Positions 1 through 64,000 of a stretch of 64,000 bases of DNA are shown here, one piece after another. The notes under the pieces are model-generated. The model was not told the origin of the DNA. It saw only the letters and a list, made by a program, of their open reading frames with translations, and searched no databases. The number at the start of each line of letters is the position of its first letter. The stretch's first letter is position 1. The stretch comes from Gemmatimonadales bacterium (GTDB lineage Bacteria > Gemmatimonadota > Gemmatimonadetes > Palauibacterales > Palauibacteraceae): assembly GCA_009838765.1 (NCBI GenBank), contig VXQX01000077.1:1-64000 (forward strand). Direction: 5' to 3'. Position numbers and translations under genes: made by a program.

Positions 1-825
<825 letters not shown>

Positions 826-1012
826 AGAATTTGGTTTGAGTGCGCCCGACCGAAGCCGGATCGGCACTCGAGACCTGGTTGAACGCAGAGCACCCCGTCC
901 GGTCACAGAACCGCCGGGGCTTCACGTTCGGAAATCACTTTGGTTTCCCATCGAGCCACGAGAAGTGATGCCCATGGCTCTCGATCGGGCCCACAAGTCA
1001 CTCACACCTTCT

Positions 1013-1024
1013 TGTCAAAAAGCA
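1013..1024 (-). promoter_or_regulatory. boxA-like antitermination element
   Basis: Minus strand reads TGCTTTTTGACA, two mismatches from the classic rRNA boxA TGCTCTTTAACA. It lies in the 16S leader between the promoter (1061-1089) and the mature 5' end (825), where NusB/NusE-dependent antitermination sites normally sit. It also contains TTGACA, but the matching -10 would be poor, so boxA is the better reading. Confidence 0.5.
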
Positions 1025-1060
1025 TCGCGGAAGGGCGCACGCCCTCCCGCGAGGACCCCA

Positions 1061-1089
1061 AGGCTACCCAACCGCGGGCAGCTTGTCAA
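1061..1089 (-). promoter_or_regulatory. sigma70-type promoter of the rRNA operon
   Basis: Minus strand has TTGACA (1084-1089), a 17-base spacer and TAGCCT (1061-1066). It lies about 235 bases upstream of mature 16S and downstream of tRNA-His, so it would drive the rRNA operon alone. Confidence 0.6.
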
Positions 1090-1141
1090 TGTCGCGCGAG
1101 GGGCCCGAGCATCCCGCCGGGAAACGACGAAGATGCGGAGG

Positions 1142-1216
1142 GGTGAGCGACGGGATTCGAACCCGCGACCTCCAGGGCCACAACCTGGCGCTCTGACCAC
1201 CTGAGCTACGCCCACC
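1142..1216 (-). tRNA. tRNA-His (GTG)
   Basis: Cloverleaf on the minus strand with anticodon GTG in loop TTGTGGC. It has the histidine-specific extra G at -1 opposite C73, acceptor arms GTGGGCG and CGCTCAC, and T-loop TTCGAAT. The 3' CCA is not encoded. It lies just upstream of the rRNA promoter on the same strand. Confidence 0.97.
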
Positions 1217-1502
1217 GCGTCGTTCGCGCCCCGCCGCGGGGCTGCGAGCGCGACAATCTAGAGGAAAGGCCCGCCCCTTGCGAGTCGCCCGCCAGCGGGT
1301 CGCGCGCGCGGGCGATTCCGGCAGCCCGCGGCAACGTGAGGTTTTGCGGCGGGCCGGCAGGGTGCGGCGATGCGGTCTCCGTTGTAACGTGCCTCCCTGT
1401 AGCCGGCAGCCCGTGCAAGACCCCGCGTCAGCGCCACCCGGCGGGGCTTTCGCCATGGGCTGCCAGGAAACATCCGGAGTGACCGGCGCGTACGAGCGAG
1501 CG

Positions 1503-2105
1503 ATGACCGAACAGCCCAACGAACCCGGCCGCGGCGGCCCCGAGGGCCCGGCGCCTCCGTACGCGGTCGTGCCGCTCGTCGCGGCTCCGCCGCAACCGCC
1601 GGCGGAACAGACGTCCGACACCGGCGACCGCTACTCGAACGGGGTCGGCTTCGCCCTCTGGTGTTGCCTGTTCGTCGGAGCGGCCGGGATCCACCGCTTC
1701 TATCTCGGCATGTATGCGACGGGCATCATTTGGCTGCTCACATTCGGTCTCTTCGGAATCGGGCAGTTCCTCGACCTCTTCCGCATGAAGCGCCTCGTGC
1801 GGACGGCGAACATCCGCGACGGATACCTGCCGCACCCCCGTCTCGCCGCAGCCGGCGAGCCTTCCGCCCCGTCGCGGCAGCTCGCCAAGGCGGATACCCG
1901 ACAGCAGATCCTGCTGAAGGCCGCGCAGGCGAACGGCGGACTGCTGACGGTGACACAGGGCGTCCTGGCCACGGGTCTCAGCTTCGAGGAGGTGGAGGAA
2001 GCGCTGCGCGAGATGGTGGTGAAGGGGCACGTGGACGTGGACAACGCGGCGGACAGCGGCGTAATCGTGTACCGTTTCCCGGGCTTGGCCGGCCCGTTCA
2101 AGTGA
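1503..2105 (+). CDS. TM2-domain membrane protein
   Basis: 200-residue protein. After a proline-rich N-terminus comes a TM2 domain at about residues 45-95: a glycine/cysteine-rich helix (GFALWCCLFVGAAGIHRFYLG), then a second helix ending in GQFLDLFRM. The C-terminal 70 residues look like a small winged-helix-like unit (ILLKAAQANGGLLTV to the end). TM2 proteins sit in the membrane, but their role is mostly unknown. I chose ATG 1503 because the upstream part of the open frame has random-looking composition. Its TGA overlaps the GTG start of hemQ, so the two are probably co-translated. Confidence 0.85.
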   Translation: MTEQPNEPGRGGPEGPAPPYAVVPLVAAPPQPPAEQTSDTGDRYSNGVGFALWCCLFVGAAGIHRFYLGMYATGIIWLLTFGLFGIGQFLDLFRMKRLVRTANIRDGYLPHPRLAAAGEPSAPSRQLAKADTRQQILLKAAQANGGLLTVTQGVLATGLSFEEVEEALREMVVKGHVDVDNAADSGVIVYRFPGLAGPFK

Positions 2106-2947
2106 CGAGCCGTCCGCGCCCCCATGCCTCCGAACTCCCGCCCGCCTCCCTCGAGGGGTGGTATGTCCTCCATCAGTCGATCGAACTCGACTGGACCGGC
2201 CTCCAGCGTACGGATCCGGGGGAAGCCGGGGAGGCGCTGAGGCGCTTCGCCGCGCTGGCGGAGAGGTGGTCCGCCGGGGCGGAGCGCGGCTGGTCCGGCG
2301 TCTACCGCGTGGCGGGGAGCGGGATCGATTTCCTCATCCTTCATTTCCGGGACACGTTCGACCGCCTCATCGAAGCGGACGGTGAAATGAAGCTCTCCGC
2401 CTGGGGCGATCACGTCCTCGTCCGCGAAGAGTACCTGTCCGTGGTGGAGCTGGGTCTCTACTCCCTGACGCGGGAACTCTCCGGACGGACGGACCCTGAG
2501 GACCGCGAGGCCTGGGACGCAGCCGTGGCCGACGCCCTGGCGGAGGAGCGGAGGAAGGGCTACGTGCGGCGCCGGCTCGCGCCGAGACAGCCGGAGCACA
2601 TGCCGTACGTCTGCACCTATCCGATGAACAAGCGGCGCAACCCGGGACAGAACTGGTACACGCTTTCGCTGGAGGAGCGTGCCGAGCTGATGGCGGCGCA
2701 TGGGAGGCTGGGACGGCGCTTCGCAGGCCGGATCGTTCAGGTGATCAGCGGGTCGATGGGCCTGGATGACTGGGAGTGGGCCGTGACGCTGTGGGCAGCA
2801 GATCCGCTCGAGTTCAAGGCGATCATCAGCGAGATGCGCTACGACGGGGCGAGTGCGGAGTACGCGGACTTCGGCCCCTTCGTGGTCGGCAAACGGATGG
2901 TCGGGGAGGAGATCGAGGGCCTGCTCCCGTCGGTGCCGGCGCGATGA
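2102..2947 (+). CDS. hemQ: Coproheme decarboxylase HemQ (chlorite dismutase-like family)
   Basis: 281 residues. Oxidatively decarboxylates coproheme III to haem b, the last step of the coproporphyrin-dependent pathway. The core signature is clear: YPMNKRR followed by NWYTLSLEERAELMAAHGR, then a DDWEW segment. These carry the Tyr and Lys linked to catalysis and the His that binds haem iron in characterised HemQ proteins. The GTG start at 2102 overlaps the preceding TGA; its stop overlaps the hutH ATG (ATGA). Heading a histidine-degradation operon is unusual. The chlorite-splitting subfamily is less likely given the YPMNK motif. Confidence 0.9.
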   Translation: MTSRPRPHASELPPASLEGWYVLHQSIELDWTGLQRTDPGEAGEALRRFAALAERWSAGAERGWSGVYRVAGSGIDFLILHFRDTFDRLIEADGEMKLSAWGDHVLVREEYLSVVELGLYSLTRELSGRTDPEDREAWDAAVADALAEERRKGYVRRRLAPRQPEHMPYVCTYPMNKRRNPGQNWYTLSLEERAELMAAHGRLGRRFAGRIVQVISGSMGLDDWEWAVTLWAADPLEFKAIISEMRYDGASAEYADFGPFVVGKRMVGEEIEGLLPSVPAR

Positions 2948-4563
2948 ACGCGACAGCCGTAGCGCTCTCCCGGAAGCTCACGATTCCCGACGTCGTCGCC
3001 GTGGCGCGCGGGGGCTCACGGGTCGGGGAACTCCGCGGGCACGCGCGCGAGCGCGTGGAGGCGAGCCGGCACACCGTGGGAGAAGCACTGGCTCGGCCCG
3101 GGGCCCGGATCTACGGGATCACGACCGGCTACGGGTCGCTCGCCGGAACCCGCATCGCGGCGGCGGACGCGGCCCGGCTGTCGTGGAACCTGATCCTCAA
3201 GTGTGCGACGGGGACGGGTCCCCCGCTGCCGGAAGACTGGGTGCGGGCGATGCTGCTCGTGCGAGCGAACTCCCTCGCTCTCGGCGGCTCGGGTGTGCGC
3301 CCGGTGATCATCGACACGCTGGTCCGGATGCTGAACCGGGGGGTCACGCCCGTGGTGCCGGGCAAAGGTTCGCTCGGGGCGAGCGGCGATCTCGCGCCCC
3401 TCGCGCACATGGCGGCGGTCGCGACCCGTTCACCCGGCCCGGAACCCCGCGTGAGCAAGGGCGAGGATCCTGCGGAGTTCAGCGGCGAGGCCTGGTTCGA
3501 GGGGCGCCGCATGGACGGGGCGAGCGCGATGGCCGCGGCCGGGATCGCCCGTCCGGGCCTGGAGGCGAAGGAGGGGCTGGCGCTGACGAACGGGACGACG
3601 ATGATGGTCGCTGGCGCCGCGCTGCAACTCGACGACGCGCGATGCCTCCTTCTGCACGCGGAACTCGCGGCGGCGCTGAGCTTCGAGGCGTTGCTGGCCC
3701 GTTCGGCCGCGCTGAACCCGGCGCTGCACACGGCGAACAACCAGCCTGGCCAGATCGGAACCGCGGCGCGGCTCCGGTCGCTCCTCTCCGGGAGCGCGCT
3801 CGTCGATGCCGACGCGGACCGGGTACAGGATGCTTACAGTCTGCGCTGCACGCCCCAGGTCTTCGGTCCGGTTCACGACATGGTGGGATTCCTGTGGGGG
3901 CGGGTAGAAGCATCGCTCAACGCGGTGTCGGACAACCCGCTGGTCTTCCCCGCCGCCGGACAGGATCGGGGCGAGGTCGTCTCGGGCGGGAATTTTCACG
4001 GCGCCGGGCCGGCGCTGTGGCTCGACACGCTGGGGATCGCGCTGGCGGACATCGCGAGCCTGTCCGACCGCCGGATGTTCCGCATGCTGACGCCGGAACT
4101 CTCTTCGGGGCTTCCCGCCATGCTCGTGGAGTCTCCGGGGCTGTACGGGGGTCTGATGTCGCTCCAGTATACGGGGGCGGCGCTCGTCTCCGACAACAAG
4201 ACGCTCGCGCATCCGGACTCCGTCGACTCGATCCCGACGAGCGCGAACCAGGAGGACCACGTGAGCATGGGGGCCAACGCGGCCCGGCACGCGCGTGAGA
4301 TCCTCGACAACACGCGTACCGTGCTCGCGATCGAACTGTTGGGCGCGGCGCAGGCGATCTACCTCCGTCCCGGGGGCCCGGACCGGCTTGGGGTGGGCAC
4401 GGGGGCCGTCTACGAGGCCCTACGCGAGTGCGTACCTCCCGTCATCGAGGACCGGTCGCTGGCGGCGGACGTCGCCCGCCTGGAGGCGGCCATCGACGAT
4501 GGGACGTTGAAACGGGCAGCCGCCGACGCCCTGGGCGACCTCTGGCCACCCGCCCCGCTCTGA
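2944..4563 (+). CDS. hutH: Histidine ammonia-lyase
   Basis: 539 residues, slightly longer than the usual 510. Converts L-histidine to urocanate and ammonia in the cytoplasm. The Ala-Ser-Gly that cyclises to the MIO electrophile is at residues 146-148 in GSLGASGDLAPLAH. The catalytic Tyr region (GITTGYGSLA) and the conserved SANQEDHVSMG segment are present. Start at ATG 2944 overlaps the hemQ stop. First enzyme of the hut pathway encoded here. Confidence 0.97.
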   Translation: MNATAVALSRKLTIPDVVAVARGGSRVGELRGHARERVEASRHTVGEALARPGARIYGITTGYGSLAGTRIAAADAARLSWNLILKCATGTGPPLPEDWVRAMLLVRANSLALGGSGVRPVIIDTLVRMLNRGVTPVVPGKGSLGASGDLAPLAHMAAVATRSPGPEPRVSKGEDPAEFSGEAWFEGRRMDGASAMAAAGIARPGLEAKEGLALTNGTTMMVAGAALQLDDARCLLLHAELAAALSFEALLARSAALNPALHTANNQPGQIGTAARLRSLLSGSALVDADADRVQDAYSLRCTPQVFGPVHDMVGFLWGRVEASLNAVSDNPLVFPAAGQDRGEVVSGGNFHGAGPALWLDTLGIALADIASLSDRRMFRMLTPELSSGLPAMLVESPGLYGGLMSLQYTGAALVSDNKTLAHPDSVDSIPTSANQEDHVSMGANAARHAREILDNTRTVLAIELLGAAQAIYLRPGGPDRLGVGTGAVYEALRECVPPVIEDRSLAADVARLEAAIDDGTLKRAAADALGDLWPPAPL

Positions 4564-5477
4564 GCCCGGGTTGGCTCCTCTGCGAGCCCAACGTGAGCGA
4601 GGGACGCAACCCGCACAGGATGGCCCGCTTCACGGCCGCGGTCGAGGGAAGCCGCGGCGTCGAACTCCTTCACGCGTCGGCCGACCCGGACCACCATCGC
4701 ATGGTGCTCGCCTATCGGGGGGGCCGGGCGGATGTCGTCCGCGCGACGATCGCCCTCGCGTCGGCCGTGTACGCGGAGGTGGATCTGCGGCGGCACCGGG
4801 GCCGGCACCCCCGGATCGGCGCGCTGGATGTCGTTCCCTTCGTCCCTGGCCCCGGATGCCCCGAGGTCGATGCGCTCGCGGCGTCCCGGTCCTTCGGCGG
4901 GTGGGCGGCGCGGCGCGGCGTCCCGGTCTTCTTCTACGAACGGGCGGCGACGATGGCCGAGCGGATTTCCCTTCCCCGCATCCGGTCCGGGCAGTTCGAG
5001 GCGCTGGCCGAGAGACTGTCGAGCCCCGAATGGAGGCCGGATCTCGGTCCGCCGGCGCCCCATCCGTCGCTGGGCGCCGTCGCCGTCGGCGTGCGGGAAC
5101 CGCTCGTACGTTTCAACGTGAACCTCGACACGGCGGATCCGGGACCGGCCCGGCGCATCGCGGCGGCGATTCGGGAGTCGGGTGGCGGGCTCCGGCATGT
5201 CCGGGCGCTCGGAATCTCGCTCCGGCGACGGGGGTTGACGCAGGTGTCCATGAACCTGACTCGCTACGCGGCAACCGGGATCGAACCGGTGTACGAGCGG
5301 GTCGCCGAGCGCGCGCGGGCGGAGGGCGTGGCCCTCGCGGGATGCGAGTTCATCGGCCCGGTGCCCGCGGGGGCGATCCGTGGCCTCGATCCCGCGCGGC
5401 TGGACGCGGATCTCGCGCCTGGACAGATATTGGAGCTGCCTGGGACTGTCGGCGGCGAAGAGGGAGGTGAGGCATGA
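4560..5477 (+). CDS. ftcD: Glutamate formimidoyltransferase
   Basis: About 305 residues, matching the stand-alone transferase domain (no cyclodeaminase domain). Transfers the formimino group of formiminoglutamate to tetrahydrofolate, completing histidine breakdown. Motifs: [10 protein letters not shown] at the N-terminus, [24 protein letters not shown], and LTQVSMNLT. Family similarity starts at about 4572, but the only in-frame ATG/GTG/TTG is GTG 4428, 136 bases inside hutH. I place the start at CTG 4560, which forms a CTGA overlap with the hutH stop, parallel to the ATGA couplings around it. The end overlaps hutU by ATGA. The start is an inference. Confidence 0.88.
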
Positions 5478-7132
5478 AACCGGCCGGACCGATTCGCGCG
5501 CCGAGGGGAAGGACGCTCTCCTGCAGGGGATGGCACCAGGAGGCGGCCCTCCGGATGCTCATGAACAACCTAGACCCGGACGTGGCGGAACGTCCGGCGG
5601 ATCTCGTCGTGTACGGGGGCGCAGGCAAGGCGGCGCGCGACTGGACCGCATACGCGAAGATCGTGGAGACGCTCCGCCGGCTCGAGAACGACGAGACCCT
5701 CCTCGTCCAGAGCGGAAAGCCGGTCGGCGTGTTCCGCACCCACGACGAGGCGCCGCGCGTCCTCATCGCGAACGCCCACCTCGTGCCCCGCTGGGGAGAC
5801 ATCGACGAGTTCCGGCGTCTCGATGCGATGGGCCTCACGATGTACGGGCAGATGACCGCGGGTTCGTGGATCTACATTGGCACCCAGGGGATCCTCCAGG
5901 GGACGTACGAGACGTTCGCGGAACTCGCCCGGCAGCACTTCGGGGGCTCCCTCGCGGGACGGCTCGTGGTGACCGCCGGGCTGGGCGGGATGGGGGGTGC
6001 CCAGCCCCTCGCCGCGACGATGAACGGGGGGGCTTTCCTGGGAGTCGAGGTCCGGGAGGACCGCATTCGCCGCCGGCTCGACACGGGCTACTGCGACCGC
6101 ATGGCGACGGACCTCGACGAGGCGCTGGAGTGGCTCGCCGCCGCCATGGACCGCAGGGAGGCGCTTTCCGTGGCCCTGCTCGGGAACATCGCCGATGTCC
6201 TGCCGGCGCTCGCCGAGCGGGGCGTGGTGCCCGACGTGCTCACGGATCAGACTTCGGCGCACGACCTCCGGCTCGGCTACATCCCCGCCGGCCTTTCCGT
6301 GGAGGAGGCCGAGGCCATGAGCGCCTCGAACCCGGACCGCTACGTCGAGCGTGTCCTCGATTCGATGGTGGCGCACGTGTCGGCCATGCTCGCGCTCAGG
6401 GCGAGAGGGGCGGTCGCGTTCGACTACGGGAACAACCTCCGCGGCCAAGTCGCCGACCTGCGCGGGATGTCGGAGGCCTTCGACATTCCCGGCTTCGTGC
6501 CTGCCTTCATTCGGCCCCTCTTCTGTCGGGGCGCGGGCCCCTTCCGCTGGGCCGCCCTCTCCGGCGACCCCGAAGACATCGCGGCGACGGACGCTGCCGT
6601 CCTCGAGACGTTCCCCGAGAAGGAGGCGCTGGGCCGCTGGATCCGGCAGGCGCGCGAGCGGGTGCGCTTCCAGGGCCTCCCCTCCCGCATCTGCTGGCTC
6701 GAATACGGCGAGAGGGCGGAGATGGGCGAGCGCTTCAACTGGCTCGTGAAGACGGGCCGCGTGCGGGCGCCCATCGTGATCGGACGCGACCACCTCGACA
6801 CCGGCTCCGTGGCTTCGCCGAATCGGGAGACGGAGGGGATGCGGGACGGCTCAGACGCGATCGCCGACTGGCCGCTGCTCAACGCGATGCTCAACACCGC
6901 CTGCGGGGCGAGTTGGGTCTCGATCCACAACGGGGGCGGGGTGGGCATCGGGTATTCCACGCACGCGGGCATGGTGTGCGTCGCCGACGGGACCGAATCC
7001 GGCAGCCGGCGGCTGGAGCGCGTGCTCACCGCGGATCCGGGGACCGGGGTCATGCGCCACGCCGACGCCGGGTACCCGGAGGCGATTCGCACGGCGCGCG
7101 AGCGCGGCGTCGACCTCCCCATGCTCGAGTAA
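5474..7132 (+). CDS. hutU: Urocanate hydratase (urocanase)
   Basis: 552 residues, the normal family size. Adds water to urocanate giving 4-imidazolone-5-propionate, using tightly bound NAD+ as an electrophile. Diagnostic runs: [56 protein letters not shown] and, near the end, [19 protein letters not shown] and [18 protein letters not shown] 5474 overlaps the ftcD stop. It was placed among the hut genes by both sequence and position. Confidence 0.97.
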
Positions 7133-7148
7133 CGGCCCGCCCTCCGCC

Positions 7149-8381
7149 ATGCCGCGCCTCGCGAACATCGGCTGCCTCGCCACCTGCGCGAACCCTGCCG
7201 GGCAGGACGACATCGGGCTCATCCGGGACGCCGCGCTCGTGTGGCGCGATGGGACCGTACGCTGGGCCGGGCCGGCCACGGCGCTGCCGGCGGAGTTCGA
7301 AGCGGAGCCCGCCCTGGACGCCGGTGGGCGGCTCGTCATTCCCGGACTCGTGGACGCGCACACGCATCTCGCCTTCGGCGGCTGGCGGGCGGATGAGTTC
7401 GCCGATCGGCTGCGGGGCCGCGCTTACCTGGAGATCGCCGCGGCGGGCGGCGGGATCGCCTCCACGGTGCGGGCGACGCGCGCTCTCGAAGAGGAGGCGC
7501 TGCTCGCCCGGGCGCGGCAGTTCCTGTCCGACATGGTGTCCCTCGGGATCACGACCGTAGAGGCGAAGAGCGGGTACGGGCTGGACATGGAGACGGAACT
7601 CCGACTCCTGCGGGTGTACCGGCGACTCGACGAAATGGGAGCGGCGCGGATCGTCGCGACGTGCCTCGCCGCGCACGTCGTCCCTCCGGAATGGGCGGCC
7701 GACCGGGCGGGCTATGTGAGGCTCATCACGGAGCGGATCCTGCCCGCCGTGGCCGAGGAGGGGCTGGCCGAGTTCTGCGACGTGTTCGTCGAGGACTCGG
7801 CCTTCTCCGCCGGCGAGGCGCGGCGGATCTGCGAACGGGGATCCGAACTGGGGTTACGGCCGAAGCTCCATGTGGACCAGCTCTCCGAGGGTGGCGGGGC
7901 CGAACTCGCCGCGTCGCTCGGCGCCGTGTCGGCGGACCACCTGGAGTACGTGTCGGAGGCCGGGATCGAGGCGCTCGCGGCGGGCGGCGTCGTCGGGGTT
8001 ACGCTTCCCCTCGCCACCCTCTACCTGAACCAGGCGCCGCCCCCGGCCCGGGCGCTCATCGAGGGCGGTGTCGCGGTGGCGGTGGCCACCGATTTCAACC
8101 CCGGCACCGCCCCGTCCTATCACCTTCCGTTCGCCATGACGCTGGCCTGCATGCGACAACGGATGACGCCCGCCGAAGTGCTCAAGGGCGCAACGCGCTA
8201 CGCGGCCCGCGCCCTCGACCTCGAAGGCGAAGTGGGGTCGCTGGAGCCGGGAGCCGCAGCGGATTTTGCGGTCATCGATGCCCCCGACGTGGAGCACTGG
8301 CTCTACCACCTGCGGCCCAATGCGTGCGTCGCCGTGGCGAGCCGCGGCGAGATCTGCCGCGGAGTGCTTCGGAGAGCCTAG
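7149..8381 (+). CDS. hutI: Imidazolonepropionase
   Basis: 410 residues. Amidohydrolase that opens imidazolonepropionate to formiminoglutamate, the substrate of FtcD. The metal-binding HxH is in VDAHTHLAFGG near the N-terminus; AAGGGI, LDMETELRLL and the ATDFNPGT segment near the C-terminus fit HutI. Starts 16 bases after hutU, the widest gap in this operon, and ends the run. The next gene converges from the other strand. Confidence 0.96.
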   Translation: MPRLANIGCLATCANPAGQDDIGLIRDAALVWRDGTVRWAGPATALPAEFEAEPALDAGGRLVIPGLVDAHTHLAFGGWRADEFADRLRGRAYLEIAAAGGGIASTVRATRALEEEALLARARQFLSDMVSLGITTVEAKSGYGLDMETELRLLRVYRRLDEMGAARIVATCLAAHVVPPEWAADRAGYVRLITERILPAVAEEGLAEFCDVFVEDSAFSAGEARRICERGSELGLRPKLHVDQLSEGGGAELAASLGAVSADHLEYVSEAGIEALAAGGVVGVTLPLATLYLNQAPPPARALIEGGVAVAVATDFNPGTAPSYHLPFAMTLACMRQRMTPAEVLKGATRYAARALDLEGEVGSLEPGAAADFAVIDAPDVEHWLYHLRPNACVAVASRGEICRGVLRRA

Positions 8382-8426
8382 CGGCAGGAGCCGCGCCGCG
8401 TTCGAGCGGGGGTGCGGCGCCCGACG

Positions 8427-9749
8427 TCAGACCCCGGGATTCGCTGCCGAATTGAGCGTGACCGTGCCCCCGTCCAGTCTGATGACCGTACGGTTCCAGC
8501 CGCCGTCCCGTCGGCGAACGAGGCGAAGCATCTCCACTGCGGCGTCGAGCAGGTCCGCAGCGATGAGCTTGCCGCCGTAGCTCTCCCGGATCGTGCGCAC
8601 GGGGGTATGTCCGACGACGTGAATGCGGGCCCCGTAGCGCTCCAGGACAGCATCGAGGTGGCCTCCGAGCGTGTCGGTAAGCACCAGGTCCCGGTACCAG
8701 AGCACGCTCTCCGGTCCGAAGAAGAAGTCGTATCGGCGATAGATCCGGGCGGGATCGCGCCGGGTTTCGCGCACATATTCGCGGAGGAACGCTTCGTCCC
8801 GCCATCTCGTGAACAGCGGTTCCTCGATGAAGGTCACCAGGGTGTCCTGGTACTCACCGAGCGAAGAGTCGACATAGGCCGGACTCACGCCCCCGTGCGC
8901 GAACAGCAGATCCCCAAGTCTGACGAGCCCCGGCTTGGCCGCGATCCAGTCGCCGAGGACGGATCTCTCCGGATCGAACAGCGTCTCATAGGCCATGCCG
9001 TGCAGTTCGCCGATCGTCTGCTCCTTCGGCGCCACGTAGCGGAGATCGCCGGTCAGGACCATCGCTTCATGATTGCCGAGGAGTGTGATGACCCGGCCCC
9101 CCGCCGCCGTGGCCTCCCGTTCCAGGCCGTAGACGAACCAGAGGAGGCGCGTCACGTCGTTCCCCCGGTCGAACAGGTCTCCCAGGAAGGCGACCGCGGC
9201 GTCGCCGCCCGTCCAGCGCCCTTCCGCGTCGATCAGCCCGGCCCGGCCGAGCAGCGATACGACGCGGTCGAACTCGCCGTGCACGTCTCCGAACACGAAC
9301 ACGGAGTCGTGGCCGGTGAGATCGACTTCCGGGGGCGGGGGCTCGGCCCAGATCCGGGTTCGGTGCAACGGCGCGGCGCCGCCGGCGCCCTCCGGAGGCC
9401 CGGCCCCGTATTCGAGCGTGACTTCGGGCGCCCGTACCCGCAGGCGAGCCGCGTGCGCGTACCCCGACTCCGTCTTCTGCTCGTCGGCCACCCGCCCATC
9501 GACAATCGCCCGCACCAGGCCGGGCCGCTCCTCTTCGGTCAGCCAGCGCACTTCGAGACCGGCGCCGGTGAACGCGACGTAGAGTCCGTACTCCCCCGCG
9601 ACATGCCAACCGGACTGCCCCGTTCGCGCAACGGACCCGGCCAGCGGCGTCGCGCCGCCAACAGCGACCGTCGAGGCGCCGGTCCACCCCGCCCCCGCAG
9701 CGGCGACGGCACAGCCCAGCACACCGGACAGCCGACGCGGAAGCCTCAG
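8427..9749 (-). CDS. Secreted calcineurin-like metallophosphatase (Shewanella-like phosphatase type)
   Basis: About 440 residues. The C-terminal 320 residues form a metallophosphatase with GDVHGEFDR, GDLFDRG, LLGNHEAM, FAHGGVSP and VVGHTPV in order. These bind two metals and resemble Shewanella-like protein phosphatases. The N-terminal 110 residues are a separate unrecognised domain. GTG 9722 is the nearest conventional start but truncates a clear signal peptide; reading from CTG 9749 gives MRLPRRLSGVLGCAVAAAG and a CTGA overlap with the upstream stop, so I used that. It follows the kinase-like gene and may oppose it, which is inference. Substrate unknown. Confidence 0.8.
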   Translation of the reverse strand: MRLPRRLSGVLGCAVAAAGAGWTGASTVAVGGATPLAGSVARTGQSGWHVAGEYGLYVAFTGAGLEVRWLTEEERPGLVRAIVDGRVADEQKTESGYAHAARLRVRAPEVTLEYGAGPPEGAGGAAPLHRTRIWAEPPPPEVDLTGHDSVFVFGDVHGEFDRVVSLLGRAGLIDAEGRWTGGDAAVAFLGDLFDRGNDVTRLLWFVYGLEREATAAGGRVITLLGNHEAMVLTGDLRYVAPKEQTIGELHGMAYETLFDPERSVLGDWIAAKPGLVRLGDLLFAHGGVSPAYVDSSLGEYQDTLVTFIEEPLFTRWRDEAFLREYVRETRRDPARIYRRYDFFFGPESVLWYRDLVLTDTLGGHLDAVLERYGARIHVVGHTPVRTIRESYGGKLIAADLLDAAVEMLRLVRRRDGGWNRTVIRLDGGTVTLNSAANPGV

Positions 9750-10744
9750 GGGATCAACTCGTAGCGGCCGTCATCGACCCGCTCCAGCAAGCGGACGATG
9801 CGCCTGTGCATCGCCCGGATTTCCGACTCCGTGAGGCCGAGCTGGATCCGGTCCGCCTCGCGTCGGACGCCGCGGCCGGGGTCGAGATTCTCCGTCGGCT
9901 CCACCTCCACGAAGTTCCCGGCCCGCAGTTCAAGCTCGACGAGGACCCCGAGTCGCGCCTGCAGATCTTCGAGCGAGAGGCCGCGCAGTCGGTCGATGGC
10001 GGAGGCCGCGTAGCGGTCGAGGCGCAGATTGCGCCACTGCGTGCCGCGGCTGCTCTCCTCGCTCGCGAACGCCACGCCGTTGTCGACGCTGAACATGCGG
10101 GGCCACGCGGGATCCAACGACTGCACGAAGTTCCCCTCGTTCGAGTCGCTGTGGCGGATGATGTAGGTGAGGAGGTTGAAGTTTCCGAGCAGACGCTCGT
10201 AGACCTCGTCTTCCTCGATTCGGTCGTCGTCGGGAAGGTCGTCGGGGAGGTCGACGTTGAACATCCAGTACTGGAGCGCGACGAGGGTCATCGGCCACTC
10301 GTCGAACGTCGGTTCCGGAGGGGGGGCCGCGTCTCCCGTCCGGGCGACCGTCGCCCGCACGACATCGACGGGGAACGCGCGGATCGCGGTCGGAGGCACG
10401 ACCATCTCCCGCTCGTCGAGGAAGAGGGCCTGGACGTCGTAAGCCGCCAGCTCGTAGCGGGGCCGGTTGTTGAACTCGTCTGCGCCCTCGCCGGCCGGGG
10501 CGTACTTGACCTGGAGCACATGGTCGCCGGACTGCAGCGTGACGCGATACGTGCGCTCGCCCGGAAGGCCGCGGGACGGATGTACGTCGAGGACCTGCAA
10601 TTCGCCCTCGCGGAGGATCCGTTCGATCTCGGCGATGGGGAGAAGAAAATTGGCGTCCTGGGCCGCCGCCGGGGCCGCCGCCGCAACGGCGGCCACTGCA
10701 ACGACGAAGACGGGGGCCCGAAGCCGATTCGCGCAGCGCATCAT
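9746..10744 (-). CDS. Secreted protein-kinase-like protein (HipA/Fam20-like fold suspected)
   Basis: 332 residues with an N-terminal signal peptide ending APAAAQD. The body has the spacing of an atypical kinase: VLQVKYAP (possible ATP-binding Lys), PRYELAAYDVQALFL (possible helix-C Glu), HSDSNEGNF (catalytic-loop-like D..N) and SVDNGVAF (metal-binding D). I infer a HipA/Fam20-related kinase fold in the periplasm or outside; I have no family match to prove it. ATG 10744 overlaps the stop of the histidine kinase gene. It sits between a two-component pair and a phosphatase, all on one strand with tight overlaps, which suggests one signalling unit. Confidence 0.6.
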   Translation of the reverse strand: MMRCANRLRAPVFVVAVAAVAAAAPAAAQDANFLLPIAEIERILREGELQVLDVHPSRGLPGERTYRVTLQSGDHVLQVKYAPAGEGADEFNNRPRYELAAYDVQALFLDEREMVVPPTAIRAFPVDVVRATVARTGDAAPPPEPTFDEWPMTLVALQYWMFNVDLPDDLPDDDRIEEDEVYERLLGNFNLLTYIIRHSDSNEGNFVQSLDPAWPRMFSVDNGVAFASEESSRGTQWRNLRLDRYAASAIDRLRGLSLEDLQARLGVLVELELRAGNFVEVEPTENLDPGRGVRREADRIQLGLTESEIRAMHRRIVRLLERVDDGRYELIP

Positions 10745-11538
10745 TCCGCAGCCTCCCTCCGGGCGGGAGCCGTGGGCTGCCGGAGCGGGAGGTACACGTC
10801 GAACGTCGTCCCACGTCCCGGCTCGCTCTCGACCGAGATGTCTCCTCCGTGCTGGTGTACGATCTGGAGCGTGATCGCGAGACCCAGCCCCATCCCGATC
10901 CGCTCGCCCTTGGTCGTGAAGCCGGGCTCGAAGATCTCCTCGATGACGTCGGGCGGGATGCCACGGCCCGTGTCGGCGACGCGGACGTGCGCGTGATCCC
11001 CTTCCACCCGCGTCCGGACGGTGAGTGCGCCGCCGTCGCGCATGGCCTGGGCCGCGTTGTGCACGAGGTTCATGAACACCTGGTTGATCCGGTTCGGATG
11101 GCACACTACGAGCGGCAGATCCCCGAAGTCGCGGACGACGTCGATCTCCCTCAGCTCGTGTCCCAGCAGCGCCAGCGTGCCCTCGATGCCCTCGTGAAGG
11201 TCCGCGGGGCGAGGCTCGGAGGTCGTGGGCCGGCCGAAGTTCCGCAGGTTCCGCACGAGGCTCACCATGCGTTCCACCGCGATGCCGTTCGTCCGCAGCA
11301 CCGACTCCGTGGCCCGGACGACCCTCCGAACCTCGTCGAGTTCGTCCGGCGTGACGACCTCGTCCTCGAGGATCTCCCCCAGTTTGAGGAGGGCGCGCTC
11401 GATGACGTGGTGGTTGCTGTTCAGCGCGCCCAGCGGGGTGTTGAGTTCGTGCGCGATCCCGGCGACCAGCATGCCGAGCGTCGCCAGTCGGGCCTGCGTG
11501 ATCTCCCGTGCCGTCGGCCCGAGCCCCGGCTCGCTCAC
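10741..11538 (-). CDS. Soluble sensor histidine kinase
   Basis: 265 residues without membrane helices. HisKA box AGIAHELNTPLGALNSN carries the phospho-accepting His. The HATPase domain follows with N-box FMNLVHNAAQAM, G1 box VADTGRGIP, F box FEPGFTTK and G2 box GMGLGLAI. No sensor domain is present, so the signal is probably relayed by a partner. GTG 11538 overlaps the stop of the response regulator gene (GTGA), making them a cognate pair. The longer upstream open frame is not coding-like. Confidence 0.92.
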   Translation of the reverse strand: MSEPGLGPTAREITQARLATLGMLVAGIAHELNTPLGALNSNHHVIERALLKLGEILEDEVVTPDELDEVRRVVRATESVLRTNGIAVERMVSLVRNLRNFGRPTTSEPRPADLHEGIEGTLALLGHELREIDVVRDFGDLPLVVCHPNRINQVFMNLVHNAAQAMRDGGALTVRTRVEGDHAHVRVADTGRGIPPDVIEEIFEPGFTTKGERIGMGLGLAITLQIVHQHGGDISVESEPGRGTTFDVYLPLRQPTAPARREAAE

Positions 11539-12020
11539 AGGAAGGCCTGTATCCAGCGCTGCCGGAGTCCGGCGAGTTCGTCGTTGGCGGCTTCGAGTTC
11601 GGCCATGCGTTCGGTCAACGCTCGAAAAAGGAGGCTCCGCTCGACGCCGTTGCGGATGGCGAAGGCGAGCGCGTCGTTGTTCCACGGCTTCTCAAGATAC
11701 TGGTAGAGCCCGGCTTCGTTGATGGCGAGGATGGCGTTCTCCTTGTCGGCGTAGCCCGTGAGCAGAATCCGGGTCGCCTCCGGCCTCACCCCGCGGGCTC
11801 GCGTCAGGAACTGCACGCCGTCGAGTTCGGGCATCATGAGGTCGGCCACGATCGCGTGGACCGGTTCCTCCTCCAGGTGGGCAAGCGCGTCGCGCGCGGA
11901 GGTGAAGGGGAGCACGTGGTGGTCCGTTTCCAACTCCAGGAACCCCTGGATGGCGTCCACGACCATGTCCTCGTCGTCGACGACCATCACGGTGCCGCCG
12001 TCCGGCTTGATCTCATCCAT
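11535..12020 (-). CDS. Response regulator, receiver-only
   Basis: 161 residues. The receiver domain has the acidic pair in VMVVDDEDMV, phospho-acceptor Asp in AIVADLMMPELDG, the Thr in ILLTGYAD and the Lys in YLEKPWN. The final 35 residues form a short coiled tail (ALTERMAELEAANDELAGL) rather than a DNA-binding domain, as in RpfG/HupR-like receivers that act through partners. Lies 6 bases downstream of the transporter-HEAT-cNMP gene and overlaps the kinase gene. Confidence 0.92.
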   Translation of the reverse strand: MDEIKPDGGTVMVVDDEDMVVDAIQGFLELETDHHVLPFTSARDALAHLEEEPVHAIVADLMMPELDGVQFLTRARGVRPEATRILLTGYADKENAILAINEAGLYQYLEKPWNNDALAFAIRNGVERSLLFRALTERMAELEAANDELAGLRQRWIQAFL

Positions 12021-12026
12021 GTCGGA

Positions 12027-15000
12027 TCATGTCATCGCCAGGCCGCGAACGCGACTCGCAAGCCCGCGGAGCAGATCGAGGCCGAGTTCCGGGTGGTCGA
12101 TGAGAAGGTCTCGAAAGTCCTCCCGCGTGATGCGCAGCACGCGGGTGGGCGCGACGGCGCGCGCCTCGACGAGACTCGGGTGTTCGTCGATCAGCGCCCA
12201 CGTCCCGAACGCCTCTCCGTCCGTGATGGAGATCGACCCCTCCCCCTCACCCTCGAGCGAAACTTCACCGTGGATCACGAGATAGAGGGCATCCGTCGGC
12301 TCCCCCCTCCGGATGAAGATGGCATCCGGCCGCACCTCCACCTCCCTTGCGATCGAGGCGAGGAGCGCGAGTTGCCGGCTCTTCACGCCCGAGAGGAGAT
12401 CCACGCTCTGCAGGCGGAACACCTTTTCGATCAGTTCCATCTCTTCCTCGTCTCGTTCGTCCCCCGGCTCCCGCTCGGGGGTCTCCGCTCGCCGTGCAAG
12501 CCGGCCAGCCACCAGCGCCAGCGCCGGTTCCGCCGGCGTGAAACCGCGGAGGGCCTCTTCCGTTGCGCCGCGGTCGGTTTCGAAGGATGTCCAGAGCGCG
12601 CACCTCGCGATCCAGGCGTCCTCATCGTCCCACAGCTCCCGCAGAACCTCTCCCGTCTCATGACGGGGACCGTGCGGGGCCTCCTCCGCGAGCACCGGCC
12701 TGAGGTCGGAGAACGTACGGTGCCCGACCGTGGTCTCGATCCATTCCAGCGCGTTCGCGCGGCGGCGCGGTCCGCTCTCCAGGGCCAGGTAGCTGCGCCG
12801 CATCGGCTGTTCGGGATATACGAGCCCGAGCCACCGGAAGACACTCGCCCGCCGGTCCCTCCGCGCCTCGGCGAGCGCCCGGAGGAGCAGCGTTCGGGGC
12901 ATCGACGCCGGCAGGCCCTCGAGTGCGGTGGCGGCGCGTGCGTAGCGCCGGGACGCCTCGACCTCCCGCTCGACGGCTTCCAGCACCCTCTCCGCCGGAA
13001 ACGTGAGGTGATCGTGCCGCGTGCGCAGCCGGTGCAGCGACACGAGCGCCTGGTCGTCGAGCGCCTGTTCGGTTTCCGGCAGCAGATAGGACGTGACGAG
13101 GGCGTCGATCGTGGCGGGCGTCGCGATCTCCCCGAGCACGCTCGCCACGCCCCGGCGGACCCAGGGGTCGCCGCCCGGGTCGGCCAGCGCCGCAAGCAGA
13201 GGCTTCACGATCTCCTCTCCCCGCCCCGCGAGGCCTTCGCGAGCCGCGCTCCGGGTCCGGGGGATCGCCAGCGACGCGATGGCCGCCTGCACGAGGGCCG
13301 GCTGCGGCAGCCGGGATGCGCTGCGCGCGGCCGCCGCCGCAACCTCCCCGCGGGGATCGGAGATCAGTCCGAGGAGGACGCGCTCCACCGCGGGATGACC
13401 CGGGACGAGCCCCGCCGCCGTCGCCAACTCGCGGGCGTCGGCTCCGCTTAGCGCCCCCCGCTCATGGTCTCGCAGCAGGTGATCGAAGCGGGGGGTCGCG
13501 ATGCGTTCGGCGCGCTCGGCGCCGAAGTCGCCGAACAGGCAGTCGAGCGCAGCCGAGCGGGCGTTCGCCGACTCCGAGTCGAGGAGCGGGATGAGGACAT
13601 CCCGGGCGCGCGGCGCCGCTTTCAGGGCGAGGAGCCGGGCCGCGGCGCGCCGCACGGCGGCGTCCGGATCCTCGAGCCGGGCCCGGACGGCCCCCTCGTT
13701 CGAGAGGCCGGGGGCGCGCGCCAGCGATCGCAGCGCCCTCGCCCGAAGGCCGGGGCTCTCGTGCTCGAGGAGGCGGTACAGCTCCGGGGAAAGCGCCTCG
13801 ATGTCCTCCGGCGTGGCGCCGCCCAGGAGGTCGAAGGCGAACGCGATCTTCAGCGGCCGCTCGTCCTCGAGCGCGTCCCGTGCGAGAGCCAGCGCCCCCA
13901 CGTCCGCCATCGACACGAAGGTTCCGCGCAAGCTCGCGAAGCGCCCCTCGAAGGATTGCGCGAGACTCGTCACGTACGACTTTCGCACCCTGAGGAAGGC
14001 GAGCAGCAGGACGCCTGCCAGCGCTACGCCGACGACCCCGAGAATGATGAGCCGACCCATGATCGAAACGCCGGCGAGAGCGAGCGAGGGGATCGCGATG
14101 AGCACGCCGGATAGCGCTTTCCCCAACCCCTTTTCCACCGCCACGTCGATGTACGACTTCGCCTTGAGCTTGATGTCCTCCGGGACGGGCACATAGAGGA
14201 TCTCGCGGCCCGTGCGCTCGGCGGAATAGCGGAACGTCTTCTCCGTCGTCCGGGCCCCCACGGCGACGGCGAGCGCGGCGGTGGACAGCCACACGGCGGC
14301 GGCGAGCGCCCCGGTAGCGAGGATCACGGCCACGGGGAAGATGATGACGGCCACCGCGGCTCCCCAGCGGCGCAGGATCGGACGCAGCGCGAGGAGGACG
14401 ACGATCGGGAGCCACTGCGTGAGTACATCGACGAAGGCCAGGAAGCCGGCGATCGCGCCCAGATCGGTGAAGACCTCGCGCGTCAGCGTGTTGTACTGGT
14501 AGTCGATGAACTGCTTGACGACGATCGTCAGCAGCACGGTGGCCGCGATGAGCCGCACCTGCGGGTGCGCGGCCATGCGGCGCAGATCGCTGCGCTCGAG
14601 CTCCGGGTCTTCCGCGTGCGCGTACTCCGACGGCGGCTCCGGCGGCTCCCGCGACCATACGAGAGCGAGCCCGCCAGCCAGCAGGAGGAGCGCGGCGCCC
14701 GCCACGAGGAGCAGATTCTCGGACGGCCCGCCGCCGGAGGTGAAGACGGTCGTGAGAAGCGCTCCGAGCGTGGCCCCGGCCGACCCCGAGGCGATGACGA
14801 CCGGATAGGCGCGCTTCGCGTCGCGCGCGTTATAGAAGACCTGCGTCGCAATGTAGAAGTGCGTGACGAGCGAGGCCGCCAGCACGTCGTACCACCCGTA
14901 GAAGACAAGCCCGAACCAGGCCTCTCCCGGCCGGTAGAGAAGGCGAAAGGCAACCATGCTGAGGGCGAAGAACGCTGCCGTCAGGGGGATGAGGCGGCGC

Positions 15001-15227
15001 CACGAGATGCGATCCGAGAGGAAGTTGTAGAGGGGGGCGACGACCACCACCGCCGCGCTGATGAAGTACACCTGGTAGAAATCGCCCGCGGCGAGTCCCG
15101 AGAGGGCGAAGGCGCTGCGCAGGGGACGCAGGATCCCGATTACGAAGAGGACGAGCGCCGCCAGCCCCATCATGGCGAACAGCTTCCCCGCCCCGGCCCT
15201 CCGCGCGAAGACCCCGCGGAACTTCAC
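12027..15227 (-). CDS. ATP/ADP-translocase-like transporter fused to HEAT repeats and a cyclic-nucleotide-binding domain
   Basis: 1066 residues in three parts. Residues about 1-430 hold 10-12 membrane helices resembling the NTT/MFS-type nucleotide transporters. About 450-880 is an alpha-helical repeat region of HEAT type (for example LRARALRSLARAPG and VRRAAARLLALKAAPRARD). The last 130 residues are a CRP-like cNMP-binding fold (FIRRGEPTDALYLVIHGEVSL) without a DNA-binding helix-turn-helix. GTG 15227 (VKFRGVFARRAG) is preferred over the longer frame. The domain order suggests transport or membrane scaffolding gated by a nucleotide or lipid signal. It heads the run leading to the two-component pair. 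Confidence 0.8.
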   Translation of the reverse strand: MKFRGVFARRAGAGKLFAMMGLAALVLFVIGILRPLRSAFALSGLAAGDFYQVYFISAAVVVVAPLYNFLSDRISWRRLIPLTAAFFALSMVAFRLLYRPGEAWFGLVFYGWYDVLAASLVTHFYIATQVFYNARDAKRAYPVVIASGSAGATLGALLTTVFTSGGGPSENLLLVAGAALLLLAGGLALVWSREPPEPPSEYAHAEDPELERSDLRRMAAHPQVRLIAATVLLTIVVKQFIDYQYNTLTREVFTDLGAIAGFLAFVDVLTQWLPIVVLLALRPILRRWGAAVAVIIFPVAVILATGALAAAVWLSTAALAVAVGARTTEKTFRYSAERTGREILYVPVPEDIKLKAKSYIDVAVEKGLGKALSGVLIAIPSLALAGVSIMGRLIILGVVGVALAGVLLLAFLRVRKSYVTSLAQSFEGRFASLRGTFVSMADVGALALARDALEDERPLKIAFAFDLLGGATPEDIEALSPELYRLLEHESPGLRARALRSLARAPGLSNEGAVRARLEDPDAAVRRAAARLLALKAAPRARDVLIPLLDSESANARSAALDCLFGDFGAERAERIATPRFDHLLRDHERGALSGADARELATAAGLVPGHPAVERVLLGLISDPRGEVAAAAARSASRLPQPALVQAAIASLAIPRTRSAAREGLAGRGEEIVKPLLAALADPGGDPWVRRGVASVLGEIATPATIDALVTSYLLPETEQALDDQALVSLHRLRTRHDHLTFPAERVLEAVEREVEASRRYARAATALEGLPASMPRTLLLRALAEARRDRRASVFRWLGLVYPEQPMRRSYLALESGPRRRANALEWIETTVGHRTFSDLRPVLAEEAPHGPRHETGEVLRELWDDEDAWIARCALWTSFETDRGATEEALRGFTPAEPALALVAGRLARRAETPEREPGDERDEEEMELIEKVFRLQSVDLLSGVKSRQLALLASIAREVEVRPDAIFIRRGEPTDALYLVIHGEVSLEGEGEGSISITDGEAFGTWALIDEHPSLVEARAVAPTRVLRITREDFRDLLIDHPELGLDLLRGLASRVRGLAMT

Positions 15228-15284
15228 GTGCCCTCCGGCGCCGGGGTGGCTTCGACCTCCCGGGCGGTCCATCTTTCCGGACTT

Positions 15285-15358
15285 CGGGGCGTGGCGCAGT
15301 CCGGTAGCGCACCTGCTTTGGGAGCAGGGGGTCGCCGGTTCAAATCCGGCCGCCCCGA
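15285..15358 (+). tRNA. tRNA-Pro (TGG)
   Basis: Plus-strand cloverleaf with acceptor arms CGGGGCG and CGCCCCG, anticodon TGG in loop TTTGGGA, T-loop TTCAAAT and A73. CCA is not encoded. Stands alone between two minus-strand operons. Confidence 0.97.
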
Positions 15359-15417
15359 TTCAACCGGGCAGCCCGCCGCAGGGGCCCCACGCCCGGCGGG
15401 CGGCCGGACTCGAGGCT

Positions 15418-16074
15418 TCACGGCTCCATGCCCCGGTCCCGCAGGACTTCCCTTTCGATCCACCCCCTGGCCCGCCGGATCGCCTGCGCACGATGGCTCG
15501 TCGCCGTTTTCGCCGCAGCAGGCAGTTCGGCGTAAGTGCGGTCATGGCCCTCCGGCACGAAGAGCGGGTCGTAGCCGAAGCCTCCCGAACCGCTCGGCCG
15601 GCGCGCGATCCGGCCTTGCACGATGCCCTCCACGACTTCGTGGCGCAGATCGTCCGTGAGCGCGACCGCGCAACGGTAGTGCGCCCCGCGGCGCTCCGCG
15701 TCCACGTCTTCCAGCTGCTCGAGCAGCCAGCGGTTGTTCGCTTCGTCCCGTCCCCAGCGCGCGACGCGGTCGGGAGGGGCAAAGCGCCGGGTCCGCACGC
15801 CGGGACCGCCCTGGAGGGCGTCCACGCAAAGCCCGGAATCGTCCGCGAGCACGGGGAGACCGGACCGGCGGTGAAAGTACTTCGCCTTGGACAGCGCGTT
15901 GCGTGCGAAGGTGTCGAAGGGTTCGAGGTGGTCCTCTTCCTCCTGCTCGGGAAGGCCGAGGTCCTCCGGCCCGAGCAACCGGACGGGAAGATCGGCGAGG
16001 AGGCCGCGGATTTCGCGGAGTTTGTGGGCGCTGCGCGTGGCCACGAGGACCGGGGGCCGGTTCAGTCCGCCCAA
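15418..16074 (-). CDS. rdgB: XTP/dITP diphosphatase (RdgB/HAM1 family)
   Basis: 218 residues. Hydrolyses non-canonical purine triphosphates (ITP, XTP) to keep them out of nucleic acids. Motifs: LVATRSAHKLREI at the N-terminus, FARNALSKAKYF, LADDSGLCVDAL, GSGGFGYDPLF and SHRAQA. TTG 16074 is the only start that leaves a normal N-terminus; it overlaps the upstream membrane-protein gene by 13 bases. Last gene of the long respiratory run. Confidence 0.93.
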   Translation of the reverse strand: MGGLNRPPVLVATRSAHKLREIRGLLADLPVRLLGPEDLGLPEQEEEDHLEPFDTFARNALSKAKYFHRRSGLPVLADDSGLCVDALQGGPGVRTRRFAPPDRVARWGRDEANNRWLLEQLEDVDAERRGAHYRCAVALTDDLRHEVVEGIVQGRIARRPSGSGGFGYDPLFVPEGHDRTYAELPAAAKTATSHRAQAIRRARGWIEREVLRDRGMEP

Positions 16075-17024
16075 AGACTCTCCGCCGTGAGACTCTCCGC
16101 GAACGCCGGGTAGACCTTCCACAGATATCCGCCCATGACGAGCGCCGCGAGGATGTTCCCGACCAGGACCGACCACCAGGCGAGTTCCTCGAGGATCCAG
16201 CCCCCCAGCATCGCGACCATGGCGACGAAGAAGACCTCGAAGACGACGAACAGCACGATGATGCCGAGGGCCAGCGGCGGGAATCTGGACACCTGTCTCG
16301 CAAGGCCGGAGACCGCAACGCCGAACAGCACGAAGAAGGCGAAATGGGCCAGCGTGTAGCCGAGGACCGGCGCGAAAGAGATCTCGACCGCGGCCGGCGT
16401 CGGGGCGCCTCGGAACAGAACCGTCGCCAGCGCTGCCGGCGTGTAGAGCGGCTGTCGCAGGATGGTGTCGATGATGAGAAACCAGAACGCGACGACCACC
16501 GCGCCGAGGACCCCGGCGTAGATCCCGTGCCGCGTGACGCGGTGCGTCTGCAGGAAGTTCATCATCCCCACGATGCCGGGTTCGGAACTCACCCAGTGCA
16601 TATGCGTGAACATCACGACCCCGGCGAGCGCGTTCCCGAAGAAGACGGCCGGCCATCCCGGCGCGGACATGACGATCCCGGAAGGCGCCCGGATGAGTCC
16701 GAGGTAGAACGCGAGCGAGCACACGAAAAGCCCGTAAAGCGCGCCGATGAACACGTTGCGCGGGACGCCCGCCCACTGCACGAGCGCCGCGGCCAGCATC
16801 CCGAGCCCGGCCCACGCGGTGAAGTGGATGAGGGTGAAGCCCACGATGATCCCCGCCGACACCTCGACCTCGGCGCGGCTGATGATCGCCCCCCAGAGGA
16901 AGGCGGGGGTCTGAAGCGGGGTCCCCTGCCCGAGGTCGTAGAAGTAGAAGAGCACCGCGAGGACGAAGCCGCCCAGCAACCCTCCGACGAGCCCGGCCCG
17001 GATCCTGCGCCTGAGCGTCAGCAT
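16062..17024 (-). CDS. Membrane protein with two homologous halves, unknown function
   Basis: 320 residues, mostly hydrophobic, about nine or ten helices. The two halves look like an internal duplication: LQTPAFLWGAIISRAEVEVSAGIIVGFTL in part one (a run near residues 37-65) aligns with the stretch PLYTPAALATVLF to PVLGYTLAHF near 195-235, each followed by a helix, an LxxxW/LARQ turn and a further helix pair. I do not recognise a named family. Position directly after the cytochrome oxidase genes suggests a role in that complex or its assembly. Confidence 0.75.
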   Translation of the reverse strand: MLTLRRRIRAGLVGGLLGGFVLAVLFYFYDLGQGTPLQTPAFLWGAIISRAEVEVSAGIIVGFTLIHFTAWAGLGMLAAALVQWAGVPRNVFIGALYGLFVCSLAFYLGLIRAPSGIVMSAPGWPAVFFGNALAGVVMFTHMHWVSSEPGIVGMMNFLQTHRVTRHGIYAGVLGAVVVAFWFLIIDTILRQPLYTPAALATVLFRGAPTPAAVEISFAPVLGYTLAHFAFFVLFGVAVSGLARQVSRFPPLALGIIVLFVVFEVFFVAMVAMLGGWILEELAWWSVLVGNILAALVMGGYLWKVYPAFAESLTAESLWAD

Positions 17025-17028
17025 GGCG

Positions 17029-17277
17029 TCAGCGCGCGGAGTCCGGGTCGACGGCGTGGGCCGCCTCCCATTTGCGCTGTTCCTCCAGGGCTTCCTCGAC
17101 CTCCCGCTGGCGTTGCCGGCGGCGCGCCCGGAAAATCCCGCCCCCGATCACGACGAGCAGCAGGTAGGGCATCGCCGCCATAAACACGAACATGAGGACG
17201 TATCCCGCCTGTTCGTCGGGCGTATGCTGCATCTGCGGGGCCGCCGCGAGGACGGCGAAAGGTTTCGGCACGGCCAC
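17029..17277 (-). CDS. Small single-helix membrane protein of the oxidase cluster
   Basis: 82 residues: short N-terminal region, one membrane helix (YVLMFVFMAAMPYLLLVVIG), then a highly charged tail (FRARRRQRQREVEEALEEQ) likely coiled and cytoplasmic. GTG 17277 overlaps the ctaB stop codon by one base (TAGTG). Could be a structural or assembly subunit of the oxidase; no family recognised. Confidence 0.7.
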   Translation of the reverse strand: MAVPKPFAVLAAAPQMQHTPDEQAGYVLMFVFMAAMPYLLLVVIGGGIFRARRRQRQREVEEALEEQRKWEAAHAVDPDSAR

Positions 17278-18197
17278 TACAGCTTGTCGAGGACGAGTAC
17301 CGCCATGAGCAGTGGAAGATACAGGATCGAGGCCCGGAACAAACCCCGGGCGTTCGCCGGCGTCGCGGCGCGGGCGAAGCGGAGCGCGGTCCACAGGAAG
17401 AACCCGCCGAGACCGAGCGCCACCGTGAAGTAGGCGAGGCCTGTGAGGCCGAGGACGCTCGGTAGCAGACTCACCGGAATCAGCGTGAGCGCGTAGAGCA
17501 GCGCCTGGTGGCGCGTCCGCCGGCCCTCGAAATCGCCGACGGAGAGCATGCGAAGCCCCGCCGCCCCGTAATCGTCGCGGAGCAGCCACGCCAGGGCGAG
17601 AAAGTGCGGCAACTGCCAGACGAAGAGGATCGCGAACAGCGCCCAGCCGCCCGGACCGAACTGCCCGGTGGCGGCGGTCCAGCCACCGAGGATCGGCAGC
17701 GCCCCGGGCACCGCGCCCACGACGGTGGAGAGCGAGTGCACGCGCTTGAGCGGCGTGTAGACGAAGTCGTAGGAGATGAAGGTGGCGAGCGCGAGGCCCG
17801 CGGTCACCGGATTGACCGCGATCCACAGCCAGACGATGCCCGCCGCGGCCAGGACGCCGGAGAAGGCCGCAGCCGGGGGTGTCGCGATCCGGCCCGCCGG
17901 CAGAGGCCGCGCGCGCGTGCGCCCCATGAGCGCGTCCACATCCCGCTCCAGCACCTGGTTCATCGCGCTCGTTCCCGATGCCACGAGGGCCACGCCGGCC
18001 ATGGCCTGCGCGAAGAGGGCGAAGTCGAAGCTCGCCGCGCCGAGGAGGAATCCGGCGGCCGCGCTCGCGACGACGAGCGCCGTGATGCGCGGCTTGGTGA
18101 GTTCCAGGTATGCGGGAAGCGTCCCGCGAATCGAGTGGACCCGCCTCGACATCCCGCCGAGCGGGATGGGGGCCTTCAGCAGGCTGCCGGCCTCCAC
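17277..18197 (-). CDS. ctaB: Protohaem IX farnesyltransferase (haem O synthase)
   Basis: 306 residues of the UbiA prenyltransferase superfamily with about nine helices. Farnesylates haem b to haem O, the first step towards haem A for the aa3 oxidase encoded upstream. The first aspartate-rich site is in NQVLERDVDALMGRT with RPLPAG; the YTPLKR and WQLPHFLALAW segments are typical. GTG 18197 follows the subunit IV gene by 13 bases; ATG 18152 is an alternative start. No ctaA is visible in the window. Confidence 0.93.
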   Translation of the reverse strand: MEAGSLLKAPIPLGGMSRRVHSIRGTLPAYLELTKPRITALVVASAAAGFLLGAASFDFALFAQAMAGVALVASGTSAMNQVLERDVDALMGRTRARPLPAGRIATPPAAAFSGVLAAAGIVWLWIAVNPVTAGLALATFISYDFVYTPLKRVHSLSTVVGAVPGALPILGGWTAATGQFGPGGWALFAILFVWQLPHFLALAWLLRDDYGAAGLRMLSVGDFEGRRTRHQALLYALTLIPVSLLPSVLGLTGLAYFTVALGLGGFFLWTALRFARAATPANARGLFRASILYLPLLMAVLVLDKL

Positions 18198-18210
18198 GAC
18201 GGCGTCGCGC

Positions 18211-18519
18211 CTACACGTACTCCATCATGATCGCGATGATCATGATGGCCACGGCCGGAAGGGGCGCCAGCGCCACCAGCCGCAGGCGGTTGGGTTCGAA
18301 TTTCAGGTGCATGTAGTAGAGCGCGACGAGCAACGCCTTCCAACCCGCCATGATGAGCAGTGACGTGATGATCAACCACTGTGCGATGTCCAGGTAGACC
18401 ACCCCGACCTCGAGGGCCGTGAGGATGGCCAGGTACAGCCAGATGAGCATGTACTTCGGGTGCTCGTGCCCGTGATCGTCGGCGCCGCCCGCCGCGTGTC
18501 CTCCGGCTGCTTCACTCAT
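18211..18519 (-). CDS. ctaF: Cytochrome c oxidase subunit IV (prokaryotic type)
   Basis: 102 residues with three helices after a histidine-rich start (AAGGHAAGGADDHGHEHP). Small subunit of haem-copper oxidases, thought to stabilise the CuB site. KYMLIWLYLAILTALEVG and the MAGWKALLVALYYMHLKFE run are characteristic. Lies between subunit III and ctaB. Confidence 0.88.
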   Translation of the reverse strand: MSEAAGGHAAGGADDHGHEHPKYMLIWLYLAILTALEVGVVYLDIAQWLIITSLLIMAGWKALLVALYYMHLKFEPNRLRLVALAPLPAVAIMIIAIMMEYV

Positions 18520-18574
18520 TCGTTCGCTCCATGTCTCCCGGCGCCGACCGGCCCGGCGCGGCCAGGTGTCGACG

Positions 18575-19189
18575 CTAGATCAGGTATACGATCGTGAACA
18601 GGATGATCCACACGAGGTCGACGAAGTGCCAGTAGAGGCCGAGCACCTCGATCCCGTGCGTGTTGTCCGCCCCCCAGTGCCCGCGCCAGGCGCGGATCGT
18701 GGCCCACGCAAGGCAGATGACGCCGAGCAGGACGTGGAAGCCGTGGAAGCCCGTCATGGTGAAGAACGTCGCCCCGTACAGTCCCGCGGCCGGCGTGAAC
18801 CCGTGGCTCCCCTGCCAGGACTGGTGAAGCACGAGTTCGACGTACTCGTACACCTGCACGCCGAGGAAGGTCGCCCCCAGGAGCGTCGTCCCCAGGAGAT
18901 AGACCTTGATCCCCCGCTGATCCCCCGCCTGCGCGGCCGCGAACGCCTTCACCATCGTCACCGAGCTGCAGATGAGGAGGAAGGTGTTGAACGCGGTGAT
19001 CGGGACGTTGAGCACCTCGTTGGGTACCGCCCACGTGTCGGCGGCCCCGAACCGGAGCACGACGTACGAGCCGATGAGGCCCGCGAAGAACATCACCTCC
19101 GAGCACAGAAACACCCACATTCCCACCTTCTGGGTGTAGACGTCGAGTCCTCGCTCGGGGACCCGGCCTGCGGTCGCGGCGTGCGCCAT
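18575..19189 (-). CDS. ctaE: Cytochrome c oxidase subunit III
   Basis: 204 residues, about five helices. Core subunit of the aa3-type oxidase. Conserved runs: KVGMWVFLCSEVMFFAGLI, ICSSVTMVKA, GFHGFHVLLG and GLYWHFVDLVWI, the last holding the conserved His and Glu/Asp of the lipid-binding cleft. ATG 19189 lies 43 bases after ctaD. Confidence 0.95.
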   Translation of the reverse strand: MAHAATAGRVPERGLDVYTQKVGMWVFLCSEVMFFAGLIGSYVVLRFGAADTWAVPNEVLNVPITAFNTFLLICSSVTMVKAFAAAQAGDQRGIKVYLLGTTLLGATFLGVQVYEYVELVLHQSWQGSHGFTPAAGLYGATFFTMTGFHGFHVLLGVICLAWATIRAWRGHWGADNTHGIEVLGLYWHFVDLVWIILFTIVYLI

Positions 19190-19232
19190 TATCGTCTCTT
19201 CCCTTCCCCTGCGCTGCTGGTTCGATCGATGG

Positions 19233-20999
19233 TCAATGGCTGCCCGCGGCCGGGCTCACGACGTCCGGCCGTTCGTTCTGGGCCAGCCAGTCCTTGTCCT
19301 CCACATCCGGGTGGCTGTACTCGTGCGGACCGTGATAGACGACCGGGACTTCCTCCCAGTTGCCGTGCTTGGGCGGCGAGGGCGTCTGCCATTCCAGCGT
19401 CGTCGCGTTCCACGGATTCGCCCCGGCCTTCCTCCCCTTCTTCAGGCTCCAGAAGAAGTTGAAGGCGAACAGGAAGCCGGACGCGAAGAGTCCGAACGCC
19501 GCCCACGTGATGATCGCGTTCGTGTCCTCGATGCCCTGCAGGTGCGCGTAGCCGGTGGAGTCGTAGATGCGGCGCATCATCCCCACCATCCCCACGCCGT
19601 GCATCGGGAAGAAGACCAGGTTGAAGAAGACGAAGGTGAGCCAGAAGTGGATCTTGCCCATCGTCTCGTTCATCATCCGGCCGAACATCTTCGGATACCA
19701 GAAGTAGATCGCCCCGAAGAGCGCGAACAGGCTGCCTCCGAAGAGTACGTAGTGGATATGCGCCACGATGAAGTACGTGTCGTGGATGTAGATGTCCACC
19801 GGCGTCGAGGCCATGAAGACGCCCGACAGGCCTCCGATCGCGAACATCGCCACGAACCCGATCGCGAACAGCATGGCCGAGTGGAGCTGGAGGTTCCCGC
19901 GCCACATCGTGCCCATCCAGTTGAACGTCTTGATCGCCGAGGGCACGGCGATGAAGAGCGTCGAGACGGTGAAGGTGAGCCCCAGCATCGGGTTCATCCC
20001 GCTCTGGAACATGTGGTGGCCCCACACGATGAAGCCCAGGAAGGCGATCGAGACGAGCGCCAGGACCATCGCCTTGTAGCCGAACACCGGCTTCCGCGAC
20101 CCCACGGAGAGGATCTCGGAGGTGAAGCCCATGGCCGGGAGGATGAGGATGTAGACCTCCGGGTGGCCGAAGAACCAGAACAGGTGCTGCCAGAGGAGCG
20201 GCTGTCCCCCGCCCTCCGGGAGGAAGAAGCTCGTTCCGATCGTCTGGTCGAAGATGAGCATGATCCCGGCGGCCGACAGGACGGGCATCGCGAGCAGCGC
20301 GAGGATGGCCGTGATGAACAGCGACCAGATCGTCAGCGGCATGCGCATCCAGGTCATGCCGGGGGCGCGCATGTTGATCGTCGTCGTGATGTAGTTCACC
20401 GATCCCAGAATCGATGAGAGCCCGATGAAGACGAGCGCTACCAGCCACAGGATCTGCCCCAGCCCGACGCCGGTAAGGTCGGGACGCGCGCTGAGCGGCG
20501 CGTAGAGCGTCCAGCCGGCCCCGGCCGCGCCTCCGACGACGAAGAAGCTGGCAAGGGTGAGGATGCCCGCCGGCACCATGGCCCAGAATGAGAGCATGTT
20601 GAGCCGCGGGAACGCCATGTCGTGCGTGCCCAGCTGGAGCGGGATGAGGTAGTTCGCCCACACGCCCACGAGCATCGGCATGATGGCGAGGAAGACCATC
20701 ACCGAGCCGTGCATCGTGACGAGCGCGTTGTAGAACTCCGGCAGTATGTACCCGCTCGCGACCATGCTCTCGGGGAAGATCCCGCCCAGCGGCAGCTCGC
20801 CCCGCGCCGGCCACGCGATCTGGTATCGCATGAGCATCGCGAGCAGTCCGCCGATCATGAGGAAGAACAGGGTGTAGATCAGGAACTGGATCGCGATGAC
20901 CTTGTGGTCGGTCGAGAAGATGTACTTGCGCAGGAAGGACTGCTCGTGCTCCTCGTGCAGGATCGCCTGCCCGGTCGCCTCCGCTACGATCGTCGCCAT
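19233..20999 (-). CDS. ctaD: Cytochrome c oxidase subunit I
   Basis: 588 residues, the catalytic subunit of a haem-copper oxygen reductase. Copper B and proton-channel motif FWFFGHPEVYILILP includes the Glu of A1-type enzymes. HHMFQSGMNP and DTYFIVAHIHYVLFGG carry CuB and haem ligands. An N-terminal haem a ligand is in VTMHGSVMVFLA. So it is an A-type proton pump, not a cbb3. ATG 20999 lies 15 bases after ctaC. Confidence 0.97.
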   Translation of the reverse strand: MATIVAEATGQAILHEEHEQSFLRKYIFSTDHKVIAIQFLIYTLFFLMIGGLLAMLMRYQIAWPARGELPLGGIFPESMVASGYILPEFYNALVTMHGSVMVFLAIMPMLVGVWANYLIPLQLGTHDMAFPRLNMLSFWAMVPAGILTLASFFVVGGAAGAGWTLYAPLSARPDLTGVGLGQILWLVALVFIGLSSILGSVNYITTTINMRAPGMTWMRMPLTIWSLFITAILALLAMPVLSAAGIMLIFDQTIGTSFFLPEGGGQPLLWQHLFWFFGHPEVYILILPAMGFTSEILSVGSRKPVFGYKAMVLALVSIAFLGFIVWGHHMFQSGMNPMLGLTFTVSTLFIAVPSAIKTFNWMGTMWRGNLQLHSAMLFAIGFVAMFAIGGLSGVFMASTPVDIYIHDTYFIVAHIHYVLFGGSLFALFGAIYFWYPKMFGRMMNETMGKIHFWLTFVFFNLVFFPMHGVGMVGMMRRIYDSTGYAHLQGIEDTNAIITWAAFGLFASGFLFAFNFFWSLKKGRKAGANPWNATTLEWQTPSPPKHGNWEEVPVVYHGPHEYSHPDVEDKDWLAQNERPDVVSPAAGSH

Positions 21000-21014
21000 A
21001 TCAGCCTTTCTCGA

Positions 21015-21686
21015 TCACTGGGCGGCAGCCGGCGCCTGGCTGGCCTGCCAGGCGTCGAAGTCCGCCGCGCTGTGCACGGTCACGCTCGCCATCATGTAGT
21101 AGTGGCCGAGGCCACACAGTTCGGCGCACGCGATCTCGAAGTTCCCGGTCTGGGTCGCGTCGAACCACACCGGGATGGTCATGCCCGGCACCGCATCCTG
21201 CTTCACGCGCAGTTCGGGGATGAAGAAGGAATGGATCACGTCTTCGGACTCGAGCAGGATCGTGATGTCCTCGTTCACCGGGAAGTGGAACTGGTTCCGG
21301 ACGGTGAAGTCGTCCGCCGTTCCCAGCGTCTCGTCGACTCCGGGATAAGTGATGTTCCACTCGAACTGCTTGCCGACGACGAGGAACTCGAGCGCGTCCG
21401 CGGGGCGGTTGGAGCTTCCCTTGATGTCGTCCCAGACGAGGGCCGAGTAGGCGCCGAGGACCGCGATGATGATCGCGGGGATCACCGTCCAGATGATCTC
21501 CAGCCGGTTCGATCCATGGGTGTAGTGCGCCTTCGCTCCTTCACGCCCGCGATACTTGAGGCAGAACCAGAGAATCCCGCCCTCCACGAGGAGGAAGGCA
21601 ATGCCGGTGATGACGAGAATGATCCAGAACAGCTGGTCGATCACGACGCCGAATGTCGAGTAGTTCGGGGGCAGCGCCCAATCCAC
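21015..21686 (-). CDS. ctaC: Cytochrome c oxidase subunit II
   Basis: 223 residues: two N-terminal helices and a periplasmic cupredoxin domain. The CuA site is complete, with His in EDVIHSFFIPELRVKQDAVPG (first 19 residues seen near 150) and CAELCGLGHYYM giving the two Cys, His and Met. No C-terminal cytochrome c domain, so the enzyme is plain aa3 and needs a separate donor, such as the cytochromes c upstream. Precedes ctaD. Confidence 0.96.
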   Translation of the reverse strand: MDWALPPNYSTFGVVIDQLFWIILVITGIAFLLVEGGILWFCLKYRGREGAKAHYTHGSNRLEIIWTVIPAIIIAVLGAYSALVWDDIKGSSNRPADALEFLVVGKQFEWNITYPGVDETLGTADDFTVRNQFHFPVNEDITILLESEDVIHSFFIPELRVKQDAVPGMTIPVWFDATQTGNFEIACAELCGLGHYYMMASVTVHSAADFDAWQASQAPAAAQ

Positions 21687-21732
21687 GAGCGATCTCCTTC
21701 CAGGTGAGCCCTTCGGGTGAACGGGAACGCGA

Positions 21733-21769
21733 GCGGGACCGGGCGGCCGCTCCGGCCGCCCGGTCCCGC
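21733..21769. repeat. Perfect 16-bp inverted repeat (hairpin)
   Basis: GCGGGACCGGGCGGCC, a five-base loop GCTCC, then the exact complement. It lies between the cupredoxin gene and ctaC. No T-tract follows on either strand, so it is not a classic intrinsic terminator. It could attenuate transcription or protect mRNA ends. Confidence 0.85.
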
Positions 21770-21776
21770 CCCGGAG

Positions 21777-22637
21777 TTACTGGGTGCGCTCCACCCGAAT
21801 GCGGTTCGTGCCGTGCTCGAGGACGAGCGCGTCGCCCATGGGGACGTCGGCGCCCATCATCTCGCCGCTGTAGTCGAACGAGGCCATGGCCGTCCCGCCC
21901 GCAGTGACGGTCACGCTCGCCGTCATGGTGCCGAACTCCTCGTGCCACGCCGTCATCGTGTAATCGCCGGCCGGCACGTTGGCGATCGAGTAGCTCCCGT
22001 CGGCGCCCGTCACCGCGAAGTACGGGTGGTCGACGACACCGATGTACGCCTGCATCCAGCCGTGCACGTCGCAGCGCACCGGCACCATCACCTCTGCCAC
22101 CTGGAAGCGCTGCGTGCTCGTGATCCCCGCCCGCGGCTGGCTGATGTTGAAGCCACGGTTCTCGGTCGGGGTGGCGTTGATGTTGTGGAGCAGGTTGTCG
22201 CTGTTCGAGATCTCGATGTCCTGACCACTCTGCACGCCGAGCACGTGCGGCGTGTAGCGGCAGTTCACCTGGTCGAGTTCCGCGGCGCCGGACGCCGCCG
22301 GCGCGCCGGAGACGCCCTCGCTCAGGTAGACGAACACGTTGGCGAGGCCGCCGTTGGACACGAGGACGTTCTGGGCCATGGGCCCGTCCGCGCCGTAGCC
22401 GGCGGCGCAATCCGCCTCGGCCGACATGTCGATGGCCTCCATCGTCGGGACCATCCCGCCGAAGTTGGCCATACCCGAGATCGTCCCCACCGTGGACGGA
22501 TCCACCGCAGCGGCAGCCGGCGCCGCCTCGCCGGCGTCGTCCGCCGCACCTTCGGACGATCCGCCACCGCCGCCACAGGCGGCCATCGCCACGACGGCCA
22601 GCAGGGCGGCCGAGCGGTTCCAGAAATGCGATCGCAT
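21777..22637 (-). CDS. Cupredoxin-like lipoprotein
   Basis: 286 residues. The lipoprotein signal ends in VVAMAAC, followed by a glycine/alanine-rich linker. The main domain resembles blue-copper proteins: ISNSDNLLHNINA gives a His, and VRCDVHGWM gives Cys, His and Met in the right order. A small carboxypeptidase-regulatory-like beta domain follows (GADGSYSIANVPAGDY). Probably a membrane-anchored periplasmic electron carrier between the cytochromes c and CuA. Start at ATG 22637 has a good ribosome site (GGAGGT). An earlier start is possible but adds no plausible signal. Confidence 0.8.
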   Translation of the reverse strand: MRSHFWNRSAALLAVVAMAACGGGGGSSEGAADDAGEAAPAAAAVDPSTVGTISGMANFGGMVPTMEAIDMSAEADCAAGYGADGPMAQNVLVSNGGLANVFVYLSEGVSGAPAASGAAELDQVNCRYTPHVLGVQSGQDIEISNSDNLLHNINATPTENRGFNISQPRAGITSTQRFQVAEVMVPVRCDVHGWMQAYIGVVDHPYFAVTGADGSYSIANVPAGDYTMTAWHEEFGTMTASVTVTAGGTAMASFDYSGEMMGADVPMGDALVLEHGTNRIRVERTQ

Positions 22638-22699
22638 TGACTTACCTCCGTACCAGAAGCTGTTGCGCAAATGGCTGTTGAGAGCCCTTCCCCGTTGCT

Positions 22700-24262
22700 T
22701 CATCCATCCCTCCGACGGTCCTGGGCCCGGCGCACGAGAACGAGACCGAAGGCCCCCGTCAAGAGCATGGCCAGCAGGGGCGTCACGACGACCGTGCTGG
22801 ATGCCGGAGGTTCGAGCAGAATGTAGTACCACGTGCTTACGGAACTGCGCTTTCCGACCTCGGCGCTGGACCCGTCCCACGCCTGGAACGCGATGGGCGT
22901 CGGGGTGCCCTCGGCGAAGTCCAGGCCGTCGCTTTCGATTTCGATCGAGCGGCGGAGGTAGAGCGTCCAGCGCCCCTCCTCCCACGTCGCCTCTCCGGCT
23001 ACCGGGTCCTCCGCGAGCGGTTCGACGGAGTCGAGGCCGCGGCCGCGCCCCGCTCCGACGCCGGTCTCCGAATCCCACGTCCACAGGTAGACCGGCTCGC
23101 GGGCGTCGCCCATCAGGAAGTACGGCCTGTCCGTGCCCTCCGGCGGTTCGAAGGGGAACTGCAGGAGCACCGCGTCCGGGGGCCGCGAGGTCGGCGCGCC
23201 GACGCTGTCGAGCGCGATGGGTTCCGCGCCGTCCAGGTCGAGCGCGGTCGTGATCTTGTTCTGCCACTCGTCCCAGTTCGGGTCCGGGCTGTTCGATGGG
23301 TCGTTCCACTGCACGCGCAGGGCGATGTCGTTTCCATCGTGGAGCCCCTGCACCCAGAGCCCGTCGACCGCCGGCGCGAAGTTGCGCGGCAGCTGCACGA
23401 CCTGGCCGGACAGCGGGAAGTAGAAGGCCTCGACGCCCGCCCAGGCCTCCTCGCCGCCGTCGGCCGGGAGCCCGCCCTCGGCGCGTCCCACGCGGATCAC
23501 GTCGCGTAGCGGCGGCATCTCGCGCGGCCCCAGCGAGGCGAGGTAGTGCGCCAGTTGCCAGACCTCGTCGGGCGAGACGACGCCCGAGTTCATGGCGTCG
23601 ATGGCCGACGGCATCGGCGTGCCGTCCAGTCCGGTCAGCATGCGGGTATGCATGTCCTCGACGCTGCTGCCGCCGTTCAGGACCCATGCCTCCGTGAGGT
23701 CGGCGGCGCGAATGGGGAGGCCGCGCCAGTCCTCCAGCGTCGGCGCCGAAGTCCCGTCGCCGCGCCCCGAGAGGCCGTGGCACTCCTCGCACAGCATCGT
23801 CAGGTACGCCGCCGCCCCTGCCTCGACCGCGGCGGGACCGCCGCCGGGATCGGAGCCGAAGTCCAGCGGCTCCGGGGCCGGACCCTGGCCGAAGAACCTC
23901 GAGAAGCTCTTCAGGTAGACGATGAGGTCGTCGATCTCCCCGTCCGTGAGGTTGGGCCAGCCCGGCATCGTCGTACCCGGGAGCCCGTTCTCGATCGCGA
24001 ACCGGATGTCCGCGTCCGTGGGGAGCTGCCCGCTCCCGGTCGTCCGGATCTGGTAGAGCGCCTGCGTGAAATCGCGCGGCCGCGGCAGCATCGACGCGGC
24101 GGCCGAGCCATCCCCCTGCCCGGTTTCGCCGTGACACTCCGCGCACCAGCGATCGTACACGACCTTGCCCGCGGCGGCCGCGTCTTCCTGTCCCGCGAGT
24201 GCGGACGGCGTGCCCGCGAAGAGGACGAGGAGCACGATTCCCGTTCCGCGCGGCGCCCTCAT
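22700..24262 (-). CDS. Dihaem cytochrome c with ethylbenzene-dehydrogenase-type haem b domain
   Basis: 520 residues, exported and anchored by a C-terminal helix (VTPLLAMLLTGAFGLVLV). Two cytochrome c domains have CAECH and CEECH with axial Met candidates in TMPGWPNLT and TPMPSAI. From about residue 265 comes a domain like the gamma subunits of DMSO-reductase-family enzymes (EB_dh): FAPAVDGLWVQGLHDG, YFLMGDA with a possible Met ligand, and GKRSSVSTWYYILLE with a possible Lys ligand. Such domains often bind haem b. It would pass electrons in the periplasm. ATG 24262 overlaps the preceding stop. Confidence 0.82.
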   Translation of the reverse strand: MRAPRGTGIVLLVLFAGTPSALAGQEDAAAAGKVVYDRWCAECHGETGQGDGSAAASMLPRPRDFTQALYQIRTTGSGQLPTDADIRFAIENGLPGTTMPGWPNLTDGEIDDLIVYLKSFSRFFGQGPAPEPLDFGSDPGGGPAAVEAGAAAYLTMLCEECHGLSGRGDGTSAPTLEDWRGLPIRAADLTEAWVLNGGSSVEDMHTRMLTGLDGTPMPSAIDAMNSGVVSPDEVWQLAHYLASLGPREMPPLRDVIRVGRAEGGLPADGGEEAWAGVEAFYFPLSGQVVQLPRNFAPAVDGLWVQGLHDGNDIALRVQWNDPSNSPDPNWDEWQNKITTALDLDGAEPIALDSVGAPTSRPPDAVLLQFPFEPPEGTDRPYFLMGDAREPVYLWTWDSETGVGAGRGRGLDSVEPLAEDPVAGEATWEEGRWTLYLRRSIEIESDGLDFAEGTPTPIAFQAWDGSSAEVGKRSSVSTWYYILLEPPASSTVVVTPLLAMLLTGAFGLVLVRRAQDRRRDG

Positions 24263-25050
24263 TCGTGCCCCCCTTCCTCTTCCCAGGTGCGCGGCGGGAA
24301 CCCCGTCTGGTCGTAGAGATAGAGGATCACCGCCCAGATCTCGTCCTGTTCGAGGATCGTCTCCCAGGCCGGCATCGCCGAGTCCCACGGCGTCCCTTCG
24401 CGCGGAAGGCCGGGGCCGCCCTTGACGATGCGCCAGAACACGTAGCTCTCCGTGAGCTGGGGCAGGTTGCCCGAACTCGTGAAGTCGGCGGGGACCGGGT
24501 TGAAGGCCGGCGCGTAGTGGCCCTGGCCGTCGAGCAGATCGCCGTGGCAGGGCACGCAGTTTCGCACGTAGATCCGTTTCCCGACCGCCAGGTGCTCCTC
24601 CATGGAGCCTTCCTCGCGCAGCGGATTCTCGAGCCCCGTCAGCTCGATCGTCTCCCCGCGGAAGGTGAGCTGGTTCGGCGGCGCCGGGTGTACGGCCCGC
24701 AGCGTGGCCGGTGCGGCGTAGCTCGGCTTCACGCGCTCGTAGGCGAGCCAGCCGATGAGGACCGGGAAGGCGACCATGAGGATGCCGCGCACCGTCCGCC
24801 GGTCAGGCTGCACCATCGTCGCGCGGATCGGCTCGCGGAAGCGCTGCCACCGGTCCTCGTCCGCGCTCATGTAGAGGAGGACGCCGACGAGCACGATCAG
24901 CATGTACTCCACGATGACCGAACTCGGGACCGGCGCGCTCGCCACGCCGATCACCGGGAGGACGTAGCCGATCACGTACTCGAACGCGACGTAGGACGCC
25001 ACGACGACGATCGCGCCCTGCCAGAACGGGTGGGACAGGTAACGTTTCAT
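24259..25050 (-). CDS. Membrane-anchored monohaem cytochrome c
   Basis: 263 residues. Three N-terminal helices (VVVASYVAFEYVIG, VEYMLIVLVGVLLYM, ILMVAFPVLIGWLAY), then a periplasmic cytochrome c domain with CVPCHG and a candidate axial Met in SAMPAWETIL. It is coupled by ATGA overlaps to the cytochrome genes on either side. Probably a dedicated electron carrier of the bd-like or aa3 oxidase. Confidence 0.85.
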   Translation of the reverse strand: MKRYLSHPFWQGAIVVVASYVAFEYVIGYVLPVIGVASAPVPSSVIVEYMLIVLVGVLLYMSADEDRWQRFREPIRATMVQPDRRTVRGILMVAFPVLIGWLAYERVKPSYAAPATLRAVHPAPPNQLTFRGETIELTGLENPLREEGSMEEHLAVGKRIYVRNCVPCHGDLLDGQGHYAPAFNPVPADFTSSGNLPQLTESYVFWRIVKGGPGLPREGTPWDSAMPAWETILEQDEIWAVILYLYDQTGFPPRTWEEEGGHE

Positions 25051-25883
25051 CGGCTACCTCCCACGCTGTCGGGCGGGACTTCCGCCGCATCGCCGGGAGC
25101 CTCCGCGCCGCCTCCCGCGCCTCCCACGAAGAAGTCCACCAGCACGTCGAGTTCCACCGGTGACATGAGATCGCCGAAGATCGTCGGCATCGTTCCGGCG
25201 AAGGTCGAGTATTCCTCGTTGATCGTCGCCATCGGATCCACGATCCCCTCGAGGACGAAAGCGGGATCCTGTCCCCGCAGTTCCTCGAAGGGGGGGGCGA
25301 CCATGCCGCCCTCTCCGCCGAGCGCGTGGCAGGCGAGGCAACCCTGGGCCGTAATCAGCGCAACGGCGTCGACCTGGCTCAGGTCGGTGACGGCGACGGG
25401 CGGCGGTGCGGACGCGGCCGCGTCGTCGGCCGCCAGCGCCGCGGCGAAGTCGTCCGCGTTCACCGTGATCTCACCGCCTTGCGATTGCAGGAAGGCGACG
25501 AGCGTCCACAGCTCGGCCTGCGATGAAACGATGCTCTGATCGATCATGATGGGGTCGAAGCCCTCCACGATGTAGGCCGTCGGGTTGACCAGAGATTCCC
25601 ACAGATAGTCCTTGCAGCTTTGCCCCGGGACGCGCGTCGCGCACACGCCGCCCACCACCCCGAGGAGGTCCGGAGCGCGCGTTCCGAGCCCGTGGCACGC
25701 CGTGCAGCCGCCCGCCCCCGCGTAGATCTCCTCGCCGATCGCCGCCAGCTCCTCGGGCGGCATGTCCGCGTTGAGCACGATCTCCCGAGGGACCGCCGAC
25801 TGCACCTGCGGAATCACGTTGGCCACGAAGGTGAACACCGCCAGCGTCGCCACGACCGTGAACAGGATCTTCAGGTTCGTCAT
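25047..25883 (-). CDS. Membrane-anchored dihaem cytochrome c
   Basis: 278 residues. N-terminal helix (ILFTVVATLAVFTFVANVI) anchors two cytochrome c domains with CTACHGLG and CLACHALG. Candidate Met ligands are in FDPIMIDQ and AGTMPTIFGDLM. First of three overlapping cytochrome genes; 79 bases separate it from the bd-like oxidase subunit gene. With the next two proteins the set offers five haem c groups. Confidence 0.85.
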   Translation of the reverse strand: MTNLKILFTVVATLAVFTFVANVIPQVQSAVPREIVLNADMPPEELAAIGEEIYAGAGGCTACHGLGTRAPDLLGVVGGVCATRVPGQSCKDYLWESLVNPTAYIVEGFDPIMIDQSIVSSQAELWTLVAFLQSQGGEITVNADDFAAALAADDAAASAPPPVAVTDLSQVDAVALITAQGCLACHALGGEGGMVAPPFEELRGQDPAFVLEGIVDPMATINEEYSTFAGTMPTIFGDLMSPVELDVLVDFFVGGAGGGAEAPGDAAEVPPDSVGGSR

Positions 25884-25962
25884 CTACTCTTCCCGTCCTC
25901 GCACCACGGTCCTCGAATCCCCGCTCCGGGCCATCGTCCGTCCCCGCTCCCGGTCATCGCCC

Positions 25963-27783
25963 CTAGTCCACGTCGCCCAGGGAGGGCGCCGGCATGGGGT
26001 CCCCGAGCGCGGCGCGCCCCTCCTGTCCAGCCTTCACCTTCGCCTCGGCTTCCTGGTACACGGAGCGTTCGGCCAGGCCACCGAGCCAGAAGATGAGGCC
26101 GACGAGCCCGAAGAAGATGAGCACGCAGATGCTGATGATCGTCGCCGCCGGCCCGAGTGCCGGGGTGAACGCCTGCTCGCTCGTGTCCCGGATCACCTCA
26201 TAGACGTGCCAGTGCTGCCGGATCCCGCTGCGCGCGAAGCCCATCAGCCCCATGAGCCACGTAAACGTGACCGCGAGGATGAGGAGCGCGTACTGGGACC
26301 GGTCCGGCATCCGCCCCCACCGGATCTCGCCTCGGGATCTGGCGCCCCGCAGCATCGCCATGTCGATGCCGATGACGAACAGGATCGTCGCCAGGACCGC
26401 GAGCACCTGGTAGACGGAGAAGCCGATCCGCACGATCGCCGTCACGAAATAGCCGTACACGCCGTAGAACACGACGATGACGGCGCACAGCGCGAAGGCC
26501 GCCCCCTGCAGCATGGTCCCCGCGCGCGCCCACGGCACCACGGGATCCTTGTTCGCCCTCCGGTACATGAGGAAGGAGAGGAACGTCGTCAGGATCATCA
26601 GGTTGACGGCCGTGTTCTTCGCGCTCATCACGCCGAGCACCTGCAGGAACGGGTGCCGGATCCCTCCCATGGCCGCGATCTCGTCCCGGTCCGCAATCAT
26701 CGTATTCGGCGTGGCCCACACGATGACCCCGAGCACGAGCACGAGCAGCATCCACTTGATGTAGGGCTGAAACCGTTCCGCCCCGGGAATCCGCCCCATC
26801 CCGATCCAAAGATAGTAGTTGCCCGCGAGGAAGAGGATGCCGATGAGGAAGGCCTGGATGATCCAGAGCCAACTCATGAAGCCGCCCATCATCGTGATGC
26901 CCATCTGCTGGCTGAACTCGTAGATCTCCCGTCCGAGCCAGTAGCCGGCGAAGGGGAGGACGATGAGCGCGCCGATCGCGATCAGGTTGCCGGTGTAGCC
27001 CATCCAGTCGTAGTGGGCGCGTTCCTCATCCGTCTTGCTCGTGAGGAAGCGGTACGCCGCGTAGGCGCCGACGATGGCGCCGCCGAACACCACGTTCGCC
27101 AGCAGCCGGTGGATGTTGATCGGCATCCAGGTCGCGTTGTTGATGGCGCTCCACAGCTGGACGGTCTGCGGGGCCGTATCCGCCGTGAGTCCCTCCGGCG
27201 GGCTCATCATGTAGGTGAGCCAGCCGTTCGCGATGAACATGACGATCGTGCCCCAGACGTTGAGCATGATCCCCAGGCACCAGTGGGCCTTCTTCGCCGC
27301 GCCCTTCTTCCACGCGTCCCACCCGTAGTAGTAGAGGTAGAGCGTGAAGGATTCGAGGAAGAAGAGGCCCGCGTACACCCACATCGACGGAGCGAAGATC
27401 GCCGTAAGATACGCCCAGAAGCGCGGGTAGAGCGTCGAGAGGAAGAAGACGAGGATCGCGCCCCAGATCGCGGTCGCGCTGTAGGCCACGAGGAGGAGGC
27501 GGGTGAATTCCTTCGCGAGCTTGTCGTACTTCTCGTCCCCCCCGAACATCCCGATCGCCTCGATGACGACGGCGAACATGGGCACGCCGAGCACGAAGGC
27601 GGCAAACAGCAGGTGGAGCTGGGCCGCGATCCAGACCGCGCCGCGGCGGTCGAGCCCGAGGAAGTTGAACTCTCCGTAGTCGGGTCCCGGCGCTTGCGCG
27701 AGGAGCGGGAGGGCGACCGCCAGGACGAGGACGGCGAGCAGTACGCCGCGGGTCGCGACGCCACGGGTAATCCAGCGCTTCAT
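25963..27783 (-). CDS. Cytochrome bd-like oxidase subunit I
   Basis: 606 residues, longer than E. coli CydA (about 520), with around 14 helices. An N-terminal signal-like helix precedes the CydA core. LHLLFAAFVLGVP holds the His matching the haem b595 ligand. INIHRLLANVVFGG holds the probable b558 His. IRQHWHVYEVIRDTSEQAF aligns with the GRQPW...Y..LRT segment near the quinol site, with P changed to H. No CydB gene is visible. Cytochromes c follow directly, so the electron donor may not be quinol. ATG 27783 overlaps the stop of the radical SAM gene. Confidence 0.85.
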   Translation of the reverse strand: MKRWITRGVATRGVLLAVLVLAVALPLLAQAPGPDYGEFNFLGLDRRGAVWIAAQLHLLFAAFVLGVPMFAVVIEAIGMFGGDEKYDKLAKEFTRLLLVAYSATAIWGAILVFFLSTLYPRFWAYLTAIFAPSMWVYAGLFFLESFTLYLYYYGWDAWKKGAAKKAHWCLGIMLNVWGTIVMFIANGWLTYMMSPPEGLTADTAPQTVQLWSAINNATWMPINIHRLLANVVFGGAIVGAYAAYRFLTSKTDEERAHYDWMGYTGNLIAIGALIVLPFAGYWLGREIYEFSQQMGITMMGGFMSWLWIIQAFLIGILFLAGNYYLWIGMGRIPGAERFQPYIKWMLLVLVLGVIVWATPNTMIADRDEIAAMGGIRHPFLQVLGVMSAKNTAVNLMILTTFLSFLMYRRANKDPVVPWARAGTMLQGAAFALCAVIVVFYGVYGYFVTAIVRIGFSVYQVLAVLATILFVIGIDMAMLRGARSRGEIRWGRMPDRSQYALLILAVTFTWLMGLMGFARSGIRQHWHVYEVIRDTSEQAFTPALGPAATIISICVLIFFGLVGLIFWLGGLAERSVYQEAEAKVKAGQEGRAALGDPMPAPSLGDVD

Positions 27784-29192
27784 CGCTTTTCCCCCCGTCC
27801 CGCGCTCCGCCGACTGCGGGCGAAGAAGGGTATCCGTTTCGAGAAGTCCACCGGCATGGCCCGGCGGACCTCGGTCATCACGTCGACCGTCACCTCTGCG
27901 TGCCCGCGCTCGCGCGCGAACTTCTCCACACGTTCCGAAACCACGCCGCGCACGAAGCTGGGAATGGCGTTCAGCCGGGTGGCGGCCTCGGCGCTCCACG
28001 GCAGCTCCCGCTCGACCGCCGAGCCGTAGGTGACCGGCTGCCGCGGCTCGATCGCGGGCGCGATGCCGGGTGCCGGCTCGTAGGCGCAGGAAGAATCGGG
28101 ACCGAGCAGGTCTCCGTCCACCGCGTAGGCGCGGGCGCGGCAGCCGCCGCACAGGGCGCGGTACTCGCAGCGCCCGCACTTGCCGCCCGGTTCGCCCTCG
28201 CGCAGCAGGCGGAAGACGGTCGCCTCGCGCCAGATCTCGCCGAAGGACGCCTCGGCGAGGTCGCCGGCCACCTCCGGCATGTACGGGCACGGCGTCACCT
28301 TGCCCTCGGGCGTGATGCGGCAGTACTGGACGCCGCAGGGGCAGCGCGTCCGGTAGTTCAGGAGCGGCGAGTCCGGGTCCCGTTCGTACACGTGCCGCAT
28401 GAGTTGCGGCTGGCACTTGGAGCGGATCATCAGCCGCCCGCGGTAGTCTCGCTGGAGTTCGGCCAGCCGGGCCACGATCTCGTCGTTCTCCTCGGGGGCG
28501 AGTCCGCGCATTCCCTCTCCCCTGCCCGTCTCGACGAGGAAGTAGACGTTGAGGCAGACCGCGCCCTTCGCGTCCGCCCAGGCGGCGATCGCATCGAGTT
28601 CGTCCCGGTTCCCGCGCGTGACGGTGAACTGGATGAGGAAGTCGAGCCGGTGCTCGGCCAGCCGATCGACCGCGGCGAGTGTGTCCTCGAGCGCGCCCTC
28701 GCCGTGCCGGAAGCGGTCGTGATAGCGCGAGTCGAGGGAGTCGACGCTGAGGGCAACGCCCTGCACGCCGGCCGCCTTGAGCGAGGCGATGCGTTCATCG
28801 GTGAGCCCGGTGCCGTTCGTGCCCACGGTCACTGTGGCGCCGCGCTCGGCGGCGTAGGCGGCGATCTCCTCGAGGTCGGAGCGCACGAGCGGCTCCCCCC
28901 CGCTGAGGATGAGGAGCGGCGACGGACTCGTTTCGAGGATCTGGTCGATGACGCGGAAGCAGGCCGCGGTATCGAGTTCGTCCCCGTCCGCGTGCCACGA
29001 TCCGGCGGAGATGTAGCAGTGCGCGCAGGCGAGGTTGCAGCGGCGCGTAAGGTTCCAGGCGACCACGTGCGGGATCGCGACATCGGGTTCGGCCCGCGGA
29101 GACCCGGCGGCGGAGGCGCCGTCCCAGAGCGAACCGGGCACGGCCGGGCTCCGGTTCGCGACGGCTTCCGCGGCCAGCGGGGCCCCGGTCAC
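27780..29192 (-). CDS. Radical SAM/SPASM protein with C-terminal PCP_red-like module
   Basis: 470 residues. The radical SAM cluster motif CNLACAHC is at residues 52-59, with GGEPL following. The SPASM region has Cys-rich CPCGVQYC, GKVTPCPY and CGRCEYRALCGGC, binding further Fe-S clusters, as in haem d1 (NirJ), AhbD and peptide-modifying enzymes. The last 70 residues (PWSAEAATRLNAIPSFVRGV onwards) match the module found at the C-terminus of dark protochlorophyllide reductase subunit B. It is coupled to the bd-like oxidase gene by ATGA. I infer a maturation or cofactor-tailoring role; the substrate is unknown. Confidence 0.85.
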   Translation of the reverse strand: MTGAPLAAEAVANRSPAVPGSLWDGASAAGSPRAEPDVAIPHVVAWNLTRRCNLACAHCYISAGSWHADGDELDTAACFRVIDQILETSPSPLLILSGGEPLVRSDLEEIAAYAAERGATVTVGTNGTGLTDERIASLKAAGVQGVALSVDSLDSRYHDRFRHGEGALEDTLAAVDRLAEHRLDFLIQFTVTRGNRDELDAIAAWADAKGAVCLNVYFLVETGRGEGMRGLAPEENDEIVARLAELQRDYRGRLMIRSKCQPQLMRHVYERDPDSPLLNYRTRCPCGVQYCRITPEGKVTPCPYMPEVAGDLAEASFGEIWREATVFRLLREGEPGGKCGRCEYRALCGGCRARAYAVDGDLLGPDSSCAYEPAPGIAPAIEPRQPVTYGSAVERELPWSAEAATRLNAIPSFVRGVVSERVEKFARERGHAEVTVDVMTEVRRAMPVDFSKRIPFFARSRRSAGRGEKR

Positions 29193-31450
29193 TTCGCGCG
29201 TGACCCCTGCTCCGAAGCGGGACGGACGTCCGCTCCCGACTCTTCGCCCAGTTCGGTGCGCGCGAACTTCTCGACCGCCGCGCGGGCATCGTCGGGCGAC
29301 ACCATCTTGAAGTCGACGGGACAGTCCGCCGCCTGCTGCTCGATGTCGCGGATCGGACAGCGCGTTACGCCGGAAGCCTTCGCTTCCTCGATGAAGCGCT
29401 TCATCTCCTCGCTCATGCCGTCGACGCCGGCAGCTTCGGCCCGCGCCTGCTTCGCCTTCAACTCGTTGAACATCACGAGCATCGTGTCGAGGTCGAACTC
29501 GTCGGCCGCGATCATCGCGTCCTTGTTCTCGTCCATCACGACGGTCGTCACGCGCCACATGCCCTGGTCGCGGGCGAAGCGCTCCACCGTGTTCCGAGCG
29601 AGGGGGCGGGCGATCAGCGGCACGCGCCCCAGCCGCTCGAACGCCTCGTGCGTCCACACGATCGGGTCGGCGTCCGTGCGGTCGCGGGGGATCTGGTTGT
29701 CCGTGACCGGACACTTCGCCATCACGGGGAGGGGGGCCTCGAAGGCGTCCGCGTCGCTCGTCTCCACGACGGTGCGCTTCATCGCCTCACCCGCCTTCAC
29801 CTCCGCGAGGGCGAGCTCCTCGGCGTCACCGATCCCCATCACGAGCTGCATGTGGGTCGGAAGGAGCTTCTTGATCGCCTCGTCCAGGCGCTCGTTCGTC
29901 ACCACGGGCAACTGGTCGCGGTTCCAGAGTTCCGTCTTCTCCGCCTTCCCCCGCCCGTTGGCGGCCTGTCCGACCTCGGCGATCGACGGGGCCGCGCCGG
30001 TCTCCAGCGCGTCGCGCGCCACCTTCGCGGTGCCGCTCGCCCCATTGCCGGCCGCGGCGTTTCCATCGGCCGGCGGCGACGCCGCCCGGTACTGCTTCTC
30101 GTCCTTCGGGTTCGGGACGAAGGCGGCCGCGTAACGGCTCCCGGGGCCATAGTGTTCGAGGACGAACTCCTCGACGGCCTTGCGGGCGATCCCCAGGGCG
30201 AAGGGCGGCACGCGCAGGATCCTCACCTCCGCCTCGGGTGCCCACTCGAGCCCGGCCTCGCCGTCCTCCTCGATCCAGGGGATCTCCTCCGGCCGGACGT
30301 TCCCGGTCCCGAGGAGGAGGATGTTCGTATCCGCGAGCGAGACGAGGTTGTCGGCCTGCGAGCCGATGTCCGTGCCCTCGATGCGGTGCGAGCCGTGGCG
30401 GGCCACGACGATGAGGGACGGATCGATCTCCTCGGCCCACTTGAGGAGCACGTCGAACGGCTTCCCGACCAGCACCTGGGTCTCGATGTCGACCTCGGGA
30501 TACTCGCTCGCCATCACCTCGGCCCGCTTGATGTTCGCCTTGCAGAGGCGGAGGAGGCCCTTGTCGATGATGTTGTTGTGGAGCTCTTCCTGCTCCTCGA
30601 ACTTGAACACCTTCGAGGCCTGGACGGAGAGCACGTCCTTGATGTTGTGGAAGACGACGTGGTGGTACTGCACGTCGAAGGCGCTTGCGATGTAGACCGT
30701 GGCGCCGTATTCGCGCGCCATTTCGAGCGCGATCCTCAGGCCCTTGTAGGCGTAGGCCGACCCGTCCACGCCGACGAGCCACTTGCCGCCCTCCAGCGGC
30801 CGGTCGTCGCGAACGATGAGCGCGTCCTTTTCGATCCCGCGGAGCGCGCGCGCCACGACGCCGCCGAGGCGGCTCCGTTCCTGCCTCCCGAGACCGTGGG
30901 CGCCGATGGTGACGAGGTCGTAGTCGCGGCCGGAGGTACCCGCGAGCTTGTCCTCCTGCTCTTCGTCCTCGGCCACGAGCCGGCCGTTCTCGCCCAGCTT
31001 GACGTCCGCCCGCTGCTTTTCGCTGCCGTCGTAGTTGTGGGCGATGTTGGGGTCGAAGCCGATGAGGCTCGGGAGACGTCCGCCGCCGCGGTTCGCCTCG
31101 TTGATGATCTCCTCGTAGTTGATGCCCTCGAGGAGCTGCCGCGTGAGGGTCACCCCGGCTTCGGAGCAGCGGCGGTGGAGCTGGTCCAGGAAGCTGTCCG
31201 AGATGAGTTGCAGCCCCTTCTCGATCAGCTTGTCGTGGATCTTGCGCTGCCTGCGGATCTCCGCCGGCTCCTGGAACTGGGCCGGGAGCCCGATCTCGAG
31301 CTGGCGGAACCGGATGTCGTGGAGGCGCGCGGCGTAGACGTGAGAGCCGGTGATGCGGCCCCCGGAGCGAGCGCAGAGTTCGATGGCTCGGTCCACGGCC
31401 CAGTCCGACTCGCGCGAGTTATCGACCGGGACGAATACCTCTCGATACAT
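29189..31450 (-). CDS. Tandem universal-stress protein with PCP_red-like modules
   Basis: 753 residues. Two Usp domains: one starts at MYREVFVPVDNSRESDWAVD and closes with TIGAHGLGRQERSR; the second starts at KWLVGVDGSAYAYKGL and closes with VARHGSHRIEGTD. The C-terminal 300 residues hold PCP_red-like stretches (WTHEAFERLGRVPLIARPLA, VERFARDQG) and isolated Cys-Pro motifs (CPVTDNQ, CPIRD, DCPVDF). The Usp part may bind ATP. It overlaps the radical SAM gene by GTGA. ATG 31450 is chosen because the 12 codons upstream are not Usp-like. Exact task unknown. Confidence 0.82.
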   Translation of the reverse strand: MYREVFVPVDNSRESDWAVDRAIELCARSGGRITGSHVYAARLHDIRFRQLEIGLPAQFQEPAEIRRQRKIHDKLIEKGLQLISDSFLDQLHRRCSEAGVTLTRQLLEGINYEEIINEANRGGGRLPSLIGFDPNIAHNYDGSEKQRADVKLGENGRLVAEDEEQEDKLAGTSGRDYDLVTIGAHGLGRQERSRLGGVVARALRGIEKDALIVRDDRPLEGGKWLVGVDGSAYAYKGLRIALEMAREYGATVYIASAFDVQYHHVVFHNIKDVLSVQASKVFKFEEQEELHNNIIDKGLLRLCKANIKRAEVMASEYPEVDIETQVLVGKPFDVLLKWAEEIDPSLIVVARHGSHRIEGTDIGSQADNLVSLADTNILLLGTGNVRPEEIPWIEEDGEAGLEWAPEAEVRILRVPPFALGIARKAVEEFVLEHYGPGSRYAAAFVPNPKDEKQYRAASPPADGNAAAGNGASGTAKVARDALETGAAPSIAEVGQAANGRGKAEKTELWNRDQLPVVTNERLDEAIKKLLPTHMQLVMGIGDAEELALAEVKAGEAMKRTVVETSDADAFEAPLPVMAKCPVTDNQIPRDRTDADPIVWTHEAFERLGRVPLIARPLARNTVERFARDQGMWRVTTVVMDENKDAMIAADEFDLDTMLVMFNELKAKQARAEAAGVDGMSEEMKRFIEEAKASGVTRCPIRDIEQQAADCPVDFKMVSPDDARAAVEKFARTELGEESGADVRPASEQGSRAK

Positions 31451-31636
31451 GGCGCTCCGTTGGACGGCATGCTGCGGCCGGTTCACGCTGCTCGCACCAG
31501 CCTCGCCCGGGTGCGAAGCCCGGATGTACGCAGCTCGCGAAAGTCGGCCACGGACGAGGAATTCGGCGATGCTGGTTCAAGGCCTTCGGGGTCGCCCGGA
31601 GGTCCGGACCCCCGCTTATGGGCCAAGAAGTTGCGG

Positions 31637-31656
31637 TTGACCACGGGGAAAGTCAA
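31637..31656. promoter_or_regulatory. Possible operator: TTGAC-N10-GTCAA inverted repeat
   Basis: A dyad in the 213-base gap upstream of the Usp gene and downstream of the ABC permease gene. The half-sites recall CRP/FNR-family operators, but the 10-base spacing is longer than the usual 4-6. It could control the oxidase-maturation genes. Evidence is the dyad and its position only. Confidence 0.25.
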
Positions 31657-31663
31657 ACGCGGT

Positions 31664-32371
31664 CTAGGGAGTTCGCGGCCAGCGGAGGCGGCGGCTCCAA
31701 TCCGAGGCGAAAACGGCGGCCCCGAAGGTCGCGCCGGCCGCAACGAGAAGGCTTGGCAGCCAGACGGAAGCCTCCATGGGCATCCCGCTGGTGCCGGCCG
31801 TGAGCGCGGCCCGCAGCGGCGTGTACGGATTCCACTCGGCGACGAGGGAGGTCCAGCCGGGAACGGGGGTCCGGAAGAAGCCGGCGAGGTGAAGGAGGAG
31901 AAGGGAAAGCGCCGCGGAAGCGAGGGCCGCTTCGGCGAGCGAGCGCACCGCGGCCGCCACGAGGGGACCCAGCAGGTTCGCGAACCACAGCGTCGCGAGG
32001 ACCGACAGGAGGACAACGGGACCCGCGCCTGCTCCGCCGGCCGACCACAGGAGGACGAGGGCGGCGGGCGCAAGCTGGAGCGCGTCGATCGTCGTGCCGG
32101 CGAGCGTGCGCTCGAGGAACCAGCGGGGCGCGGAGTAGCCGGTGCGGAGGATCTCATCGAGCCAGCCGTCTCGGGCGTCGCGCACAGCCGGAATGGCTGA
32201 ACCGAAAGCTCCGAAAAAGACGATGAACACGCCGAAGACTGCGACCCGGTGCGGCGCCGCGGCTGCGCTGAGGGCGACAGGCGTGAGGAGGAGGAGCGGG
32301 ACCGCGACGTTCCACAGAAACAACCGCCGCCGCCGGAGGGCGGTGCGCCACGCCAGACGCCAGATCGTCAC
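31664..32371 (-). CDS. ABC-2 type transporter permease
   Basis: 235 residues, six helices, resembling CcmB-like or ABC-2 permeases. ATG 32371 overlaps the stop of the ATPase gene, so they form one exporter. Substrate is not visible from sequence. Its place among Fe-S, cytochrome and oxidase genes hints at haem, copper or cofactor export, by analogy with CcmAB; this is inference. Confidence 0.75.
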   Translation of the reverse strand: MTIWRLAWRTALRRRRLFLWNVAVPLLLLTPVALSAAAAPHRVAVFGVFIVFFGAFGSAIPAVRDARDGWLDEILRTGYSAPRWFLERTLAGTTIDALQLAPAALVLLWSAGGAGAGPVVLLSVLATLWFANLLGPLVAAAVRSLAEAALASAALSLLLLHLAGFFRTPVPGWTSLVAEWNPYTPLRAALTAGTSGMPMEASVWLPSLLVAAGATFGAAVFASDWSRRLRWPRTP

Positions 32372-33315
32372 CGGGCGCGCCCTTCCAGACGCCGGCCCGT
32401 GAGCGTCGCGAACGCGTCCGCAAGATCGGGTTCCCGGACATCGACGGAGGCGACGGAGGCGCCGCCGCGCAGGACCCAGGCCAGCGTCTCCGGGAGGGCC
32501 CGGCTCGGGTCCTCGACCCTAAGGATCACCGCGCTCTCGTCCCAGGCCGACGCGCGCACCGCCGGCGGCGCGGGGCCGAGTGTGTCGGGATCGGGACTCT
32601 TCCCGGCGGCAAACCGGATCTCGACGCGCGGACGGGCGCCGACGCGCTCCAGGAGCCGGGCCGGGGTATCCGCCACCGCGCAGCGGCCATCGACGATGAA
32701 CGCGACGCGGTCGCAGTGCGCCGCGGCGAAGGCGGGATCATGGGCGGACAGCACGGAGGTCTTCCTGGCCGCGCGGTGGTCGGCGAGGGCTTCGGCGAAG
32801 GCCTCCCGCCCGCCGGGGTCGAGCCCGGCCAGCGGTTCGTCGAGGAGGAGGAGGGGGGCCGCGGTACCGAACGCGGTCGCGAGGGCAAGCCGTCTCCGCA
32901 TACCGCTCGAGTAGGTGCCGGCGGGGCGGTCCGCGTCGGCCTCGAGCCCGAAGCGCGCGAGCCAGGCGTTGGCCGTAGCACGCGCCTCGCCGGACCCCGC
33001 GCCGTGGAGTTCGAGCAGGATGGCCGCGTTTTCACGCCCGCTGAGCCACGTGCGGAGGGCGGGCCGGTCGGTGGCGAGCCAGCGCTTTCGGGCATCGTCG
33101 ACGCCGGCGGTCCGTCGCATCCCCGGAACGCCGTCGCCGCCGAGGAGGCGGAGGAAGGTCGATTTTCCGGATCCGTTCGGGCCGAGGAGCGCGAGGCACT
33201 CTCCCTCGCGGACTTCGAGCGAGAGGTCCTTGAGGGCGGGACTCCCATCGGGGTAGCGGTAGGCGACCGCCTCCGCCGTCACCAGCAGCGGCTTCGCCCC
33301 TGCGCCGGGGCTCAC
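32368..33315 (-). CDS. ABC transporter ATPase
   Basis: 315 residues. Walker A GPNGSGKST, signature YSSGMRRRLALA (the variant common in ABC-2 exporters), Walker B LLLLDEPLAGLDP and a switch His in SAHDP. A C-terminal extension of about 110 residues follows. GTG 33315 overlaps the ferredoxin stop (GTGA). Works with the permease encoded next. Confidence 0.92.
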   Translation of the reverse strand: MSPGAGAKPLLVTAEAVAYRYPDGSPALKDLSLEVREGECLALLGPNGSGKSTFLRLLGGDGVPGMRRTAGVDDARKRWLATDRPALRTWLSGRENAAILLELHGAGSGEARATANAWLARFGLEADADRPAGTYSSGMRRRLALATAFGTAAPLLLLDEPLAGLDPGGREAFAEALADHRAARKTSVLSAHDPAFAAAHCDRVAFIVDGRCAVADTPARLLERVGARPRVEIRFAAGKSPDPDTLGPAPPAVRASAWDESAVILRVEDPSRALPETLAWVLRGGASVASVDVREPDLADAFATLTGRRLEGRAR

Positions 33316-33605
33316 GGAACGATCTCGATCCCGTCTTCCAGGACGGTGATCGCGTCGACCGGGCAGGACGCGCACGCCTCGATGAAACGCTGCCGCGAGG
33401 CGTGTTCGGGTCCGGTGAAGACCGCCACTCCATCCTCATCGAGATCGAAGGCCTCCGGCGCCTCCTCAATACAGTCCCCGAAGCCGACGCACAGGTCACG
33501 GTCGATGACGGCGCGAACCCCGTGGACCTCCCGCTCCACGGACGGGTCCGGCGTCCCCGTCCCCTCACCCGCATCTCCCACGCCTGCGCCGCCGTCCGTC
33601 ACCAC
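33312..33605 (-). CDS. Single-cluster ferredoxin
   Basis: 97 residues. CVGFGDC and CASCPVDAI give a Cx5C ... Cx2CP pattern typical of [3Fe-4S] or [4Fe-4S] monocluster ferredoxins, with the usual APEAFDLDEDG in between. The first 25 residues are an acidic, flexible leader. Probably an electron donor to a neighbour such as the radical SAM enzyme. GTG 33605 start, 3 bases from the zinc-ribbon gene. Confidence 0.9.
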   Translation of the reverse strand: MVTDGGAGVGDAGEGTGTPDPSVEREVHGVRAVIDRDLCVGFGDCIEEAPEAFDLDEDGVAVFTGPEHASRQRFIEACASCPVDAITVLEDGIEIVP

Positions 33606-33608
33606 CGG

Positions 33609-34052
33609 CTACATGCCTTCCAGCCCGAGATCGGAGCGGGCACGATCCATGACGGCGGGCGTCATTTCCTCGATCCCGCGCTCCCGGGCGTATTCGTTGT
33701 AGATCTTCTTCACCATCCCCCGCACGAAGGAGGGTACGTGGCCGAGCCGCTCGACCGCATCCACGTTCCAGCGCACGGGTCCGGGGTTCGTCAACGGCGC
33801 TGCGGGCAAGGCTTCGTCGCGCGGGTCCTCCACGCCGGCGCGAATGCCCTCGAAGTTCTCGTTCGGGACGGTCCGACCTCCCACCTTCACGCCGAGCGAA
33901 CTCACGAGTTGCGTCTCCATGGGGTTGGCGAGCATCGCCGTCTTCCGCCCGCAGGCGGGGCACCTGAAGACGGCGGCCATTGTGCCGTCGCCGGGTACGG
34001 CCCGCTCGTCGAAGGCCATCTGCCGGTCGCACTCCACGCAGAGGAACTTCAT
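33609..34052 (-). CDS. Zinc-ribbon protein with PCP_red-like module
   Basis: 147 residues. The N-terminal ribbon uses CVECDR and CPACGR. After a linker comes a PCP_red-like unit (VRWNVDAVERLGHVPSFVRG) very close to those in the radical SAM and Usp proteins. ATG 34052 overlaps the stop of the Mrp-type ATPase gene. Looks like a small adaptor binding metal or a tetrapyrrole; function not established. Confidence 0.8.
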   Translation of the reverse strand: MKFLCVECDRQMAFDERAVPGDGTMAAVFRCPACGRKTAMLANPMETQLVSSLGVKVGGRTVPNENFEGIRAGVEDPRDEALPAAPLTNPGPVRWNVDAVERLGHVPSFVRGMVKKIYNEYARERGIEEMTPAVMDRARSDLGLEGM

Positions 34053-34939
34053 CGCGTCGCGGGCGCCGCGCGGAGCACGTCGACCATCGTCCGGACGGCT
34101 TCCGCTGTGGGCCCTCCACCAGCCAGCCATTCCTCAAGCCGCCCCTCGTCCGCCGCGGCCCCCAACGCCGCGTCGAAGGGGAGTCGCGCGAGCAGCGGGG
34201 CCCGAAAGCGCTCCGCCAGCTCGGCCCCGGCGTTTCCGGCGTGCAGCGGCGCGAGCCCCCCGCAGGCGTCGCAGCGAACCCCCGACAGGTTCTCCACGAG
34301 TCCCGGCATGGGGAGGCCGCGTCTCCGGGCGAGATCGAGCGAGCGGGCCACGGCATCGCGGGAAGCCGCGCTCGGGATGGTGACCGCGATGATGCCCGCC
34401 AGTCCGGGGACGAGCGCGTGAAGCTCGGCGAGGCGCTGGGTGCCAGGTGGCAGGTCCACGAGCAGCACATCCAGCTCTCCCCACGCGACATCCGACAAAA
34501 ATTCGCGCAGAGCCCCCCGCTCCTGGGCGCCGCGCCACACGAAACCGGCGTCGGCGGGCTCGCGCCACGTGAGGGCGCGGTCCGGCTCCATGAGAAACGC
34601 CATCGACATGACGCGGACCCCGGCGCGCGAGGAGGGCGGCGCGAATCCGTTCCGGGATTCGGCGAGGACTCCGGGCTCGATGCCGAGGAGGCGCGGCACG
34701 CTGGGGCCGTTCAGGTCGGCGTCGACCAGGCCCACGCGATCCCCGCGGCGGGCGAGCGCGGTCGCGAGGAGGCCGGAGACGAGGCTCTTCCCCACGCCGC
34801 CCTTGCCGCTCATCACCGCGATGACCCGGGCGACGGAAGCGAGCCGCACGGACACGCGCTCGTCCCCCGCCGCGATCTGGTCGGGGAGATCCGAACGCAG
34901 TTCGTCCACTTCGTGGTAGGTGCGAAATCCGGAACTCAT
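34049..34939 (-). CDS. Mrp/NBP35-type P-loop ATPase
   Basis: 296 residues. Deviant Walker A GKGGVGKS, switch II VDLPPGTQ and a CDACGG pair fit the Mrp/ApbC family that carries Fe-S clusters for apoproteins. ATG 34939 is the first gene of the run and sits next to the 300-base spacer with repeat copy 1. It could load clusters onto the ferredoxin and radical SAM protein below. Confidence 0.88.
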   Translation of the reverse strand: MSSGFRTYHEVDELRSDLPDQIAAGDERVSVRLASVARVIAVMSGKGGVGKSLVSGLLATALARRGDRVGLVDADLNGPSVPRLLGIEPGVLAESRNGFAPPSSRAGVRVMSMAFLMEPDRALTWREPADAGFVWRGAQERGALREFLSDVAWGELDVLLVDLPPGTQRLAELHALVPGLAGIIAVTIPSAASRDAVARSLDLARRRGLPMPGLVENLSGVRCDACGGLAPLHAGNAGAELAERFRAPLLARLPFDAALGAAADEGRLEEWLAGGGPTAEAVRTMVDVLRAAPATR

Positions 34940-34986
34940 GGGGAGTGGAAGCTCCAATCGGGCCGGCAGACGGTCAACAGTGGATA

Positions 34987-35169
34987 GCAGCCCGTGGCAA
35001 AACCCCGCTGCGTTCGAGCGGCGCTGCAGGTCGCCATCCCCAGAGGGGGCCCCCCGGCGCTCTGCGTCGCTCCTCGATCACGTAGCGCTGCTATGCTCCC
35101 TCGTCGCTCCTTGTCAGGCGAACGTTTCACCGCTCTCGGCGATTGACGCGGGGTTTTGCCACGGACTGC
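34987..35169. repeat. MITE-like palindromic repeat, copy 1
   Basis: About 183 bp with terminal inverted repeats of consensus GCAGYCCGTGGCAAAACCCC. The interior has a core GCTATGCTCCCTCGTCGC and a short palindrome CCCCAGAGGGG. It fills most of the 313-base spacer 34940-35252, which holds no credible gene. Read on the plus strand its right end leads towards the gene at 35253. It has no transposase. Confidence 0.8.
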
Positions 35170-35252
35170 CAGAGGCGAAGTTTCGGCTCGCGTCCCGCCT
35201 TCGTACGATGTTCGAAAGACGGATCGAAGTCCACCGTGAATCGGAACATCCC

Positions 35253-35480
35253 ATGTCGATCATCGGGTTTCACCGTTTTCTCATCGCAACGGCCATCGTC
35301 TTCTGCGCCGTCTTCGCCGCGTGGGAGTTCCGGATCTTCGCGAGCGCCGGGAGTCTCGGGGCGCTCGCGATCGGTGTGATCTTCGCGCTCGCGGCGGCGG
35401 CGCTGGCCTACTATCTCGCCAACCTGGCCAGGTTCCTGGACGGAACGCGGCACGAGTCCCCGTGGCACCGGGGTCGGTGA
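35253..35480 (+). CDS. Small two-helix membrane protein
   Basis: 75 residues. Two hydrophobic helices (FLIATAIVFCAVFAAWEF and GALAIGVIFALAAAALAYYL) and a basic tail. No family recognised. Its stop overlaps the GTG of the HmuY-like gene (GTGA), so the two are likely made together. Confidence 0.7.
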   Translation: MSIIGFHRFLIATAIVFCAVFAAWEFRIFASAGSLGALAIGVIFALAAAALAYYLANLARFLDGTRHESPWHRGR

Positions 35481-36106
35481 GGCGCGAGGACCGGGCGGAC
35501 GGAGGCCGGCCGGTTGTACTCTATTTCGCGGCCGCCGTGTTCCTGTTCATCCTCGTCGTCGTCGTTGCCGGCTCGTTCACGAGGCCCGACCCCGTCACCT
35601 TCGTTCCAACGCCCGTCGCCCTGCGCGCCCCCGTGGACCGGTTCGTCGTGGACACGGTCACCGTCGATGCCCGGGACGGCTCGCGATGGGTCTACTTCGA
35701 TTTCGACCGGGGGAGCGCGGTCGCCGGCCCGCTCGCCGGCTGGGATCTCGCGCTCAACCGGTATCACGTCGTCGTGAACGGCGGCGCCGGATACCCCGGG
35801 GCCGGCGGAGCGATCGCCATCGGCGCGCCGTGGGAAACCGTGACCGAGGCCCCGGCGTCCGGTTACGCGACGACGGAGGGCGCGCTGGAGGATGGCCCGG
35901 CGACGCCCGGACTCGAGCGCTGGTACCGGTACGGGTTCTTCTCCCACCTCCTCGAACCGAAGGACGAGACGTACGTGATCCGGACGGCGGAGGGTGGCTA
36001 CGCGAAGCTGAGGATCCTGAGCTATTACTGCCCGCAGGCGACGCCCGGATGCGTGACCCTCATGTACGGCTTTCAGGGAGACGGTTCGCGGCGCCTCACG
36101 GACTGA
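35477..36106 (+). CDS. HmuY-like haem-binding protein
   Basis: 209 residues. An N-terminal helix (VVLYFAAAVFLFILVVVVAG) anchors a beta-rich domain. WVYFDFDRG, GWDLALNRYHVVVNGG and the closing LRILSYYC are the hallmarks of the HmuY family, known mainly from haem scavenging in Bacteroidota. Two Cys near the C-terminus may pair. The tail runs 11 bases into the 3' end of convergent hemC. Haem binding is inferred from family. Confidence 0.75.
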   Translation: MRREDRADGGRPVVLYFAAAVFLFILVVVVAGSFTRPDPVTFVPTPVALRAPVDRFVVDTVTVDARDGSRWVYFDFDRGSAVAGPLAGWDLALNRYHVVVNGGAGYPGAGGAIAIGAPWETVTEAPASGYATTEGALEDGPATPGLERWYRYGFFSHLLEPKDETYVIRTAEGGYAKLRILSYYCPQATPGCVTLMYGFQGDGSRRLTD

Positions 36107-37073
36107 GCCGGCGTGCCCGCTCCACGAGGCCGGACGCCCCCGCCTCGACCAACTGTTCCGCCAGCCGGCGGCCGAGTGCGCCGGGCGAAGCGCGAGACCC
36201 CGTACCGGCCGCTTCGACCGGGGGGCCACCGTCCACGTCGTAGACGGCCGCGCGGAGCAGGAGGTCCTCCGCCCGCAGTGACGCGCGGGCGGCGATGGGA
36301 ACCCGGCATCCACCTTCGAGCGCCGCGAGCAGTGCCCGCTCGGCGGTCGTCTCCGCCCGGGCGGCCGGATCGTCGAGCGCCCCGATGCGCGCGGCCGCTC
36401 CGTCCGGCCCGTCGCGACACTGGAGCCCGAGCGCACCTTGACCGGGGGCCGGTAGCCAGTCCTCATCGAGGACGTGGGCGCCGGGGGGCCACACGCCGAG
36501 CCGCCGGAGCCCGGCCGCCGCCAGGACCAGCGCCTCGAAGCGGCCGTCCTCCAGCTTGTGGAGCCGCGTGTCGACATTCCCGCGGATCGGCCGCGGATCG
36601 AGGTCGGTCCGGGCGGCGCGCAACTGAGCGGCGCGGCGCAACGACGACGTGCCGACGCGCGCGCCGGAGGGGAGGCGTCGCAGAAGGTCGCGTCCATCCG
36701 CGTCCCGGGGCGCGGAGTCCGGCGGATTCCGAACCGCGAGATTCCGAACCACGAGCACGTCCCGGGGATCTTCGCGGGTCGGGACGGCGCCCAGCATCAA
36801 CCCGTCGGGGAGGTCCGCCGGCAGATCCTTCAGGGAGTGCACCGCGACATCGATGTCTCCTTCCCGGAGCGAGCGTTCGAGGTCTTCGGTGAACAGCCCC
36901 TTCCCTCCGATCTCCGGAAGCGGCGTCGCGAGATCGCGGTCCCCGGCAGTGGTGATGAACCGGTATTCAACGGGCAGCTCGGGCCAGCGTTCGCGCAGCC
37001 GTTCGCCCACCCAGGCGGCCTGCGCCCGGGAGAGCGGTGACCGCCGCGCCCCGACCACGAGCGGCGCATTCAC
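36096..37073 (-). CDS. hemC: Hydroxymethylbilane synthase
   Basis: 325 residues. Polymerises four porphobilinogens to hydroxymethylbilane in tetrapyrrole synthesis. ARRSPLSRAQAAWV, FTEDLERSLREGDIDVAVHS and LKDLPADLP give the substrate-binding region. EGGCRVP supplies the Cys that holds the dipyrromethane cofactor. Coupled to the acyl-CoA ligase gene upstream by a four-base overlap. Confidence 0.96.
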   Translation of the reverse strand: MNAPLVVGARRSPLSRAQAAWVGERLRERWPELPVEYRFITTAGDRDLATPLPEIGGKGLFTEDLERSLREGDIDVAVHSLKDLPADLPDGLMLGAVPTREDPRDVLVVRNLAVRNPPDSAPRDADGRDLLRRLPSGARVGTSSLRRAAQLRAARTDLDPRPIRGNVDTRLHKLEDGRFEALVLAAAGLRRLGVWPPGAHVLDEDWLPAPGQGALGLQCRDGPDGAAARIGALDDPAARAETTAERALLAALEGGCRVPIAARASLRAEDLLLRAAVYDVDGGPPVEAAGTGSRASPGALGRRLAEQLVEAGASGLVERARRLSP

Positions 37074-38662
37074 CGCCGGCCGACGTGTCCCAGCACGCCG
37101 AGAATGGCCGCCCGGTCAACCTTCCCCACGCCGGTGAGCGGCATCTCCTCCACGAGCGCGATGCGCCGGGGGTGCGCGTACGCGGGTCCGCGCTCGAGCG
37201 TGTAGCGCTTGAGCGATTCGGCCGTGGCCCTCGCCTCCGGCCCGAGTCTGACCACCGCGGCCGGGACCGCGCCCTTGAGGGCGTGGGGCACGGGCACGAC
37301 AGCCGCCTCGCGGACATCAGGATGGGACAGCAGCAGGTCCTCCACCTCCTTGGGATAGATGTTCTCGCCGCCCGAGTTGAACATGTCGTCGGTGCGGCCG
37401 CGGAAGTAGTAGAAGCCCTCCCCGTCGCGGAAGAAGAGGTCGCCCGTGGCGAGCCAGCCGTCCCGGATCCGGGCCGCGTTGACCGCGGGCAGGTTGTGAT
37501 AGCCGGTCGTGACGCCGGGATTCCGAACCCACAGCTCACCGTACTCCGGATCTTCGCGGCCGTCGCGCACGAGCCTGATCTCTCCCTCGGGCCACGCCGT
37601 ACCGCAGCTTCCCCTCGGAGTCGGACGTCCGTCGCGCGCAGGCCCGATCATGACCGGTCCGCCCTCTGTGAGCCCGTAGCTCTCGCCGACTTCAACGCCG
37701 AACGCGCGCTCGACCGCGTGCATCAGTTCGGGCTGCACCGGGGCGGATCCCAGCGTGACCTTCCGGAGCGCCGAGAAATCCAGCTCCGCGATCAGGTCCA
37801 TGCGATCCAGGATCATCGCGAACACGGCGGGGACGGCCCCCACCTGCGTACACCGGTACTCGCTGAGGGCCCGCAGGAAGGATTCCGGGGAGAAGCCGGG
37901 AAGAACGACGACCGAAGCCCCGGCCTGCAGCAAGGGCTTGATGGCCCCGGCCATCGCGTTCTTGTGGTAGAGGGGCACGGCGACGAGCGCCCGGTCGCCC
38001 GGGGCGGCGGGCCAGTACTTCCGCAGGCACCGCACCCACCAGAGCTGCCCTTCGTGGGAGAGGACAACGCCCTTGGGCTTGCCCGTCGACCCCGACGTGT
38101 AGGGCTGGAAGGCCGGGTGGCCGGCGCCGAGCCTCGGAGGGTCGAACCGGGCCGGTGATCCCCCGAGCGCGCGCTCGTAGTCCAGCCACTCGGCGCTGCC
38201 TGGTTCGAGCCTCCGGCCGGCCCCGCCGACGTCCCACCTTGTCTCGATTCCCGACTGTTCGACGACCGCGGCCGAGCGCTCCGTGACGGCGGTCTCGACG
38301 AAGGCGGCCCGGCAGGCCGCGTCCCGCACGATGTGGGCGAGCGACGCCGCCGACAGCTTGAAGTTGAGGGGCACCGGGACAGCCCCGCAGCGCATCCCGC
38401 CGAAGAGGATTTCGACGAACTCGAAGCGGTTCCCGACACTCAGCGCAAACCGGTCGCCGGCTCCGATACCGGCATCCGAGAGCAGGTTGGCCACGCGATC
38501 CATCCGCTCGTTCAGTTCGGCGTAGGTGACCTCGCGGGGGACGGGACGTGAAAGGTCGATGAGCGCGACGCGGCCGGGGAAAGCCTCGGCCGCTTCGCGG
38601 AGCCAGTATCCGAGGTTGGCATCGCGGCCGCGGGAACCGTCGGCCCGCCCGGCGCCGCTCAC
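37070..38662 (-). CDS. AMP-forming acyl-CoA synthetase
   Basis: 530 residues. Core motifs: YTSGSTGKPKGVVLSHEG (ATP binding), YGLTEGGP, GWLATGDLFF and the C-terminal Lys in TGVGKVDR. Activates a carboxylic acid with ATP and CoA; the substrate, probably a medium or long chain, cannot be told. GTG 38662 was chosen because upstream codons are not family-like. It overlaps the stop of the small membrane gene. Confidence 0.9.
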   Translation of the reverse strand: MSGAGRADGSRGRDANLGYWLREAAEAFPGRVALIDLSRPVPREVTYAELNERMDRVANLLSDAGIGAGDRFALSVGNRFEFVEILFGGMRCGAVPVPLNFKLSAASLAHIVRDAACRAAFVETAVTERSAAVVEQSGIETRWDVGGAGRRLEPGSAEWLDYERALGGSPARFDPPRLGAGHPAFQPYTSGSTGKPKGVVLSHEGQLWWVRCLRKYWPAAPGDRALVAVPLYHKNAMAGAIKPLLQAGASVVVLPGFSPESFLRALSEYRCTQVGAVPAVFAMILDRMDLIAELDFSALRKVTLGSAPVQPELMHAVERAFGVEVGESYGLTEGGPVMIGPARDGRPTPRGSCGTAWPEGEIRLVRDGREDPEYGELWVRNPGVTTGYHNLPAVNAARIRDGWLATGDLFFRDGEGFYYFRGRTDDMFNSGGENIYPKEVEDLLLSHPDVREAAVVPVPHALKGAVPAAVVRLGPEARATAESLKRYTLERGPAYAHPRRIALVEEMPLTGVGKVDRAAILGVLGHVGRR

Positions 38663-38880
38663 TCGTCGGACCGCGAGGGGCGCGCGAGCACGGCGATGCA
38701 GGCGACCGTGGCGCCGCAGCCGACGACGACCCACGTCCAGCCGCCGCCCCCGCCCGTCCGCATGACCGACGAGACGCCCCACAGCGCCACCGCGTTCGCG
38801 ACCAGGTTGAGAACGAGTCCCCAGACCCGCCCCGACCAGGGTCCGACCCGTCGTGCGAGAAGCCGGTCCACGGCGCTCAT
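38659..38880 (-). CDS. Small two-helix membrane protein
   Basis: 73 residues. Two helices (VWGLVLNLVANAVALWGV and WVVVGCGATVACIAVLA) and a short charged tail. Its ATG overlaps the stop of the Nramp-related gene (TGATG) and its stop overlaps the ligase gene. Unknown role. Confidence 0.65.
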   Translation of the reverse strand: MSAVDRLLARRVGPWSGRVWGLVLNLVANAVALWGVSSVMRTGGGGGWTWVVVGCGATVACIAVLARPSRSDE

Positions 38881-40217
38881 CACCACCACCCCAGCCGATT
38901 GAAGACGTACGTGACGGCGATCGCGTTGAGGAGGGTCACTTGGAGCAGGATCCCGAGGTTCCACAGGTAGGACCGACAGCGGTCAGCGCCGAGGAGTTCC
39001 CGGTCGTTCAGCAGGAGGTACATCGACCATCCGACGACGTTGTTCGCCAGCGAGAGAAAGGCCGCGATCGCGATCACGAGCCACACCGGACGGGCATTCC
39101 AGGCGGCCAGGAAGGCGACCTGCGGCAGCAGCGCACTGACCCTCCAGCGCCACGACGACGTGTCGGGCTCCCAGCCGAAGGCCTCGTGGACGGCCATCGC
39201 CCCCGCCAGGCTCATCCCGACCGTCGTCGTGATCGGCACGGCCAGAAAACCCGCGTAGAAAAGGATCTGCGACCACGTGGGTCCGAGGAGCGGCATGAGG
39301 GCGGCCGCCAGTTCGGGCGCCGAGTCGGGGGTGACCCCCTGCGGAAACAGCGTCGCCGCGAACACGCCGATCATCAGAAAGTTGATGACGACGAACGGTA
39401 CGAAAAGCCCGGCGATGAGGTCGAAGCGGGCCAGCGATTCGTGTTTCCGCCCCCAGCCCCGGCCGAGTCCCGCGTAGTGGAAGAAGACCCAGTCCATGAC
39501 CCCGACGGCGGCGGCGGACGACGCGATGAAGAGGTCCAGACCCTCCCCGCCTCCGGGCAGCCACGGCACGAAGAAGCCGCGCGCCGCCGCGCCCCAGTCG
39601 ACGCCCACCAGCAGCAGCACGGCTCCGAACGCGAGGATCATGACGGCGATGCCGCTCTTCATGACCGCCTCGACGAGCCGCGTCCCCCGGCCTCCCCGGC
39701 GCCCGTAGCTGAGGATGAGCGCGCTCGTGACCCCGCAGTAGAGGAGCCAGTTGTACTCGGCGGGGAACGTGAAGCCGGCAAACGGCGCCAGCGACTCGAT
39801 GAGATGGGTGCCGAGCGCGACCTGGCCGAAGTTGAAGATCACGGCGACCGCGGCGGTGCCGACGAGGCCGGTCATCAGGGACCCGATGACCCATGAGTGG
39901 CGCCGGTTCTGTGTCGGAATGACGCGGAAGCCGCCCCGGCAGGTGAAACGGGCCATCGCGGCCATCATGAAGAGGCCCAGCCCCGCACTCAACCAGATGA
40001 GCCACAGGGTGCGGTAGCCGAAGGTGGCGCCCGACAGCATCGAAGCCGTGAGCGTGCCGGCACCGAGCGTGAGCGCCGCCCCCATGAACCCCGGCCCGGC
40101 CAGGCGGGCGTAGCCACCGAGCCTGCGGTGCCACGGCGCGTCGGCGAGCTGTGCCATCCGGTCGGCTTCGGCATCCAGGACCGCCCGCGGGATCTTGCGG
40201 GCGATCGGATAGTTCAC
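38880..40217 (-). CDS. Nramp-related membrane transporter
   Basis: 445 residues, about 11 helices. Overall pattern and GPGFMGAALTLGAGTLTAS fit the Nramp superfamily. The metal-binding DPGN of TM1 is replaced by GAGT and the TM6 MPH is not seen. It may therefore carry something other than Mn2+ or Fe2+, as in Nramp-related Mg2+ or other branches. GTG 40217 overlaps the stop of the oxidoreductase gene. Confidence 0.75.
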   Translation of the reverse strand: MNYPIARKIPRAVLDAEADRMAQLADAPWHRRLGGYARLAGPGFMGAALTLGAGTLTASMLSGATFGYRTLWLIWLSAGLGLFMMAAMARFTCRGGFRVIPTQNRRHSWVIGSLMTGLVGTAAVAVIFNFGQVALGTHLIESLAPFAGFTFPAEYNWLLYCGVTSALILSYGRRGGRGTRLVEAVMKSGIAVMILAFGAVLLLVGVDWGAAARGFFVPWLPGGGEGLDLFIASSAAAVGVMDWVFFHYAGLGRGWGRKHESLARFDLIAGLFVPFVVINFLMIGVFAATLFPQGVTPDSAPELAAALMPLLGPTWSQILFYAGFLAVPITTTVGMSLAGAMAVHEAFGWEPDTSSWRWRVSALLPQVAFLAAWNARPVWLVIAIAAFLSLANNVVGWSMYLLLNDRELLGADRCRSYLWNLGILLQVTLLNAIAVTYVFNRLGWW

Positions 40218-41224
40218 GGGGTCAGAATCGATTTTCCGAATACGGCGCGCTCCATGAGTTCGCGCATCGCCGCGCGGCTCTCGTCGATGGGCCTGACGGC
40301 GTGGATGACCGGGTCGAGTTCGCCGCCCGCCACCATGTCGAGCAGCCGCGCCAGCCCCTCGCGGCTCCAACCGTCCGATCCGATGATCGACTGCTCGAAG
40401 CTCCAGATGTAACGGATGTCCGTGCGCGGGTCGTAGCCGGCGGTGGCCCCGCAGGTAACCATGCGGCCCTGGAAGCGCAGCGCCTTCAGGCTGGCGGCCC
40501 ACGTGGTCCCGCCGATGTAGTTGATCACGGCGTCCACGCCTCCGGCGTCGGGATCGTGGTAGCGGGGCCGGCCCGCGATCGCCCGCACTTGGCGCACCAG
40601 TTCGGCGGAGTCGGAGGGCAGCACGTGATCCGCCCCCAGCGCGCGGAGCCGTTCGAGCTTCCAGCGCGAGCCTCCGGTGGCGATGATCCGCGCCCCGGTT
40701 CGCTTGCAGAGCTGGACGCAGCCACAGCCCACGCCGCCCGTCGCCCCCAGGATCAGCACCGTCTCGCCCGGTTGTATCCGGGCGCGGTCCTCGATCATGC
40801 GCAGGGCGGTCCCGTACGCGACGGGCAGGGCGGCGGCCTGCTCGAACGAAACGCCGTCGGGAACCGACAGCAGATTCCCGAGGGGGACGGCGAGGTACTC
40901 GGCGGCCGCGCCCGGAGCCTTCTCGCCCAGCATGCCGCGGCCCTCGATCAACGGGTCGATCAGCACGCGGTCCCCGACCCGCCGTCCGGCCGCGTCCGTC
41001 CCGGGTCCGAAGCCGGCGATCTCTCCCGCCGCGTCGCCACACGGCGTCATGGGGAGCGGGACTCGCAGCCCCGTCGTGCCGCCCAGCATCATCGGATCGA
41101 AACCGTTGAGCCCGCAGGCCCGGATCCGGACCAGGGCTTCCCCGGGCGCGGGTTCCGGGTCGGGGACCTCGCCCACGTAGAGTTGGTCGGCGTCGCCGTG
41201 GGCGTCGTAGAGGACCGCCTTCAC
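40214..41224 (-). CDS. Quinone oxidoreductase-like MDR enzyme
   Basis: 336 residues of the zinc-free medium-chain dehydrogenase family. NADPH-binding motif is GATGGVGCGCVQL; the N-terminal GroES-like fold has CGLNGFDPMM. Likely reduces quinones or activated alkenes with NAD(P)H. GTG 41224 starts five bases from the end of repeat copy 2. The longer open frame upstream runs through the repeat and is rejected. Confidence 0.88.
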   Translation of the reverse strand: MKAVLYDAHGDADQLYVGEVPDPEPAPGEALVRIRACGLNGFDPMMLGGTTGLRVPLPMTPCGDAAGEIAGFGPGTDAAGRRVGDRVLIDPLIEGRGMLGEKAPGAAAEYLAVPLGNLLSVPDGVSFEQAAALPVAYGTALRMIEDRARIQPGETVLILGATGGVGCGCVQLCKRTGARIIATGGSRWKLERLRALGADHVLPSDSAELVRQVRAIAGRPRYHDPDAGGVDAVINYIGGTTWAASLKALRFQGRMVTCGATAGYDPRTDIRYIWSFEQSIIGSDGWSREGLARLLDMVAGGELDPVIHAVRPIDESRAAMRELMERAVFGKSILTP

Positions 41225-41228
41225 ACTG

Positions 41229-41413
41229 GCAGTCCGTGGCAAAACCCTGCGTCGGCGCCGAGAGCGGCGAGGCGCTCGGCGGGGACCCCTCTGGGGAGAG
41301 GCGCGACGAGGGAGCATAGCAGGGCTGTGTGACCGAGGAGCAACGCAGAGCGTAGCGTTTCAGGCGAGATGCATTCGCCGCTCGAACGCAGCAGGGGTTT
41401 TGCCACGGGCTGC
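41229..41413. repeat. MITE-like palindromic repeat, copy 2
   Basis: About 185 bp, same family as copy 1, seen best on the minus strand. Both ends match copy 1, including the terminal GCAGYCCGTGGCAAAACCC. The conserved core is present, but the CCCCAGAGGGG block and the CAGGCGA block have swapped sides relative to copy 1. One end touches the TAG of the thioesterase gene and the other lies five bases before the MDR start codon. Confidence 0.8.
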
Positions 41414-41856
41414 TAGCCCACCAGGGACGAGTAAGTCCCGCGTCCGACGGCGCACAAGCGACCCTGGTCGTCGTGCACGTCGATGTCCGACACCGAGATC
41501 GTGCGGCCGAAACGCCGCAGACGGGCCGTGGCGAGCAGATAGGGGCCGGTGCAGGGACGGAGGTAGTCGACGCGCAGCGAGATGGTCGGCACCCCGCCTC
41601 CCGCTCGCACGGCGACGACCATGTCTCCGGCGATGTCGATCAGCGACGCGACCGGACCGCCGTGATATATCGTGCCGTCACCGCGCGTCAGCTCCGGTTG
41701 TTTTGCCATCCGGAGGACCGCCGTGTCTTCGCCCAGCTCCTCGAGCGTGACGCCGAGTGCGACGATCGCCTCCGAGTCGGCGAGGATGGACTCGATGAGA
41801 GACCGTGCGTCCGCATCCCGAACCCCGCCGGTCCGCGCCGCGCGGGACCTCGTCAT
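41413..41856 (-). CDS. PaaI/hotdog-fold thioesterase
   Basis: 147 residues. The hotdog core has TIYHGGPVASLIDIAGDM, TISLRVDYLRPC and VHDDQGRLCAVGRGTY. HGG with the nearby Asp suits the PaaI-type acyl-CoA thioesterases. ATG 41856 overlaps the antiporter gene by ATGA, placing it at the end of the Mrp-like operon. Its TAG coincides with the repeat edge. Confidence 0.88.
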   Translation of the reverse strand: MTRSRAARTGGVRDADARSLIESILADSEAIVALGVTLEELGEDTAVLRMAKQPELTRGDGTIYHGGPVASLIDIAGDMVVAVRAGGGVPTISLRVDYLRPCTGPYLLATARLRRFGRTISVSDIDVHDDQGRLCAVGRGTYSSLVG

Positions 41857-43580
41857 GGCGGCGGGAGAGCGCTCGTGAGCGGGGTACTCGCGTAGTAGAG
41901 GAGCAGGAAGAGGAGGAGCAGGATGGCGACCCAGATGACGGAGGTGCCGGTAGGCCAGGTGCGACCCAGCACCCCCGTCGGGCCCATGTAGCGCCGGGCC
42001 GATCCGATCACGCTGCCGGCCACGGTCACGGTGCGCGCCGCGACGGCATCCCTCAGCCGCGACGCAACGCCCCCGGCCGCGAACGCCAGTCCCCTGCCGA
42101 AGCGGCGATAGAACCAGTCCGCGTCCAGGTTCGTCGAGGGCAACTCGTGCGGCTCCCGGTCGGTGAGCCGAAGCCACACGAAGGCGAGCACGGCGAAGAA
42201 GAGCAGCTGCAACTGGCTGATCACGTGCGCGGAGGTGAACGGTTCGTACGTCACCTCGTACGGCAGGTTCGGATACAGGAACAGCGTCGGCCACGTCCCG
42301 TTGAAGACGCAGAGGAAGGCCGCCATCCCCATCGCGATGAGCATGCTCGTCGGCGCCTCCTTCGTGCAGATCCCGGAATCCGGGCCGAAGAAGCCGTAGA
42401 ACGGGATCTTGATCCCCGCGTGGTGGAGCACGCCGGCGGAGGCGAAGAGGAGGAAGAGCCACACGACATCGAGGTTCTGCTCCAGCGCGGCAGCCATCAC
42501 CATCGACTTGCTCACGAACCCGCTGAACAGCGGGAAGGCGGAGATGGAGGCGGCGCCGACGACGCAGAGCGCCGCCGTCTTCGGCATGCTCTTGTAGAGT
42601 CCGCCCAGTTCGCTGCACTTCGTCGTACCGGTGCGATAGAGCAGCGCGCCGGTCGACATGAAGAGGAGTCCCTTGAAGAGCACGTCGTTGAAGGCGTGCG
42701 CAACGGCACCGTTCATGGCCATCTCGGTGCCGATCCCGACGCCGCACACCATGAAGCCGATCTGGTTGATCATGCTGTAGCCGAGCACCCGGCGCAGATC
42801 GTTCTCGATCACGGCGTAGAAGATCGGGAACATCGTCATCACGACGCCGACGTAGATCAGCAGCTCCTCGCCCTGGTATCCCCGCGCCAGGGCGTAGACG
42901 GCGACCTTGGTCGTGAACGCGCTCAGGAAGACGGCGCCGCTGTAGGTGGCCTCGGGATAAGCGTCCGTGAGCCAGTTGTGGAGCAGCGGAAAGGCCGCCT
43001 TGATCCCGATCCCGAGCAGGATGAGGTTCGTGCCGAGCGCCCCGGTCTCCATGGGTCCGAACGCGACGGAGCCGGTGGTCCGCGCGTGGGCGATGATCCC
43101 GGCCAGGAGGACGACGCCGGATCCGACCTGCACCAGGAGGTAGCGGATCCCCGCCCGGTAGGAACGCTCCGTGCCCCGCGCCCACACGAGGAAGACGGAA
43201 CTCAGCGCCAGGAGCTCCCAGAAGACGAAGAGCGTGATCAGGTCGCCGGCCTGCACGGCGCCCACCGCGGCGCCCGCGTAGACGAGCGCCGAGACGTCCT
43301 CCAGCGCGCTTCCTCCGCGCCGCGCGAAGATGAGCCCGATGAAGGCCGCGATGTGGAAGAGCCACCCGAAGATCCGGCTCAGCCCGTCGATCCGGACGAG
43401 CGTCAGTTCGTACGAGAAGATCGAGATCTGCCCGAACTCCCCTTCTCCCAACGCGAGAAGGGCGGCGAGGCTCGCGGCGGGGAGGAGGAGGACCCAGCCG
43501 GTACGCGCGCGGCCCCGAAGGAGAGGCACGAGCAGCGCCCCGAGGATCATGACGGCGGCCGGAGGAAGGCTACCGATCAT
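41853..43580 (-). CDS. Proton-conducting antiporter-like subunit (NuoM/MrpD family), third copy
   Basis: 575 residues, about 14 helices plus a long tail. Conserved core: QAGDLITLFVFWELLALSS with the TM5 Glu, GIKAAFPLLHNWLTDAYPEA with the TM7 Lys, and MINQIGFMVCGVGIG. Related to complex I subunits M/N and Mrp D. The C-terminal extension with a Y-rich helix is unusual. Third antiporter-like subunit in this cluster. Confidence 0.88.
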   Translation of the reverse strand: MIGSLPPAAVMILGALLVPLLRGRARTGWVLLLPAASLAALLALGEGEFGQISIFSYELTLVRIDGLSRIFGWLFHIAAFIGLIFARRGGSALEDVSALVYAGAAVGAVQAGDLITLFVFWELLALSSVFLVWARGTERSYRAGIRYLLVQVGSGVVLLAGIIAHARTTGSVAFGPMETGALGTNLILLGIGIKAAFPLLHNWLTDAYPEATYSGAVFLSAFTTKVAVYALARGYQGEELLIYVGVVMTMFPIFYAVIENDLRRVLGYSMINQIGFMVCGVGIGTEMAMNGAVAHAFNDVLFKGLLFMSTGALLYRTGTTKCSELGGLYKSMPKTAALCVVGAASISAFPLFSGFVSKSMVMAAALEQNLDVVWLFLLFASAGVLHHAGIKIPFYGFFGPDSGICTKEAPTSMLIAMGMAAFLCVFNGTWPTLFLYPNLPYEVTYEPFTSAHVISQLQLLFFAVLAFVWLRLTDREPHELPSTNLDADWFYRRFGRGLAFAAGGVASRLRDAVAARTVTVAGSVIGSARRYMGPTGVLGRTWPTGTSVIWVAILLLLFLLLYYASTPLTSALPPP

Positions 43581-43881
43581 AGTAGTCCTCGTCCCGCATC
43601 ACGCCCTTCCGGAGCGCCTTGGCGGTGTAGACGATCACCGTGTAGGCGAGGAAGCCGTAGACGGCGTAGAAGGGCGGCAGACCCTCCCAGTCGCGCTCGG
43701 GGTGGCGCAACTCGTGCCACCCCATTCGCTGCTGCAGGAAGTTCACGAAGTCGAGCGCAAACAGCACGCCGCACACCACGATCAGGATCGCGATGAGGCG
43801 CTTCCAGCGCTTGGGATCGTCGAAGTAGTGCCGGCCCCGGTCATTCACCTTGCCGCCCGTGTCGTGCGTGTCTGCGGCCAT
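43570..43881 (-). CDS. Small membrane protein of the Mrp-like cluster
   Basis: 103 residues. Two helices (KRLIAILIVVCGVLFALDFV and FYAVYGFLAYTVIVYTAKAL) around a soluble loop rich in Trp, His and Glu (MGWHELRHPERDWEG). Lies between two antiporter-like genes and overlaps the next by 11 bases. No family recognised; probably an extra subunit. Confidence 0.75.
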   Translation of the reverse strand: MAADTHDTGGKVNDRGRHYFDDPKRWKRLIAILIVVCGVLFALDFVNFLQQRMGWHELRHPERDWEGLPPFYAVYGFLAYTVIVYTAKALRKGVMRDEDYYDR

Positions 43882-43884
43882 GGC

Positions 43885-45351
43885 TTACCCTCCGCCCAGG
43901 GGAACGAGCAGGCGATACACATCGTCCGCGAAGAAGAAGAGGACGATGCAGCCGAGCGCCGTGAACGAGAGCGCCGCGACGCAGAACGCCGGCGCCTCCC
44001 TGAAGCGCGGCGGGTCCGAACCATCGGCGGGCTTCGAGAAGAACGCCCGGATGGGGATCGGGACGAGGTACGCGATGTTCAGCAGCGAACTGACCATGAG
44101 GACCGCGACGAGGAGGATCTGGCCGGCGTCCAGCGCCCCGAGCGCCAGGTACCACTTGCTCCAGCTTCCGCCGAGGGGCGGGACGCCGATGACGCTGAGT
44201 GCCCCAATGAGGAACGCCGCCATCGTGATCGGCATCGCGCGGCCCAGCCCGCGCATGTCGCTGATCTCCGTCTTGTGCGCCGCGACGTAGATCGCGCCGG
44301 CGCAGAAGAAGAGGGTGATCTTGCCGAAGGCGTGCATCAGGATGTGCATGCTGCCGCCGACCACGCCCCAGGCGTTCGCGAGCGCCGCCCCGAGGACGAT
44401 ATAGGAGAGCTGGCTCACCGTGGAGTAGGCGAGGCGCCGCTTGAGGTTGTCCTGCGCCATGGCGACGAGCGAGCCCGCGATGACGGTGAACCCCGCGGCG
44501 TACATGAGCCACACGCTGATCCCCGTCGAGGTCAGGAGATCGAGGCCAAAGATGTAAATGACGACCTTCATGATCGTGAACACGCCCGCCTTCACGACCG
44601 CGACCGCGTGCAGGAGCGCGCTCACCGGCGTTGGCGCGACCATGGCGGCGGGGAGCCAGCGGTGGACCGGCATGAGGGCGGCCTTCCCCGTCCCGAAGAC
44701 GAAGAGCGCGAGCAGAACGAGGAGGACGCCATCGCTCGCCCGGCCGGCCAGGATCCCTCCGACGCGGAAGTCGAGCGTGCCTGCGACGACCCAGGTCCAC
44801 GCCACCGCGAGGAGGAGAAACGCGACGGATGTGCTGACGAGGATCCCCAGATACGTGCGGGCGCCCCTCATCGCCTTCGGCGTCCCGTGGTGCGAGACGA
44901 GCGGATAGGTCGAGAGCGTCAGCACCTCGTAGAACAGGAACAGCGTGAGCAGGTTGCCCGCGAGCGCCACGCCCATGGCGGCGCTGATGGAGACCGCGAA
45001 GCAGACGTAGAACCGCGTCTGGTGCGCCTCGGCGTGCCCCCGCATGTAGCCGATCGAGTACAGCGAAGTGACGATCCAGAGCCCGGACGCCACCAGGGCG
45101 AAGAGCATGCCGAGGGGCTCCAGCCGGAGCACGAGGGAGAGGCCGGCGGGGAGCAGCCGCACCATGAGCACCCCGGGCATCTCGCCGGCAAGGACGTGCG
45201 GCACGAGCGACGCGACGAACCAGAAGAGCGCCACGCCGGTGGCGAGCGTGACGGCTTCCCGGACGTTGGGCCACCGGCCGAGCAGCGCGATGAGCACGGC
45301 GCCGGCGAGCGGGATCGCCAGCGCCCAGTACAGCGGGACCATGCCGCTCAC
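43885..45351 (-). CDS. Proton-conducting antiporter-like subunit (MrpD family), second copy
   Basis: 488 residues, about 14 helices. GNLLTLFLFYEVLTLSTYPL has the TM5 Glu, ALMPVHRWLPAAMVAPTPVS the TM7 region with HRWLP, and YSTVSQLSYIVLG is typical. Coupled to the first MrpD gene by GTGA (GTG 45351); ATG 45342 is an alternative start. Confidence 0.9.
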   Translation of the reverse strand: MSGMVPLYWALAIPLAGAVLIALLGRWPNVREAVTLATGVALFWFVASLVPHVLAGEMPGVLMVRLLPAGLSLVLRLEPLGMLFALVASGLWIVTSLYSIGYMRGHAEAHQTRFYVCFAVSISAAMGVALAGNLLTLFLFYEVLTLSTYPLVSHHGTPKAMRGARTYLGILVSTSVAFLLLAVAWTWVVAGTLDFRVGGILAGRASDGVLLVLLALFVFGTGKAALMPVHRWLPAAMVAPTPVSALLHAVAVVKAGVFTIMKVVIYIFGLDLLTSTGISVWLMYAAGFTVIAGSLVAMAQDNLKRRLAYSTVSQLSYIVLGAALANAWGVVGGSMHILMHAFGKITLFFCAGAIYVAAHKTEISDMRGLGRAMPITMAAFLIGALSVIGVPPLGGSWSKWYLALGALDAGQILLVAVLMVSSLLNIAYLVPIPIRAFFSKPADGSDPPRFREAPAFCVAALSFTALGCIVLFFFADDVYRLLVPLGGG

Positions 45352-46838
45352 CGGAGCCCTCCGAGCACGGCCTCGGCCGCCTGCTCCGCCACGCCCGCCG
45401 AATACGCCGTATAGATGCCGAAGAAGACGGTCGCCCCGAGGAGCACCCAGGTCGGGACCAGCATCGAGACCGGCGCCTCGCGCGCCTCGCGCGCCCGCTC
45501 GCTCGGTTCGTGGAAGAAGGCGGTCTCGACCACGCGCCACACGTAGACGAGGGCCAGCAGCGAACTGAGGAGCAGGAGGACCGCGACGAGGACGCTGCCC
45601 TGTTCCAGCGCCGCCTCGATCAGGTACCACTTGCTGATGAAGCCGGCCGTCGCCGGGACCCCGATCAGGCCGAGGCCGCCCAGCGCCCACGCGGCCATCG
45701 TCCACGGCATCGCCCGCCCGATCCCGGCCATGTCATCGAGGTCGACGGAGTGCAGCCGCAGCATGATGCACCCCATTGCCATGAAGAGGCCGCCCTTGAT
45801 GAGCGCGTGATTGAACAGGTGGACGATGCCGCCCGTGAGCCCCGTCGCGGTCGCGAAGCTGATGCCGAGCACCATGTAGCCGATCTGCGCCACCGACGAG
45901 TAGGCGAGCATGCGTTTAACGTTGCGCTGGAAGATCGCCGCCGTGGAGGCGACGAAGATTCCGGCGAGAGCCAGCGGCATGAGCGCCCGCCCAAGTCCGA
46001 GCTGCTCGAAGGAGAACTCGAGGCCGAACACGCTGAACATGAAGCGCAGCAGGATGTAGACGGAGACCTTCGTGGCCGTGGCCGCGATGAAGGCGCTCAC
46101 GATCGATGGTGCGTACGCGTAGGCGTTCGGGAGCCAGACGTGGAGCGGAAAGAGCGCCATCTTGAGCGCGATCCCGACCGTGAGAAAGCCGAAGGCGACG
46201 AGCGCGGTCCGCACCCCCTCCGCGGCGGGAAGCCGCGCCGCCATGTCCGCCATGTTCAGCGTACCGGTCATCTGGTACATGAGACCGATGCCGATGAGGA
46301 TGAACGTGGCCCCGATCGTGCCCATCACCAGGTACTGGAAGGCCGCGGGCAGCGCCTGCCGGCGGCCCCCGAGCGCGATCAGCGCGTAGGAGGAGAGCGC
46401 CGAGACCTCGAGGAAGACGAAGACGTTGAACAGGTCCCCGGTGATCGCGATACCGAGCAACCCCGTAAGACAGAGGAGATAGAGGGTGCAGAAGAGATAG
46501 TGCCGGCTGGCCGGAATCTCGTCGCTGAGGCTGCGCGGCGCGTAGGTCAGGACGAGCGCCGCGATCCCGGACACGAAGAGGAGGACGAAGGCCGCCAGCG
46601 CGTCGACCCTGTACTCGATCCCCCAGGGCGCCGCCCAGCCCCCGAGCGCGTAGCTGATGACGCCCGCCTCGAGCACGTCGCCGAGCAGGGAGACTGAGAC
46701 CAGGAAGGTGAGCCAGCACACGCCCGTCGCGAACGGGAGCACCAGCGAGCGCCGCCGCAGGATGATGCAGAGGGGCGCCGCGAGCAGCGGGATGACGACT
46801 TGCAGGACCGGCAACTGGGCCTGGATCGCCTCCATCAT
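45348..46838 (-). CDS. mnhD: Na+/H+ antiporter subunit D (MrpD/MnhD)
   Basis: 496 residues. TGDLFNVFVFLEVSALSSYA (TM5 Glu), KMALFPLHVWLPNAYAYAPS (Lys and TM7) and VAQIGYMVLGISFA fit the proton-translocating D subunit. First of three antiporter-like subunits in this operon, overlapping the C subunit gene by ATGA. Confidence 0.93.
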   Translation of the reverse strand: MMEAIQAQLPVLQVVIPLLAAPLCIILRRRSLVLPFATGVCWLTFLVSVSLLGDVLEAGVISYALGGWAAPWGIEYRVDALAAFVLLFVSGIAALVLTYAPRSLSDEIPASRHYLFCTLYLLCLTGLLGIAITGDLFNVFVFLEVSALSSYALIALGGRRQALPAAFQYLVMGTIGATFILIGIGLMYQMTGTLNMADMAARLPAAEGVRTALVAFGFLTVGIALKMALFPLHVWLPNAYAYAPSIVSAFIAATATKVSVYILLRFMFSVFGLEFSFEQLGLGRALMPLALAGIFVASTAAIFQRNVKRMLAYSSVAQIGYMVLGISFATATGLTGGIVHLFNHALIKGGLFMAMGCIMLRLHSVDLDDMAGIGRAMPWTMAAWALGGLGLIGVPATAGFISKWYLIEAALEQGSVLVAVLLLLSSLLALVYVWRVVETAFFHEPSERAREAREAPVSMLVPTWVLLGATVFFGIYTAYSAGVAEQAAEAVLGGLR

Positions 46839-47206
46839 CGAGTCTCGTCCTGCGCCTGGATCTCATCCTCCTCGATCGTCTCGTACGCCTCGCGGATGCG
46901 CACGACGAGCGAGAGCGCGACCGAGGTCGTCGCCACGCCCACGACGATCGCCGTGAGGATGAGTACGCTGGGCAGCGGGTTGCTGTAGACCTCCAACCCT
47001 TCGGCCACGATCGGCGCCGTGCCCCCGCTGACCTTCCCGACCGTGATGTAGAAGAGAAAGACCGAGGTCTGGAAGATGTTGAGCCCGATAACCTTCTTGA
47101 TGAGGTTACCGCGCGAGATGACGATGTAGAACCCCGTCATCATCAGGAAGATGACGACCCAGTAGTTGTAGAGGCCGAGGACGGAGTCGACGAGGGTCTC
47201 GGTCAT
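46835..47206 (-). CDS. mnhC: Na+/H+ antiporter subunit C (MrpC/NuoK-like)
   Basis: 123 residues, three helices. GLNIFQTSVFLFYITVG and a PLPSVLILTAIVVGVATTSV helix with acidic residues match MrpC and complex I subunit K. Four-base overlaps on both sides. Confidence 0.92.
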   Translation of the reverse strand: MTETLVDSVLGLYNYWVVIFLMMTGFYIVISRGNLIKKVIGLNIFQTSVFLFYITVGKVSGGTAPIVAEGLEVYSNPLPSVLILTAIVVGVATTSVALSLVVRIREAYETIEEDEIQAQDETR

Positions 47207-47625
47207 GCGCGCCCTCGTCCCGCGAAGGTCGAATAGACCGCGATCATGACGGCGGCGACCGTCATCCCGACGCCGAGTTCGACGACGAGGATGCCGTAGT
47301 GCTGTCCCGTCGATGGATGCGCGGAGTTCAGGGCATCGTAGTCGAGGAAGTTCCCGCCCATGAGCATCGTCGCGACGCCGGTGCCCGCGTAGACGAGCAC
47401 GCCGGTCGCGATGACCAGTTCGATCATGCGGGCCGGGGCGACGCGGCGCACCGCGGTAAGCCCGAAGATGAGCCCGTAGAGAACGAAACCGGCCGCGAAG
47501 ATCACGCCCGCCTGGAAGCCGCCCCCCGGTCCGTAGTCGCCGTGGAACTGCACGTAGAGGGCGAAGAGGAGGACGTACGGCAGCAGGAGCTTGCTGACCA
47601 CGCGAAGAATCGTGTGATCGGTCAT
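47203..47625 (-). CDS. mnhB: Na+/H+ antiporter subunit B (MrpB)
   Basis: 140 residues, four helices. The FHGDYGPGGGFQAGVIFAAG run is the family signature; HYGILVVELGVGMTV follows. ATG 47625 lies within the stop region of the preceding gene. Confidence 0.94.
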   Translation of the reverse strand: MTDHTILRVVSKLLLPYVLLFALYVQFHGDYGPGGGFQAGVIFAAGFVLYGLIFGLTAVRRVAPARMIELVIATGVLVYAGTGVATMLMGGNFLDYDALNSAHPSTGQHYGILVVELGVGMTVAAVMIAVYSTFAGRGRA

Positions 47626-48122
47626 CCCGCGTCCTCCCCTCCCCCGCCCGTGGGCCGGCGTTTGCGGCTCCCCCGCAGGAGAACCAGCACGGCGATGCCC
47701 GCCGTGAAGATCACGACCGTCTCGCCGAGCGTGTCGTAGCCCCGGTAGCTCGCCAGTACCGCCGTGACCACGTTCGGCACGTGGATGTCGTGCTCCGTGC
47801 GCTCGACGTAGGAGGGGTGCGGATAGTTGCTGGCCGGAGCCTCCGGATCGCCGAAGTGCGGCATGTCCAGCGTCCCGTAGATCAGCGCCGCGCCGGTGAC
47901 GGCGACGATGAGGAGCGGTAGCGCGGGCCGCCGGGCTGGGGCCTTCGCCTTGCGCGTCGTGAGCGCGAGCGTGGCGAGCGCGAGGATGGTAGAGATCCCG
48001 GCGCCGACCGAGGCCTCCGTGAAAGCGACGTCGGGGGCGTCGAGCAGGAGCATCCAGGAGGCGCCGAGGAAGCTGTAAATCCCCATCAGCATGACGGCGG
48101 CGAACAGGCCGCGCATGCGCAC
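47622..48122 (-). CDS. MrpA C-terminal / MrpB N-terminal-like subunit (DUF4040)
   Basis: 166 residues from GTG 48122, but the coding signal reaches further up: in-frame codons to about 48200 encode a first helix (VVTALLLTLLCATAVAVV). No ATG, GTG or TTG exists there. ATC 48200 has a strong GGAGGAGG site four bases before it, and CTG 48185 is another option. LDAPDVAFTEASVGAG is the DUF4040 signature. In full-size Mrp this part is fused to a NuoL-like MrpA; here it stands alone, as in membrane-bound hydrogenase clusters. Confidence 0.85.
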   Translation of the reverse strand: MRMRGLFAAVMLMGIYSFLGASWMLLLDAPDVAFTEASVGAGISTILALATLALTTRKAKAPARRPALPLLIVAVTGAALIYGTLDMPHFGDPEAPASNYPHPSYVERTEHDIHVPNVVTAVLASYRGYDTLGETVVIFTAGIAVLVLLRGSRKRRPTGGGGEDAG

Positions 48123-48187
48123 GACGGCGACCGCCGTCGCGCACAGGAGCGTGAGGAGCAGCGCCGTGACGACCTGGACCTCCAGGG

Positions 48188-48511
48188 CTACAAACTCGAT
48201 GGCGCCTCCTCCGTCTCATCGACGTTCGGCTTGAGCCCCGCCTCGAGCGCGGCGTTGGCGAGGGCGTGCGTGGCCGTGGGGCTCGTGGTCCAGAGCAGGA
48301 CGAGGATCGCGAGGAGCTTCACCGCCACGATCCAGTGAGGCGAGAGGAACATGAGCCCGGTCAGAATCAACCCCGCCCCCAGCGTGTCCGTGATCCCCGC
48401 CCCGTGGATGCGGCAGAAGAAATCGGGCAGACGGACGATTCCGATCCCACCGATGACCGCAAAGATCGCGCCGGCGATCACGAGTACCGAACTCACGATC
48501 TCGAGCGTCAT
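48188..48511 (-). CDS. mnhG: Na+/H+ antiporter subunit G (MrpG)
   Basis: 107 residues, three helices. GGIGIVRLPDFFCRIHGAGITDTLG is the family run (positions about 21-45). The LLWTTSPTATHALA end also fits. ATG 48511 overlaps the F subunit gene by ATGA. Confidence 0.94.
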   Translation of the reverse strand: MTLEIVSSVLVIAGAIFAVIGGIGIVRLPDFFCRIHGAGITDTLGAGLILTGLMFLSPHWIVAVKLLAILVLLWTTSPTATHALANAALEAGLKPNVDETEEAPSSL

Positions 48512-48789
48512 GACGTTCTCTCGCGGTCCGGGTCGGCGAAGTTCCCGTACTTGGAGAACCTCAGCACGGCGATGACGCCGATGAAGTTGATGAGGGCGTA
48601 CACGAGTCCGAGATCGAGGAAGTCGGGCCGGTCGGTCACGAACCCGATCACGGCAATCAGGAGGACCGTTTTCGTGCCGAACATGTTCAGCGCGAGAATG
48701 CGGTCGAAGACGGTCGGCCCCTTCCCCGCCCGCACGAGCGCGAGCCCCATCGTGACGATGATCGCGGCGACGACGGCGGCGAGGATCAT
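48508..48789 (-). CDS. mnhF: Na+/H+ antiporter subunit F (MrpF)
   Basis: 93 residues, three helices: VRAGKGPTVFDRILALNMFG carries the conserved DR. Overlaps E and G subunit genes by four bases each. Confidence 0.93.
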   Translation of the reverse strand: MILAAVVAAIIVTMGLALVRAGKGPTVFDRILALNMFGTKTVLLIAVIGFVTDRPDFLDLGLVYALINFIGVIAVLRFSKYGNFADPDRERTS

Positions 48790-49265
48790 CCGCGCCCCTC
48801 CACCCGCGCCACGCGGCGGTCCATGTCGCCCGCGAGGACGCCCTCGGCCGCTTCCTCCGTGAGGGCGTGGACCGTGATGTGGTCGCCCTCCGTATCGATC
48901 GTCACGGTGCCAGGCGTGAGGGTGATGGAGTTCGCGTATATGACCCGGCCGACGTCCGTGCGCTGGCCCGCCCGCACGCGGATCACGCGGGGACGGATCG
49001 GCAGGCCCGGCCTCACAATGCGCAGGGCGACATCGACGTTCGCCTTCACGATCTCGACGACGAGCCACGGCAGGTAGCGCGCCAGCCCCGCCGGGAGTTG
49101 GATCGGCAGCCCCTCGTCATCGACGATCCGCATGCGGAGGGAAATGAAGACGACGAACGCCACCGACGCCGCACCCAGACCCAGGAGCAGCGGCTTGTCG
49201 AGATACCCCGACAGGAGGAGCCACACAGCCGCCAGGATGGTGACGAGACCGGCGGTGTACGTCAC
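48786..49265 (-). CDS. mnhE: Na+/H+ antiporter subunit E (MrpE)
   Basis: 159 residues. Two N-terminal helices and a cytoplasmic domain with ANSITLTPGTVTID, the family signature. GTG 49265 is the first gene of the antiporter operon; a 162-base gap with no gene precedes it and may hold the promoter. Confidence 0.92.
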   Translation of the reverse strand: MTYTAGLVTILAAVWLLLSGYLDKPLLLGLGAASVAFVVFISLRMRIVDDEGLPIQLPAGLARYLPWLVVEIVKANVDVALRIVRPGLPIRPRVIRVRAGQRTDVGRVIYANSITLTPGTVTIDTEGDHITVHALTEEAAEGVLAGDMDRRVARVEGRG

Positions 49266-49427
49266 GGGTTCAGCGTGGCGGGTCGAGCGGCTGGCAGCAT
49301 GTCGGCGCCCGGGCGTTGAGTGAACGTTGTCGGCCCATGTGATCGAATCGACCACAGAATGGCGAACGCGTCGCGCGGGCGCGAGGGGCTGCCGCAGGAT
49401 CCGCCGCGGCGGTCGACGGCGGTCAGT

Positions 49428-49952
49428 CTACCACTGCGATTGCGCTCCGTCGACGATCTGCTGGACCAGGTTCTCGAGCGCGACGATCAGGGCCTGGTCT
49501 TCGGTTTCCGCTCCGGGTTCGTACTCCCCCGTCCCGGTCAGGCTCTGATTGCCCCAGATGATAAGGTTCTCCGCCACATCGAGGATCTCCACGGAGACGC
49601 TGACGGTCACGCGACGCTGGAATACATCCGCGCCCACCCCGCCGACGGCGTCGAAGTTGACGGCTTCATCGGCGTAGCGGCGGATCTGCGCCGTGATGAC
49701 CGCGTCGGCTTCCCCTTCGGAGGCGAGTCGCAGACCCAGCCGCTGGCGCGCCGCCGTGAGGAGTTCGTCCATCAGGGACTCCGCGATGCCGAACTGCGTG
49801 CTCTCGTTCTCGATCGGGGCGACCCACACGGTGCGCATGTGGCTGGGCAACCCGCCGCCGCCGGAGAAGCCGTAGCACCCCGCCAGCACGGCGAGCATCG
49901 CGGTCGCGGCCATCGCTCCGGCGCGGAAGCGGCAGGACATAATGTTCCTCAT
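49428..49952 (-). CDS. lptE: LPS-assembly lipoprotein LptE-like
   Basis: 174 residues. Lipobox AVLAGC follows a short signal. The domain with PIENESTQFGIAESL, a beta-strand VTVSVSVEILD and ALENLVQQIVDG fits the LptE/RlpB family that plugs LptD in the outer membrane. The 5' end is overlapped by the long tail of the gene upstream. ATG 49940 is an alternative start. Confidence 0.8.
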   Translation of the reverse strand: MRNIMSCRFRAGAMAATAMLAVLAGCYGFSGGGGLPSHMRTVWVAPIENESTQFGIAESLMDELLTAARQRLGLRLASEGEADAVITAQIRRYADEAVNFDAVGGVGADVFQRRVTVSVSVEILDVAENLIIWGNQSLTGTGEYEPGAETEDQALIVALENLVQQIVDGAQSQW

Positions 49953-50604
49953 CGTATGGCTGTGATTGAGCTGTCGCGCTCACCAACTCCCAGAGTACCC
50001 CGCTCGAGTCGACGATGTCCCGATACCGGGCTTCCCGGGGCCACCGCCGATCGCTCCCCCATTCGAGTTCGATCCAGCGCTCGCGGCGGCCGGCCCGCCG
50101 CTCATCGAGTCGGGTGAGCCGTCCGTCGTCAAGATAATAGCTTCGCGTCGCGCCTCCTTCGACCGCGAACTCCAGGACGCGGGAGCCGGGGATCCCGTAC
50201 CCCGCGGCGGGAGGCGTGTCGCCGGGTCGAAACACGCCCGCCATGGCGTACAGGAAGACGGTCGGGGGCAGCTCGACGTCCTCGAGGTCGCCCGATGTGG
50301 CCAGGACCCCGTCGACGAGGGTCGCCTGGAGGCTTCCCTCCCCCGTCGAGAAGAGGTCGAGACGAAAGCGGTCGGGAGGGTTCACCCGGGCCGCGCCATC
50401 GCCGCGGAAGCTTCCGCGCTCGCCGGCGTATTCCCACCGGAAGACGACGTGCATCGGTTGCTCCGCACCCGAGGTTGCGCGTGCCCGCCGCGCGACCTCC
50501 TCCGCATCCGGCATCGGAGCCCCGCGCTCGAAGCCGCCACCGCAGGCGGTAAGCGGCAGGAAGAGGAGGAGCCGCAGGACGCGGCGCGCGGGTGCGCGGT
50601 TCAT
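49666..50604 (-). CDS. Outer-membrane lipoprotein (LolA/DUF4292-like), probably with disturbed 3' end
   Basis: 312 codons. Lipobox LPLTAC and a LolA-like beta-barrel: MHVVFRWEYAGERGSFRGDG, RFRLDLFSTGEGSLQATLV. The last 95 residues, which run 287 bases into lptE, are Arg/Gly/His-rich and look like read-through of another frame. A neighbouring frame has TGA right at the lptE ATG, so a one-base indel near 49960-50000 would restore the normal ATGA coupling. Real product probably about 215 residues. Coordinates give the frame as it stands. Confidence 0.65.
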   Translation of the reverse strand: MNRAPARRVLRLLLFLPLTACGGGFERGAPMPDAEEVARRARATSGAEQPMHVVFRWEYAGERGSFRGDGAARVNPPDRFRLDLFSTGEGSLQATLVDGVLATSGDLEDVELPPTVFLYAMAGVFRPGDTPPAAGYGIPGSRVLEFAVEGGATRSYYLDDGRLTRLDERRAGRRERWIELEWGSDRRWPREARYRDIVDSSGVLWELVSATAQSQPYDEEHYVLPLPRRSDGRDRDARRAGGVLRLLRRRRVAQPHAHRVGRPDREREHAVRHRGVPDGRTPHGGAPAAGSATRLRRGSRRGHHGADPPLRR

Positions 50605-51044
50605 CCGACGACCGGCGGGGCGGCGACGGCCGGGAGGGTCTCCAACTGCCGCTTCACGGCCTCCGGAAACCGGTGCGGACGGCCCCGCGCATCGGTACAC
50701 ACCAGGGCGGTGCGGGCGCGAGCGAGCGTCGCGTCGTCGGACGCGCGCGCGATCCGGTAGGCGAACACGATTTCCCGGCTCCGGACGCGTTCCACTCGGG
50801 TGTGAATCCGGATGAGTTCATCGTACTCGACCGGGATCCGGTATTCGACTTCGACCCGGGACACCGGGAGCCAGAGGCCTCCGCGCTCGAGTTCCGCGTA
50901 CGACACGCCGCGCTCGCGCATGAGCGTCGTGCGTCCGAGCTCGCACCACACGAGGTAGTGGCGGTGGTGCGCACGCCCCATCTGATCGGTCTCGGCATAC
51001 CGTACGCGGACTTCCGTCGTTCCGACTCCGCTTGCGCCTTCCAT
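50601..51044 (-). CDS. YbgC-like acyl-CoA thioesterase
   Basis: 147 residues of hotdog fold. VRVRYAETDQMGRAHHRHYLVWCELGR has the catalytic Asp of the 4-hydroxybenzoyl-CoA type (positions about 11-37). Often linked with the Tol-Pal envelope system, though no tol gene is present here. ATG 51044 start; the stop overlaps the next lipoprotein gene by ATGA. Confidence 0.88.
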   Translation of the reverse strand: MEGASGVGTTEVRVRYAETDQMGRAHHRHYLVWCELGRTTLMRERGVSYAELERGGLWLPVSRVEVEYRIPVEYDELIRIHTRVERVRSREIVFAYRIARASDDATLARARTALVCTDARGRPHRFPEAVKRQLETLPAVAAPPVVG

Positions 51045-51160
51045 GCCCGCAATATGCTCCCGCGACGCACCGGGTGTCGAACTTTCTCCGGTCACGCGTT
51101 CGCCGCGGCCCGCCGTCGGGGGTTTGACGGGCCGCGCCCGGCGCGCCGAGCTTCGGCCTC

Positions 51161-51904
51161 ATGTCCGAACGCACCGTCGTCGTATCCGACATCCACCTTG
51201 GGGCCGTAGCCGAGCAGAACGCGCGCGCGTTCCTCGCCTTCCTCGAGGAGGCGGACCGCCGGGGCGACGAACTGCTCATCAACGGCGACCTGTTCGACTT
51301 CTGGTTCGAATACCGCCAGGTGATCCCGCGGGGTCAACTCGACGTGCTCTCCCGCCTGCGGAGACTCGTGGAAGGCGGCATGCCGGTCCTCTTCATGGGG
51401 GGGAACCACGACGCGTGGGGGGGGAGTTTTCTCCGCGACGAGGTTGGAGTCGAGGTCCTCGAAGAGCCGGCGCTGCGACGCATCGCGGGTCGGCGCGCGT
51501 ACATCGCGCATGGCGATGGACTCGGCCCCGCGGACCGGGGCTACCGGTTCCTGCGCCGGGCCGCCCGCAGTCCGGTGGGACGCGGACTCTTCAGGTGGGT
51601 CCACCCCGACCTCGGGCTCCCCCTCGCGCGGCTCGCCAGCGGCACGCGGCGGGCCCAGGAGGGCGGGGTCCGGAGCGAGTCGCCCCGGGCGTCGCTCCTC
51701 GCGCGGCACGCGGCTGAGGTGTTGGCCGACCGCGAAGATGTGGACCTCGTCGTGTTCGGACATTCGCACCGGCCGGAAGTCACCGAGCTCGCGCCGGGGA
51801 GGTTCTACCTCAACTCCGGGGACTGGCTCCATCACAACAGCTTCGCCGTCGTGACGCCGGAAGAGATCCGCCTGGAGTCGTACCCGGGGCCCGGCGAAGG
51901 CTGA
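51161..51904 (+). CDS. lpxH: UDP-2,3-diacylglucosamine diphosphatase
   Basis: 247 residues. Metallophosphatase of lipid A synthesis. VSDIHLGA, GDLFDFWFEY, GGNHDAWGG, AHGDGL and GHSHRPE supply both metal sites. Supports a lipopolysaccharide outer membrane, in line with the LptE-like and Mla genes nearby. Divergent from the thioesterase operon. Confidence 0.92.
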   Translation: MSERTVVVSDIHLGAVAEQNARAFLAFLEEADRRGDELLINGDLFDFWFEYRQVIPRGQLDVLSRLRRLVEGGMPVLFMGGNHDAWGGSFLRDEVGVEVLEEPALRRIAGRRAYIAHGDGLGPADRGYRFLRRAARSPVGRGLFRWVHPDLGLPLARLASGTRRAQEGGVRSESPRASLLARHAAEVLADREDVDLVVFGHSHRPEVTELAPGRFYLNSGDWLHHNSFAVVTPEEIRLESYPGPGEG

Positions 51905-51934
51905 GTTCCGACGGCGGGAAGGTGTCGGCCCCCT

Positions 51935-52438
51935 TCAGGGGAAATCGACCTCGAAGCCGAGCGCCAGCCCGATGGAGCCATCTGCGGGCGGGCCGATCGA
52001 CGGCTCGAAGTCCCAGAACTGCGTGGACACCCAGGCGTCGAGACCGCTCAGAAAGGCGAAAAAACCGGCGAGGACGATCCAGTTCTCCCTCTGCCCCGAG
52101 CGGTTGGAGATTCGCTCTTCGTTCAGCGGCAGCTCCTCCTTCGCCGCGGAGAGCCGGGCGTCCGATTTGAATACCATGAACAGGAAGACGGACTCCGCCG
52201 CGAAGTAGAAGGCGCCGCGAGCCGGGCGCCCGACCTCCAGTTGTCCCCAGCCCGGAAGGATCAGGGAGCGCCCGAAGGCACCGAGCGGGGAGATCGGCGG
52301 GCGCCGAATCGTCGTGTCGGCGACAAGGCTCGTTTCGGCGACGGCGGAATCGGGCGCGGCCACGGGAAGCGGTGGATCCTGCGCCCGCAGCGGCGAGGGG
52401 CCCAGGGCCTGGCCGGCCAGAAGCACGGTCACGAGCAC
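51935..52438 (-). CDS. DUF5683-like membrane protein
   Basis: About 167 residues. The N-terminal signal (VLVTVLLAGQALG) is followed by SLILPGWGQLEVGRPARGA, the DUF5683 core, and two more helices. GTG 52438 lies only six bases after the 3' end of tRNA-Sec, with no clear ribosome site, so a later start is possible. An apparent upstream extension runs through the tRNA and is rejected. Function unknown, probably envelope. Confidence 0.72.
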   Translation of the reverse strand: MLVTVLLAGQALGPSPLRAQDPPLPVAAPDSAVAETSLVADTTIRRPPISPLGAFGRSLILPGWGQLEVGRPARGAFYFAAESVFLFMVFKSDARLSAAKEELPLNEERISNRSGQRENWIVLAGFFAFLSGLDAWVSTQFWDFEPSIGPPADGSIGLALGFEVDFP

Positions 52439-52443
52439 GAAGG

Positions 52444-52539
52444 TGGCGGGAACGTGTGGGAATCGAACCCACCCGGGACGCGCGAACGCCCCGTAACGGT
52501 TTTGAAGACCGCAGGCGACACCAGTCACCATCCGCTCCC
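52444..52539 (-). tRNA. selC: tRNA-Sec (TCA), selenocysteine tRNA
   Basis: 96 bases. Anticodon TCA in loop CTTCAAA reads UGA. The six-pair D stem (GGTGAC/GTCGCC) with four-base loop, the long variable arm with a TTCG tetraloop, T-loop TTCGATT, G73 and encoded CCA are all tRNA-Sec traits. The eighth acceptor pair appears mismatched (G-A). SelB encoded at 57851-59770 is its elongation factor. Confidence 0.95.
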
Positions 52540-52577
52540 GGTCATCCGCATCGTTCGTGGTTCATATCCGGCCGCCG

Positions 52578-52967
52578 TCACGCCGACCGGGCCCGCCCGA
52601 TCACTTCGATCTCGACGCGGGCCCCCAGCGGAAGCGCGCGCACAGCGACCGTCGAGCGCGCGGGATACGGAGGCTCGAAGTGGCGGGCGTAGACCTCGTT
52701 CACCGCGCTGAAATCGCCCATGTCCGCGAGGAAGATCGTCGTCTTCACGACATCTCCGAAGGCGAGTCCGGCCTCGCCCAGCACGGCTGCGAGGTTCGTC
52801 ATCACGCGCTCCGCCTGGGACACGACATCCGGACCCACCAGCTCGCCGGTGGACGGGACCAACGCCACCTGCCCAGCGGAGTAGAACAACTCGCCGGCCC
52901 AGTAGCCCTGGGAGTACGGGCCGACGGCGGCGGGTGCATGGTCGGTGTGGACCGGTCCGGTCTGCAT
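52578..52967 (-). CDS. ridA: RidA family reactive-intermediate deaminase
   Basis: 129 residues. Hydrolyses reactive enamine/imine intermediates from PLP enzymes. YSQGYWAGELFYSAGQVALVP and YPARSTVAVRALPLGARVEI hold the active-site Arg. A single-domain trimer in known relatives. The longer upstream open frame is not coding. Confidence 0.93.
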   Translation of the reverse strand: MQTGPVHTDHAPAAVGPYSQGYWAGELFYSAGQVALVPSTGELVGPDVVSQAERVMTNLAAVLGEAGLAFGDVVKTTIFLADMGDFSAVNEVYARHFEPPYPARSTVAVRALPLGARVEIEVIGRARSA

Positions 52968-53234
52968 GCTGCAGGCTCCTTTCGAGGGCGGGCGATCAGC
53001 CGTCGCCACCGGGCATGACGCGGCGTATCCGCGGATCGCCGTTGCCTTGCATCGGATCGGTGGGAGCCGGTAACCTCGCCCATACGCCTCATCGCTGGAG
53101 GCGAGTCGTTGCGTTCGAACGCGTTCTGGCGGTCGGGCGAACATACTTCGATCCCCCGGAGAGCGCCAAAGATCGTGCCCGACGGCTCCGCCCGCCGTTC
53201 CGCCGCAAGACTCGCCCGCGATGCCATCTTTCGC

Positions 53235-54005
53235 ATGGCCTTCGCGGTCGAGTCGTATTTCAGGCTTTTTCTGCGCGTGGCGAGGGCCTGCCTGAGCCGG
53301 CCCTTCTACCGCGGCGACCTCGTACAGCAGATGGACACGATCGGCGTCGCCTCGATCTTCATCGTCATGCTGACGGGCCTGTTCACAGGGATGGTGCTCG
53401 CCCTCCAGGCCGCCGTGGAGATGGAACGGTTCGGGGCGACGGTATACATCGGCCGCCTGGTGGGAGCTAGCACGATCCGCGAACTCGGCCCCGTGCTCAC
53501 GGCGCTCATCGTCACGGGCCGCGCCGGGGCCGGCATGGCGGCGGCCCTGGGCGCGATGCGGGTCACGGAACAGGTAGACGCGCTCCGTACGATGGGCGTG
53601 GACCCGATCCGGAAACTCGTCGTGCCGCGTTTCCTGGCCGCGCTCGTGATGCTCCCCGTGGTTACGATCATCGGCGATGCCATCGCCATTCTGGGCGGCC
53701 TCCTCATCGCGGTGCTGACCCTGGACTTCACGGCCCAGTTGTACATCAACTCCGTGTGGGAGACCCTCGCGCAGACCGGCTTCGTGCTCACGGTCATCCC
53801 CATCGACCTGATTCAGGGGCTGGCAAAGCCCTTCGCGTTCGGCGGGATCATCGCGCTCACGAGCTGCTTCCACGGCCTTCGGGCGGAGGGCGGCACGGAA
53901 GGCGTGGGACGCGCGACGACGCGAGCCGTGGTGACCTCGTCCATCCTCATCCTCGCGGTGGATTATTTCCTCACCCAGATCCTGCTCGTCATGTTCCAGT
54001 GGTGA
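53235..54005 (+). CDS. mlaE: MlaE-type ABC permease
   Basis: 256 residues, about six helices. GASTIRELGPVLTALIVTGR and GAGMAAALGAMRVTEQVDAL are the family core. Membrane part of the MlaEFD/MCE lipid transporter that moves phospholipids between inner and outer membrane. ATG 53235 gives a typical length; an upstream in-frame start is possible. Confidence 0.9.
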   Translation: MAFAVESYFRLFLRVARACLSRPFYRGDLVQQMDTIGVASIFIVMLTGLFTGMVLALQAAVEMERFGATVYIGRLVGASTIRELGPVLTALIVTGRAGAGMAAALGAMRVTEQVDALRTMGVDPIRKLVVPRFLAALVMLPVVTIIGDAIAILGGLLIAVLTLDFTAQLYINSVWETLAQTGFVLTVIPIDLIQGLAKPFAFGGIIALTSCFHGLRAEGGTEGVGRATTRAVVTSSILILAVDYFLTQILLVMFQW

Positions 54006-54018
54006 GCGAGGATCCGAC

Positions 54019-54861
54019 GTGAACGACCACGCGCCCCCCGGCGCGCCGGAGCCGGGAAGCGAGGCCTTCGAGGCGGAGCTGCGCGACGAGATTCGCCGCG
54101 AGCTGCAGACCCACGGAGACGGGTCCGCGCAATCCGAAATCGTCGAACTCCGGGATGTGTGGCTCTCGTTCGGAGATCACGAGGTGCTGCGCGGCGTCTC
54201 GCTCCGCGTCGCGCGGGGCGGGACGTTGTGCATTCTCGGCGGATCCGGGGTCGGGAAGTCGACGATCCTGCGCCTCATGCTTCGGCTCCTCCTCCCCGAC
54301 CGCGGCGAGGTTCTCATCGAGGGACGCGACATCAGTGCGGTTTCGCGCCCGGAGGCTCTGGCCCTCCGGGAACGGATGGGGATGGTGTTCCAGGGATCGG
54401 CGCTCTTCGATTCCCTGAACGTGTTCGACAACGTGGCCTTCCCGCTCTACGAGCATACGAGGCTGGGAGATGGCGAAGTCCGGGACCGCGTCGAGGAGGT
54501 GCTGTCCTTCGTCGACCTCGACCCGACCATGGTTCTCCCCCTGCTCCCGTCCGCACTCTCCGGCGGCATGCGCAAACGCGTCGCCATCGCGCGGGCGATC
54601 GTGCACCGCCCCCCCATCCTCCTCTTCGACGAACCGACGAGCGGGCTCGACCCGATCACGACGCGGAGGATTGATGAGCTGATCCTGAAGCTGCGACGGG
54701 AACTTCATGTCTGCGTGGTCGTCGTGACCCACGATGTGCGGTCCGCGGCGAGAATCGCGACCGAGACCGCGCTCCTGAAGGACGGGAAGATTATCTTCAG
54801 CGGAACTCCGGAGGAGATGCACGCCACGGAAGACCGTTATGTTCGGGCCTTCCGGGGCTAA
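54019..54861 (+). CDS. mlaF: MlaF-type ABC ATPase
   Basis: 280 residues. Walker A GGSGVGKST, signature LSGGMRKRVAIARAI, Walker B LLFDEPTSGLDP and switch His in VTHDVR. A short disordered leader precedes the domain. Powers lipid transfer by MlaE; starts 13 bases after it. Confidence 0.93.
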   Translation: MNDHAPPGAPEPGSEAFEAELRDEIRRELQTHGDGSAQSEIVELRDVWLSFGDHEVLRGVSLRVARGGTLCILGGSGVGKSTILRLMLRLLLPDRGEVLIEGRDISAVSRPEALALRERMGMVFQGSALFDSLNVFDNVAFPLYEHTRLGDGEVRDRVEEVLSFVDLDPTMVLPLLPSALSGGMRKRVAIARAIVHRPPILLFDEPTSGLDPITTRRIDELILKLRRELHVCVVVVTHDVRSAARIATETALLKDGKIIFSGTPEEMHATEDRYVRAFRG

Positions 54862-54902
54862 CCGGGGGCTGCCAAACCGGTCAGACAGGGGACACAGGAT
54901 AC

Positions 54903-55883
54903 ATGCGACGGTCGGAACCGATCACCTGGGACCAGATGCGCGTGGGGTTCGTCCTCATCGTCTCTCTCGTCCTGCTCGCGTTGTGCGTGCTGCTCGTGGG
55001 CCGGATCGGGGACGTGTTCGGCGAGCGCTATCAGCTGGTGGCGTTGATGGAATCCGCTTCAGGGCTCCGTCCCGGCGCCCCCGTGCAGGTGGCCGGCCGG
55101 GGCGTCGGCCAGGTCGAGCGGGTGGAGTTCATTGCCCCGGAGGCGCGCGGCGACTCGGAGGCGGCGGTCGCGGTCTGGCTCGGGGTCAACGTGGACGTTC
55201 AAGAGCAGATCCGGCGTGGATCGAGAGCCCGCGTGCGGACGCAGGGACTGCTCGGCGACCGTCTCATCGACATCCAGCCAGGATCTCCCGACTCGGCAGT
55301 CCTTGTTCCGGGAGATACCATCGGCACGGCGCCAGCGCTGAGCTACGACGAACTCCTCGGCCAGGCGGCCGATGCCGTCCTCGGTCTCACGCAGCTCTCG
55401 AACGATCTGTCCGAGACGCTGGCCCGCGTCTCGAGCGGGGAGGGTTCGCTTGGGCGGCTCCTCGTCGATGAGGCGCTCTACGACGGCCTCGTCGACCTCA
55501 ACGAGAATCTCGCCGCCGTGCTGGGACCGATCGCCGACGGAGAAGGCTCCTTCGCCCGCCTGCTCGAAGACCGGGAGTTTTACGACCGCCTCGTTTCCTC
55601 CACCGCCCGCTTCGACACGGTGACGGCGGCGCTGGCGGCCGGTGAAGGGACGCTCGGACGTCTGTTGGCATCGGACTCCCTGTATCGTGCGGTCGCCTCA
55701 TCCGCGACCCGGGCCAATGCCATCCTGGGCATCATCGAGAACGGCGAAGGGGCGGTCGGACAGCTCATCGGCGACGAGACGCTGTACGAGGAGTTTCTCA
55801 AGGTCGTGGTGGACCTGAACGCGTTCCTCGCCGAGGTGCGTGCCAACCCCGGCAAGTTCATTCCGTCGATCCGCGTCTTCTAG
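54903..55883 (+). CDS. mlaD: MlaD/MCE-domain lipid-binding protein
   Basis: 326 residues. One N-terminal helix (VLIVSLVLLALCVLLVGRIG) then an MCE domain (LMESASGLRPGAPVQVAGRG). The C-terminal half has repeated units ending in EGSLGRLL, EGSFARLL, EGTLGRLL and EGAVGQLI, helical repeats typical of longer MCE proteins. Forms the periplasmic hydrophobic ring of the transporter. Confidence 0.9.
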   Translation: MRRSEPITWDQMRVGFVLIVSLVLLALCVLLVGRIGDVFGERYQLVALMESASGLRPGAPVQVAGRGVGQVERVEFIAPEARGDSEAAVAVWLGVNVDVQEQIRRGSRARVRTQGLLGDRLIDIQPGSPDSAVLVPGDTIGTAPALSYDELLGQAADAVLGLTQLSNDLSETLARVSSGEGSLGRLLVDEALYDGLVDLNENLAAVLGPIADGEGSFARLLEDREFYDRLVSSTARFDTVTAALAAGEGTLGRLLASDSLYRAVASSATRANAILGIIENGEGAVGQLIGDETLYEEFLKVVVDLNAFLAEVRANPGKFIPSIRVF

Positions 55884-55888
55884 CCTTG

Positions 55889-56356
55889 CTAGAGGTCGTG
55901 CAGCGTCTCGAAATCGACGACCTCGAATTCGCGCGCGCCGGCGGGGAGCCTCACGCTCACGAGTTCGCCCTTCCTTCTCCCGAGGAGCGCCCGTCCGATG
56001 GGCGACTCCATCGAGATGTCGTTGTTCTCGATGTCGACGTCGTCGCCGATCGTGACGTTGAACGACTCGATCTCGTCGTCGTCCAGGTCGCGCACGGCAA
56101 CTCTCGAGCCGAACCCGACCCGGTCCGTCGGGATGTTCTCGATATCGAGTTCTCCGAGCTGCGACATCCGGCGTGCCAGATAGTCGAGCCGCGCCCGTAC
56201 GAAGCCCTGCCGTTCCAGGGCGGCCGTGTACTCGGAATTCTCCCGCAAATCGCCTTGGGCGACGGCCTTCTCGATCTCTTTCGGAAGGATGACGTTCAGC
56301 TCGTGGAGGAGCGTCTCCGCTTCGTCCCCGATCTTGCGCTGCAGTTCTTCGATCAT
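55889..56356 (-). CDS. greA: Transcription elongation factor GreA
   Basis: 155 residues. The N-terminal coiled coil has DLRENSEYTAALERQG with the acidic tip. The C-terminal domain has SPIGRALLGRRKGELV. Rescues backtracked RNA polymerase by transcript cleavage. ATG 56356; converges with mlaD, whose stop is 6 bases away. Confidence 0.94.
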   Translation of the reverse strand: MIEELQRKIGDEAETLLHELNVILPKEIEKAVAQGDLRENSEYTAALERQGFVRARLDYLARRMSQLGELDIENIPTDRVGFGSRVAVRDLDDDEIESFNVTIGDDVDIENNDISMESPIGRALLGRRKGELVSVRLPAGAREFEVVDFETLHDL

Positions 56357-56391
56357 CCGGAACCTCCTCGACCCGTCGACGGGTCGGCCGC

Positions 56392-56427
56392 AAAAAAAGC
56401 CGAGGCGCTCCCGGCAAGGGAGGCGCC
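56392..56427 (-). terminator. Intrinsic terminator downstream of tmRNA
   Basis: Minus strand: GGCG-C-CTCCC, loop TTGCC, GGGAG-CGCC hairpin with one bulged C, then TCGGC and seven Ts. Lies 45 bases past the tmRNA 3' end and would stop ssrA transcripts before greA. Confidence 0.8.
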
Positions 56428-56471
56428 CCGGGCGGAGCACTGCCGGCGCGGGTCCGAGACCCTGCACCCGA

Positions 56472-56839
56472 TGGAGGCGGCGGGAATCGAACCCGCGTCC
56501 GCGAGCCCATCCGCCACGGCATCTACGTGCGTAGTCCGTGATCGAGTCTCGTCCCGCAAGGGTTCACGAACAACCCCTTGCGAAACCAGCCGCGTACACG
56601 GCTCTCGCCATGCTCTCGCCACCCGCGGCTCACGGCACGCCGGGATGACCAGCCCGATTCATCGACGTCCATCGGGAGGTCCTCGGGCCCGGACCTCTCG
56701 GGGACGGGCTACGCGATTTTACGCAGCCAGAGCCAAACCATCGTTGGCACCTGAAGATTCCCCGGTGTTTAACGAGGCCCCGGGCACCTCGGCACGCTTC
56801 CGCGGCTTCCGGTTCACGCGTCGAAGCCGTGTCGCCCCC
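56472..56839 (-). ncRNA. ssrA: tmRNA
   Basis: About 368 bases. The 5' end GGGGGCGACACGGCTTCGACG and 3' end with GGGTTCGATTCCCGCC form the tRNA-like acceptor and T arm (GGGGGCG with CGCCTCC). Tag frame at 56719-56748 encodes ANDGLALAA and stop TAA, a proteolysis tag. CCA is not encoded. Rescues stalled ribosomes with SmpB. A terminator follows. Confidence 0.95.
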
Positions 56840-56919
56840 CTGATACTCGCAAAGGCTACCCCACACGGTCGTTTATCCCGTCGTGCGGCGCAAGTTCCGG
56901 GAGCGGCTCCGGAGATTCT

Positions 56920-56949
56920 TTGACAGCCGGAAACCGGCACGGGTATACT
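56920..56949 (+). promoter_or_regulatory. sigma70-type promoter for ptsN-like operon
   Basis: TTGACA (56920-56925), 18-base spacer, TATACT (56944-56949). Reads towards the gene at 57032 with a leader of roughly 75 bases. One of the best consensus matches in the window. Confidence 0.75.
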
Positions 56950-57031
56950 CGGAGTTTGCCGGGTCCGGCAGCGCCGGCACCCGTTGATTCGATATGCGCC
57001 CCGCGCTCGCGGGGAGGAGACATAGATCCAA

Positions 57032-57484
57032 GTGCAGCTTCGAGAATTTTTCGTCCCGTCCGCCATCAAGCTCGACCTGGCGGCCGAGACGAAGGATGAG
57101 GCCCTGAAGGAACTCGTGTCGTGTATGGGTCTCGACGGAAAGTCCGAAGGAATCCTCTACAAGATGTTGAAGCGGCGGGAGAATCTCGGTTCGACCGGGA
57201 TCGGCCGCGGCATCGCGATCCCGCACTGCCGTTCGCTCGTCGTGACCCGGTTGAGGGTCGCGTTCGGCCGCAAGCTCTCGGGTCTGGATTTCAAGGCGAT
57301 CGACGAGAAACCCGTGCGGTACGTCTTCCTCATCGTCGCGCCGCCGCTGGAGGTCTCGAACCAGTATCTCCCCGTGCTGGGCAAGATTGCGCAATTCGGC
57401 AAGGAGGCCGACGTGCCGGAATTGCTCGCGGAGATATCGAGCCCCGAACAGTTCATCGAGTTGCTCGATGCGAAGGATCTCTAG
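57032..57484 (+). CDS. ptsN: PTS IIA-like regulatory protein (PtsN family)
   Basis: 150 residues. The phosphorylatable His is in GRGIAIPHCRS. Such proteins act in nitrogen-related phosphotransfer signalling rather than sugar uptake; no PTS permease is visible here. GTG 57032 follows a GGGGAGGAG ribosome site about 12 bases upstream. The TAG overlaps the GTG of the next gene. Confidence 0.88.
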   Translation: MQLREFFVPSAIKLDLAAETKDEALKELVSCMGLDGKSEGILYKMLKRRENLGSTGIGRGIAIPHCRSLVVTRLRVAFGRKLSGLDFKAIDEKPVRYVFLIVAPPLEVSNQYLPVLGKIAQFGKEADVPELLAEISSPEQFIELLDAKDL

Positions 57485-57840
57485 TGGACCAGCAACTCGA
57501 ACTACTCCTTGAGATCCAGGACCTGCGGATGCAGCGTCGAGGTCTCACGGACGGCACGCTGACCGACCTCGAGGCGGAGGTCTTCGACATCAAGATCGAA
57601 GACGCGATCCAATCGCTCGACGAGAAAGTCGAGCAACTCGCGCAGAAGCTGACGCGTGGGGTCCGGGAGCGCTATCGCCGCATCGCCGACAAGGCGCCGC
57701 GCGTCGTCGCACCGGTCATCAACGGCATCTGCTACGGCTGCTTCGTGGCGGTTTCCACGGCCCGCGCCTCCGAGGCGGATCGAAATCTCCGCGTCGAATC
57801 GTGCGAGTACTGCGGCTGCTTCCTCTACCACGTCGGCTGA
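57484..57840 (+). CDS. Coiled-coil zinc-ribbon protein
   Basis: 118 residues. Leading coiled coil (residues about 1-60), then ICYGCFVAV and CEYCGCFLY, two Cys pairs that can bind zinc. Resembles the C4-type zinc-ribbon proteins common next to housekeeping genes. GTG 57484 overlaps the ptsN stop by one base. Exact role unknown. Confidence 0.85.
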   Translation: MDQQLELLLEIQDLRMQRRGLTDGTLTDLEAEVFDIKIEDAIQSLDEKVEQLAQKLTRGVRERYRRIADKAPRVVAPVINGICYGCFVAVSTARASEADRNLRVESCEYCGCFLYHVG

Positions 57841-57850
57841 ACCTGGACGG

Positions 57851-59770
57851 CTAGCCGGGGGGGCGGGCGAGGACCCTCCCTTCCACGGTTCGTCGGGTCA
57901 CGCCTTCCCGGTCGAGGTATTCGAGGAGCGGAATCAGGTATTTGCGGGAGAGCCCGAACGCTTCCTTGAATCGCGCGGGAGGGGCCGGGACGCCGTCGGC
58001 GAGAAGCTCTCTCGCTCGCGCCTCCACCTTCTCCAGCGCCCCGACGGCGACGTGCAGCTCGGGCGTGACGGCCTTCGTCGCGCCGGCTTCCTGCAGCAGC
58101 CGGAGGAGGTCGTCGAGCACGGCGCGGTCCAGGCGCAACTTCTTTCCCAGTTCCGCGACGAGCGGCGGCTGCAGTCCGGCAGCTGCTATCGTCTCGGCGA
58201 GTTGCGCACGTCCCTCCTCCTCGCGCGGCGTGAGGCGGGGCGCGTGGCCCGGAAGGGCGAGTCGCGGCCCACTCTCGAGGAGGCGACCGTCGGCCAGGAG
58301 TCGGCCGACGGCGGTCTCCGCCAGTTCGAGGTCGCAGACGCGCACCATCGCCGAGCGCACGGCCTCTTTCGACACGCCCGGGGCGCGGCGGTCGGCGGCG
58401 TGTAGGCGGGCCATGCAGGCCTCCACGGCCTCCATTGCCTCGGCTACCGCGTCGGCAGCGAACCAGCGGTCCCCAATGCGCACGCACTCCGCCTCCTCGG
58501 CGGCCGCCTCGAGCGTGGGGTCGCGCCGCCCGAGGATGATCGATGATGTCGCGACGGGGAGCCCGCGCAGTCCCTCAAGCGTCACGGCGGCCGCGAGCGC
58601 CTCCGCCGGGGCGCCGTCGAGAATCCGCCGCCAGGCTGCCGTCCGCGCGGGCCAGTCGGGCGGCGGGTCCGGTTCCGCCACGCGGATCCCGCCGATCGTC
58701 GTCACCGGCGAGTAGAATCGAAGGATGGCCCGATCGCGGGTCCGGGCGAGGAGCGGCGCCTCGAGGGCAAGCACCGCCCAGGCCGTCGCTCCAGGTGCGA
58801 CGGGCTGGCGACCGGCCGTTTGAAGTCGGGCCATGACTTCACGGGTGCCGAGGTAGACTCTGAGACGCTGTCCATGGCGGAGGGGTCGGTCGCGGCTCCC
58901 GAGCGCTCGTACCCGGACGCCGAGACGCTCGCTCGACCTCCACTCGGACGGGTCCACGAGCACGCTCCCCCGCTCCACCCCCGCCGGCGCGACGCCGACG
59001 AGCGCGACGGCGCACCGGCGGCCGGCGGTGACGCGACGACGAGGGTCTTCATGCACCTGAAGTGCGCGCACCCGGGCCGAGCCGCCATCGGGGAAGACGC
59101 GCACAGTGTCGCCCACGCTGACGGACCCGCTCCACACGGTGCCGGTCACGACGGTCCCCGTGCCCCGGATCGAGAAGGATCGGTCGACCGGGAGCCGGAA
59201 GCGGTCGTCGATGCTGCGCGCGCGGATCCCCGCCGCCAACCTGCGGAGCGAAGCCCGCAGCGGTGCGATTCCGTCTCCCGTGACGGCGGAAACCGGCACG
59301 ATCTCCCACGACGCCCGGGCGGGGTCCTCGTCCAGCAGTTCCCGGGTGGTCTCGCTCGCGAGGTCGAGCCAGTCCCCATCCACGCGGTCGCTCTTCGTGA
59401 GCGCGACAACCCCTCGCCGGATATTCAGAAGCCGCGCGATCGCGAGGTGCTCGTGCGTCTGCGGCATCGGACCCTCGTCCGCCGCGACGACGAGGAGGAG
59501 GACATCGATGCCGGTGGCCCCGGCAAGCATGTTCTTGAGAAAGTCCTCGTGCCCAGGGACGTCCACAATCCCCGTCTCCAGGTCTGGATCGAGGTCGAGC
59601 CGGGCGAACCCCAGGTCTATCGTCAGCCCCCGCTTCCGCTCCTCCACCCAGCGGTCCGTCTCGACCCCAGTCAACGCCCGCACAAGGGCGGTCTTGCCGT
59701 GATCCACGTGGCCCGCCGTCCCGATCACGATCCCGCGCCGATCTCTCGCGTCCCCCCTCACCGTAGGCAC
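57851..59770 (-). CDS. selB: Selenocysteine-specific elongation factor SelB
   Basis: 639 residues, near E. coli's 614. GTPase domain: GTAGHVDHGKT (G1), RGLTIDLGFARL (switch I), DVPGHEDFLKNML (G3), LTKSD (G4). Beta-barrel domains follow, then a C-terminal winged-helix series ending DREGVTRRTVEGRV, which binds the SECIS hairpin of selenoprotein mRNA. Delivers Sec-tRNA to UGA codons. The tRNA (selC) lies 5 kb away. selA and selD are not in the window. Confidence 0.95.
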   Translation of the reverse strand: MPTVRGDARDRRGIVIGTAGHVDHGKTALVRALTGVETDRWVEERKRGLTIDLGFARLDLDPDLETGIVDVPGHEDFLKNMLAGATGIDVLLLVVAADEGPMPQTHEHLAIARLLNIRRGVVALTKSDRVDGDWLDLASETTRELLDEDPARASWEIVPVSAVTGDGIAPLRASLRRLAAGIRARSIDDRFRLPVDRSFSIRGTGTVVTGTVWSGSVSVGDTVRVFPDGGSARVRALQVHEDPRRRVTAGRRCAVALVGVAPAGVERGSVLVDPSEWRSSERLGVRVRALGSRDRPLRHGQRLRVYLGTREVMARLQTAGRQPVAPGATAWAVLALEAPLLARTRDRAILRFYSPVTTIGGIRVAEPDPPPDWPARTAAWRRILDGAPAEALAAAVTLEGLRGLPVATSSIILGRRDPTLEAAAEEAECVRIGDRWFAADAVAEAMEAVEACMARLHAADRRAPGVSKEAVRSAMVRVCDLELAETAVGRLLADGRLLESGPRLALPGHAPRLTPREEEGRAQLAETIAAAGLQPPLVAELGKKLRLDRAVLDDLLRLLQEAGATKAVTPELHVAVGALEKVEARARELLADGVPAPPARFKEAFGLSRKYLIPLLEYLDREGVTRRTVEGRVLARPPG

Positions 59771-59791
59771 ACCCGGTCCTTCACGGGCCCT

Positions 59792-60523
59792 TCAGCCCAG
59801 CCGACTCAGAAAAGGCAGGGACTTCAACTGTGCCCCCTCCGCCACGTGGTGCCGGATGAACTCGGCCAGCCAGCGGCCTTGACGCCCGTTCCCACCGCTC
59901 CGTTCCGCTGCCCCGCCGGACACGAGGATCCGAAGGGCATCGAGCTCTTCCCGATCGAGTTCGGGCCCGATCGGACCGCAAGAGCCGCAGCGAAGCCCGC
60001 CTGCCTCGAAGTCGAAGCGCGCGCGCGTCGTCCCGATGGGGTTCCGGCAACCGACGCAACGTTCGATCTCCGGGCGGAACCCCAGAGCGTTGACCACGCC
60101 CCACACGTACTCGAGCCCGCCTGCCGACGCCCTCTCCCGGACGCGGCCGTGGAGCCCGTCGAGACCCTCCGTCAGCGTTCGGAACAGCTCCGCATCGCTG
60201 TGTTCCGGGGCGAGGCGCATGACGAGTTCGCAGAGGACGGAGGCGATCGTGAATAGCTCGATCGAACGGTCGAGTCCTCGCCGGTCCCGGATGAGTTCGA
60301 AGTTGGAGAGGGTATGCAGATCGCGTCCCTCTCGGCTGTAGAATGTCGCATCCCCTTCGACGAAGGGTTCCAGCAGTCCGCCGAAGCGGCTTCGAGGGCG
60401 CAGGGCCCCGCGGGCGACCGCGGAGCAGGGGCCGAGTTCCCACGTCATCAGGCGCAGGATCTTGCTGGTTTCGCTGTACCGGTACGTCTGGAGGACCACT
60501 GCCCGGGTCGTTACGAGTCCCAA
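59792..60523 (-). CDS. recO: DNA repair protein RecO
   Basis: 243 residues. Loads RecA with RecR on single-stranded DNA. N-terminal OB fold starts at TTRAVVLQTYRYSETSKIL; a Cys4 zinc site is CVGCRN and CGSCG. TTG 60523 is the fitting start. Repeat copy 3 ends 14 bases upstream of it. Confidence 0.92.
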   Translation of the reverse strand: MGLVTTRAVVLQTYRYSETSKILRLMTWELGPCSAVARGALRPRSRFGGLLEPFVEGDATFYSREGRDLHTLSNFELIRDRRGLDRSIELFTIASVLCELVMRLAPEHSDAELFRTLTEGLDGLHGRVRERASAGGLEYVWGVVNALGFRPEIERCVGCRNPIGTTRARFDFEAGGLRCGSCGPIGPELDREELDALRILVSGGAAERSGGNGRQGRWLAEFIRHHVAEGAQLKSLPFLSRLG

Positions 60524-60537
60524 TCGCCCCCCTGGTG

Positions 60538-60590
60538 CCGTGGCAAGACCCTGCGTCCGCGCCGGGGGCGGTGAGGCGCTCGCCCGGACG
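60538..60590. repeat. Partial MITE-like repeat, copy 3
   Basis: About 53 bp matching one end of copies 1 and 2: CCGTGGCAAGACCCTGCGTC then GCGCC and GGCG..GAGGCGCTCG. It has decayed from the full element or is a half unit. It fills the gap between the lipoprotein stop and recO, same orientation towards the downstream gene as in the other copies. Confidence 0.6.
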
Positions 60591-60593
60591 CGG

Positions 60594-61733
60594 TCAGTTG
60601 GGATGACGAAGCAGGATATCGGTTGTTCCCGCACCGATCGGCGTCTCGTGGATGAACTCGCCCTCCGCCGAGAGGAGAACGAGACGTCCCGGGCCCGCGG
60701 TCACGTAGGTGGCGCAGAGGATCTGGCCATCGAGAAACCCGGCCGCGACCCGGCAGCTGAGGTTGGAGCCGTCGCGGTCTCGCGGCTGGATCGGGTTTTC
60801 CGGCCCGTTCACCCATTCGCGAACCGCAAAGCTGAACCTCAGCACATCCGTTTCCGTCGCTCCGCCGCCCTTCGTCCGCACGACGTAGACGAGCCCGTCC
60901 CTCCCGCCTTCCATTGAGATTCCGTTTCCGCCGAGGGTGTTCACGTCCTGTATGCTCCGGGCCAACATGTCGATCTCGAGGAGATTCCCGCCCTCCAGCG
61001 AATCGGAGGTCACCGGATCGACTCCCCCGCCCGCCAGCAGGAGCATGTTGCCTTCGAGCACGATGGCCTCGGTGACGCCGATCATGCCTTCCGGGAGCCT
61101 CAGTTCGTCAAGGTAGTTGCCGGTGGCGAACTCGTGCAGGACGACGCGGGGCGGGCCGAGGGGTGCTCGTCCGCCGTCCTCGTCGTCGAGGTTGCCATCG
61201 ACGGAGACGAGGAGCTGCCCCGCCGGGATTACCCTCTCCACGAAGGTGCCGACAGCCTCGACGGCGAGCTGCGCCATGGGAGTGCCCGGGAAGGCCGCGT
61301 ACACCGCGTCCACGGCCCGGGCGGGAATGAGCGCGCCCACCGCACCGCCGACATCGAAGACCACGGTGGGTTTACCGGGGTCCACGATGGCGTTGTTCGG
61401 GAAAACGGCCGTCGTCCGTTCGTCCGTGGAGAAGGACCCGAACAGGACCTTGCTTCCCTCCGGAGCGTCCCACGCCGTCACCCAGAGATCATGGATGAAA
61501 TCCGCCGTCTGTCCCCTGAAATCCGCCCCCAACTGGATATCGCGACCGAATGGGACGATCTCGCCATCGATCCGGTTGAATTGCTGCAGGGTCCCGGAGA
61601 TCGAGTTGAGAACGGCGAATTCCGAGCGGTCGGGACGCGCCACGCCGGGGCCATCCGGTCCCATCCCGTTCGAACCGCCACACCCGGCGAGGACCGCCAG
61701 CGCCCCAATCCGTATCCAGCTATGTGTCCGCAT
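60594..61733 (-). CDS. Lipoprotein, beta-propeller-like
   Basis: 379 residues. Lipobox AVLAGC at the N-terminus. The body has repeated beta-rich segments with alternating hydrophobic and Gly residues (RVVLHEFATGNYLDELRLP, NGISMEGGRDGLVYVVRT), like a YncE-type propeller. Function unknown. ATG 61733 taken because it gives the lipobox. Confidence 0.7.
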   Translation of the reverse strand: MRTHSWIRIGALAVLAGCGGSNGMGPDGPGVARPDRSEFAVLNSISGTLQQFNRIDGEIVPFGRDIQLGADFRGQTADFIHDLWVTAWDAPEGSKVLFGSFSTDERTTAVFPNNAIVDPGKPTVVFDVGGAVGALIPARAVDAVYAAFPGTPMAQLAVEAVGTFVERVIPAGQLLVSVDGNLDDEDGGRAPLGPPRVVLHEFATGNYLDELRLPEGMIGVTEAIVLEGNMLLLAGGGVDPVTSDSLEGGNLLEIDMLARSIQDVNTLGGNGISMEGGRDGLVYVVRTKGGGATETDVLRFSFAVREWVNGPENPIQPRDRDGSNLSCRVAAGFLDGQILCATYVTAGPGRLVLLSAEGEFIHETPIGAGTTDILLRHPN

Positions 61734-61985
61734 GTTCCGCTCCTCTGATGCCCAACCCTGTGCGGCCCGCGACCGGTCGCCGACCGGGAGCCACCAGCGT
61801 CCCGGCGGTGGGTGCGTCACGGCAAGGTCCGCCTGCAGGTCGTGACCGGCAAGCGGATGCCACCCCACCCCTTCGGATCCCGTGAGCTTCCGCCAGAATA
61901 ACGTTTAGATGGCAACGATCGGCGACGCCGCGCCCCTCGCCGCCTCCGGCCGACAGGCAGGAAACGGCCCTCTGTGTCGCATCCG

Positions 61986-62525
61986 TCAGGGCTCGAAGCG
62001 GCCGAAATCCTCCGGGTCCAATCCTTTGAGGTAGTCGCTCAGCGGCTCCTCGAGGGCCCGGGATGGCCCGGTCCCGGGAGACGGTGCTTCCCCATCGGCC
62101 ACTCCCGTCTCCTCGACCTCGAACGCGCTCGCATCGAGTAGACTCTCGGCCGCATGAATCGGAACGCCCGCTCGCAGCGCCAGCGCGATGCTGTCGCTGG
62201 GACGGGCGTCGATGGATATGAACTCGTCCTCTCGCTGGAACACGAGCGACGCGTAGTAGGTGTTGTCGACGACCTTCGTGATAAGTACGCGAACGAAGGT
62301 GCTGTCGAGTCCGCGCACCACGGCGTTGAAGAGATCGTGCGTGAGGGGACGCGTGAACTGGACTCCGGCAAGTTCCATCGCGATGGCCGAGGCCTCGCCG
62401 GGTCCGATCCAGATCGGGAGGAAGCGCTCGCCGTCCTTCTCCTTGAGTATGACGACGGGAGCGCCCGTCGTCTTGTCGAGTCCGAGGCTGGCCACCGCGA
62501 CCTCCCGCATCCGGGACTCCGTCAT
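61986..62525 (-). CDS. Bifunctional nuclease family protein (DUF151)
   Basis: 179 residues. VVILKEKDGERFLPIWIGP, SIAMELAGV-like GEASAIAMEL, and IDARPSDSIALALRAGVPI are the domain signature. Members are reported as DNase/RNase in plants; bacterial role is unclear. ATG 62525; metK upstream by 36 bases. Confidence 0.9.
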   Translation of the reverse strand: MTESRMREVAVASLGLDKTTGAPVVILKEKDGERFLPIWIGPGEASAIAMELAGVQFTRPLTHDLFNAVVRGLDSTFVRVLITKVVDNTYYASLVFQREDEFISIDARPSDSIALALRAGVPIHAAESLLDASAFEVEETGVADGEAPSPGTGPSRALEEPLSDYLKGLDPEDFGRFEP

Positions 62526-62561
62526 TCCAGCTCCCTCCCGGCGCTGCTCCAACGTCGACGG

Positions 62562-63704
62562 CTATCCGGCGAGGGCATCGGTCCGATCGGTTCTCTCCCA
62601 CGTGAACGCGTCGCCTTCGGGCTCGCGGCCGAAATGCCCGTAGGCGGCGGTCCGGCGGTAGATCGGTTTCCGGAGCCCGAGCCGCTCGATGATCGCTCGC
62701 GGGCGAAGGTCGAAGACCTCCGTCACCCGGCGGGCGAGTGCGTCATCCGGCCGGCGCCCGGTGCCGAAGGTGTCGACCATCACGCTGACCGGCTCGTCGA
62801 CCCCGATGGCGTAGGCGAGCTGAACCTCGGCCCGCCGCGCGAGTTCCGCCGCGACGAGGTTCTTGGCGATCCAGCGCGCCGCATACGCCGCCGAGCGGTC
62901 GACCTTCGACGGGTCCTTCCCGGAGAAGGCGCCGCCCCCGTGCCGGCCCACGCCCCCGTACGTGTCCACAATGATTTTCCGCCCGGTGAGGCCCGCATCG
63001 CCCTGCGGGCCGCCGATCTCGAAGCGACCCGTCGGGTTGATGTGGCACTGCGCCCGGTCTTCATCATAGAGCCGGTCGGGCAACACGGGACCGATGACCT
63101 CTTCGCGGATCGCCGCTTCGATCTCATCCTGCGCGATGTCGCCGTCGTGTTGGGCCGAGACGACCACCGTCGTGATCCGGGCCGGTTCGCCGTCCCGGTA
63201 TTCGACCGATACCTGCGCCTTCCCGTCCGGCCGCAGCCAGGCGAGGCCGCCGGACCGCCGCACGTCGGCCAGGCGCTTCGCCAGCGCGTGCGCCAGCATG
63301 ATGGGGAGCGGCATCAGCTCCGGCGTCTCATCGGTCGCGTATCCGAACATCATCCCCTGATCTCCGGCGCCGCCGACATCCACGCCCTGGGCGATGTTCT
63401 CCGACTGCTCGTCGATCGCTGTGAGCACGCTGCACGTGTCCCACCGGATTCCGTGCTCCGCACGCGTGTAACCGATGTCGCGCAGTACTCCCCGGGCGAC
63501 GGCGGCGATGTCGATCCCGGCGACCGTGGTGATTTCGCCGGTCACGAGGACGAGGCCCGTCGTCACGAGCGTCTCGCATGCGACGCGGCCCCCCTCGTCC
63601 TCCGCGAGGATGCGGTCGAGCACGGCGTCCGAGATCTGGTCCGCAATCTTGTCGGGGTGCCCCTCGGTCACGGATTCCGAGGAAAACGGTTGTATCCCCT
63701 TCAC
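62562..63704 (-). CDS. metK: S-adenosylmethionine synthetase
   Basis: 380 residues. Makes SAM from methionine and [36 protein letters not shown] and [16 protein letters not shown] are the three catalytic loops. GTG 63704 is the start; the longer frame is not coding. Supplies SAM for the radical SAM enzyme and many others. Confidence 0.97.
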
Positions 63705-63810
63705 GAGGCTGATTCTCCCACTTGGAGGTTCGCGGCGGAGCGCCGCAGGAGGCGTAGCGGCCAAGATAGTGGCCGCCCCGCCGGGCGGAGGCAACGTCGC
63801 CCCCGCAGGA

Positions 63811-64000
63811 TCAGGACATATACAGCGGCGACGGCTCGAGCGGAATCGCATCCTCCAGCCGCGCGAGGAGCTCCCCGGGCATCCCGGAGAGGGAGCCATG
63901 GCGGCCGACGCGGCTCCAGAGTTCCGACAGTTCCGCCACGGACAGGAGTCCCACGAGTTCCCTCACTTCAGGGATCGACGCGGGCGCGAGACTGAAATCG
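63811..64000 (-). CDS. C-terminal fragment of an unrecognised protein, cut by the window edge
   Basis: 63 codons ending in TGA at 63811. The tail contains [16 protein letters not shown] and [15 protein letters not shown]. Not enough to name a family. The gene continues beyond the window. Confidence 0.55.

Follow-up and report, generated by a model that had tools for sequence, protein, structure and literature searches.

A gene set likely to mature haem for bd-like complexes, in a Gemmatimonadales bacterium and other bacteria

Gene content of the locus and its PCP_red modules

We analyzed a 64,000-nucleotide stretch of DNA from a Gemmatimonadales bacterium (GCA_009838765.1, contig VXQX01000077.1, positions 1 to 64,000; here called the window), in which an earlier note had described a bd-like oxidase gene within a maturation-type cluster. 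The note had reported that a radical SAM/SPASM protein, a tandem-Usp protein and a zinc-ribbon protein each carry a module of the kind found at the C-terminus of dark protochlorophyllide reductase subunit B, with a ferredoxin, an Mrp-type ATPase and an ABC exporter between them. To check this, we searched the whole genome with the PCP_red profile PF08369 (cut-off: 32.5 bits). Three modules scored above the cut-off and a fourth, degenerate one in the Usp protein fell below it, and no other match was found in this genome at E <= 0.001. The radical SAM protein additionally matched the solved BchB chain 2xdq_B (E 2.3e-08) and the PCP_red structure 2kru_A (E 7.1e-05) at its C-terminus. The gene order was as described, and the ATGA overlap reported between the radical SAM and CydA-like genes is present in the sequence. 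The observation made in the note is therefore confirmed, with some corrections. There are four modules rather than three, and 60 of the 77 related genomes with both PCP_red and the CydA-like gene had exactly four matches (counted by eye). The Usp and radical SAM genes also overlap, by GTGA, and the zinc ribbon itself is only weakly supported. Furthermore, the conserved unit continues past position 25963: three c-type cytochrome genes, a carboxypeptidase-regulatory/cupredoxin-like gene and cytochrome c oxidase genes follow in the same order in most of the relatives compared.

Table 1 Genes and PCP_red modules at the locus, with profile scores (Pfam unless stated otherwise)
Position	Strand	Feature	Evidence
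36096..37073	-	HemC, porphobilinogen deaminase; upstream neighbour	PF01379 234 bits
34049..34939	-	Mrp/ApbC-type Fe-S carrier P-loop ATPase (start taken as the ATG at 34939)	PF10609 206 bits; best NCBIfam match MrpORP 211 bits (cut-off 450)
33609..34052	-	Zn-ribbon-like + PCP_red protein	PF08369 47.4 bits; PF13717 zinc ribbon 18.2 bits (cut-off 30.3)
33636..33770	-	PCP_red module of the Zn-ribbon-like protein	49.9 bits in the genome-wide search
33312..33605	-	Single-cluster ferredoxin (start uncertain)	PF13370 43.2 bits
32368..33288	-	ABC transporter ATPase (start uncertain)	PF00005 77.6 bits; NCBIfam drrA 133 and CcmA 91.5 bits, both below cut-off
31664..32371	-	ABC-2 type permease	PF01061 45 bits
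29189..31450	-	Tandem Usp protein with one full and one degenerate PCP_red module	PF00582 106 bits; PF08369 53.2 bits, two stretches
30155..30244	-	Degenerate PCP_red module of the Usp protein	22.4 bits in the genome-wide search
29522..29656	-	Full PCP_red module of the Usp protein	45.2 bits in the genome-wide search
27780..29192	-	Radical SAM/SPASM protein with C-terminal PCP_red, GTGA-coupled to the Usp gene	PF04055 94 bits; PF13186 32.6 bits; PF08369 56.1 bits; NCBIfam NirJ2 272 and AhbD 267 bits (cut-offs 500)
27864..27998	-	PCP_red module of the radical SAM protein	61.5 bits in the genome-wide search
25963..27783	-	CydA-like membrane protein (606 aa), ATGA-coupled to the radical SAM gene	PF01654 81.4 bits (cut-off 26.2), residues 52-299 only
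25047..25883	-	Dihaem c-type cytochrome	PF13442/PF00034; two CxxCH
24259..25050	-	Monohaem c-type cytochrome	PF13442; one CxxCH
22700..24304	-	Cytochrome c + ethylbenzene-dehydrogenase-type (EB_dh) protein, resembles 'alternative NxrC' (start uncertain)	PF00034, two stretches; PF09459 48.2 bits (cut-off 33.3)
21777..22412	-	Carboxypeptidase-regulatory-like, cupredoxin-like protein (start uncertain; cupredoxin by eye)	PF13620 37.7 bits (cut-off 32.3); homologues near the CydA-like gene in other phyla
17277..21686	-	Cytochrome c oxidase genes (subunits 2, 1, 3, 4 and CtaB-like)	Named by eye from translations; COX2 and COX1, the two compared, in the same order in most Gemmatimonadota loci

Two neighbours were not assigned to the conserved set. 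HemC also lies upstream at two other loci (L113 and L114, family f1), but not at L108 of the same family, nor at the remaining loci as far as they reach. The ABC transporter pair was detected at only some loci and its ATPase scored below the CcmA cut-off; we therefore do not claim haem export.

Conservation of the set with the CydA-like gene

We next followed the co-occurrence of these genes in other genomes. Among 298 related genomes, 76 had both the CydA-like and the PCP_red-radical SAM gene, and in all 76 the radical SAM gene was directly upstream of the CydA-like gene on the same strand, with a gap of -19 to 236 nt. Eight genomes with radical SAM matches weaker than 1e-100 were left out of this set, one of which (genome G016) is truncated by its contig end. 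PCP_red was found in 77 of the 78 CydA-like genomes of this sample, the exception being G238. In 198 Nitrospirota genomes, PCP_red was present in 84 of 84 genomes with the CydA-like family, compared with 24 of 114 without it. Related genomes are not independent samples, so Fisher values for such counts overstate the association. Among named genomes, the CydA-like family (E < 1e-150) was found in 15 of 17 genomes with the PCP_red-radical SAM and in 1 of 11 with a plain AhbD/NirJ2-like protein; that one (G321) has 12 PCP_red matches. Anammox, Nitrospina, Bacteroidota and Poribacteria genomes were among those with both. In contrast, of 14 well-known control genomes, PF01654 was matched in 10 and PF08369 in one, a cyanobacterium, showing that canonical cytochrome bd does not go with PCP_red.

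The association is not complete in the other direction. PCP_red without the CydA-like protein was found in 38 genomes of the 298-genome sample, in 24 Nitrospirota genomes and in the named genomes G298 and G312. One locus (L098 of genome G234) has the CydA-like, Usp, Zn-ribbon and Mrp genes, but no radical SAM gene. Nevertheless, Usp-PCP_red next to radical SAM-PCP_red, and Mrp next to Zn-ribbon-PCP_red, recur in other phyla, although the jackhmmer maps on which this is based use profiles grown on the same loci.

These data bear on the possibility that the PCP_red proteins are redox or stress regulators that co-occur with the respiratory complex because both mark the same lifestyle. Usp domains are named for stress response, and in Nitrospirota the PCP_red genes can lie on other contigs or stretches than the CydA-like genes (L288-L291 of genome G452). 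However, the fixed adjacency in Gemmatimonadota, the reading-frame overlaps in the window, the radical SAM clade (see below) and the adjacency kept in several phyla speak against this reading, and we consider it very unlikely.

Relatives of the radical SAM protein and of the PCP_red module

The best family matches of the radical SAM protein are NirJ2 and AhbD, but it did not reach either NCBIfam equivalog cut-off. The same was true for the PCP_red-bearing proteins at L116, L123, L131 and L132, and the five proteins tested reached 53-69% of each curated cut-off. Of four plain loci (without PCP_red), L141 and L162 passed the AhbD cut-off and L145 the NirJ2 cut-off, whereas L184 fell short (448 bits). 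In a tree of 123 rows, the PCP_red-bearing radical SAMs formed one clade of 37 rows (SH-aLRT 99) separate from the plain rows; two of the rows, L123 and L227, are the same gene. All 36 of 36 PCP_red rows examined keep the three cysteines of the radical SAM motif CX3CX2C and eight further ones, including those of SPASM. These proteins share radical SAM and SPASM parts with the conserved cysteines of AhbD/NirJ2, but differ from them in the extra C-terminal PCP_red modules.

The PCP_red module was also found fused to other proteins of tetrapyrrole enzyme families in other genomes (Nitrospina, Brocadia, Desulfosarcina and others), namely to HemQ-like Chlor_dismutase (L228, L232) and to the sirohaem-reductase-like NIR_SIR (L203, L204, L236, L242). 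The catalytic domains of these fusions differ from those at our locus. In BchB/ChlB the PCP_red domain is likewise C-terminal; here it is carried by radical SAM, Usp and Zn-ribbon-like proteins, in which no nitrogenase-like domain was matched. Over 202 distinct modules, no His, Cys or Tyr column exceeded 29% and Met reached 48%, so the module is unlikely to ligate iron. Protoporphyrinogen oxidase (HemY) adjoins the set in 5 of 24 loci outside Gemmatimonadota, compared with 2 of 63 plain loci; one of the five (L129) is a fragment below the family cut-off, and HemY was absent from all 21 Gemmatimonadota loci examined and from the window. Taken together, tetrapyrrole chemistry is likely.

Two other functions of the radical SAM protein were considered. 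First, it could make ordinary haem b locally by AhbD-like decarboxylation of coprohaem, the set merely delivering haem b to the CydA-like complex. AhbD makes haem b from coprohaem (PMC7242693), and the clade scores nearly equally with AhbD and NirJ2. However, the genome has an ordinary ferrochelatase and genomes with the set can also have HemY or HemQ-like proteins, so a second haem b route would be redundant; in addition, the clade is below the AhbD cut-off and distinct from the plain rows. We regard this reading as unlikely. Second, the enzyme could modify a peptide or protein side chain, for instance on the CydA-like protein or a c-type cytochrome, as many SPASM enzymes do. A SPASM domain is present, the solved relatives found by sequence include PqqE and SkfB, which act on peptides, and TIGR04053, a radical SAM/SPASM family of unstated function, scored 246 bits. 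Yet the mycofactocin, WgkB and PqqE maturases scored only 113-140 bits, and the PCP_red fusions found elsewhere are mostly to tetrapyrrole enzymes, which makes this reading very unlikely in our view.

The CydA-like protein and the inferred role of the set

The CydA-like protein resembles cytochrome bd subunit I in its N-terminal helical part, whereas its C-terminal half has no PF01654 match. An AF2 model (pLDDT 74.5) had cytochrome bd subunit I as its best PDB matches, with a Foldseek E of 5.8e-08 to E. coli bd-II, but a TM of 0.41 on the query and an rmsd of 18.9. H57, E144 and H225 align with the haem ligands H19, E99 and H186. M386 may match M393, and the position of E. coli Glu445 reads as Ser519, both by eye in a region where the profile alignment is weak; the Glu445 equivalent thus appears lost, while His526 is invariant in the family (some rows of this alignment are the same gene twice). 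No match to the quinol-binding Q-loop was found: profile-to-PDB alignments covered only about the first 210-290 positions, and no equivalent was seen by eye against four canonical sequences. No CydB partner was recognized in the cluster, and the neighbours are c-type cytochromes.

The CydA-like/cytochrome c core corresponds to the published 'bd-like oxidase/alternative NxrC' cluster of Nitrospira, Nitrospina and anammox bacteria (PMC6606698, PMC3578206), with which it shares the CydA-like protein, mono- and dihaem c-type cytochromes, a cytochrome c + EB_dh type protein and cupredoxin-like proteins. In Gemmatimonadota, this core is joined to cytochrome c oxidase genes and to the PCP_red/radical SAM/Usp/Mrp set. 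By resemblance, the CydA-like protein may be of the OR-N type of the cytochrome bd superfamily (Murali and colleagues): its profile found CydA-like genes in the two Nitrospina-type genomes (E 5.5e-221 and 8.9e-223), a phylum whose CydA are mostly called OR-N. The passages we consulted on the published cluster mention neither a radical SAM protein nor PCP_red, and our literature searches found no paper linking it to either, although the papers returned for PCP_red alone, unrelated as far as they were examined, were only partly examined, by title and the start of the abstract.

Whether the complex is an oxidase is uncertain, and it is possible, although we lean slightly against it, that it is a quinone/cytochrome c electron-transfer complex which the set serves all the same. 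The family is present in anammox genomes; for Nitrospina, the Q-loop is reported as replaced and quinol ligands as missing, and a complex-III-like role was proposed in work that already doubts a canonical oxidase role (PMC3578206). The apparent loss of the Glu445 equivalent and the adjoining cytochrome c oxidase genes in Gemmatimonadota agree with this. On the other hand, the H19, E99 and H186 equivalents are kept, and published classifications call the group O2 reductases (PMC10839748, PMC12342949). We also considered that the complex replaces complex III, since the genome has no PF00033 cytochrome b. However, a gene run around an NrfD hit at another locus of this genome (L269) reads by eye as alternative complex III, so the absence of bc1 does not argue for a replacement and a second such complex is not required. 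In the 298-genome sample, 24 of 78 CydA-like genomes have PF00033 compared with 133 of 220 others, a difference confounded by kinship.

With moderate confidence, we propose that the PCP_red/radical SAM/Usp/Mrp set is a dedicated biogenesis system for this CydA-like membrane cytochrome complex. The identity of the modules, the gene order and the tight co-occurrence in two phyla and in further named genomes are established by our analysis; the remainder is inferred from genomic evidence, including action of the radical SAM enzyme on an iron tetrapyrrole. In this view, the enzyme alters side chains of an iron porphyrin drawn from the ordinary haem pathway, the Mrp ATPase and the ferredoxin supply Fe-S clusters and electrons, and the PCP_red modules act as docking or hand-over units that would pass the tetrapyrrole between enzyme (radical SAM), carrier (Usp protein) and partner (Zn-ribbon-like protein) and on to the CydA-like protein. 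The complex would then move electrons to or from its own c-type cytochromes. Against this view, the genome has an ordinary ferrochelatase, so plain haem b is available. The earlier note had inferred a pathway that makes or inserts an unusual tetrapyrrole or cofactor for the oxidase, and this interpretation is only partly supported. It withstood the two conditions set beforehand for its refutation, as the modules match PCP_red and the neighbours are conserved with the CydA-like gene in other genomes and phyla, and a tetrapyrrole role has independent genomic support; that the product is unusual, that it goes into the CydA-like protein and that this protein reduces O2 remain inferences.

A more far-reaching possibility, which we put forward only tentatively, is that the OR-N/bd-like complexes of nitrite oxidisers, anammox bacteria, Gemmatimonadota and others carry an undescribed, radical-SAM-modified haem made by a PCP_red-based pathway that ordinary haem synthesis feeds, and that PCP_red is a general tetrapyrrole hand-over module of which BchB is only one user. 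If the complex needs a dedicated tetrapyrrole pathway, its missing biochemistry becomes directly testable with haem from cultured Nitrospira moscoviensis or anammox membranes. The set also indicates which genes to add when the complex is expressed elsewhere, gives PCP_red a role outside chlorophyll synthesis, and offers a genomic marker for the complex.

Organization and conservation of the gene set

The genes of interest lie on the minus strand of the window and comprise, in order of transcription, an Mrp/ApbC ATPase, a Zn-ribbon-like PCP_red protein, a ferredoxin, an ABC ATPase and permease, a tandem Usp protein with PCP_red, a radical SAM/SPASM protein with PCP_red and a CydA-like membrane protein. 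PCP_red (PF08369) scored above the gathering score in three of these proteins, and a fourth, degenerate copy (22.4 bits) was found in the Usp protein; these were the only four matches in the genome at E <= 0.001. The Usp and radical SAM genes overlap by GTGA, and the radical SAM and CydA-like genes overlap by ATGA. The same strand continues with genes for a dihaem and a monohaem c-type cytochrome, a cytochrome c + EB_dh protein and a carboxypeptidase-regulatory/cupredoxin-like protein, followed by cytochrome c oxidase genes that we named by eye. Elsewhere in the window we found tRNA-Sec and a SelB elongation factor, i.e., selenocysteine machinery in this genome, and a run of genes that look by eye like a multi-subunit Na+/H+ antiporter. 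On contig C2 of the same genome, a gene run around an NrfD hit (locus L269) was read by eye as alternative complex III, whereas no bc1-type cytochrome b (PF00033) was found in this genome.

Positions of the features discussed (G, genome; L, fetched locus)
Feature	Location	Position	Strand
Cluster from the Mrp/ApbC ATPase to the CydA-like gene	window	34939-25963	minus
Putative Na+/H+ antiporter genes	window	41853-48511	
tRNA-Sec	window	52444-52539	
SelB elongation factor	window	57851-59731	
Alternative complex III-like gene run	L269, own genome, contig C2		
PCP_red fused to the N-terminus of a HemQ-like chlorite-dismutase-family protein	L228 and L232 (Nitrospina-type genomes G305, G306)	L228:8082-9044, L232:6161-7108	
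PCP_red fused to a NIR_SIR/4Fe-4S reductase-like protein	L203, L204, L236, L242 (two sulphate-reducer genomes, Brocadia and a planctomycete)	L203:841-1641, L204:1495-2292, L236:7988-8872, L242:8333-9208	
Proteins in which Pfam finds nothing but four or three PCP_red modules	L239, L229	L239:7386-8387, L229:8989-9822	
Stretch with arsenite-oxidase-type genes beside PCP_red genes	L130, 'Hyphomicrobiales' MAG (G312)	1-12627	

The same cluster is carried by loci titled as a BD2-11 clade bacterium (L126) and a Gemmatimonadota bacterium (L127), with CydA-like identities of 76% and 88%, respectively, so we infer that the window is most likely from Gemmatimonadota and name its phylum sample accordingly. 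To measure conservation within the phylum, we searched 298 genomes and found PF08369 in 115, the CydA-like protein (E <= 1e-20) in 78 and the radical SAM protein (E <= 1e-40) in 86, of which 78 were strong (best E <= 1e-100) and were retained, whereas the 8 weaker ones were left out. Both proteins were present in 76 genomes, two genomes had only the CydA-like protein (G234, G238) and two had only the radical SAM protein (G159, G264). In 76 of 76 genomes with both, the radical SAM gene was immediately upstream of the CydA-like gene on the same strand, with a gap of -19 to 236 nt (median 43). PCP_red was found in 77 of the 78 CydA-like genomes, the exception being G238. Conversely, 38 of the 115 PCP_red genomes lacked the CydA-like protein. 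Since locus L005 from one of them (G150) reads by eye as BchB and locus L023 (G028) has the module on a short open frame, many of the 38 are probably phototrophs. In twenty fetched stretches from 19 genomes, the order Mrp, Zn-PCP_red, Usp-PCP_red, radical SAM-PCP_red, CydA-like and three cytochromes was kept in most. The exceptions were L095/L096 (G159) and L097 (G016), which have parts of the set without a CydA-like gene on the stretch, and L098 (G234), in which CydA-like, Usp-PCP_red, Zn-PCP_red and Mrp genes are present without a radical SAM gene between them.

Co-occurrence in other phyla

A scan of genome contigs with an alignment of these radical SAM proteins returned at least 80 loci, of which the best 80 were considered. 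In 17 of them (L116-L132) the protein carries PCP_red; their titles name Deltaproteobacteria, an unplaced bacterium, Poribacteria, Anammoxibacter, Brocadia, Nitrospina and Nitrospinaceae, Planctomycetota, Gemmatimonadota, Chromatiales, Hyphomicrobiales, Bacteroidota and Nitrospirae. All are titled MAGs, so misbinning is possible. All 17 genomes had PF08369, compared to 4 of 11 genomes chosen from the 63 loci without PCP_red. The CydA-like family (profile A2, E < 1e-150) was detected in 15 of the 17 genomes (not in G298 and G312) and in 1 of the 11 (G321, with 12 PCP_red matches); four other controls gave only weak matches of 7e-12 to 5e-16, and six gave none. In L116 the contig begins inside the first cytochrome gene, so its CydA-like gene may be cut off. 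In G312 (L130), arsenite-oxidase-type molybdopterin/Rieske genes, a MauG-like cytochrome and a HEAT-repeat protein sit beside Usp-PCP_red, radical SAM-PCP_red and protoporphyrinogen oxidase. Among 14 well-known control genomes, PF01654 was matched in 10 and PF08369 in one, Synechococcus.

In a sample of 198 Nitrospirota genomes, PF08369 was present in 108 and the CydA-like family (E <= 1e-30) in 84. All 84 CydA-like genomes had PCP_red, compared to 24 of the 114 without, and 22 of these 24 had a single match. Fisher values calculated for the counts in both phyla ignore kinship and were not used as probabilities. Three or more CydA-like matches were found in 65 genomes, 63 of which had eight or more PCP_red matches. 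Four CydA-like matches, the commonest number, agree with the four bd-like oxidases reported for N. moscoviensis (PMC6606698), so we infer that these genomes are probably Nitrospirales. Usp-PCP_red beside radical SAM-PCP_red, and Mrp beside Zn-PCP_red, recurred there too.

The radical SAM protein, the PCP_red module and the CydA-like protein

The radical SAM protein scored 272 bits with NirJ2 and 267 bits with AhbD, both with a cut-off of 500, and four homologues from other phyla scored 294-343 bits with NirJ2 and 299-324 bits with AhbD. Of four loci with a plain protein lacking PCP_red, L141 and L162 passed AhbD, L145 passed NirJ2 and L184 fell short at 448. On a tree of 123 core sequences, the 37 PCP_red-bearing rows formed one clade (SH-aLRT 99); these rows include the truncated L097, whose C-terminus is off the contig, as well as L123 and L227, which are one gene. 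The CX3CX2C cysteines and eight further cysteines were kept in 36 of 36 PCP_red rows. AhbD and NirJ act on propionates of iron tetrapyrroles (PMC7242693).

Over 202 distinct PCP_red modules, W (99%), P (97%), A (96%, 85%), R (83%, 82%), F and G (79%), T (75%) and E (74%) were conserved, but no His, Cys or Tyr column was. The module is fused to BchB, as already known, to the radical SAM, Usp and Zn-ribbon-like proteins described here, to HemQ-like Chlor_dismutase proteins (194 bits in Pfam; HemQ_actino 135-146 bits, below its cut-off of 235) and to NIR_SIR reductase-like proteins with 4Fe-4S domains. Against a pure tetrapyrrole pattern, it was also found on an FMN-reductase-like protein (L216) at 27 bits, below the cut-off. 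The common thread is tetrapyrrole enzymes; that the module docks or hands over a tetrapyrrole is our inference. Protoporphyrinogen oxidase lies next to or near the set in 5 of 24 loci outside Gemmatimonadota, several of them short contigs (TIGR00562 above cut-off in L116, L130, L295 and L298; a truncated piece below it in L129). In contrast, it was found in 0 of 21 Gemmatimonadota loci and not in the window, and in 2 of 63 plain loci.

The CydA-like protein is the only PF01654 protein in the genome. Its profile alignment with solved cytochrome bd chains covered the N-terminal part only. In 53 sequences, some fetched twice, H57, E144, H167, H225 and M386 were invariant, and by alignment H57, E144 and H225 match H19, E99 and H186 of the E. 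coli enzyme, where these positions have ligand roles. By eye, in a region where the profile alignment is weak, M386 may match E. coli M393, and the E. coli Glu445 position reads as Ser519, beside an invariant R518. H377 (52 of 53) and H526 (53 of 53) were conserved in the family and not seen in the four canonical sequences compared. The AlphaFold model (pLDDT 74.5) had cytochrome bd subunit I as the best PDB match (E 5.8e-08), but with a TM of 0.41 on the query and an rmsd of 18.9, so only part of it superposes. A cluster of CydA-like protein, two c-type cytochromes and alternative NxrC has been published for Nitrospira, Nitrospina and anammox bacteria, with the Q-loop missing and a complex-III-like role proposed (PMC6606698, PMC3578206), whereas newer papers call the group OR-N cytochrome bd-like O2 reductases (PMC10839748, PMC12342949). 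The presence of the protein in anammox genomes speaks against a purely O2-reducing role.

A possible link to tetrapyrrole maturation

Our literature searches, which covered open-licence papers only, found no paper that ties PCP_red or this radical SAM protein to the bd-like complex; the main texts searched contain no occurrence of 'radical SAM' (PMC6606698 and PMC3578206) or of 'protochlorophyllide' (PMC3578206). What the analysis shows is module identity, gene order and joint presence, whereas action of the radical SAM protein on a tetrapyrrole, the role of the module and the nature of the product are inferred from sequence and gene context. To summarize, the set and the CydA-like complex are bound together by order and by presence in two well-sampled phyla and in further named genomes, and we regard this link as highly likely. 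That the link is tetrapyrrole maturation we consider somewhat more likely than not, while the idea that the product is a new haem remains a tentative possibility.
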